Virus record (IMG/VR): IMGVR_UViG_3300005838_000883 | Location: 1 to 29,384 of that record | Reading direction: 5' to 3' (one strand) | Length of the DNA stretch: 29,384 bases | Source: a virus | Shown: positions 1-29,384 of the stretch, in pieces | Layout: each line of letters starts with the position of its first letter | Numbering within the stretch: position 1 is the stretch's first letter | Notes under the pieces: model-generated | Seen by the model: only the letters and a program-made list of their open reading frames with translations | Databases searched by the model: none | What the model was told of the DNA's origin: nothing | Translations under genes and position numbers: made by a program

Positions 1-590
1 GAATCTTCCTTTGATTGTGGAGCATATAAAGGATCATGTCCACCGATGGCTAAGAAGTCATCCTTATACATAGCCCACGGAGCAAATATACCCTCAGTTG
101 TTTCATCTTCTCTTGTTCCAACGAAGTCTGATATAAAATTCAATAATCCGTGTTCATCAAACTCTTCTGGTTCAATCCCAAAATCTTTTAATATCTTCTC
201 AGGTCCATCCGGATGTAGTGGTGGTTCAATGCGGGTTGCACTAACTACTTTACCTCGTTCTAAATGTTTAAGTATCTCTGTATCTAAATTAGGGCAGGCG
301 TACATATCAGCGTGATAAATCATTATGATATCACTTGTAGCTAACTCCACTAACCTATCATACAGTATAGTGTGCCCTAACCTATCTGGTCCACTATTTC
401 TTATTATCCGTACATTTTTATCTTTTTCAGCAATCTCTTGCATCCATTCCCAAGTTCCGTCATCAGAGAAATCGTCAGCCCAACATATCTCGTGCCTGTA
501 ACCTAAGTTCTTTCTGATGCTATTGTAAGACCACTTTAAATAACGTAGGTTGTTCCTACTGGGTTGGATGAAACTTATAACTTTATCCAT
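1..590 (-). CDS. Family 2 glycosyltransferase (GT-A), 3' end cut by window
   Basis: The gene starts at the ATG at 588-590 and runs off the left edge; about 196 residues are visible. The N-terminus (VISFIQPSRNN) is the usual beta1 start of a GT-A nucleotide-sugar transferase. A DD pair near 39-40, an HAD triplet at 93-95 in the DxD position, and a late GGHDPLYAP...KED segment match GT2 enzymes, where the last Glu-Asp holds the catalytic base. It should transfer a sugar from a nucleotide donor in the cytosol; donor and acceptor cannot be read. The start overlaps the stop of the upstream dehydrogenase by 8 nt, implying translational coupling. HAD rather than DxD is a mild deviation but common in the family. 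Confidence 0.8.
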   Translation of the reverse strand, partial: MDKVISFIQPSRNNLRYLKWSYNSIRKNLGYRHEICWADDFSDDGTWEWMQEIAEKDKNVRIIRNSGPDRLGHTILYDRLVELATSDIIMIYHADMYACPNLDTEILKHLERGKVVSATRIEPPLHPDGPEKILKDFGIEPEEFDEHGLLNFISDFVGTREDETTEGIFAPWAMYKDDFLAIGGHDPLYAPQSKED

Positions 591-1374
591 TATCTTCCCT
601 AACTTTATTATTAGAACTCAGAACACCTTTCAGTAAATCTGATTGTGTCCCTCCCTTTTCTGCTATCTTACTTAACGCTAACGTATCTTTAGGTAAACAC
701 TTACCACCAAATCCCCTTTTCTCTTTAAATACAGCTGTATGCATTGGATGTATTCTTGGGTCGGCCAGCCACAGTTCTCTAACTTCATTCCAATCAACAC
801 CAGACGCTTTACATATATCATATAACTCATTACAAAAAGCTATTTTTGTAGCATAAAAAGCGTTCTCCATATATTTTGCCATTTCCGCAGACGTACTATC
901 TGTTGTAATATATCTTTTACAGGGTCCTGTAACTGGTAAAAATAAATCAATAACTTTACTACAAGTTTCTTTATTACCGCCAAAAGTATAAAACGGTGTT
1001 TCTTTCATATTTTGATGAAATTTATATGGAGTCCAATATGTAGATTCACCTATATACTCCGGTGAAAAAACTAAATCTTTATTAAACTTTTTGCTTAATC
1101 TTTTAGTAGTTCCAACCTCAACCGTAGATTTTATAATAATCAATTCTGTATCAACCCATCTAACAGATTCTTCTACTATAGAAATATCACAACTACCATC
1201 TTCACTTTTCGGTGTTGGTACACAAACAAATGTAACATCGCATTCATTAACTTCAGCTTTAGTTGTTTTATATCCTGCTGGTGGATCGTAGATAACTAAT
1301 TCGTAATGGTTTTCAAAGAACTTTTTCATAGCCTTTCCAACATAACCATAACCTATTATTGCAATTTTACTCAT
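583..1374 (-). CDS. Short UDP-glucose/GDP-mannose dehydrogenase family protein
   Basis: This is an NAD-dependent nucleotide-sugar 6-dehydrogenase homologue (Ugd/WecC type), which would oxidise a UDP-hexose to the uronate. A Rossmann motif G8-x-G10-xx-G13 opens the protein. STVEVGTT (about 83-90), PEYIGES (about 104-110) and the central helix ENAFYATKIAFCNE match family motifs. The catalytic cysteine is C226 in FGGKCLPKD. At 263 residues it is far shorter than the usual 390-450: the NAD domain and central helix domain are present, but the C-terminal UDP-binding domain is absent. The frame ends at a TAA overlapped by the next gene, so this is not an obvious assembly break. It may be a functional minimal form, act on another substrate, or be a decayed enzyme. 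Confidence 0.82.
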   Translation of the reverse strand: MSKIAIIGYGYVGKAMKKFFENHYELVIYDPPAGYKTTKAEVNECDVTFVCVPTPKSEDGSCDISIVEESVRWVDTELIIIKSTVEVGTTKRLSKKFNKDLVFSPEYIGESTYWTPYKFHQNMKETPFYTFGGNKETCSKVIDLFLPVTGPCKRYITTDSTSAEMAKYMENAFYATKIAFCNELYDICKASGVDWNEVRELWLADPRIHPMHTAVFKEKRGFGGKCLPKDTLALSKIAEKGGTQSDLLKGVLSSNNKVREDNG

Positions 1375-2347
1375 TTATTAAATCCTCAAATATTAAACTT
1401 AAATATTCAGTACACCTTTCTTCTATATATAATGAACTCTCATAATTCTCTCTACACATTATACTACACTCTTCATAAAATTGACCATCCTTTAACCTAC
1501 GAGCCAATTTCATAGCCGTTTCCATATCCCCATCATCTACTGATAACAACGGATGTAACTCTTCTTGTGTATCCAATCCCTTATACCCAATACAAGGTAT
1601 GCCGTGAAAAGCACAATTTAATGTAAATGTACCAGCCGCATGTGTTGGCATCAGATGAACCCCATACTTAAATTTACCTAAGTTATTTATCCACTCAACC
1701 CAAGTCATATAAGGAAAGTGATTTATATCCATCTCATCTTCTCTGTCAATCTTTCTACCCATTGATGGGGCTGATATTGGTACTCCAAACTCTTGAGCTA
1801 CTATATAAGAATCAAATCCACCATACCATCTAACCATATTACCACCGATTATAACTGAGTCATTTTTTCCTCTATTCGATTCAATACCCAACCTTTCAGC
1901 TAACATTAGTGTTGGCATCTTATGAACAGGTTTATTCGTCAAACCTTTATAGTATTTCACATCCTTATTATTATGAGCAAATAACATATCAAACTCTGTA
2001 AGAGCATTATACCACCAAATCTGTTGTTCCATAGTATAGTCTTGAAATAACCAATGTGGTCCTTCTTGCATTGAAATAGTTTTCTTACATAACTTCTTTA
2101 AGTCGCCCATCATATCAAACTTCATTAGTTCTTCTGTATTTGTTTTGGGTAGAGTTACAATACCAAAATCAAAGTGATTCTCACCAAAGTGCTGTAGTAC
2201 TTGTGGTATCTGAAAGATAGGGTAATGTTCAGCTCCTACTGTATACATCGTAGATACATCATTCCTCATATTAGGATTATCTAATCCAACCTTGCCTTGC
2301 CAACCACCTTCGGTGAACCAGACTATCTTATAATCTTTTAACCCCAC
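1367..2347 (-). CDS. Putative GT-B glycosyltransferase, GTG start
   Basis: A 326-residue protein with the look of a two-domain GT-B glycosyltransferase. The C-terminal half has a GGFDSYIVAQEFGVPIS segment, then GVHLMPTHAAGTFTLNCAFHGIPCIGY, which resembles the donor-binding part of GT-B enzymes, where a helix follows a Gly-rich turn and precedes a 'G-x-P-x-I' strand. No family can be named with certainty. The start is a GTG at 2345-2347 with a strong AGGA Shine-Dalgarno six nt upstream, inside the end of the preceding SDR gene (10-nt overlap). The downstream dehydrogenase overlaps its 3' end by 8 nt. It lies between sugar-nucleotide enzymes, supporting a role in glycan assembly. Confidence 0.6.
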   Translation of the reverse strand: MGLKDYKIVWFTEGGWQGKVGLDNPNMRNDVSTMYTVGAEHYPIFQIPQVLQHFGENHFDFGIVTLPKTNTEELMKFDMMGDLKKLCKKTISMQEGPHWLFQDYTMEQQIWWYNALTEFDMLFAHNNKDVKYYKGLTNKPVHKMPTLMLAERLGIESNRGKNDSVIIGGNMVRWYGGFDSYIVAQEFGVPISAPSMGRKIDREDEMDINHFPYMTWVEWINNLGKFKYGVHLMPTHAAGTFTLNCAFHGIPCIGYKGLDTQEELHPLLSVDDGDMETAMKLARRLKDGQFYEECSIMCRENYESSLYIEERCTEYLSLIFEDLINE

Positions 2348-3252
2348 ACCAATTCCTTTATTTCTTCTTCTGTCATCATCTCAGCCGACTTTGAATTGTA
2401 TGGTTCTGTTAATCTATCAGCGCCTTCATTCTCTTCCATACGAATATGAATATCATCACCATGTATATAGGTTCTATTTATTTCCCTTTCACTAATCAAA
2501 TCTTCATTAGTCTTTTCGCCTGGTCTTTTTCCTACTATATCAATAGGTACTTCTTCATTAGCTATAAACATAGCTAAATCTAACATATTAATACATTTCA
2601 TCTTATATGAGTTAACAAACCCACCACCATGATCCCGTGTCCATTTGATAGTTCTGTTGATTAAGTGTGCCGCATCTTCTTGTGTGAATATCAATCTGTT
2701 CATATCAGGATCCGTAAGCTTTAGTGGTTTACCCTCTGATTTTAACTTTAACCAAAATGGTAATACTGAACCATTACTGTGAGCTACGTTAGCAAATCTA
2801 GTTAATGCAAATCTATTAGCATTGTCATTATTACTATTCATAAACACTCGTTCCATCAGATACTTTGAAGCCCCATAAACACTCTCAGCCAAACAAGCTT
2901 TATCTGTACTGATACCAACTGTGATTGGAACGTCATTTATTATACTAGCCTCAACCACATTCAAACTACCCATCACATTTATGTTACAGCCAGCAATAGG
3001 ATTAGTCTCCATCAAATCAATATGTTTCATAGCAGCTGCATGAACTACTACATCGGGTTTAACGTCCTTAAATACTCGTAACAATAGTCCTTTGTCCTCT
3101 ATATTACCCACATAAGACTTTACCTCTGGATGTTCTCGTTTTAGTTCAGCTATCTTCTCTTCGTTTCTACTGACATTGATGTACTCATTGTCATTTAATT
3201 TGATAAGAGCTTTACCAACTGTTCCTGTACCACCTGTTATTAATATTTTCAT
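2338..3252 (-). CDS. UDP-GlcNAc 4,6-dehydratase-like SDR (PseB/FlaA1/CapE type)
   Basis: An extended short-chain dehydrogenase of 304 residues. The NAD(P) motif GGTGTVG is at 7-13. HAAAMKH (71-77) followed by a helix containing ETNP is the hallmark of the PseB/FlaA1/CapE/CapD group that removes water from UDP-GlcNAc. STDKA is at 115-119 and YGASK (126-130) supplies the Tyr-x3-Lys pair. Known members make UDP-4-keto-6-deoxy-HexNAc, the first step to pseudaminic acid, legionaminic acid, bacillosamine or UDP-FucNAc. Here it would feed an aminotransferase and the NeuB-like synthase further up the same cluster. The exact product (5-inverting or retaining) cannot be told from the sequence. TAATG overlap with the upstream glycosyltransferase. 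Confidence 0.82.
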   Translation of the reverse strand: MKILITGGTGTVGKALIKLNDNEYINVSRNEEKIAELKREHPEVKSYVGNIEDKGLLLRVFKDVKPDVVVHAAAMKHIDLMETNPIAGCNINVMGSLNVVEASIINDVPITVGISTDKACLAESVYGASKYLMERVFMNSNNDNANRFALTRFANVAHSNGSVLPFWLKLKSEGKPLKLTDPDMNRLIFTQEDAAHLINRTIKWTRDHGGGFVNSYKMKCINMLDLAMFIANEEVPIDIVGKRPGEKTNEDLISEREINRTYIHGDDIHIRMEENEGADRLTEPYNSKSAEMMTEEEIKELVWG

Positions 3253-4181
3253 TAATACTCCTTATTTATCAATATATTTAATTTTCCAAAAAACTCTTTA
3301 TCTTTCTGAATCATAAATTTATTTAGTTCTTTTGATTTAACTTTGTATTCTTCGTGGTTATTATTTATAGCAATTACCATATCATTTAACTCATCAGCTG
3401 ATGAAACGAAATTCAAATATTTTTCTGCACCATACCAATCAATCGTGTCATAATTATAAGTTATGATAGGGCATTCACAAACCGACATTTCCGTATATCG
3501 ATTATTTATCATACCATGTTCTCGTTGTCCTTTTGCTATAATTCCAATAGCACATTTTGCAGATGAATATAATCTCCCAATATCCAATGGTGGTAATAAT
3601 CCTCGCCAATGGGTAAATTCCCCCCACCCATTACCATACACATCAAATTCAAATGGTTGTTCCTTAAAGAATATTTCTCGTTCCAAATTATATTGAGAAT
3701 CTGTTAATCGATTAAATCCCATTCCTAAAAATACACAGTTATGATCATATTTTTCATCAAATTGTTTTTCTTCTTCTTTGATAGCAGAATGATAATATTG
3801 ATAATGTTCCGAAACTATTCCATTTTTTTTAAATTTTTCAAACATGATTTTCGAACCTGTGAATATTTTATCATACCATTTTCCTTTATAATCAAGAATT
3901 GCATCATAATCTATCAACACTCCACCAGAGGCGTGTAGTAGTATTCGTTGACATTTTAGTTGTTCTATTATCTTAAATGTTTCTTTATCTAACATCTCAT
4001 AATACACTAAATCAAAATCCATATCAAGAATTTGCTGTACATATTCTCGTGTAGCAAGATTACCATTTAATTGTTCTAATGCATATACATCATGCCCTTC
4101 GGATTGGAGTTTATCTGCAACTGCTACATTTAGTTTATAGTTACCCATTGGCCAGGGTTGATGAAATACTAATATTCTCAT
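3252..4181 (-). CDS. CgeB-like GT-B glycosyltransferase
   Basis: A 309-residue GT-B glycosyltransferase. The N-terminal domain begins with a short strand and HQPWPMGNYK; a strand-turn VFLGMGFNRL opens the second domain, followed by YGNGW and NNRYTEMSVCECPIITYN, where the Glu sits in the E-helix that binds the donor ribose/phosphate in GT4/CgeB-type enzymes. This pattern is typical of the Glyco_trans_1_2/CgeB family. Donor and acceptor unknown. The ATG overlaps the TGA of the upstream methyltransferase-like gene (ATGA), so it is part of the same polycistron. Its 3' end shares a TAATG with the downstream dehydratase. Confidence 0.72.
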   Translation of the reverse strand: MRILVFHQPWPMGNYKLNVAVADKLQSEGHDVYALEQLNGNLATREYVQQILDMDFDLVYYEMLDKETFKIIEQLKCQRILLHASGGVLIDYDAILDYKGKWYDKIFTGSKIMFEKFKKNGIVSEHYQYYHSAIKEEEKQFDEKYDHNCVFLGMGFNRLTDSQYNLEREIFFKEQPFEFDVYGNGWGEFTHWRGLLPPLDIGRLYSSAKCAIGIIAKGQREHGMINNRYTEMSVCECPIITYNYDTIDWYGAEKYLNFVSSADELNDMVIAINNNHEEYKVKSKELNKFMIQKDKEFFGKLNILINKEY

Positions 4182-4846
4182 ATTGCCAGTACCATTTCCA
4201 TGTTATATGGTTTATATATACCTATGTCATAATTTGGATTTATATCTAATAGCAAGCTCTTTACCTTGTCTAATGTAATTTCACTATAATCACATACCAT
4301 ATTACCATTAGAATCATACTGTTTTTGTCCAAACAAATGGGCATCATCTATTCCTATAATATGATTTTTAACATGATGTTTAGCTATTGTACTTAATTCT
4401 TTTATCAATGGAACGTCATCATCACCTCTGCTATACTTTGATGCCCCAGCATGCGCATCTAACCAAAAACAAACAGGTTCATCTAATTCCGATAACAGAC
4501 TCTTTAACATCTCTGGGGAGTCTCCACATATTAACTTTAACTTATTATCAAAGTAGTATTCACTACCACTAAAGGATTCATCCTTTTTATTCGTATGAAA
4601 ATCAAACTCTGATAAATCACCGGTGTGTTCCATAAACAACTTATATCTTTTAGATGCTACCTTGCATATTTCTTCACCAAGTTCTATTGTATATAACTTA
4701 TCAAAAGGATTGAAGTTACCATTTGTCTCTAACATTCTATGTGGAACTCCTCCCATAAAAGTACCCGTTTCAACAAATACTTTAGGTAAAGTTACATCAT
4801 GTTCCTGACAAATTGATTGGTATATTTCTGGTAATATATATCCCAT
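4178..4846 (-). CDS. Class I SAM-dependent methyltransferase-like protein
   Basis: A 222-residue Rossmann-like methyltransferase. Motif I is VFVETGTFMGG (about 23-33), with an acidic strand YTIEL near 52-56 for the ribose, ICGDSPEML near 106-113, and FWLDAHAGA (127-135) in the position of motif IV. The WLDAHA signature is seen in small O-methyltransferase-like proteins of polysaccharide clusters. It probably methylates a sugar hydroxyl of the glycan; the target is inferred only from context. A long loop (about 75-100) separates the strands. It sits between gmd and a CgeB-like glycosyltransferase with TAATG and ATGA junctions on either side. Confidence 0.68.
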   Translation of the reverse strand: MGYILPEIYQSICQEHDVTLPKVFVETGTFMGGVPHRMLETNGNFNPFDKLYTIELGEEICKVASKRYKLFMEHTGDLSEFDFHTNKKDESFSGSEYYFDNKLKLICGDSPEMLKSLLSELDEPVCFWLDAHAGASKYSRGDDDVPLIKELSTIAKHHVKNHIIGIDDAHLFGQKQYDSNGNMVCDYSEITLDKVKSLLLDINPNYDIGIYKPYNMEMVLAI

Positions 4847-5805
4847 TATGATAATAATTTTATATCGTTTGCAACCATTTTTGAAACCATTTGGTCAAAT
4901 GATGTTCTCGGTGTCCATCCTAATTTTTCTCTTGCTTTACTAGAATCACCACATAAGACATCCACTTCAGCAGGTCTCATATATCTCAAATCATGTTTAA
5001 CATACTTACTCCAATCTTGAATGTCAATACAACTAAAAGCAACATCTAAAAATTCCCTTATACTATAAGCTTTGCCGGTAGCAATAACATAATCATCAGG
5101 ACTATCTTGTTGCATCATCAACCACATACATTCTACATAATCAGGAGCGTAACCCCAATCTCTTTTTGAATCTAAATTACCTAGTGTTATGTAATCCGAT
5201 AAACCAAGTTTTATTTTAGCAACACCATCAGTAATCTTACGAGTTACAAATTCAATACCTCTACGTTCAGATTCATGATTAAAAAGAATACCACTAACAT
5301 TAAACATATCATATGATTCTCTGTAGTTCTTTGTTATCCAATGACCATAAAGTTTAGCAACACCATAAGGTGAGCGTGGATAGAAAGGTGTTGATTCTTT
5401 TGCTGGATTCTCTACCATTCTACCAAACATTTCAGATGTTGATGCTTGATAAAATTTAATCTCTTTACCATACTCTCTGATAGCTTCCAACATTCTTAGG
5501 GCACCAAGACCTGTTACATCACCTGTTTGTTCAGGTGTATTCCAACTTTCTCCAACAAATGATTGAGCAGCCAAATGATATATTTCATCAGGATCACATT
5601 CTTTTATACATCTACTTATTGAATTTTGGTCTGATAAATCACCATTAATAAAAGTTATTTTACCCTCTAAATGTTTTGTATTTAATCTGTTTGGATATGA
5701 GGTTCTTCTTTCCATACCATACACTTCGTATCCCTTTTCTAATAAGAAATCAGCAAGATGACTACCATCCATTCCGTTAATACCTGTTATTAATGCTCTT
5801 TTCAT
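4846..5805 (-). CDS. gmd: GDP-mannose 4,6-dehydratase
   Basis: Converts GDP-D-mannose to GDP-4-keto-6-deoxy-D-mannose, the precursor of GDP-fucose, GDP-rhamnose and GDP-perosamine. The 319-residue SDR has the Gmd-specific NADP motif GINGMDGSH (8-16), HLAAQSFVG, the catalytic STSEMFG (122-128), SPYGVAK with Tyr147-Lys151, NHESERRG, and LGNLDSKRDWGYAPDYV. Length is slightly under the usual 340-370. No GDP-fucose synthase (Fcl) or reductase is recognisable nearby; one of the two DegT aminotransferases could use the product to make a perosamine-type sugar, which is inference. Its ATG follows directly on the TAA of the upstream gene (TAAATG). Confidence 0.95.
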   Translation of the reverse strand: MKRALITGINGMDGSHLADFLLEKGYEVYGMERRTSYPNRLNTKHLEGKITFINGDLSDQNSISRCIKECDPDEIYHLAAQSFVGESWNTPEQTGDVTGLGALRMLEAIREYGKEIKFYQASTSEMFGRMVENPAKESTPFYPRSPYGVAKLYGHWITKNYRESYDMFNVSGILFNHESERRGIEFVTRKITDGVAKIKLGLSDYITLGNLDSKRDWGYAPDYVECMWLMMQQDSPDDYVIATGKAYSIREFLDVAFSCIDIQDWSKYVKHDLRYMRPAEVDVLCGDSSKAREKLGWTPRTSFDQMVSKMVANDIKLLS

Positions 5806-6852
5806 TTATTCACTCTCCATTATTTTTGTAAAATCTTTATATGTATTAAATCTATTTTGAGACTTACCAAATACAGATAAGTTTTGATTAGCAAGTTGTT
5901 TTAAATTGGTATACCAATCACCCCTCTGATTAGGACCTTTTTCTTGAGTACAAACCCTATCACCTTCCATCTGTAAACAATACTTTCTTTTTATTGGATG
6001 ATTTCTATTATGTACTTTTAAAATGTTCTTCACTACAAACTGTACATAAGCATCACCCATTATCTGAGAACAACTCCACATCACACTAGTATCATCAACC
6101 GCATGCCCTAATATACATCTAGGTACATTTACACCATTCTTTATCAAATCTGAACTTAATACAAGAATAGAACCATCAAATTGTGGTTGTCTCAATATTC
6201 TTAAATCTAATTCTTCAGCTCTACTATTTATATCATTCATCTCGTCAACTGACATTGTATATCTAATACTATGTGGTTCTGTAAATGCCTTTTCATTTCT
6301 TGAACCGTCTGGTAACTCAGTTTCATAATATTGTTTATCTGTAAAATCATTATGTTCTAATGATTTCCAAGAATCATCCCACATTTTTCTTAGAGCAAAA
6401 GTTACTACATATCTGTGTATATTATTCTCATTACCATAACCTTTAACTACTTCTAATGTACTAAAAGCCTCTTTAGGTAATAAAGCGTCTGACTCTCCCC
6501 ATATTACATAATCGTTATCGACACAACCAAAGTAATTTAAATCTCGTCTATAATCAACCATTGTTATTGGTTTATCATTATCTTCATATATTTTATATGT
6601 AACATTACATCCAGTATTTTCAAGTGATGTGACTAAAGACTTAAACTTATCTATCAGTTTATCTTTAGATACTTCCTCTGTGTTTATCTTTTCAAAATAT
6701 TCTGAAATATTATAGAATAAATCTACTGTAATATTTTTCTTATTATCCACCGTTTCAATAGCATTAATAATACTCTGCACGTGTTCTTTAACCATATCAA
6801 TTTCATAGAACATTATATGTGTTCCAATTATATATTTATTTTCTAATTTCAT
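5806..6852 (-). CDS. Putative GT-A glycosyltransferase-like protein
   Basis: A 348-residue protein with a GT-A-like plan: an N-terminal segment starting YIIGTHIMFYEIDMVKEHV, a central VDNDYVIWGESDALLP that looks like the strand and acidic motif binding metal and donor, and a C-terminal ILGHAVDDTSVMW segment. I do not recognise a named family. The open frame extends upstream to 6933, but the ATG at 6850-6852 is preferred: it has an AGGGGG Shine-Dalgarno just upstream and starts one nt after the stop of the preceding gene, whereas the longer version would overlap that gene by 80 nt. The neighbours on both sides are sugar-transfer or sugar-nucleotide enzymes, so a transferase role is the best inference. 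Confidence 0.55.
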   Translation of the reverse strand: MKLENKYIIGTHIMFYEIDMVKEHVQSIINAIETVDNKKNITVDLFYNISEYFEKINTEEVSKDKLIDKFKSLVTSLENTGCNVTYKIYEDNDKPITMVDYRRDLNYFGCVDNDYVIWGESDALLPKEAFSTLEVVKGYGNENNIHRYVVTFALRKMWDDSWKSLEHNDFTDKQYYETELPDGSRNEKAFTEPHSIRYTMSVDEMNDINSRAEELDLRILRQPQFDGSILVLSSDLIKNGVNVPRCILGHAVDDTSVMWSCSQIMGDAYVQFVVKNILKVHNRNHPIKRKYCLQMEGDRVCTQEKGPNQRGDWYTNLKQLANQNLSVFGKSQNRFNTYKDFTKIMESE

Positions 6853-6853
6853 C

Positions 6854-7606
6854 TTAACCCCCTCTAAACAATTCAGTAATATACTTTGAACCCTTAAAAG
6901 AATTAGATAACCAGGTAATAGATTTCCAACCAAACACCTTATTTATTTTGTACATAGTTAACATCGGAAACAGATTACCAAAAGATCCTAATCCAACGTT
7001 ATCCCTATAATTACCATCGAGTGGTGACACATATGCTTCATCTCTAGGTTCAAATCCACCTATAGTTAACATATCACTATATCTAACACACATAAAACTT
7101 ACTCTCACATGTTGCATTGGTAATTCCCCTTCAAAATAATGCTGATTTTTTGGATATACATAATCCAATCTTCGTTTGTTATCAAATTCTTCTGTAATAC
7201 CTACTGGTATAATATGTGATGGGTCCCAACCAGGAAATGCAGGTTCTGATGGATTGGATGAATGACCTGGATTGTATCCATTACCCACCACAACATATCC
7301 TTCATCTAATTTTTTAATACACTCTTCAACAAATTCCCAATCATGTATTATCATATCATCATGCATACAAAATAATATGGTATCATCTTCTAAATTCAAA
7401 TAAGATATAGCTTGTTGATATGCACCCATTTCTTCTGCACCATTAAAAAACTCTTTGTGTTCAAAATTTTCTTTTATTTTATCTGTTGGTTCTCGGTGAC
7501 ATGACCAAAATACATCTACATCATCTCTTTGTTGTATATCATTAAGGCCATCAATTAAACTATCTTGATTCATATGCCAACCACAAATAATAAACTGTTT
7601 TTTCAT
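6854..7606 (-). CDS. GT2-like (GT-A) glycosyltransferase
   Basis: A 250-residue protein with a compact GT-A layout. After a first strand (FIICGWHMN), a strand ILFCMHDDMIIHDWEFVEECIKKL carries the DD motif in the usual DxD position followed by the amphipathic helix found in GT2 enzymes. The C-terminal part has SFMCVRYSDMLTIGGFEP, equivalent to the 'F-x-x-IGGF' acceptor-side helix. It probably transfers a sugar from a nucleotide donor in the cytosol. Specificity is unknown. The ATG overlaps the TGA of the upstream methyltransferase (ATGA). Confidence 0.7.
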   Translation of the reverse strand: MKKQFIICGWHMNQDSLIDGLNDIQQRDDVDVFWSCHREPTDKIKENFEHKEFFNGAEEMGAYQQAISYLNLEDDTILFCMHDDMIIHDWEFVEECIKKLDEGYVVVGNGYNPGHSSNPSEPAFPGWDPSHIIPVGITEEFDNKRRLDYVYPKNQHYFEGELPMQHVRVSFMCVRYSDMLTIGGFEPRDEAYVSPLDGNYRDNVGLGSFGNLFPMLTMYKINKVFGWKSITWLSNSFKGSKYITELFRGG

Positions 7607-8217
7607 ATAACTACCCTACAAATAACTCCCTCAGGAGTCCCATTCAATTTATCAACTGACACGGTGTGAGTAAAAAAACTTGTAGTATCTTCCTCTCCGA
7701 TAAACTTATCAGCGACTAAAATTCCACTTTCAATATATTGATTAACCGATTTTCGTACACCATATTCGTCTGAAGGATTACTAAAATCATCAAAAACTAA
7801 GTAACCACCATTAGATACCAATTTTAATGAATTATCAATATCCGATATACATGAGTTCATACAATGATCTGCATCAATGAATACTACATCTTGTTCTTCA
7901 AAATTCCAATTATCTCTATATAAATCTAATGGTGTATACGTTATATTATCTCTATCCTTATTAATATCAGCTGCCTGTCCTGATCCTAATATTCTACGTT
8001 CAAATTCATTGGGCATATCTACTGTTATAACTTTTTTAAATAAATAACTTAATATTCTTGTAGTATGGCCTCCCCATGTTCCCAATTCTAGTACTGAATT
8101 TAAATTTTTATCCATAAAGTAATCAATTAAATCTGATTTAAATTTAACTGAAGTCGTTGATCTACCACCAGGATCTAACTTCCCAATCGCTCCCTTTAAT
8201 ATTTCTTGTTTTTCCAT
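7603..8217 (-). CDS. Class I SAM-dependent methyltransferase (Methyltransf_24-like)
   Basis: About 204 residues with a clear SAM fold: motif I SVLELGTWGGHTTRIL (about 42-57), motif II VITVDM, motif IV DVVFIDADHC and a following strand GGYLVFDDFSN. The IDADH and FDDF pairs are typical of the Methyltransf_24/cephalosporin-hydroxylase-like group, in which acidic residues may bind a divalent metal. It could O-methylate a sugar. The frame can also begin at a GTG two codons earlier (8221-8223), but the ATG at 8217 is preferred, with GGGAAG upstream. It lies directly after a GT8-like gene and before a GT2-like gene. Confidence 0.75.
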   Translation of the reverse strand: MEKQEILKGAIGKLDPGGRSTTSVKFKSDLIDYFMDKNLNSVLELGTWGGHTTRILSYLFKKVITVDMPNEFERRILGSGQAADINKDRDNITYTPLDLYRDNWNFEEQDVVFIDADHCMNSCISDIDNSLKLVSNGGYLVFDDFSNPSDEYGVRKSVNQYIESGILVADKFIGEEDTTSFFTHTVSVDKLNGTPEGVICRVVI

Positions 8218-8219
8218 TC

Positions 8220-8966
8220 TCACTTCCCTTCAAATAAATGTTTATATGTAGCTTCCATCCAAGCTCTAGGATGTGGTCTTACGCCACAGTTAAAATGATA
8301 TATCCATCCATATTTAGTATGTAACATATCAGCCCCCAAAACTTCAACTCTCATCATGTCTTGCATGTTAAATTCATAAGGTAATATTTTTAAATCAATA
8401 TTATGTTCTCTTAATAAAAAATTCATTGGTGTCTGGTCAGTACCATTAAATAATTTGTTTTGTACTTCAAGTAAATTATCTTTATTATCCCAATAAAACT
8501 GAACAACTGATTTTAAAAACTCTTTATGTTTTCTATTAAAAATCTGAAATCCACCATTTATATATTCATAATATGGAAACATCTTCCCATTAAAAAAGTA
8601 ATGACTATAATTTTCTATACTTCTGAGTATCCAATCGTAACTACCATAGTTATGCACCCCAACATACTTATGTTCTGTCATCTCAAAAAAATTAGGACAA
8701 TTTGGGTGTACTAATGTATCAGCATCTACCATCAACACTTGGTCATATTCAATATTAGAATTTTCTAATATTTCAAGTACATAATATCTTTGCCAAGTTA
8801 TTTTCATCTCATCATAGTCATGAATAAGTTCATTCATAACAACTAATTCACAACCATTTTTCTCACACCAATACTTCCAACTTTTTACTGATAAATCATA
8901 TGCAACTTCGCGTAAGCGTTTCTCATCTGTTCCTTTTACATTTGGAATAAATACTATATTTTTCAT
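8220..8966 (-). CDS. GT8-like glycosyltransferase with intact DxD
   Basis: A 248-residue GT-A protein resembling retaining family 8 glycosyltransferases. WQRYYVLEIL precedes the strand QVLMVDADTLVHPNC with DxD at D81-A-D83. Later come YINGGFQIFNRKHKEFL (the 'FN-G-x-x-x-x' segment of GT8), GTDQTPMNFLL (DQ motif) and a C-terminal YHFNCG. It is a clear paralogue of the next gene downstream in transcript order upstream (8963-9763): both share SWKYWCEKN near the N-terminus, the TWQR segment, the QIF-NRKH/KNHRKFL segment and GTDQP/T. ATGA overlap with that gene. It probably adds a hexose in the glycan assembly line. Confidence 0.72.
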   Translation of the reverse strand: MKNIVFIPNVKGTDEKRLREVAYDLSVKSWKYWCEKNGCELVVMNELIHDYDEMKITWQRYYVLEILENSNIEYDQVLMVDADTLVHPNCPNFFEMTEHKYVGVHNYGSYDWILRSIENYSHYFFNGKMFPYYEYINGGFQIFNRKHKEFLKSVVQFYWDNKDNLLEVQNKLFNGTDQTPMNFLLREHNIDLKILPYEFNMQDMMRVEVLGADMLHTKYGWIYHFNCGVRPHPRAWMEATYKHLFEGK

Positions 8967-9763
8967 TTATATTGCCCCTTTACAGCATCCCAAGTTTGTT
9001 TCATCATATCTTCTCTATCACCTCGTTGTGGAAATCCACTAAAAAACCATACATATCCATACTTTATAAAAAATGGTGTTTTATCTTCATTTAGTTGCCA
9101 ATTATGAGAAAACCAATCAAATCTACTTAAATGATTTAACATAAATGGTGGTGGTAATTTACGAACCACATTAATATTATGAATTTGTAATAAATAGTTA
9201 TATACCGGTTGGTCTGTTCCACGAGAAACTTTGTTGTTTTGTAACTCCATAATGCTATCATAATTAGTATAATAATATTCTTTAACAGTATCTAAAAATT
9301 TTCTATGATTCTTATCAAATATCTGCCACCCACAACTAACATATTTTGTCAAGTCAAAATTATAATTATTAAATAGATTACTATACCCACTTACTCCTTC
9401 ATGTAACCATCTCAAATTTTCAAAAGACCTAAAACAGTTAACTTCATTCTCACCAACTAAATCAAAAAAGTTTGGAGTGTCCCATCTTACTATTGTAGAG
9501 GCGTCTATAACACCAACTTTATCGTAGTCTATACCAGTATTATCCAATTGGTCGAATACATCGAACCATCGTTGCCAAGTAGGTTTATGCTTTATATGTT
9601 CTGAGTCTGATGGTTTGTCATATATGAAAAGCTCTACGTTATTCTTTTCACACCAATATTTCCAAGATGGTATAGAATACTGAAAATACTTAAATCCACC
9701 GTGTTTTTTATTTAAATACTCGTGTTGACTTGGAACTGCAATTAAAAATAAAACATTTTTCAT
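8963..9763 (-). CDS. GT8-like glycosyltransferase paralogue with altered DxD
   Basis: A 266-residue paralogue of the 8220-8966 protein with the same order of motifs: SWKYWCEKN (33-41), TWQRWFDVF, the catalytic strand KVGVIDASTIV, YVSCGWQIFDKNHRKFL, and RGTDQPVYNYLL. The metal-binding DxD of its partner is D87-A-S89 here, so the second aspartate is lost. It could be metal-independent, use another ligand, or have become a partner protein. It is the first gene after a 56-nt gap carrying the 21-bp putative promoter motif, so it may start a sub-operon. An AGG lies nine nt before the ATG. Confidence 0.68.
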   Translation of the reverse strand: MKNVLFLIAVPSQHEYLNKKHGGFKYFQYSIPSWKYWCEKNNVELFIYDKPSDSEHIKHKPTWQRWFDVFDQLDNTGIDYDKVGVIDASTIVRWDTPNFFDLVGENEVNCFRSFENLRWLHEGVSGYSNLFNNYNFDLTKYVSCGWQIFDKNHRKFLDTVKEYYYTNYDSIMELQNNKVSRGTDQPVYNYLLQIHNINVVRKLPPPFMLNHLSRFDWFSHNWQLNEDKTPFFIKYGYVWFFSGFPQRGDREDMMKQTWDAVKGQYK

Positions 9764-9776
9764 TTAATAAAACCTA

Positions 9777-9797
9777 TTTTGTATATACATAAATATA
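9777..9797 (-). promoter_or_regulatory. Putative phage promoter motif, copy 1
   Basis: On the minus strand this reads TATATTTATGTATATACAAAA and ends 13 nt before the ATG at 9763. The identical 21 bases recur at 25347-25367, and a diverged copy lies at 28891-28909, each just before a start codon in one of the few intergenic gaps. Such conservation in gaps of otherwise overlapping genes suggests a transcription signal. It is not a canonical sigma70 promoter on the minus strand. Confidence 0.55.
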
Positions 9798-9819
9798 TAT
9801 TAATTTTTCAAAAAACAAT

Positions 9820-10728
9820 TTATTTTTTAATTTTAAAATAGTCTTCAACTTTTAGTATCCATTCGTTTTTTAAATCTTCCAACCTTCTATAACCACCTCG
9901 ACCATGATGAAAAAATATAGGTTTACTGCCTACCCAACATTGTTCTGAATATGGATGTTTTATGTCAAGAACATGTTCTCTCCATAAATTATTATCTTTT
10001 CTGAAACTATCTCTGTAAGAGTTTTTTAATATCAACCATTCGTATCCTTTTTGTTTAGCGTGCCATGTCATATTACCTGCATTATCCCTATAGTCACAAT
10101 TCCAAGGACTATCTCTCCATATACCACGTTCCACATAATTCTCTGATTGTATCTCATCGTATATATCTCTCTTTGAAAAGAATAACATAACTCTCGCTAT
10201 ACCATCTTCCCATGTACCATCACAAGTTCCCTTTTCAATCAAACCTCTGAAAATATTACCAGGATCCCATCTATTAGATATAAAAAAATATTTATCTGCT
10301 AGTTTCATTAATTCATCTGCACATTTATCTAGAAAGATTGCATCTTGGTCTACAACACAAACATATTTACGAGTTCCACTCAAAATACCAATGTTATTTC
10401 CAGTAGCACCATAGTGACTACCAGCAGCTACACTACATGAATCAATTAAACCAATCGTATCTGGTACACTTTGCGTAAATTCACCTTGACTACCATGTAA
10501 TGTTGTGGTTGATTGATCAACACCTTTCAAGACAACTACTTTATCGTTATCTTTAAACATTTCTTTATGAAGAGCTATCTCATTTTCATTCAAATAGTTT
10601 ACAACTACATGAATCGTGAATGGAACTTCTTTAAAAAATTTCATAATACTTAGAACCATTAACCTAACATAATCTTGTTTACAATAACTAACTACAACAA
10701 AATCTATACCATCTTTATAATTACTCAT
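9820..10728 (-). CDS. GT2-like (GT-A) glycosyltransferase with C-terminal HHGRGG motif
   Basis: A 302-residue protein starting at the ATG at 10726-10728, seven nt after the TAG of the upstream aminotransferase; a TTG eight codons earlier is less likely. IDFVVVSYCKQDYVRLMVLSI is the beta1-helix start of a GT2-type domain and KYVCVVDQDAIFL carries the DxD (D127-Q-D129). The C-terminus has KPIFFHHGRGGYRRLEDLKNEW. The protein is a paralogue of 11868-12743, which shares the opening, the acidic motif and a 'PFLHHGGRGATR' end. Together the two flank an aminotransferase. Likely role: transfer of a sugar (perhaps an amino sugar) to the growing glycan; inferred. Confidence 0.68.
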   Translation of the reverse strand: MSNYKDGIDFVVVSYCKQDYVRLMVLSIMKFFKEVPFTIHVVVNYLNENEIALHKEMFKDNDKVVVLKGVDQSTTTLHGSQGEFTQSVPDTIGLIDSCSVAAGSHYGATGNNIGILSGTRKYVCVVDQDAIFLDKCADELMKLADKYFFISNRWDPGNIFRGLIEKGTCDGTWEDGIARVMLFFSKRDIYDEIQSENYVERGIWRDSPWNCDYRDNAGNMTWHAKQKGYEWLILKNSYRDSFRKDNNLWREHVLDIKHPYSEQCWVGSKPIFFHHGRGGYRRLEDLKNEWILKVEDYFKIKK

Positions 10729-10735
10729 AATATTA

Positions 10736-11881
10736 CTAAACCCTCTCGTCAAAGTATTTATTAACCCAATAGATTACATAGTCAATATCCTCTTCAAGCA
10801 TTCCACTATGAACTGGCAAAGATATTAATTTTAACCACTCTACATCAGCAACAGGATAATCTCTATCCTGTAATAATGGAGCATATTTATGAAGTGGTTT
10901 AAAATGAACCGATGTATGTATCTTTTTACTAGCCAAATAATCTATTAAATCATCGCGTGTTGTTAAGGAATGACCACTACCATCAGGAGCCACATTCCAA
11001 ATCTTCTGTGGTACTTTAGCACAATAATACTGAACGGTTTCTGTGTGATATGGTCTTTCTATAATTGGATGTAATTCCTCATTATATCGTTTCTGTATAT
11101 GTCTACGAAATTCTAAATTAGCTGGTAACTTCTTCATCTGTTCCAAACAAATAGCCGCCATAATATCAATCATATAATATTTATAACCAATCAAATCCAC
11201 TTGATAATCCCAAGCATATCCCGGCGTCGCACCACTAGCTCTACTCCAAGTTGAAGATACGCCAAACCAAGTCATCTCTCTACATTTATCCGCGAGTTGT
11301 TTATCATTGGTTGTTATCATCCCACCATCGCCGCATGGCATAGTTTTTACTGCCTGAAATGACCAAACTGCAGCATCTCCTCCCAAACCTGCGCCTGGTG
11401 TATAGCAACTATGAGCAGTATCTTCAAGTATAAACCCATCAAATACTTTTCGTAGACCTTCGTAATCAGCAGGAACACCAGCTTGATTAACAGAAATTAA
11501 AACTTCACTATTTGATTTCTTATATCGTTCTACATCTTTAGGATCAATACACATGGTATCCGGTAATACATCAACTATATTTGAAGTATAATCATTCCAT
11601 AGTGGAATCATAGCAGTTGCTATAAATGATATAGTTGGATTAATTACATCTATACCCTTTAAACCCAAAGCCTTCATAATCAAATCTTGACCGTGTGAAG
11701 CACTAGTTACGGCTACAGCATATTTATGCCCAACCATTTTAGCAAATTTTTCTTCAAATTCAGCAACTTTAGGACCTTTACCCCACCATCCACTTTCAAT
11801 AACCTCTTGAAGAGCTTGAATTTCTTCCTTGCCGCCTTTAGGTCCTAAAACTGGTAACATTTTCTCTCTAATTTTCATCAT
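10736..11881 (-). CDS. DegT/DnrJ/EryC1/StrS aminotransferase (1)
   Basis: A PLP-dependent sugar aminotransferase of 381 residues, the normal length. GWWGKGPKVAEFEEKFA, HGQDLIMKAL (phosphate-binding start), EDTAHS (153-158; Asp154 contacts the pyridine N) and WSFQAVKTMPCGDGG with the Schiff-base Lys179 are all present. These enzymes aminate 4-keto (or 3-keto) 6-deoxy nucleotide sugars; partners here could be the PseB-like dehydratase or Gmd. It starts at one of two adjacent ATGs (11881 or 11878), with GAGG just upstream inside the end of the preceding gene. It is not close to the second aminotransferase at 13424, so the two probably use different substrates. Confidence 0.93.
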   Translation of the reverse strand: MMKIREKMLPVLGPKGGKEEIQALQEVIESGWWGKGPKVAEFEEKFAKMVGHKYAVAVTSASHGQDLIMKALGLKGIDVINPTISFIATAMIPLWNDYTSNIVDVLPDTMCIDPKDVERYKKSNSEVLISVNQAGVPADYEGLRKVFDGFILEDTAHSCYTPGAGLGGDAAVWSFQAVKTMPCGDGGMITTNDKQLADKCREMTWFGVSSTWSRASGATPGYAWDYQVDLIGYKYYMIDIMAAICLEQMKKLPANLEFRRHIQKRYNEELHPIIERPYHTETVQYYCAKVPQKIWNVAPDGSGHSLTTRDDLIDYLASKKIHTSVHFKPLHKYAPLLQDRDYPVADVEWLKLISLPVHSGMLEEDIDYVIYWVNKYFDERV

Positions 11882-12743
11882 CTTTCCTCACGTTTAGTTC
11901 TAAATATTTAATAACCTCGTCTCTAAATTCATTATAGTAATCTATAGACCTAGTTGCACCTCTACCACCATGATGTAGAAATGGAACTTCATTTACCCAA
12001 GCTTCTTCTCCAAAACTTAAATTTAACAAGTGTTCTGATTTTAATTCTCTATTATTCCAACTATTTTTCAGAATAATATATGGTTGATTGTTCTCTTTCG
12101 CCCATAATGATAACAATCCATATGTATCTTTGTAATGACAATTTGGATACAAGTCTCCGGGTTCTTTATAAAAATTATTTTCTATTGTTTCTCGTTTTAA
12201 AATAGACCATTGTGGTATACATGGAATGTCAATGTCATTTCTCCAACCATATGAAACATAAGAATTTTCTTCTAACATCGGTAGTACGTGCTCTACCCAC
12301 TTATTTAAAAAAACAACATCATGTTCCACTTGACAAATATATTTTCCATTTCCAATTTTAGTGCCTATAGTCATAGCTTCAGATTGTAACCAACTAGCAA
12401 ATCCCAATGGTCTTTTATCATATTTACTATACCCATCCCAACCATAATTATCAATAAAATATTCTTGTGGATATTTTTGATTAGCATTGGTGGGTACAAC
12501 TACCCCATCATCTTGGTTAACTTGGTGTATGCCTTCAACAATAACAACATTATCGTCTTCTCCAAACATTTCGTTAAGTTTTTTTAATTCAAGACTATTT
12601 TCAGAATTGTCTCCATTATTAACTATGTAATATTTATATGGATAGTCTACATACTTTTTAATACTTTCATGTATTAATTTTACATAATCTATTCGTTTGA
12701 AAACTACTGTTATGAAATCTATACTATCTTCATATGTTTTCAT
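11868..12743 (-). CDS. GT2-like (GT-A) glycosyltransferase with C-terminal HHGGRG motif
   Basis: A 291-residue paralogue of the 9820-10728 protein. It opens with IDFITVVFKRIDYVKLIHESI, has an YYIVNNGDNS segment typical of GT2 beta2, and KYICQVEHDVVFL with E140-H-D142 in the DxD position. It ends with VPFLHHGGRGATRSIDYYNEFRDEV, matching the partner's C-terminal motif. The acidic motif differs (EHD against DQD), as does the middle region, suggesting different donors or acceptors. It overlaps the aminotransferase start by 14 nt and the upstream sulfotransferase-like gene by an ATGA. Confidence 0.68.
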   Translation of the reverse strand: MKTYEDSIDFITVVFKRIDYVKLIHESIKKYVDYPYKYYIVNNGDNSENSLELKKLNEMFGEDDNVVIVEGIHQVNQDDGVVVPTNANQKYPQEYFIDNYGWDGYSKYDKRPLGFASWLQSEAMTIGTKIGNGKYICQVEHDVVFLNKWVEHVLPMLEENSYVSYGWRNDIDIPCIPQWSILKRETIENNFYKEPGDLYPNCHYKDTYGLLSLWAKENNQPYIILKNSWNNRELKSEHLLNLSFGEEAWVNEVPFLHHGGRGATRSIDYYNEFRDEVIKYLELNVRKDDEN

Positions 12744-13360
12744 TTACTTGCCCCCTTAACTATAGTTCCGTTCTGTTTAACTTTATCGTACAATTCACCA
12801 TACAACGTTTGTAATTTATTTTGAATATTTTCTGATTGGTTTGTCCAATCTGATGCACGAACTTTCATTGGTGGAAATGTATTTATATATGATTTATCTA
12901 TTTCCAAATAATTAAATATAAGTTCTAGATTATTCCACATGTTTTCAAACTCAACAAATAATATATCATAGTTCACTTTCGCATCCAACCATGTATCTAA
13001 ATGAGGTTCTAAACCTAACAAATCTTCACCATTATTTAAATAATCTTCAACAGACCAATTTGGATTAATTTCAGAATATCTCCCATTCAAATCCTCACAA
13101 TGTCTCTGAATCCAAGTTTTATCAACTTGTGACCTTCTATAATAAGATAGTAATGCATTATATGGATTTCCATATATGTATAATACTTTAGTATCTTCAT
13201 TTATTATAGGTTCAAATTCATTTTGCTCACCGTTGTAGCTAGGCTGTAAAATAGGTAATTTTGGCCAATGTGTATGCCATACATAATAACTTGTACCAAA
13301 ATTTTTTGTTAAAGTTTTAGAACCAACTCCACCCCAAGCATTTAAATATAAATTATTCAT
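12740..13360 (-). CDS. Sulfotransferase-like P-loop protein
   Basis: A 206-residue protein whose start GGVGSKTLTKNF resembles the 5'-phosphosulfate loop of PAPS-dependent sulfotransferases, followed by a conserved HTHWP (compare the early His/strand in the family) and TKVLYIYGNPYNALLSYYRR, which matches the 3'-phosphate-binding 'Y-R-NP-x-D-x-x-x-S' segment. If right, it would sulfate a hydroxyl of the glycan. The segment has G-N-P in place of R-N-P, so function is not assured. AAGGGG lies nine nt before the ATG. Its 3' end overlaps the next GT2-like gene by an ATGA. Confidence 0.5.
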   Translation of the reverse strand: MNNLYLNAWGGVGSKTLTKNFGTSYYVWHTHWPKLPILQPSYNGEQNEFEPIINEDTKVLYIYGNPYNALLSYYRRSQVDKTWIQRHCEDLNGRYSEINPNWSVEDYLNNGEDLLGLEPHLDTWLDAKVNYDILFVEFENMWNNLELIFNYLEIDKSYINTFPPMKVRASDWTNQSENIQNKLQTLYGELYDKVKQNGTIVKGASK

Positions 13361-13414
13361 TTATTTAAACCCCTTTATTAAAATAATTATTTTTTCCAAA
13401 TGTAAATGTCTCAT
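13361..13414 (-). CDS. Tiny 17-codon reading frame with strong ribosome binding site
   Basis: An ATG at 13412-13414 is preceded by GGAG at a perfect six-nt spacing (complement of 13421-13424). It opens a 17-residue frame (MRHLHLEKIIILIKGFK) that ends in TAA immediately followed by the ATG of the sulfotransferase-like gene (TAAATG). It could be a leader peptide coupling translation, or the remnant of a deleted gene whose start signals survive. No homology can be claimed for such a short peptide. Confidence 0.3.
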   Translation of the reverse strand: MRHLHLEKIIILIKGFK

Positions 13415-13423
13415 ATTAAACTC

Positions 13424-14539
13424 CTATAAATTAAAATTATAAATTACATCACACACATGATTAACTTCATCATCAGTTAAAGATTGGTGTAAAGGTAGGC
13501 ATAATGTTCTATCCATTATTTTTTCTGTATTTTTTAATGAAAGCCCATCTTCATAGTACTTGACCTTATGTAAAGGGTAATATCTAAATGAAGTATATAC
13601 TCCATTGTCTTTTAAATGTCTAGCCAACTCATCTCTTTTATCTGTTTGAATATGATACATATAGTATGAACTTTCTTTATTGATTGGTATCTCTCGTGGA
13701 ACATCAATCCAATCCACATGTTTCAATGTATTGTTATACATTGTATGTATTTCTTTTCGCCTTGATATAAAACCATCTAACTTTTTAAGTTGTTCTAAAC
13801 CTATAGCAGCAGTAACATCATTTATTATTACTCTTCTACCAGGCAACTCTATATCAAATTCCCACCATTTGGTATCTATAGAATTTGAAAATCCACTAGC
13901 ACTTTTTAAACCCAAGTATGCTTCATAATCAAGTCTTTTAGCTAACTCAAGGTCTTTACAATAAACTAAACCACCATCACCCATAACTAGTATTTTCATA
14001 GCATCAAATGACCAAAGACCTATATCACCGATAGTTCCTGTAAACTGATTGTTGTATTTTGATATGGGACTATTAGCATTATCTTCTATTAACTTAATAT
14101 TGTGTTTATCACACAAATCCACTATTTCATCCATATCACATGGAACACCAGCATAATGTAATATTATTACCGCTTTTGTTTTTTTAGTTATATTTTTTTC
14201 TATGTCATCAGCACTTACATTTAAAGTTCTAGTATCAACATCACAGAATACTGGTTTTGCACCACAATTCACGATAGCATTTGCAGCACCTATAAAACTA
14301 ACTGATGGTAAAATTACCTCATCACCATCAGTTATATCTAAAATATTCATTGACTGAAATAAACCCTCGGTACAACTACAGATAGTTTTAAAATTATTGG
14401 GATGTGATTTTAACTTTAATGAAAACTTTTCAACAAATTTTTCTGTTAGTTTTCCCTTTCCCAGCCAATTACTTTCAAATACCTTTTGTATTGCGTCAAG
14501 TTCTTCTTGACCAAGTGAAGGTTGATAAATATTAATCAT
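13424..14539 (-). CDS. DegT/DnrJ/EryC1/StrS aminotransferase (2)
   Basis: A second PLP-dependent sugar aminotransferase, 371 residues. NWLGKGKLTEKFVEKF, CTEGLFQSMNIL, HYAGVPCDMDEI, EDNANS (152-157, Asp153 for the pyridine nitrogen) and WSFDAMKILVMGDGG with Schiff-base Lys182 mark the family. The sequence is clearly distinct from the other copy at 10736. Candidate reactions are PseC-like or Per/WecE-like amination of a 4-keto-6-deoxy sugar nucleotide; position near the nonulosonic acid genes makes a PseC/LegC-like role plausible, but this is inference. The start overlaps the upstream small gene by 8 nt and lacks a strong ribosome binding site, suggesting coupling. Confidence 0.93.
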   Translation of the reverse strand: MINIYQPSLGQEELDAIQKVFESNWLGKGKLTEKFVEKFSLKLKSHPNNFKTICSCTEGLFQSMNILDITDGDEVILPSVSFIGAANAIVNCGAKPVFCDVDTRTLNVSADDIEKNITKKTKAVIILHYAGVPCDMDEIVDLCDKHNIKLIEDNANSPISKYNNQFTGTIGDIGLWSFDAMKILVMGDGGLVYCKDLELAKRLDYEAYLGLKSASGFSNSIDTKWWEFDIELPGRRVIINDVTAAIGLEQLKKLDGFISRRKEIHTMYNNTLKHVDWIDVPREIPINKESSYYMYHIQTDKRDELARHLKDNGVYTSFRYYPLHKVKYYEDGLSLKNTEKIMDRTLCLPLHQSLTDDEVNHVCDVIYNFNL

Positions 14540-14756
14540 TTTCAGGAAATACCTCTATCACTAAAACATTAACATCATTAACTACTAACATAGATCCATC
14601 TTTAAGTTTCATTTTTGTAAATTGACCTTGTTTAATTGAATCCGTATCAATACCATGATATGTTCTTTTTACCCCACCAACAAAATGTATTATCTGAGTG
14701 ACATATTTACCTTGAACATTCACAGATGATTGTAAATTTATCTCTGGTGTTTTCAT
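14532..14756 (-). CDS. Small conserved-looking protein of unknown function
   Basis: A 74-residue protein I do not recognise. It reads as mostly beta strands (YVTQIIHFVGGVKRTYHGI; SMLVVNDVNVLVIEVFP) with no Cys and no transmembrane segment. The gene is tightly coupled: its ATG overlaps the TGA of the sialyltransferase-like gene (ATGA) and its stop lies in the start of aminotransferase 2. That packing and a clean frame support a real gene. A role as a small accessory to the flanking enzymes is possible but unsupported. Confidence 0.55.
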   Translation of the reverse strand: MKTPEINLQSSVNVQGKYVTQIIHFVGGVKRTYHGIDTDSIKQGQFTKMKLKDGSMLVVNDVNVLVIEVFPEND

Positions 14757-15427
14757 GGCATTACCTTTTTGACTTTCAAATTATCAATACCAGACTTAAT
14801 TTTTGATGTTGTATATAAATTAAATTTTATACTTGATTTTTTCTTTACAAAATTTAAAAAAAACTCTTGCATCTTGTCAGTAGGTTCACCGCTACGAATT
14901 GCTACTTTTGTTGGTGCTTCATTTCTTGCTCTTCCATTAGAATTTGTCAAATATCCAGTATCATCATAAAAATCTAATCCTACAATGTTAACCTCATCAG
15001 GTTCAAGTTCATTAACAATATACAACAACGCATCTAAACCACTAGTAGGTGAAGTAAAGGCATATCTGGGGTGAGATATCATATCTTCTTTATTTATATC
15101 ATCTAAATTTTTAACCGGTAATATACCACCACGACCTTCTATTTGTAAAATATGATTTGGAATTGGTGGCGATACTTCTTTCACATAAGGTAAGACGATT
15201 TTGTCAAAATTATATTTTTTATAAATATCATTAGCACCAGCATTTGGAAAATATGCAGCTAAACTTAATACATGAGTTACGGTAGAACATGCAGATAGAT
15301 ATTCATGTACTTGAATATTCTCTACTTCATAATGAAATGAGTTAACTATAACACTATGATCTACTTTGGGTACATTACTAATATAACCCAAAGAAGTTCC
15401 TCGACATAATAATGAAACTGTTTTCAT
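14753..15427 (-). CDS. Sialyltransferase-like protein (GT42/GT29 or Maf/DUF115-like)
   Basis: A 224-residue protein resembling Campylobacter Cst-type sialyltransferases and related GT29/DUF115 folds. An N-terminal strand and G-x-S turn (SLLCRGTSLG, 5-14) corresponds to the CMP-binding start; SPTSGLDALLYIVNEL (126-141) followed by NIVGLDFYDD (147-156) closely mirrors the 'TSG...ALGYKEIYLSGIDFY' region of those enzymes; EPTDKMQEFFLNF resembles the 'TD-x-x-x-x-EFL' segment. A catalytic His equivalent is not obvious. It would transfer the CMP-activated nonulosonic acid to the glycan. It lies three nt after a CMP-nonulosonate synthetase gene, which supports the call. Alternatives are Maf-type transferases or an MptE-like enzyme. 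Confidence 0.55.
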   Translation of the reverse strand: MKTVSLLCRGTSLGYISNVPKVDHSVIVNSFHYEVENIQVHEYLSACSTVTHVLSLAAYFPNAGANDIYKKYNFDKIVLPYVKEVSPPIPNHILQIEGRGGILPVKNLDDINKEDMISHPRYAFTSPTSGLDALLYIVNELEPDEVNIVGLDFYDDTGYLTNSNGRARNEAPTKVAIRSGEPTDKMQEFFLNFVKKKSSIKFNLYTTSKIKSGIDNLKVKKVMP

Positions 15428-15430
15428 TTT

Positions 15431-16066
15431 TTAATCCGAAATTAATTTTTTTATCAATGACAAATCATCATAAGTGTCTACCTGGAAACTTCTTTCAAGT
15501 GGCATCTCAACAGCACCAATTCTCCCACTATATCTCAATTTAGAATCTAATAATCTCTTCCGAGTTGTAATATAAAACGCTCCATTTTCAACATAATGTT
15601 CTTCAACTTGTTGTCTCATTGGTCTATTATAGATATCCCACTCCGATTCAACCTTCAAAGACCATCTCGGTATCCAATGTTCTCTATATACACTAAAAAC
15701 CGAATCATACTCATCCATCATTTCTAAACCTTTATTTATATCCGTAGATTTTATTAGTGGTGATGTCGCTTGAATAAAAACCATTATATCAAAATCATTA
15801 TTCTCAGTAAAATGTAATAATGTTTCTTCACTCGGTGACGTATCGGTTGCTATCTCATCTGGTCTCATTTGAACTCTTGCACCCAAACCACCTGCTATAT
15901 TAGATATCCTAACCGAATCGGTAGATACCCATGTCTCATCTACATTTGATTTTAAAGATGATTGTATTGAATAATAAATTAAAGGTTTACCCTTAATATC
16001 TACTAAATTTTTTAAAGGTATACCCTTACTTCCACCCCTTGCTGGTATAACTGATATAATTTTCAT
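15431..16066 (-). CDS. CMP-nonulosonic acid (sialic/pseudaminic/legionaminic) synthetase
   Basis: Activates a nine-carbon acid with CTP to give CMP-sugar, the donor for sialyltransferases. The 211-residue GT-A-like nucleotidyltransferase has the NeuA motif IPARGGSKGIPLKN (7-20), WVSTDS (46-51), RPDEIATD (68-75), FIQATSPL (97-104), EHYVENGAFYI and a C-terminal SFQVDTYDDL with acidic metal ligands. Length matches catalytic domains of NeuA/PseF/LegF. Which acid is used cannot be determined from these motifs. The gene overlaps the upstream methyltransferase by an ATGA and is followed at three nt by the sialyltransferase-like gene. Confidence 0.92.
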   Translation of the reverse strand: MKIISVIPARGGSKGIPLKNLVDIKGKPLIYYSIQSSLKSNVDETWVSTDSVRISNIAGGLGARVQMRPDEIATDTSPSEETLLHFTENNDFDIMVFIQATSPLIKSTDINKGLEMMDEYDSVFSVYREHWIPRWSLKVESEWDIYNRPMRQQVEEHYVENGAFYITTRKRLLDSKLRYSGRIGAVEMPLERSFQVDTYDDLSLIKKLISD

Positions 16067-16734
16067 ATTTTAGTTAAATGTAAAGTTAAACAGCCTTCTT
16101 GATCAGAATAATCCTTTCCGTTTATCTGTTGGCCATCTTCCTCATATTCTATAACATGATTTTTAACTTTAAAATTACTATCTTTAATTTTAATAAACCA
16201 CTCATCACTAGAAATCAAACCAGTATGTAGATTTTCTAAATTACTAGCTTCGTAAACTGGTTTCCAATTATCAGGTCTATGTGATTCTGGTACAAGAGCT
16301 ATATCTAAAAATATATTACAATCTTTAGTAGTTACTCTGTATATATCTTGTAATGATTCTTCAATATCTTCTGGTAAGACATGTTCTATTACATCTGAAC
16401 TAAAAATAACATTAAAATAACCATCATCAAATGGAATGTTAGGTAACGCACCTACTTTAAACCTATCATCATCATTTGGATTTTTTTTAATACACATTTG
16501 AATTGCTTTATCAGCGGGATCAATACCATAACATATATTTGAATTTACTAAACTATTTATTTTTGAAACACCACTTCCATTAGAACATCCTATATCCAAC
16601 ACTCTATTATTTTCATTAAGAGTATAGTTATCTACTAGGAAATCTAATAAGTTATTACCAGCAAATCCACTACTATGATACCCCCTATCATAAAGGTCAT
16701 TGTATACTTTCTTATAAAAATTATTTGATTCCAT
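16063..16734 (-). CDS. SAM-dependent methyltransferase (Methyltransf_11-like)
   Basis: A 223-residue class I methyltransferase with motif I RVLDIGCSNGSG (44-55), the acidic ribose-binding residue in ICYGIDPAD, and motif IV NVIFSSDVIEHV, which is the SAM-MTase 'DVIEH' of the UbiE/Methyltransf_11/23 group. It lies between the NeuB-like fusion and the CMP-synthetase, so O-methylation of the nonulosonic acid or its precursor is a fair guess; methylated sialic-like acids are known in nature. GGAG precedes the ATG by eight nt, in the 11-nt gap after the fusion gene. Confidence 0.8.
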   Translation of the reverse strand: MESNNFYKKVYNDLYDRGYHSSGFAGNNLLDFLVDNYTLNENNRVLDIGCSNGSGVSKINSLVNSNICYGIDPADKAIQMCIKKNPNDDDRFKVGALPNIPFDDGYFNVIFSSDVIEHVLPEDIEESLQDIYRVTTKDCNIFLDIALVPESHRPDNWKPVYEASNLENLHTGLISSDEWFIKIKDSNFKVKNHVIEYEEDGQQINGKDYSDQEGCLTLHLTKI

Positions 16735-16745
16735 AATATATTCTC

Positions 16746-18602
16746 CTATAGATACTTTGCAAACTTATCTTCTAAACAACATATACCATCATACGTACCT
16801 TGACCATTATGTAAATGACCACTCCAAACTTCAGTAACCCAAGAATAATCTATATCTGATATAATATTAAACACGGACTTAAAATCTATTTCACCAGTTC
16901 CTATTTGTAAACCTTCTGCATTTACTCCAAGTGCATCTGATATATGTAAATGAGAAATATAATTTTTAATAGATTTAGTATAATCCAATAAATCAACACC
17001 ATAATCATTACAATATAATTTAGCATGACAAATATCATATGTCATTTTAAGATTAAAATATTCACAAAATGTTATCATATCATCTACTGGAGCAAAACTA
17101 TATTGATGCCATTCACCACCCAAGTACCACGGCCTTGAAGGTAAGTTTTCAGGTATAATTTCTATATCATCTGGTGAGTAATCTATCTTCTTAAAGTTAT
17201 CTATCACTCTTTCCATTTTATTTTGCAAAACCATATGATATGGTTCTACTTTATATAAAGACATACCTCCCAAATGGACTACTAATTTTGGTTTAGCTTT
17301 TTTCCAATTCTTAGAGATTTCAAGTGTCTTGTCGATTGTTTTTCTTAAAATATCAAAACTTGGATTTAAAATATCAGGGTCAATTGAACATAAATCAAAA
17401 ATTCTTCTACCTATTATCTCAGGAGCGTGTATTATTAATTCAGAGTTGTCATTTCTTTCACTAAAATCGATGTCTAAATCAGACTCAGATAAATGAAACT
17501 CCATAACTGGAGCATTTAAAGTTTTATAATCTTCATAGTCATGAAATCTACACTTGACTCCCCATCTTTTTGAAAAGTTAAATTGACGCCAATCTTTTAA
17601 TTCTAACAATTTTTTGAAATCAGTTATAGAAATATAATCACCTTTCTTAACTTCTCTCTTTAATTTCTTACCATAAAATTTATCTATTTCGTGTGGAAAA
17701 ATACCCTTTCCCGGGGACTTAAACTCCACATCTCTCTTGGATAGTTTATGATTTATATGTAAGTCAATAGTAGATACTGTTGATTTCGCAAACACTTCTT
17801 TATTTAAAGTTTCTGCTTGGTTAACTCTCTTTTCACTACCAAGAGAATTTTCCAAATTTCTTATATCAGAAACCATAGTTTTGAACTCCGATGGTAATAA
17901 AGATGCTACATGGTCTGGACCAGTTTGATTCCTATCTAACGTAATATGTTTTTCAATTATTGACGCACCTAAAGATACAGCAGCTATGGGAATAAAAGTT
18001 CCACGTTCATGTCCAGAATAACCTACTCTTTTAGTTAACTTCTTTAACTTATCAATAAACTTCAAAGATATTTCTTCATATGGTGTTGGATAAGTAGAGT
18101 TAGCTAACAATAAAGAGAAATCTACATTATTCTTTTTATAATATGAAACACACTTTTTTATATCCTTATACTCCCACATACCAGTAGAAATTATTAATGG
18201 TAATCCATACGAATTACACTTATCTATCAATTCAAAATTAGTCATATCAGCAGACGATATCTTAAATTTAGACACCCCAAGGTTTCCAACGAAATCAGCT
18301 GATATCTTATCAAATGGAGTTATAATCAAATCTAACGATAACTCATCACACTTATCTTTTATGACCAAATAGTCATCATTATTTAACTCTATCTCTTTTA
18401 ACAGCGGTATTAAATATTCAAAGTTCCACTCCGCGCTATTAGGATCATTCAATATTTTATCCGAATAAATCTCATTTAAATCCCTCTTCTGAAACTTTAC
18501 CGCATCAACTTTACATTCCTTTGCTTTTTCTATTAGTTGCAAAGCGGTTGATAGTTTACCATTATGGTTAATTCCTATTTCGGCTATTATATATGTTTTC
18601 AT
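16746..18602 (-). CDS. NeuB-family synthase + SAF domain fused to xylose-isomerase-like TIM barrel
   Basis: A 618-residue three-part protein. Residues 1-265 form a NeuB/PseI/LegI synthase barrel that condenses PEP with a 6-carbon amino sugar: AEIGINHNGK (7-16), AVKFQ (34-38), ISTGMW (138-143), GYSGHERG (194-201), EKHITLD (217-223) and GPDH (228-231). Residues about 275-335 form the antifreeze-like SAF domain (SPGKGI, YGKKLKREVKKGDYI). Residues about 340-618 form a second TIM barrel of the xylose-isomerase/AP-endonuclease-2 type, with candidate metal ligands E485, D523/H526, H551/H553 and E591. Normal NeuB is about 340 residues, so the tail is an added enzyme, perhaps an isomerase or epimerase making the substrate. 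ATGA overlap with the upstream RmlB-like gene. Confidence 0.9.
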   Translation of the reverse strand: MKTYIIAEIGINHNGKLSTALQLIEKAKECKVDAVKFQKRDLNEIYSDKILNDPNSAEWNFEYLIPLLKEIELNNDDYLVIKDKCDELSLDLIITPFDKISADFVGNLGVSKFKISSADMTNFELIDKCNSYGLPLIISTGMWEYKDIKKCVSYYKKNNVDFSLLLANSTYPTPYEEISLKFIDKLKKLTKRVGYSGHERGTFIPIAAVSLGASIIEKHITLDRNQTGPDHVASLLPSEFKTMVSDIRNLENSLGSEKRVNQAETLNKEVFAKSTVSTIDLHINHKLSKRDVEFKSPGKGIFPHEIDKFYGKKLKREVKKGDYISITDFKKLLELKDWRQFNFSKRWGVKCRFHDYEDYKTLNAPVMEFHLSESDLDIDFSERNDNSELIIHAPEIIGRRIFDLCSIDPDILNPSFDILRKTIDKTLEISKNWKKAKPKLVVHLGGMSLYKVEPYHMVLQNKMERVIDNFKKIDYSPDDIEIIPENLPSRPWYLGGEWHQYSFAPVDDMITFCEYFNLKMTYDICHAKLYCNDYGVDLLDYTKSIKNYISHLHISDALGVNAEGLQIGTGEIDFKSVFNIISDIDYSWVTEVWSGHLHNGQGTYDGICCLEDKFAKYL

Positions 18603-19522
18603 TTATTAAAAAAATCCCCATTGGTCGTATACCAATCTATTAACTCTGGCATAGTTTCTTTTAGAAAACGTTTTGGCATCCATCCAATATCACGTAACTT
18701 ATCACTATTTGATAGATAAATTGGATCTTGAAATAACCTATCATCCACATACTCAACACAATCATTAAAATCCTTTCCCATATTATCACAAATCATTTTT
18801 GTAACTTCCAATACATTATAGGATTCATCCGTAGATACATTGTAAATATTTTTATTCACACCTTTATCCATAACGACTTCAACGGCATCTACAAAATCAT
18901 CTACGTTTAAAAAAAATCTAACTTGTTTACCAGAACCATGTATTGGTAATTTTTTATTATCTTGTAACTTACTAATAAAATAAGGTATTAATTTATCAGG
19001 AAATTGCATTGTCCCATATGTATTATTTAATCTAACAACTTTCCAATCTAACCCATAACAATAACCATAAGCATGTAAAATAGATTCACCACCAGCTTTA
19101 GTTGCAGAGTATGGATTAGTAGGTAAAGTCATTGAATCTTCATATAACGGCTCTCCATTTCCAATAACCTCATCTGTACTTAAATGTATTAAAGGTGTAT
19201 TAGTATCAGAGCAGTATTTACTAAGATAATGTAAACCTAATATGTTTGTATCTATAAAATCAACTGGTCTTTCAAATGATTCATCAACATGTGTTTCAGC
19301 AGCTGAATTTATAATCAAATCAAAATCAGTATCTAATTTATCCCACACTTCTTTAGTCTGTAAGCGTTCTATAATTATAGGAATATTTACAGAACACAAT
19401 CTATCAATACAAGATGTATGTCCCAAAGAATCAAATACTACTACTTCGTAATTTTTATTATAAAATCTATTAACTAAATGTGAACCAACAAAACCCGCTC
19501 CGCCTGTAACTAATATTTTCAT
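18599..19522 (-). CDS. RmlB-like NDP-sugar 4,6-dehydratase/epimerase (SDR)
   Basis: A 307-residue extended SDR close to dTDP-glucose 4,6-dehydratase. GGAGFVG (7-13) binds NAD; AAETHVDESFERPVDFIDTN (74-93) is a strong RmlB-like segment; STDEVIG (115-121) holds the Thr-Asp-Glu catalytic set; NPYSATKAG gives Tyr138-Lys142; RLNNTYG and QFPDKLIPYFI follow. Length is a little under RmlB (about 340-355). It probably makes a 4-keto-6-deoxy sugar nucleotide, although UDP-sugar epimerases share much of this pattern. No RmlA, RmlC or RmlD is visible, so the donor pool would come from the host. ATGA overlap with the upstream glycosyltransferase. Confidence 0.82.
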   Translation of the reverse strand: MKILVTGGAGFVGSHLVNRFYNKNYEVVVFDSLGHTSCIDRLCSVNIPIIIERLQTKEVWDKLDTDFDLIINSAAETHVDESFERPVDFIDTNILGLHYLSKYCSDTNTPLIHLSTDEVIGNGEPLYEDSMTLPTNPYSATKAGGESILHAYGYCYGLDWKVVRLNNTYGTMQFPDKLIPYFISKLQDNKKLPIHGSGKQVRFFLNVDDFVDAVEVVMDKGVNKNIYNVSTDESYNVLEVTKMICDNMGKDFNDCVEYVDDRLFQDPIYLSNSDKLRDIGWMPKRFLKETMPELIDWYTTNGDFFNK

Positions 19523-20547
19523 GATATCTGCTCTACTCCACTTAAATTTTTAAAAATATCATACCAATACAAACAAAGCTTACGATAATCATACCCGCCC
19601 ATAAACTTTTTTCTAATATTTTCATTTATCTCAACATTTAATTCATCAAAATTTGATAATATATAATCAATTTTTTCTTCTAAGTCCGACCAATCATACT
19701 TTACATCAATATATGTTTTACCTGGTTCATATATATCTGGTATAGTTTTAACTAAATCTTGATTAGGTTTTATCATTATAGTTCCATACTGCATACATTC
19801 AAAATCTCTGAAACATATCTCGCCCATACCAAATGGCGAAAATGATATTTTAGAATCCATTAGATTTTTAATATATTCTTCAAATGGTAATCTATCATAT
19901 ATCATATTATATTTAGATTTTAAGGGTTCTAAAACTTTCCATAACCCCCCTCTATGTTCAGTATAAAGGTGACTATTCTGTGATTTATGATCTTCATTAT
20001 AATCATGATTACCTCTGAATATAGCACAGACATCAATACTTTTGTCTTGTTTTATTGGTTGAAAATTTCTATAATTTGGAACAAGTTGCCCGACATTCCA
20101 ACCTGTAAATTTTATTCTTTTCCACATATCATCGGAAATATCATATGATAAATCTAAATCACTACCGCTACCCCAAAACCATTTATTATGAGCATAGGGA
20201 ACTTTATAAGCATCTTGAGATGGTAACATTTGATTTTTGAATAGATAAGTAGCATCACTTTGTTCAAATACTTCAAACCCCCCCATCAATGAAGTCGAAT
20301 CTGAACCCTCGAATAGAAAATAATCACCAGTAATTTTAGATAAATTATCTAATCCATAATCAATACTTTCTTGAAGAGATTTTTTCTTATCAATAAAGTC
20401 ATGCATTCCAATAAATAGATAATCAAAATCATCAGAATCCGTTAATTCAATACTATAATCTCTTAAAATATCTTGTATAATACCAAATGGCCTAAACGTA
20501 GGTTCATTTCGACCAACCGTTGGATTTTGTATTTTTATTTTAATCAT
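19519..20547 (-). CDS. GT-B glycosyltransferase-like protein
   Basis: A 342-residue protein. The second half contains VCAIFRGNHDYN, then ISFSPFGMGEICFRDFECMQYGTIMIKP followed by PGKTYIDVKYDWSDLEEKIDYIL. This order (short strand with SPFG, an acidic helix with RDFE/E, G-x-x-M-I-K-P, then a YI-V...WSDLEEKI helix) is that of the exostosin/CgeB/GT1 donor-binding domain. The N-terminal half is hydrophilic with no clear motif. Donor and acceptor unknown. It ends in an ATGA with the RmlB-like gene and starts within the end of the small upstream gene (8-nt overlap). Confidence 0.6.
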   Translation of the reverse strand: MIKIKIQNPTVGRNEPTFRPFGIIQDILRDYSIELTDSDDFDYLFIGMHDFIDKKKSLQESIDYGLDNLSKITGDYFLFEGSDSTSLMGGFEVFEQSDATYLFKNQMLPSQDAYKVPYAHNKWFWGSGSDLDLSYDISDDMWKRIKFTGWNVGQLVPNYRNFQPIKQDKSIDVCAIFRGNHDYNEDHKSQNSHLYTEHRGGLWKVLEPLKSKYNMIYDRLPFEEYIKNLMDSKISFSPFGMGEICFRDFECMQYGTIMIKPNQDLVKTIPDIYEPGKTYIDVKYDWSDLEEKIDYILSNFDELNVEINENIRKKFMGGYDYRKLCLYWYDIFKNLSGVEQIS

Positions 20548-20734
20548 CTAAAGAAAAATTCTCATTTATAAATTCTTTTACCTTAATCCAACCTTGTCTT
20601 GGATATTTTGTGTAAATTTCTTTATCCCCCAACACAATAACTTCTTGCAATACTTCTTTTATTAATTGAACACTAGAATCATTTTCGTGACCTTCATACG
20701 ATAACTCTATACCATCTTTATTTTTATATTTCAT
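20540..20734 (-). CDS. Small protein of unknown function
   Basis: A 64-residue acidic protein that I do not recognise. It has a start KYKNKDGIELSYEG, a likely helix SSVQLIKEVLQEVIVLG, and a second helix near the C-terminus (GWIKVKEFINENF). There are no cysteines, no signal peptide and no membrane segment. It is locked in the operon: ATGA with the upstream GT2 gene and 8-nt overlap with the downstream glycosyltransferase, which argues for a translated gene. Confidence 0.5.
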   Translation of the reverse strand: MKYKNKDGIELSYEGHENDSSVQLIKEVLQEVIVLGDKEIYTKYPRQGWIKVKEFINENFSLDD

Positions 20735-21363
20735 CTCATAATCCCAGCATATTTTTCATTTTGTTGTTCTTGTTTTTCAATCGTCTTATGATGTAATATA
20801 CAAAAAGGTTTTTCCGTAGGTAAATGTGAATATGTTTGAAACCCAATCAACATCTCATGAACTGGTTTTTCCCATTTTATATTTGGTCTATTGCGAAATA
20901 CTCGACCTTGCCAATCAGGAAAATTAACCCAACCTTCTTGATTAACACTCCAATGCCAATATTTAGCATGTTGTTCAGTTAAACCCTCTACTGTATTTAT
21001 TCTTGGTAAGTAAATTAAATCAATTTCGTTCTCTTCAACAATACTATGTATGTTTTTTATCAACCAAAGACTTATCATCTCATCAGCATCAAGGTTAAAA
21101 CTATAATCTCCACTACACATACTTTTTAAATGATTCTTCTGTGAAGCAAAATCACCCAATAGATTTCGTTGTTCAAATACTATATCGTGTGCAGATACAT
21201 AGAAATCTAATAATTGTTTTGTTTTTTTATCATCAGAATAATCATCAAGTATTACAATCTCATCTTCAGGTTGTTTCCACTTGATTAAGAACTTTAGTAA
21301 CTTCTCTAATGAATTCGTTTCGTTATGAGTTAATATGGAATAACTAATCTTCACTAATGCCAA
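20731..21363 (-). CDS. Family 2 glycosyltransferase, WaaE/KdtX-like; non-ATG start
   Basis: About 207-210 residues with a classic GT2 GT-A fold: ISYSILTHNETNSLEKLL, IVILDDYSDD, GDFASQKNHLKSMCSGDYSFNLDADEMIS with DxD at D92-A-D94, and GRVFRNRPNIKWEKPVHEMLIG. The 'DFASQKN...LDADE...VHE' set is that of WaaE/KdtX-type enzymes that add glucose to lipopolysaccharide core. No ATG is available near the N-terminus; it must start at TTG 21363 or GTG 21354, both inside the preceding gene (11-20 nt overlap), so low, coupled translation is likely. Confidence 0.85.
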   Translation of the reverse strand: MALVKISYSILTHNETNSLEKLLKFLIKWKQPEDEIVILDDYSDDKKTKQLLDFYVSAHDIVFEQRNLLGDFASQKNHLKSMCSGDYSFNLDADEMISLWLIKNIHSIVEENEIDLIYLPRINTVEGLTEQHAKYWHWSVNQEGWVNFPDWQGRVFRNRPNIKWEKPVHEMLIGFQTYSHLPTEKPFCILHHKTIEKQEQQNEKYAGIMR

Positions 21364-21814
21364 CCATGTTTAATTTAATATTCGTAACCTTTAGTGCTGT
21401 CAACTTAGTTGTTTTGTAACTACGATATGCTTGTTTAAATACATTATCAGCACTAACGATATCTGAATAAAATCTTTTGGTAGTCATAGCAGAACGTTTC
21501 TTTGGGTTAGCTATTTGTATCCTAAAATACTCTTCCTTTAATGATATTAGATTTTCCCTTTCATCCACTTCAGTTTTTTTCATATCAATAACTTTAAATA
21601 GTTTTTTCACCTTACTTGCATTAATATAATTAATATTCAAACCCTCTAGTAAGTTAGTTTCTTTATCACGATGTAAGAATAATAAAACAGGTCTTGGATC
21701 CTTAACACCTGATTCCGAATAATTAAACGTCACAATCATACCAGGTAATATCTTACCAATAGGTAATGTTTGTTCTGATAGAATTATCTTACGATTGTTG
21801 TATCTGGTCGCCAA
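21344..21814 (-). CDS. Unrecognised phage-type protein, uncertain start
   Basis: Up to 156 residues. The opening LPIGKILPGMIVTFNYSE...DPRPVLLFLHRDKETNLLEGLNINYIN suggests a small beta barrel (SH3-like) of a kind I associate with T4-like phage hypothetical proteins, but I cannot name it. The C-terminal half is basic (ANPKKRSAMTTKRFYSD; YRSYKTTKL), which may mean nucleic-acid contact. No upstream ATG exists: the longest form begins at TTG 21814, overlapping the zinc-ribbon gene by 26 nt; the first ATG (21739) would cut into the conserved-looking start. Confidence 0.6.
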   Translation of the reverse strand: MATRYNNRKIILSEQTLPIGKILPGMIVTFNYSESGVKDPRPVLLFLHRDKETNLLEGLNINYINASKVKKLFKVIDMKKTEVDERENLISLKEEYFRIQIANPKKRSAMTTKRFYSDIVSADNVFKQAYRSYKTTKLTALKVTNIKLNMVGISED

Positions 21815-22190
21815 GTGTTTTCTCCAATTTTTCTACCATTTTGTACGCATCACTAAAATGCGGAACTAAGACTTCGGTTTCTGGATCAGTTTGAGCAAAT
21901 AATCTCCACTTCAATACTTTCTTTTCCACCAACGGAACTACCATGTAATTTTCAGTAGTAAAAACTGATGGTGCCCACCACCTATCACTTAAATTCCTAC
22001 ATACGTCTTTAAACTCTTGTGGAAATGGATTATTATCAATATGTGATTTCATTGCTCTATTTGAAGCAAAACCACAATGTAAACATTGCATATTCTGTTC
22101 ATCATCACCAAGCAATACTAACGAATCATCGATATCAATATCATCTAACAAACAACAAGGGCAAGTTACCCGCAAAGTCATGGGATTCAT
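21789..22190 (-). CDS. Small zinc-ribbon protein of unknown function
   Basis: About 133 residues from the ATG at 22188-22190, which overlaps the TGA of the upstream glycosyltransferase (TGATG). Cysteines C10, C12, C13 and the C36-x2-C39 pair form a likely zinc ribbon at the N-terminus (TCPCC ... CLHC), followed by an ordinary soluble domain with several Trp (RWWAP; LKWRLF). Late-gene regulators and small replication accessory proteins of T4-like phages can have such a ribbon, but no function can be assigned. A GTG one codon upstream is an alternative start. Confidence 0.6.
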   Translation of the reverse strand: MNPMTLRVTCPCCLLDDIDIDDSLVLLGDDEQNMQCLHCGFASNRAMKSHIDNNPFPQEFKDVCRNLSDRWWAPSVFTTENYMVVPLVEKKVLKWRLFAQTDPETEVLVPHFSDAYKMVEKLEKTLGDQIQQS

Positions 22191-23551
22191 CACGTTATCT
22201 TCTTTAATTTAGGTAGTTTTATCTTTGCTGGTTGACTTGGTGTGTCATTACCTATCTTTTTCAACTTAGGTAATTTCAAACTAACTGGTTGTGGTATGTG
22301 AGTTAAAACATTATCAAGTGTTTTATTAAATTTATTTGCCATAGCCTTTAATGAAAATTCTCGTCTATTTTTCTTACCTAATCGTTTTGCCTTCTTGGTT
22401 ATTAATCCTTGTTTTTTATAAAACATTCTCAATTTTCTAACTACATCAGCTTCATTGACACTAAACCACTTTGATGGTTTAACAATAATTGGCTCCCATA
22501 TCATAGAGTCTGGAACTTCAGTTAAACTACCATTAATCAGTAATGATTCTGAATCACTTAGGAAATCCAAATGACCACTCCAATTAGAAGCGATGACCGG
22601 TAAGTCACAACACGTAGCCTCAGCCATTGGTCTACCATAACCCTCTCCATGTGTACAAGTTAAAAAGGCTTTTATCTTAGGGTTATTATATAATAAAGAC
22701 ATCTCTTCAATAGTCAAATCACCATGTATTAAATAAATATTTGGTACGTTATCTATTTGTGAAAATTCATCTTTAATTTGATTAATATTTTTAACAAGTT
22801 CAGCTTTATCCAAAACAGAAAAATTAGCACCACTTGTTTTCAATACTAATGCAGGTGATTTGGGTTTATTTGCAAATGCCTGTAAGAAACATTTAATCAT
22901 CAATGGTATATTTTTCCTATCTTCTCCATACTTACCTTTACCCCATTGACCTACATGAAGATAAGCCATATCTTCTTTAATTAAGTCATTTAATTCGTCT
23001 GTAAATTCTGATTTTAGTTCATGCCTATCCATTGGATAATATACGGATGTATCAACGCCCTCAAACAATACTTCAATTGGTTTCTCTAACTTAATTTGAG
23101 CTACTTTTTGTTTTGAACCATCAGGTTTCTCTTCCATCTTATCGTAATTACATTTTTGAAATGTTTGTGCTGTAAAATTAGATGGTACTATATTCAAGTC
23201 CATTTTATTCATACCAGCCAAAAACTCAGGAGAAACTATATCAGTTTCAACTCCAGCCGTAATTCCAATATTGAATTTTGCCCCATTTGAGAATTCATTT
23301 GGTATTCTAATATCAATCAATACGTCAGGTTGTTCTTTAATGTTATTCCCATCAATGAACGTACCCAAGAGTTTTTTATGCCGTGGAACTTCAGGATTTA
23401 AATGATTTCTTGGAGTACTACCCCATTTGACATCAATACATTTAATATCTAAATCATCTCTATCCATTATGGAATAAAATATTGACCTTGCGTGATCTCC
23501 ATAACCACTACGAGTATTGAATGGTGCAATCATTAAAACAAATTTCTTCAT
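22190..23551 (-). CDS. GT4-like (GT-B) glycosyltransferase with basic C-terminal repeats
   Basis: A 453-residue GT-B enzyme. The N-terminal domain opens VLMIAPFNTRSGYGDHAR, where the Gly-rich loop is the acceptor-side loop of GT4. The C-terminal donor domain has LHVGQWGKGKYGEDRKN, FLTCTHGEGYGRPMAEATCCDLPVIAS with the EX7E motif (Glu in HGEGYG and in MAEA), and a Pro-rich tail. The last 30 residues carry two copies of the basic KLPKLKKI, separated by NDTPSQPAK. It is adjacent to another GT-B gene, suggesting both work in the same pathway. ATGA with the upstream gene. Confidence 0.85.
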   Translation of the reverse strand: MKKFVLMIAPFNTRSGYGDHARSIFYSIMDRDDLDIKCIDVKWGSTPRNHLNPEVPRHKKLLGTFIDGNNIKEQPDVLIDIRIPNEFSNGAKFNIGITAGVETDIVSPEFLAGMNKMDLNIVPSNFTAQTFQKCNYDKMEEKPDGSKQKVAQIKLEKPIEVLFEGVDTSVYYPMDRHELKSEFTDELNDLIKEDMAYLHVGQWGKGKYGEDRKNIPLMIKCFLQAFANKPKSPALVLKTSGANFSVLDKAELVKNINQIKDEFSQIDNVPNIYLIHGDLTIEEMSLLYNNPKIKAFLTCTHGEGYGRPMAEATCCDLPVIASNWSGHLDFLSDSESLLINGSLTEVPDSMIWEPIIVKPSKWFSVNEADVVRKLRMFYKKQGLITKKAKRLGKKNRREFSLKAMANKFNKTLDNVLTHIPQPVSLKLPKLKKIGNDTPSQPAKIKLPKLKKIT

Positions 23552-24906
23552 ACTTTCCCCATCGTGTAACGTTTTTTAGGTTTCCAATTATCAAAAGCAC
23601 CGTTCATTGAATTGATAAAGTTCTTACCCATCTCTTGACTTGTCATTTGATTTTCTTTACAGAACTCAGCACCCAGGTTACCAAGTCTTTTTCTTTCTTC
23701 TCTACCTAAATCATAAAATTCACGTAGACTTACAGCAGCATCTTCAGGATTACATCTATCATCCCAAATATAAGGTGTCATCGGTGAACCCTGTAGTGAT
23801 ATTGAAGCTGGATAAACTGGCTTTACCCACTCACCATGAGTCTTGTATTTACCTCTATGGTTAGTACCGAGCTCAATATAATCTTCAGCAGTTAATAACT
23901 CCCCATCATCATCTCGGAATCCACATTGGTCTTGTAGTCCACCCGTTACATTAACGATAATTGGTGTTCCTACCGTAAGGGCTTCAGCACTACCTAACCC
24001 AAACCCCTCATTGGATGCTAAATTAATATATACATCACTTGTATTGAAAAGCAAATTCATTCCCATATCACCCATCGGTCCACCTTTATCATAAGTGAAA
24101 CAAATATCATAATCAGGACATAAATGTTTATGAACTCTTGGTAAATCTGTTCCGTTATCATCTACGGGTTGGCAATGAAATATCAATACACATTCATCTC
24201 GTTGTTCTTGTGTTAATCCATCCATAAAGTATTTATAAGCCAATAATACATCATTCGGTTGTTTTCTACGAATATTTCTATTGCTGTAGAGTATTTTATA
24301 CTTTTTATCCGATATTCCAAACTTTTCATCAAATTCTATTAATTTTATATCATCATCTTGAACCTTATTAAATCTACGAGGTGATATGCCATGTGGTACA
24401 AATGTAGTTTGCCAATCCTCATATTCAGGCAACAGACGATTATTGATTCCATAAGTTTGTTTAGATATTCCCATTAATAAATCACTACTTTTATAATAAT
24501 TCGTATTGTATTGTGGATCTGGTAAATCATCCCAAATGTTATAATAGAAAATTGGAATATTACGTCTTATTTCAGCTTCCATATTATAGAACCAAATCCA
24601 AAAACGTGGATCCGTATAGTGAAGAATAGCATCGGGTTTCTCTACTGCAAGTACTTCTCGTAATAAATCTTCATTTCCATAACCATCAACGGGATAAATT
24701 TTCAAATACCCATCTTTAATCCCAAACTCGTCAAGACCTTCGGACATATCAACAACCTTACCTGACTCAGGATGTTTGATTGCTCCACCCATTTGAACCC
24801 AATCATATTCATTTAGTGTTTCCATAACTATATCTTTAGACACGGTAGCGACACCACTATGCATCCGTAAATCATCGGACATTAATAGAATTTTCTTTTT
24901 AGCCAT
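23548..24906 (-). CDS. GT-B glycosyltransferase (GT4/GT1-like)
   Basis: A 452-residue GT-B enzyme with N-terminal ILLMSDDLRMHSGVATVSKDI (Gly loop), YKILYSNRNIRRKQPNDVLLAY opening the donor domain, and YINLASNEGFGLGSAEALTVGTPIIVN carrying the EX7E motif (Glu in NEGFG and SAEAL). No membrane segment. It probably adds a hexose from a UDP- or GDP-donor in the cytosol. The start overlaps the preceding small gene by 8 nt, and its TGA overlaps the start of the neighbouring GT-B gene, so they should be made together. Substrate unknown; alternatives include glycosylation of modified DNA, but GT4-type enzymes here more likely act on glycan. Confidence 0.85.
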   Translation of the reverse strand: MAKKKILLMSDDLRMHSGVATVSKDIVMETLNEYDWVQMGGAIKHPESGKVVDMSEGLDEFGIKDGYLKIYPVDGYGNEDLLREVLAVEKPDAILHYTDPRFWIWFYNMEAEIRRNIPIFYYNIWDDLPDPQYNTNYYKSSDLLMGISKQTYGINNRLLPEYEDWQTTFVPHGISPRRFNKVQDDDIKLIEFDEKFGISDKKYKILYSNRNIRRKQPNDVLLAYKYFMDGLTQEQRDECVLIFHCQPVDDNGTDLPRVHKHLCPDYDICFTYDKGGPMGDMGMNLLFNTSDVYINLASNEGFGLGSAEALTVGTPIIVNVTGGLQDQCGFRDDDGELLTAEDYIELGTNHRGKYKTHGEWVKPVYPASISLQGSPMTPYIWDDRCNPEDAAVSLREFYDLGREERKRLGNLGAEFCKENQMTSQEMGKNFINSMNGAFDNWKPKKRYTMGKV

Positions 24907-25138
24907 TTAAAACCTCTTTAGATCCTGTATTACCTTTAAAGTATTTTTGTAATACATTTAATTTTTCATCATAGTTAGCAATAACTTGTAATTCCTTTTC
25001 AATAGTCTCTACTATATCTGGATGTTCTGCTACCCCTACTTGGTTTTCAAGTAAATTTTCCACATTGATTTTATGTTTTTCAATTTGAGCATTAAAATAC
25101 AACTCACTAACTTTAATTAAATCTTCTCGATAATTCAT
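24899..25138 (-). CDS. Small helical protein of unknown function
   Basis: A 79-residue protein, almost entirely predicted helix with heptad-like hydrophobic spacing (LIKVSELYFNAQIEKHKINVENLLE and VETIEKELQVIANYDEKLNVLQKYF). This looks like a short coiled coil or helical hairpin. I do not recognise it. The ATG shares a TAATG with the stop of the RHH protein gene, and the 3' end overlaps the GT-B gene by 8 nt, so it is in the same transcript as the 25335 promoter motif gene. Confidence 0.55.
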   Translation of the reverse strand: MNYREDLIKVSELYFNAQIEKHKINVENLLENQVGVAEHPDIVETIEKELQVIANYDEKLNVLQKYFKGNTGSKEVLNG

Positions 25139-25335
25139 TAAAATCGACTCCCACTTGCATATAGTTTATCATAGTTTTCTATTTGTTCTTTAACTACAAC
25201 ATTATTTAAATATTGATGAACTGATCTATTGACTAATTTCTGTAAATTCATTGAAGAATTAACAGTTTTGAATTTAAATTGCTCGTATAGTGTTTTTATT
25301 ATTTTAACGGATGTTAATTTTGTTTCATGCTTCAT
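25138..25335 (-). CDS. Ribbon-helix-helix-like small DNA-binding protein
   Basis: A 65-residue protein: KLTSVKIIKTLYEQFKFKTVNSSMNLQKLVNRSVHQYLNN fits the MetJ/Arc pattern of one strand (TSVKI), a first helix and a second helix ending in NRSVHQYL. Such proteins bind DNA as dimers through the strand and could regulate phage transcription. The frame extends upstream to 25413, but that would overlap the end of the SLOG gene and would run through the 21-bp promoter motif, so the ATG at 25333-25335, with AAGG close by, is preferred. The target is unknown. Confidence 0.6.
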   Translation of the reverse strand: MKHETKLTSVKIIKTLYEQFKFKTVNSSMNLQKLVNRSVHQYLNNVVVKEQIENYDKLYASGSRF

Positions 25336-25346
25336 AACCTTACCAC

Positions 25347-25367
25347 TTTTGTATATACATAAATATA
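25347..25367 (-). promoter_or_regulatory. Putative phage promoter motif, copy 2
   Basis: Minus-strand sequence identical over 21 bases to 9777-9797, ending 11 nt before the ATG of the RHH protein gene. It fills most of the 37-nt gap after the SLOG gene, one of the few gaps in this region. Its location suggests it drives the RHH protein, the helical protein and the two large glycosyltransferases. Confidence 0.55.
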
Positions 25368-25372
25368 AAACT

Positions 25373-25789
25373 TCAATCGATAACGAGTGTTTTTTTTCCA
25401 AATTTATTAGCATAATTTATCGTAGACATAGAACCCTTTGATTCAACTCCTCTTGGTATGAATGCCACGACATATTCTGAATAGATAGCAATTATTTTAT
25501 TACGAGCAAAAAAGTTTTTCACACTATATGGTCTACCATAATCCTTTTGATTCTTTGGGCAATATAAATTCCAATTTTCATGTTGTGGTGGAAACTCTTG
25601 ATACTGCATTCCCAATTCTAAAGCATATTTTTTAGCGTAATAATCAGCGCCTGTTTTACACCCACCACTAACTATAATAGTATCTGGTCCTTTCTCGGTT
25701 TTTAATTTAAATATAAATTCCTTAATCTTTCTTCGGTTTTCATATTTTCTACTACCGACTATCCCTACTCTTAAAGTATCTTTCCCCAT
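25373..25789 (-). CDS. SLOG-superfamily (DprA/YspA-like, DUF2493) nucleotide-binding protein
   Basis: A 138-residue Rossmann-like protein. VGIVGSRKY (8-16) and IIVSGGCKTGADYYAKKYA (38-56) are the two Gly-rich strand-turns of the SLOG/DUF2493 (YspA-like) family, with the second GG-x-x-x-GAD motif at about 42-49. YAKKYALELGM and a distal AFIPRG...GSMSTINYAN complete the fold. SLOG proteins bind nucleotides, NAD-like ligands or single-stranded DNA; in phages their job is mostly unknown. The gene starts inside the end of the Cas4-like nuclease gene (19-nt overlap) with GGAG eight nt upstream of ATG, so the two are coupled and might act together. Confidence 0.75.
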   Translation of the reverse strand: MGKDTLRVGIVGSRKYENRRKIKEFIFKLKTEKGPDTIIVSGGCKTGADYYAKKYALELGMQYQEFPPQHENWNLYCPKNQKDYGRPYSVKNFFARNKIIAIYSEYVVAFIPRGVESKGSMSTINYANKFGKKTLVID

Positions 25790-26634
25790 TTACAATGCTC
25801 CGTTTTTACAAACTCACAGAACTTACAAGCACTACCAGGAGAAGCATTATAATCTCTGTCTATTTTGTGGTTTCCTTCTTCATCATAGATAGCTTCACGA
25901 AATTCTGTGAATGCTTTCATGGTCTTATTGACACTAACTTTACCATTAGACGGTTCAAACCTCTGTAACCTACTGATTGGAAAATCACTTTGTTTTGCTA
26001 TCTTTCTTTTTAATATCAAGAACTCTACTGTTATCTTATCCAACGGTACATTGAATTTCTCTGAATAGAATTGTTTATATATTAATAATTGAGCTTTCTT
26101 GTAAAAGTTCTTCTTATGATAATTTGTCCAACTTCTAGTTGATGTTTTTAAATCAATGATGGTTATTCTACCTGATATCTTATTTCGTATCACTACATCA
26201 AGAAAACTTTTTAACTCTACGTTCTCTTGTAGTTCCATAGTTATAGGCAACTCAATACCAACTAACTCGTAGTTCTTTTTCATAAAATACTTACCACGAT
26301 GTTTTCTAAAGTGATCAAGTATAGCCAAACCATCTTGGTAAAACTCAATCATATCATCTTGACTACAAGGTAAGGTTTCTTGGTTTTCTTTTATCTTTGT
26401 AAACTCACTCATCATCTCTTCTTTTAATCGAGACTCCATATTAAGTTTATCAGCAGCTATAATAGAAGTGCCATACATAACCGTGAGATATTCTTGTATG
26501 ACGGTGTGGCAAGCTGATCCGAACAATGTATGAATATTACCTGTAAATGTTCCTAACTTATCTATATAACGAAGTTTCCATTTAAGGTTACATTCGTTAT
26601 AACTTACAAACTGACTATGTGATACGTGTCCCAT
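25771..26634 (-). CDS. Cas4/RecB-like PD-(D/E)XK nuclease with Fe-S cysteines
   Basis: A 287-residue nuclease of the PD-(D/E)XK superfamily. The active-site set is visible: H42 in FGSACHT, D145 in KSFLDVVIRN, D160-L-K162 in ITIIDLKTS, and Q181-x3-Y185 (QLLIY). Four cysteines at the two ends (C15 near the N-terminus; C270, C273 and C281 in ACKFCEFVKTEHC) form the pattern of the 4Fe-4S cluster in Cas4 and AddB-type nucleases. It would trim DNA ends in phage recombination or host DNA breakdown. Such stand-alone nucleases are common in T4-like marine phages. There is no cas1/cas2 nearby, so this is not a CRISPR function. Confidence 0.88.
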   Translation of the reverse strand: MGHVSHSQFVSYNECNLKWKLRYIDKLGTFTGNIHTLFGSACHTVIQEYLTVMYGTSIIAADKLNMESRLKEEMMSEFTKIKENQETLPCSQDDMIEFYQDGLAILDHFRKHRGKYFMKKNYELVGIELPITMELQENVELKSFLDVVIRNKISGRITIIDLKTSTRSWTNYHKKNFYKKAQLLIYKQFYSEKFNVPLDKITVEFLILKRKIAKQSDFPISRLQRFEPSNGKVSVNKTMKAFTEFREAIYDEEGNHKIDRDYNASPGSACKFCEFVKTEHCKWGKIL

Positions 26635-27230
26635 TATACTATCTCGTCAATCATACCATAATCCAAACAAGTCTGAGCATCCCACAATAAATCACGTTTT
26701 AATATTTCATCAAGTTTTTTCATTGGTAGTTTAGTGTATTGTTTATAAACGTCTTTTATTGTTTTCATCATTAAATCTAAGTTTTTTTTCTCATCCTCAA
26801 AATTAGAATATGTTCCCCAAAAGTTACTACTTAACTGATGAATCAACATATAAGAATTTCTACTCATAAATCTTTTCTCACCAACTACAGTTAAAAAAGT
26901 GGCAGCACTTGCTGAAAATCCATCCACGTAAGTATGAACTGGAACTTCTGTTCTTATTATCGTATCCATAGAAGCAATACCACTTACGATAGAACCCCCA
27001 CCTGAATTAATAAACAACTTTATTGACGGTGGTAATATACCAAGAGTTTTTGATAAAGTCAAGCTTTTACTTTCCATCTCCCCAATTTTTTTATTTAATT
27101 CGACACAACTATTACGATTAACACCAGAATAAAAATAAATCTTATTATCCTGTACTGATATGTGTTTATCGTTGTCGTCACCATTCGTCCTTTTAACTGG
27201 TTGTTTTTTTTCACCCCAATATCTTTCCAT
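26634..27230 (-). CDS. ClpP-family serine protease (paralogue 2)
   Basis: A 198-residue ClpP fold protein. The core is KLFINSGGGSIVSGIASMDTI (70-91), VDGFSASAATFLTVVG with catalytic Ser108, YMLIHQLSS with His131, and LKRDLLWDAQTCLDYGMIDEI with Asp180, so the triad is intact. The usual ClpP needs a ClpX/ClpA-type ATPase for protein entry; none is seen here, so it may use the host unfoldase or act on its own. It differs strongly from the other ClpP-like protein at 27883. It could serve in host takeover or virion protein maturation. TAATG overlap with the downstream nuclease. Confidence 0.88.
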   Translation of the reverse strand: MERYWGEKKQPVKRTNGDDNDKHISVQDNKIYFYSGVNRNSCVELNKKIGEMESKSLTLSKTLGILPPSIKLFINSGGGSIVSGIASMDTIIRTEVPVHTYVDGFSASAATFLTVVGEKRFMSRNSYMLIHQLSSNFWGTYSNFEDEKKNLDLMMKTIKDVYKQYTKLPMKKLDEILKRDLLWDAQTCLDYGMIDEIV

Positions 27231-27231
27231 A

Positions 27232-27414
27232 CTATTCCCAAATCCTTGCTAATCTGCGAATGAAACCCAAAATAGCTCCAAATCCAAAGGCTACTCCGGC
27301 TATTTGCAAATCACCAACATACATGGCTATTGAAGCCAAAAAGTACGCTGTGAATCTAAATACACCATAAATTGAAAATTCATTTTGTGAATATAACTTT
27401 TCTCTTCTTGTCAT
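27232..27414 (-). CDS. Small membrane protein
   Basis: A 60-residue protein with two predicted membrane helices, about 17-35 (GVFRFTAYFLASIAMYV) and 38-54 (IAGVAFGFGAILGFI), a charged N-terminus (MTRREKLYS) and a basic end (RRLARIWE). It has no recognised family. Its ATG shares a TAATG with the stop of the DUF1599-like gene and its TAG is two nt before the ClpP-2 start, so it is expressed from the same transcript as the sigma70-like promoter at 27845. Confidence 0.55.
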   Translation of the reverse strand: MTRREKLYSQNEFSIYGVFRFTAYFLASIAMYVGDLQIAGVAFGFGAILGFIRRLARIWE

Positions 27415-27821
27415 TATTTACCCCATTTTCCGTTTTTTACTATTGTTGCCATTATACCATAGTTGGACATATCCAAAAAGGCATCTTCTAATGGTTCACC
27501 CTCTACGGCATTAACTCTTCCACCAATCAACAAGGTCTTTACTCTTTGGATTTTGTCATTAATTCTGAAGAACAATCCTGTAAGAGATAGTTTTATATCT
27601 TCTTCTGTTTGTAATTGTGTTCCGACACTTATGTTGCCTGGGCCGTAATCGTGTTGCTTGTGACAGAACAATATGTATTGTTCTCTTTGTAATCTTTTAA
27701 ATTCTTCAGTCATCTGTGGCCATTCTTGTTCCATTAGTGTTACAATGTCGCCGTGGTTGCCTGTTAAATAAGAATTTACTTCTTTTTTTGTACTTGATTC
27801 TTTTATGTATGTTTCACTCAT
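27414..27821 (-). CDS. DUF1599-like (nucleotide-modification-associated) protein
   Basis: A 135-residue helical protein. ILFCHKQHDYGPGNISVG (52-69), SLTGLFFRINDKIQRVKTLL (79-98) and EPLEDAFLDMSNYGIMATIV (110-129) fit the DUF1599/Nmad1 pattern, in which 'K-x-x-DYG', 'R-x-x-DK-x-R' and 'E-x-x-x-D...D-x-x-NY' carry conserved charged residues reminiscent of MazG-type all-alpha pyrophosphatases. The family is linked to phage nucleotide modification or pool clean-up by genome context, not by proven chemistry. It is the first gene after a strong host-type promoter with GGAG six nt upstream, so it is likely expressed early. Confidence 0.75.
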   Translation of the reverse strand: MSETYIKESSTKKEVNSYLTGNHGDIVTLMEQEWPQMTEEFKRLQREQYILFCHKQHDYGPGNISVGTQLQTEEDIKLSLTGLFFRINDKIQRVKTLLIGGRVNAVEGEPLEDAFLDMSNYGIMATIVKNGKWGK

Positions 27822-27844
27822 ATTTTACTCCGATTTCATACTTG

Positions 27845-27874
27845 AATATACGACATTTTTGCCATACAAGTCAA
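27845..27874 (-). promoter_or_regulatory. Host-type sigma70 promoter
   Basis: On the minus strand: TTGACT (-35; complement of 27869-27874), an 18-nt spacer, TATATT (-10; complement of 27845-27850), predicted start near 27838, then GGAG six nt before the ATG at 27821. The match to the bacterial sigma70 consensus is close, so this should be used by host RNA polymerase soon after infection. It would drive the DUF1599-like gene, the small membrane protein and the downstream ClpP-like and nuclease genes. Confidence 0.75.
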
Positions 27875-27882
27875 GTACTTTT

Positions 27883-28449
27883 TTAAATAATTTTATCGAT
27901 GATACCATACTCTAAACATTGTTTGGCATCTAAGTATGTATCGTTTCTATTCATTCTCTTCCAAAACTTTACATCCTTGTTAGTTACTTCCGCGAGTAAC
28001 TGATTAATATCTTTTGCTAATACTTTTAAATGGTCAACACCTCTCATAACATCAGTAGATTTACCAACCTCTACTGCAGAACCCTCATGTACCATCACAG
28101 TCGAGTGGTTTGTCATTGTTCGAGTTCCTGTACCACAAGCTAATAATACTGCTGCAGCACTCATACAAGTTCCAACACAATGTGTATTAACCTTAACATC
28201 CATGTTTTGAATATAATCAACCAACCCCAACATAGCATAAACATCTCCACCATAAGAAGCGATATTAAGATTTATCGCATCTAAGTGTGGATTTACCCTC
28301 TGTAGGTAATCCAATTTAACTATTGTACTATATAAACTATCAATGTCAAATTCAAAATTCATGTATGTAGTGTTCGTATATGAATTTACACCCCACTCCA
28401 TCTCTGACATTGCGAATTGTTCTTCTTTTTTATAACCTTGTTCTGCCAT
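27883..28449 (-). CDS. ClpP-family serine protease (paralogue 1)
   Basis: A 188-residue ClpP-like protein. AINLNIASYGGDVYAMLGLVDYI (ClpP's 'I-x-S-G-G' segment, here SYGG), VGTCMSAAAVLLACG with catalytic Ser97, STVMVHEGSA with His121 and MNRNDTYLDAKQCLEYGIIDKI with Asp170 form a full triad. The start at 28449 is chosen because GGAG sits exactly six nt upstream and the ATG overlaps the upstream stop as TAATG; an ATG at 28461 lacks such a signal. It is very different from the second ClpP-like protein, so the two could form a mixed or separate complex. Confidence 0.88.
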   Translation of the reverse strand: MAEQGYKKEEQFAMSEMEWGVNSYTNTTYMNFEFDIDSLYSTIVKLDYLQRVNPHLDAINLNIASYGGDVYAMLGLVDYIQNMDVKVNTHCVGTCMSAAAVLLACGTGTRTMTNHSTVMVHEGSAVEVGKSTDVMRGVDHLKVLAKDINQLLAEVTNKDVKFWKRMNRNDTYLDAKQCLEYGIIDKII

Positions 28450-28883
28450 TACTTGCTCCATATGTTTTTAAGTTCTTTGTCTGATACACCATATTTCATT
28501 ATGATTGATGTAACCTGTTCTTTTGTTAATATTTCCAAATGTTGTTCAACCTCTCGTGTACTACATTCAAAGTAATCCACTAAATGTTCCATAGCCCATT
28601 TTTCAACTTTTGATTTCTTCTTTGATTTTGTATATCTAAGAAATGTTCTACCTCTTGGTATTATGTCAACATAAAACTGATACAAATTCTTTGGTTTTAA
28701 TTCCCAATACTTTTGTATTTCATTTACAACCTCTAACCATTCAGATTTCATACTAAGAAATCTATGTACCATATAGTTACTCCAAGTTTTTTTATCAGCA
28801 TCTGATAAGGAGTCCCAATACATAGTATTTTGAACATTAGTAATTTGTTTTATGTGGTCGAATAACGATTTTGTTTTTGCCAT
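28449..28883 (-). CDS. gp62-like sliding-clamp loader small subunit
   Basis: A 144-residue helical protein with the look of the T4-like gp62 clamp-loader subunit found in marine phages: SLFDHIKQITNVQNTMYWD, SDADKKTWSNYMVHRFLSMKSEWLEVVNEIQKYW, FYVDIIPRGRTFLRYTKSKKK, and a C-terminal TSIIMKYGVSDKELKNIWSK. gp62 works with gp44 to load the gp45 sliding clamp for the replicative polymerase. The partners would lie outside the window. The identification rests on overall pattern recognition, so an unrelated phage protein is possible. It sits directly after the third copy of the promoter motif, with AAGG five nt before the ATG. Confidence 0.65.
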   Translation of the reverse strand: MAKTKSLFDHIKQITNVQNTMYWDSLSDADKKTWSNYMVHRFLSMKSEWLEVVNEIQKYWELKPKNLYQFYVDIIPRGRTFLRYTKSKKKSKVEKWAMEHLVDYFECSTREVEQHLEILTKEQVTSIIMKYGVSDKELKNIWSK

Positions 28884-28890
28884 AATAACC

Positions 28891-28909
28891 TTTTGATATA
28901 TATAAATAG
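28891..28909 (-). promoter_or_regulatory. Putative phage promoter motif, diverged copy 3
   Basis: Minus-strand CTATTTATATATATCAAAA, seven nt before the ATG of the gp62-like gene. It keeps TATTTAT and the terminal CAAAA of the 21-bp motif at 9777 and 25347 but differs in the centre (ATATATAT against GTATATA). Position before a start codon in a rare gap supports a shared function. Confidence 0.4.
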
Positions 28910-28924
28910 AGAATATAATCTCTA
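28907..28924 (-). terminator. Weak hairpin after the oxygenase gene
   Basis: A six-bp inverted repeat TAGAGA/TCTCTA with a six-base loop, followed on the minus strand by TTTATATATAT. It lies ten nt after the stop of the 2OG oxygenase gene and touches the putative promoter motif. The stem is short and AT-rich, so it is a weak terminator candidate at best; it could also be an RNA processing or regulator site. Confidence 0.25.
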
Positions 28925-28933
28925 AAATTTAAT

Positions 28934-29384
28934 TTATTTAAAAGTGTTTCCTGCAACCCAACAAACACTTGTGTACCTTACACCTTTAGTGACTGGTGTA
29001 ACTTGGTGTCCTGCAAATGATGGAAATATAATCAATCTACCTGGTTCTGGTTCAATTATAGTATCATCAAATAATATAAAATCTCCACCCTCATATTCAT
29101 TATTTAAAAATAATACTGCAGTCATTTTAACTATACTAAAATCATCTGATGGATGAAAATCTGCGTGTGGTGTGTACCAATCTCCAACTTCATATTTATG
29201 ACCAGTATATTCATTTCTATGAATCCCACCGATATCAAATTTATAATAAAGTTGATTTGCTAGTTTAAATGCGTTCCAATATTTTGTTAATATTTCCTCA
29301 TCCGTATAGAGTGCAACATTTAAGTTACAAACTGCAGGGTCTTTTTTATACTTAGGATTAGAATCTGCACCATAGTAAACATCC
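28934..29384 (-). CDS. 2-oxoglutarate/Fe(II) oxygenase (prolyl-4-hydroxylase-like), 5' end cut by window
   Basis: About 150 C-terminal residues are visible; the start lies beyond the right edge. The double-stranded beta-helix core reads GDWYTPHADFH (metal HxD), LNNEYEGGDFILF, PGRLIIFPSFAGHQVTPVTKGVRYTSVCWV with the distal His and the 2OG-binding Arg. This matches the PKHD/P4Hc family common in marine T4-like phages, where it is thought to hydroxylate a protein side chain or another substrate; none is known here. The gene ends 50 nt before the gp62-like start, in a gap holding a weak hairpin and promoter-like motif. Confidence 0.88.
   Translation of the reverse strand, partial: DVYYGADSNPKYKKDPAVCNLNVALYTDEEILTKYWNAFKLANQLYYKFDIGGIHRNEYTGHKYEVGDWYTPHADFHPSDDFSIVKMTAVLFLNNEYEGGDFILFDDTIIEPEPGRLIIFPSFAGHQVTPVTKGVRYTSVCWVAGNTFK

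Follow-up and report, generated by a model that had tools for sequence, protein, structure and literature searches.

The marine virus from which this DNA derives is a phage, a virus of bacteria, and it probably carries an exchangeable cassette for a CMP-activated sialic-like acid. The window, which is the whole stretch analyzed (29,384 nucleotides, positions 1 to 29,384 of IMG/VR record IMGVR_UViG_3300005838_000883), contains a tightly packed set of four genes on the - strand at 14753-18602. In order, these encode a fusion of NeuB, SAF-like and TIM-barrel domains, a methyltransferase, a NeuA-type CMP-synthetase and a 224-aa transferase-like protein.

A four-gene set in an exchange slot

In the ORF list, the synthase fusion (618 aa) lies at 16746..18602, a class I SAM methyltransferase (223 aa) at 16063..16734, the NeuA-type cytidylyltransferase or CMP-sugar-acid synthetase (211 aa) at 15431..16066 and the candidate transferase at 14753..15427. 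An RmlB-like SDR of the nucleotide-sugar 4,6-dehydratase class forms the upstream border of the slot (18599..19522, - strand; TIGR01181 246.3 bits, below the cut-off of 365.1). A DegT-family sugar aminotransferase is conserved downstream of it (13424..14539, - strand), next to a 74-aa ORF that overlaps both of its neighbors (14532..14756, - strand) and has no family match in Pfam, NCBIfam or PHROGs. Computed from the ORF coordinates, the successive junctions are a 4-nt overlap (SDR/fusion), an 11-nt gap (fusion/methyltransferase), a 4-nt overlap (methyltransferase/NeuA), a 3-nt gap (NeuA/transferase-like), a 4-nt overlap (transferase-like/small ORF) and an 8-nt overlap (small ORF/DegT). An earlier, sequence-only reading had listed the same four consecutive ORFs, with junctions from a 4-nt overlap to an 11-nt gap, and both the places and the range agree with ours. 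The two DegT aminotransferases that it named are real by Pfam (the second at 10736-11881), and its PseB-like 4,6-dehydratase (2338..3252, - strand, Polysacc_synt_2), whose pathway role is putative, holds at family level with 182 bits against an equivalog cut-off of 407.75. The window also encodes a GDP-mannose 4,6-dehydratase (GMD; 4846..5805, - strand; TIGR01472 420.4 bits, cut-off 415) about 11 kb from the fusion.

Comparison with the related phage L029 delimits an exchanged segment on the - strand (15429..18784), which has no blastn match between matched flanks. The DegT region (window 13395-14539) is 87.7% identical to L029 at the nucleotide level, and the SDR is common to both from 18785 onward. 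In the same slot, L029 has NeuB, NeuC, PseB-like and NeuA genes, and NeuB, NeuC and NeuA are all found there in L046/L047, a complete candidate sialic acid route whose product is probably Neu5Ac. Across related phages with NeuB-NeuC-NeuA in this slot, the flanks are 75-88% identical. These phages also have a PseB-like gene and an aminotransferase beside NeuB, NeuC and NeuA; since the established Neu5Ac pathway needs neither, those two enzymes may serve another amino sugar.

Two other assemblies of the region match window positions 1-22148 at 99.96-100% (L030/L031) and 1-27792 at 99.6-100% (L033/L034); all contigs of this virus are fragments. The reading frames are intact in the window and in one sister assembly. 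L033, which diverges from the window past 27792, carries a phage-family DNA polymerase (phrog_262, E=7e-196) and a phage-family clamp loader (phrog_168, E=2e-78), genes that we take to be T4-like and that fit a tailed phage. An uncontrolled search for the Gp23 major capsid protein gave a match in 0/11 records.

The synthase fusion and its relatives

The fusion consists of a NeuB domain (residues 23-258 matched; PF03102, 239.4 bits, cut-off 22.1), a SAF-like domain (280-329; 20.6 bits, just below the cut-off of 21) and a xylose-isomerase-like TIM barrel (388-606; AP_endonuc_2, 58.8 bits, cut-off 31.1). The NeuB-family call of the sequence-only reading is thereby confirmed. The fusion partner, which that reading left unnamed, is sugar-isomerase-like by Pfam, on which its identity rests, NeuB matches having filled the fold-search list. 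In a model with a whole-model pLDDT of 68, the NeuB part was nearest to NeuB, PseI and SpsE (1vli) structures (Z 26.8-29.8) and scored 24.5 or less against DAHP and KDO8P synthases, so the synthase does not fall among non-NeuB aldolases.

The columns of meningococcal NeuB H215, H236 and D247, which presumably have metal and catalytic roles, are retained as H198, H219 and D230. However, two active-site columns that are Glu134 and Arg314 in characterized enzymes, residues expected in an N-acetylneuraminate synthase, are Asp and Ser in the window synthase, and this makes its activity or substrate uncertain. Arg314, which we take to bind the N-acetyl group, is replaced by Ser, Ala or Cys in 14/14 aligned fusions; R314A/R314K entries are named among the structure matches of the NeuB part. 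In the TIM barrel, D523, H526, H553, D556, E591 and H596 are kept in 14/14 fusions and in both split TIM proteins aligned, and the barrel is apparently an intact metal-type sugar isomerase/epimerase. In a tree of 34 rows, from which L070, L075, L076, L077 and L083 were left out because the motif filter did not pick them up, the synthase sits in a separate NeuB clade (support 100/97), apart from the NeuB and PseI clades in that tree. Its scores likewise fall short of the NeuB_NnaB (TIGR03569, 298.8 bits, cut-off 399.65) and PseI (TIGR03586, 218.9 bits, cut-off 340.25) equivalogs.

These features bear on whether the product is ordinary Neu5Ac, made with ManNAc from the host, as is probable for L046/L047. 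The same slot, with a related glycosyltransferase and DegT enzyme, is occupied in NeuB-NeuC-NeuA phages, and of the two equivalogs NeuB_NnaB gives the window NeuB domain a higher score than PseI. On the other hand, the window has Ser at the Arg314 column, where L029 and L046 have Arg, the synthase belongs to a different clade, there is no PF02350 match, and the NeuA of the window is 39% identical to that of L046; we regard this explanation as quite improbable. NeuB-NeuC-NeuA operons have the same kinds of synthase and CMP-synthetase as the window, which differs from them in its lack of a NeuC-family match, its fused TIM barrel and its two altered active-site columns.

Relatives in viruses were collected by scanning IMG/VR with patterns from the NeuB part, which gave at least 544 stretches encoding relatives, of which the best 80 loci were kept. 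The fusion is found in 9 of these 80 loci, and the two parts are adjacent genes in 3. After dereplication there were 61 viral NeuA loci; NeuB accompanies NeuA in 53 of them, and a GT42/GT29-like ORF is present in 25. GMD occurs near the fusion in 4/8 viral fusion clusters compared with 1/53 other NeuB clusters (Fisher p=6e-4), in a post hoc test on the best 80 of at least 544 relatives that reached no further than 5 kb to either side; for L091 and L095, where a shorter NeuB is also present, the fused ORF was chosen by eye. Short viral NeuB+NeuA pairs (L009, L011, L014, L015 and others) have synthases in the same clade as the window's and NeuA proteins 55-71% identical to its NeuA. However, their NeuB is ~280 aa long, without SAF or TIM barrel, whereas that of the window is fused, and 5/5 aligned have no acidic residue at the Glu134 column, where the window has Asp.

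The nearest bacterial relatives found are NeuB-SAF-TIM fusions at four Sulfurimonas loci (56-58% identity), each with a NeuA-like gene within ~2 kb (called by family scans at two loci and by eye at the other two). In L042 the fusion is followed by NeuA, Maf and flagellin genes, and Maf-like and flagellin-like genes lie upstream in L039 and L041; the Maf calls for L042 and L041 come from Pfam, whereas flagellin was called by eye throughout. A GMD-like gene adjoins the fusion in two of the four loci (L039 and L041; by Pfam for L041 only). This resembles the flagellin glycosylation islands of Campylobacterota, which contain a nonulosonic acid synthase, NeuA and Maf; while those islands have Maf and flagellin, the window proteins scanned show neither and include a GT42-like protein instead. 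A Sulfurovaceae locus (L043) has a 64% identical NeuB relative that is cut off at the contig end, hiding its fusion state, together with NeuA- and PtmE-like genes (by eye) and a NeuC over its cut-off. NeuC over the cut-off is absent from 4/6 fusion-bearing genomes, counting G015 with its synthase cut by a contig end, but also from 153/199 genomes of the order, and with incomplete MAGs this comparison is uninformative.

Activation and candidate transfer of the sugar acid

The window NeuA passes PF02348 (CTP_transf_3; 95.4 bits, cut-off 22.6), matches the CMP-Neu5Ac synthetase 1qwj with E=3e-32 and contains ARGGSKGIPxKN, which we take to be a NeuA-type motif; its earlier description as a CMP-nonulosonate synthetase is well founded. 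It is closest to viral NeuA proteins, its viral relatives have an EHWIP motif, and its score with the PseF equivalog (TIGR03584) is 112.7 bits, short of the cut-off of 205.7. The methyltransferase matches Methyltransf_11 with 54.5 bits (cut-off 21.2). A conserved three-gene core shared with Sulfurimonas was considered and dropped, since the phage and Sulfurimonas methyltransferases are 25% identical over 93 columns.

The 224-aa protein is probably related to GT42 sialyltransferases and is a candidate transferase, an assignment that comes from remote stepwise profiles. By itself it has no direct Pfam, NCBIfam, PHROGs or PDB match, and to that extent the earlier label of sialyltransferase-like protein holds only in part. 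With profile A12, built from the protein and recruited viral relatives, all 9 PDB matches carry the name sialyltransferase (best E=1.4e-7), and a control profile of weaker members matches none, which favors the link. Against it, the profiles of the nearest relatives, with three (A5) and six (A9) rows, found no sialyltransferase; Glyco_transf_29 was matched by one of 10 related rows (E=0.024). L210/L211, apparently fusions of 533 aa (E=2e-21), and L088 (E=3e-10) outscored some of the rows in A12 but are not part of it. The protein shares G.S, N.F, SG..A and G.DFY motifs and a ~190-position profile match with what we take to be the GT42 sialyltransferases CstI and CstII, but has no pairwise match to them and lacks the loop His at the column of CstII H188, presumably the catalytic base. 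This His is present in 6/8 other aligned rows (L029, L046, L209, L200, L196, L183) and absent from L220 and L208 as well as from the window protein. AlphaFold, given 3 sequences, produced a poor model of the protein (pLDDT 43).

The missing loop His and the mosaic origin of the genes would fit a captured relic of little function, at least for the transferase. We consider this highly improbable, because the genes overlap, their frames are intact in the window and a sister assembly, the TIM-barrel columns are conserved and the cassette recurs in other viruses.

Possible pathway and glycan target

The sequence-only reading proposed a module that makes, activates and transfers a sugar acid by a pseudaminic or legionaminic route. 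A NeuB-class synthase, a NeuA-class synthetase and, probably, GT42-like transfer are retained from that proposal, but the route is not: the PseI, NeuB_NnaB, PseF, PseB, PseC, LegB and LegC cut-offs are all missed. A partial pathway of this kind, with host enzymes supplying the acetyltransferase and hydrolase, would account for the PseB-like dehydratase and DegT enzymes, and it finds some support in L043, where the NeuB relative occurs with NeuA- and PtmE-like genes and NeuC. Given the missed Pse and Leg cut-offs, a synthase outside the PseI and NeuB clades and the absence of acetyltransferase, PseG or NeuC family matches in three contigs, we find it improbable. As had been remarked earlier, the acetyltransferase and hydrolase steps are not visible: neither PF00132 and PF13302 nor PF02350 (NeuC) and TIGR03590 (PseG) have a match in the three contigs of this virus (the window and two sisters). 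As these are fragments, both steps could still be encoded by the host or in the part that the contigs lack. The TIM barrel might substitute for the hydrolase/epimerase step. The Bacillus subtilis Sps legionaminic pathway, whose synthase SpsE is among the structure matches, requires spsD and spsG (PMC7439481, in the part available), whereas this virus has no PseG-family match.

With the Arg314 column altered in all aligned fusions and GMD in the fetched stretch of half of the viral fusion clusters, we put forward, as a rather unlikely conjecture, that YSGHE-class NeuB/NeuA pairs constitute a largely virus-borne pathway to a sugar acid outside the known N-acylated nonulosonic acids. The fused or adjacent isomerase would make the acceptor in place of NeuC, possibly via a GDP-linked 6-deoxyhexose route, and in marine phages this cassette and one for Neu5Ac would replace each other at a single slot, altering the virion glycan much as in bacterial serotype change.

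In the cassette that we favor, the TIM barrel would prepare or alter a free sugar, and the NeuB domain would condense this sugar with phosphoenolpyruvate into a nonulosonic-like, 3-deoxy-2-ulosonic acid. Activation to the CMP sugar would fall to the NeuA-type enzyme, the methyltransferase may add a methyl group to the sugar, and the GT42-like protein would transfer the CMP sugar onto a glycan built by the other glycosyltransferases of the phage. It speaks against this scheme that no gene plainly making a free hexosamine was found in the window and sister contigs. The most likely acceptor would be a virion protein glycosylated in the cytoplasm, for which the cytoplasmic glycosylation of flagellin by Maf is a precedent (PMC4065374, in the part available). 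We propose the virion as a possible target, tentatively. Among the annotated ORFs, a subset from fragment contigs, there are no structural genes beyond ClpP-like head-maturation proteases, and for this reason we name no virion protein.

The acid could instead be added to the surface polysaccharide of the infected cell, where it might, for instance, block superinfection. Many genes of the cluster are glycosyltransferase-like or of the sugar-nucleotide kind, and GT42 enzymes act on lipooligosaccharide, after which PDB 9c08 is named. We think this somewhat unlikely, because the window shows no clear membrane-spanning protein and no evident flippase, polymerase or initiating transferase. In a crude hydropathy test with a 19-residue window, the maximum over 39 - strand ORFs was 1.61, compared with 2.63 for a membrane-like control; two ORFs, at 5806-6933 (1.61) and 27232-27414 (1.59), come near the usual threshold, which three ORFs of sister contig L031 pass.

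Phages carry sugar genes. Among the matches listed from open-access PMC titles and abstract starts, a scope that leaves aside subscription papers and preprints, there was no phage nonulosonic acid synthase. Phage-encoded O-acetyltransferases act on Acinetobacter nonulosonic acids (PMC6586298, in the part available) and are, like this gene set, phage genes that touch nonulosonic acid chemistry; they modify a host-made sugar, whereas the phage described here itself encodes synthase and activation genes. PHROGs has no family for the window synthase, and detectable relatives are almost absent from an annotated phage collection (3/50,697 records), yet are encoded in at least 544 IMG/VR stretches. 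The fused or split synthase-isomerase pair is a defined enzyme open to direct substrate testing. If even some of these relatives produce sialic-like acids, the sea would hold an overlooked viral reservoir of acidic sugars, which would matter for adsorption, host range and recognition.

The gene cluster and its synthase

The window is a virus record of 29,384 bases. Its ORF list gave the positions of the sequence-only reading for all four genes (14753-18602), placed them on the - strand and showed junctions between a 4-nt overlap and an 11-nt gap. Interpreting them as a nonulosonic acid module was also correct in kind. The first gene (16746-18602), which is preceded by an RmlB-like SDR gene with a 4-nt overlap, encodes a 618-aa protein in which Pfam identified a NeuB domain, a SAF-like segment scoring slightly below the cut-off and a TIM barrel of the xylose-isomerase-like family AP_endonuc_2. 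Pfam assigned the second product to the class I methyltransferases and the third (NeuA) to the CTP_transf_3 cytidylyltransferases, and direct searches with the fourth, 224-aa protein gave no match. Downstream, the cluster is extended by a 74-aa ORF and then a DegT aminotransferase gene. The component parts of the cluster are known families. Interspersed among glycosyltransferase-like and sugar genes at 1367-8966 of the window are several ORFs (at 1367-2347, 4178-4846, 5806-6933, 6854-7606 and 8220-8966) for which Pfam gave no match at E 0.01.

We compared a model of the synthase, of moderate confidence (pLDDT 68), with known structures. NeuB, PseI and SpsE ranked at the top (Z 26.8-29.8), with DAHP and KDO8P synthases at 24.5 or below. 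The sequence scored below both the NeuB_NnaB and the PseI equivalog cut-offs. In a tree of 34 rows, seven fusions formed one clade (support 96/92), and five short viral synthases joined it (100/97), set apart from PseI and NeuB. The clade is marked by YSGHE instead of SDH, a motif found in 12 of 14 fusions (FSGHE in locus L089, YSSHD in L095). As read from PDB alignments, in meningococcal NeuB numbering, the window synthase keeps the H215, H236 and D247 columns and has Asp for Glu134 and Ser for Arg314. The Arg314 column is Arg in meningococcal NeuB, C. jejuni PseI and all 20 NeuB- and PseI-type Campylobacterota rows of the tree; in meningococcal NeuB this residue binds the N-acetyl group, and the PDB has entries named for the R314A and R314K variants. 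Every one of the 14 fusions has Ser, Ala or Cys in this column, and 13 have Asp in the Glu134 column (Glu in L095).

Short viral NeuB proteins (~280 aa) are encoded at L009:3663-4517, L011:4366-5202, L014:7639-8475 and L015:4482-5336, and a longer one at L013:842-1690. The SAF-type segment is absent from their alignment, and the Glu134 column has no acidic residue in 5/5, though their genes sit in clusters with NeuA. One 507-aa ORF (L012:843-2366) comprises a viral NeuB and, by eye, a methyltransferase-like C-terminal part, and the L013 counterpart of that cluster has a WecB-type epimerase above cut-off. In L085, a second NeuB-family ORF, short and divergent (7513-8274; 253 aa, 75 bits), directly follows a NeuB-TIM fusion and NeuA; similar ORFs without an SGH/SDH motif come after NeuA in L178, L181, L197 and L198.

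Fused and split forms and their distribution

The barrel residues D523, H526, H553, D556, E591 and H596, with a putative role in metal binding, are kept in 14/14 fusions and in both aligned split TIM proteins, as would be expected for a working metal enzyme. A pattern scan of IMG/VR found at least 544 stretches encoding synthase relatives. Among the best 80 loci, which we kept, the fusion occurs in nine (L084-L091 and L095, L084 being a sister assembly of the window virus) and NeuB and TIM are separate adjacent genes in three (L092-L094); representatives of the remaining clusters had no fused or adjacent TIM gene. The NeuB-SAF-TIM fusion was also found in four Sulfurimonas MAGs (56-58% identity), with a 36% version on a rhizobial plasmid and a version at 38% over the barrel in another genome of the Sulfurimonas order. 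The fusion is therefore a pre-existing bacterial architecture, and a rare one in that order (2/199 genomes, the search's centre genome being one of the two). One Sulfurimonas locus (L042) has the order fusion, NeuA, Maf, flagellin; in L039 and L041, Maf-like and flagellin-like genes lie upstream of the fusion, and genes for a GDP-mannose-dehydratase-like protein, a methyltransferase and a NeuA-like protein come after it. The Pfam scans behind these assignments covered L042 and L041, and flagellin was identified by eye.

The annotated phage collection yielded a synthase match in 3 of 50,697 records and a NeuA match in one; the Moritella viscosa record among them may be a bacterial contig. For NeuA, a separate IMG/VR pattern scan found 377 stretches encoding relatives, and we examined 82 loci (61 clusters at 95%). 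The fetched stretches of the 61 representatives contained a NeuB-family ORF in 53 cases, a GT42/GT29-like ORF in 25 and NeuC in two. The surveyed NeuA and synthase loci are best matches rather than a random sample and include the window virus itself, and some of the contigs may be misclassified.

We built a profile from the 224-aa protein and its two phage relatives (69-70%) and extended it stepwise. Among 2,485 ORFs it recruited L220 (E=3e-38), L208 (2e-7) and L209 (2e-5), followed by L200, L196 and one gene of L183 (E 1e-9 to 7e-8). The resulting nine-row profile matched nine PDB sequences (best E=1.4e-7), each of them a named sialyltransferase. A previous profile that included weaker members matched one sialyltransferase (1.8e-5), and none was matched by those weaker members plus one more on their own, or by the first three or first six rows. 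The loop histidine aligned with CstII H188, presumably the catalytic base, is absent from the window protein, L220 and L208 and present in the other six rows. Because the profile links the protein to sialyltransferases but this histidine is missing, we call it a GT42-like protein and a putative transferase. Viral proteins at L015:177-893 and L014:3868-4620, inside NeuA/NeuB clusters, score above the cut-off for Glyco_transf_29, a sialyltransferase family.

Phage context and exchange at one slot

Contigs of two further assemblies match the window at 99.96-100% over 1-22148 (L030, L031) and 99.6-100% over 1-27792 (L033, L034), L033 departing from it past 27792. The window encodes two head-maturation proteases of ClpP-like type (phrog_94) and a member of an exonuclease family; on L033 there are genes for a DNA polymerase of phage type (phrog_262, E=7e-196) and for a clamp loader (phrog_168, E=2e-78). 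The other sister contig encodes thymidylate synthase, Hsp20 and peptide deformylase, as well as members of the phage families called porphyrin and cobalamin biosynthesis. Gp23 gave no match in 11 records searched, and no control matched either. Adjoining the polymerase gene, the ORF at L033:188-1450 had no PHROG match and by eye looks like the C-terminal portion of an outer-membrane receptor, possibly a chimera or a captured host gene.

A related phage, L029, is 75-88% identical to the window on either side of the synthase region (22199-24898, 18785-21520, 14948-15428, 13395-14539 and 11894-12749) and shows no match to ~15429-18784. The slot in L029, and with intact genes in L046 (IMGVR_UViG_3300020165_002465) and L047 (IMGVR_UViG_3300020595_001974), contains NeuB and NeuC genes together with a PseB-like gene and a NeuA different from that of the window. 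NeuC of L046 reaches 407 bits against a cut-off of 235.9. The L046 NeuB, slightly below cut-off (378.8 against 399.65 bits), keeps Arg314 and clusters with a KIGSGEC/LSDH-type NeuB in the tree. Three steps, NeuC, NeuB and NeuA, lead from UDP-GlcNAc to CMP-Neu5Ac; since all three are present, the candidate sialic acid route of these phages is complete. The window NeuA shares 70% identity with its counterpart in L009, whose synthase is of the YSGHE type, and 39% with the one in L046, and thus NeuA and synthase class move jointly in these loci. NeuB, NeuC, NeuA and a GT42-like gene form one run in L046:2204-6693, L047 and L029:7636-12084. A B12-binding radical SAM protein is encoded within the glycan cluster at L029:14658-16196 (Pfam) and L046:9301-10824; none was seen at the corresponding place of the window.

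Nature of the sugar and its target

The pseudaminic or legionaminic pathway proposed in the sequence-only reading was unsupported. PF00132 and PF13302 (the acetyltransferase families searched), PseG and PF02350 had no match in the three contigs of the window virus, which are fragments, and the route is therefore incomplete as far as those contigs show. GDP-mannose dehydratase lies near the synthase gene in 4/8 fusion clusters compared with 1/53 other NeuB clusters (p=6e-4, post hoc). Together, the absence of Arg314, the fusion to an isomerase and the repeated occurrence of GDP-mannose dehydratase suggest a different acceptor sugar.

In the portions of the literature searched, we found no description of the cassette combination, of the divergent synthase clade, of its fused and split viral forms, or of exchange, at one slot, with a candidate cassette for the whole sialic acid route. 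Over the 39 - strand ORFs of the window, 19-residue hydropathy reached a maximum of 1.61, which argues weakly for cytoplasmic protein glycosylation over lipid-linked polysaccharide synthesis. Maf-dependent flagellin glycosylation, in the parts of PMC4065374 consulted, is a precedent for such cytoplasmic modification. Given the low hydropathy and this precedent, our preferred reading, an inference, is that the sugar would decorate the virion.
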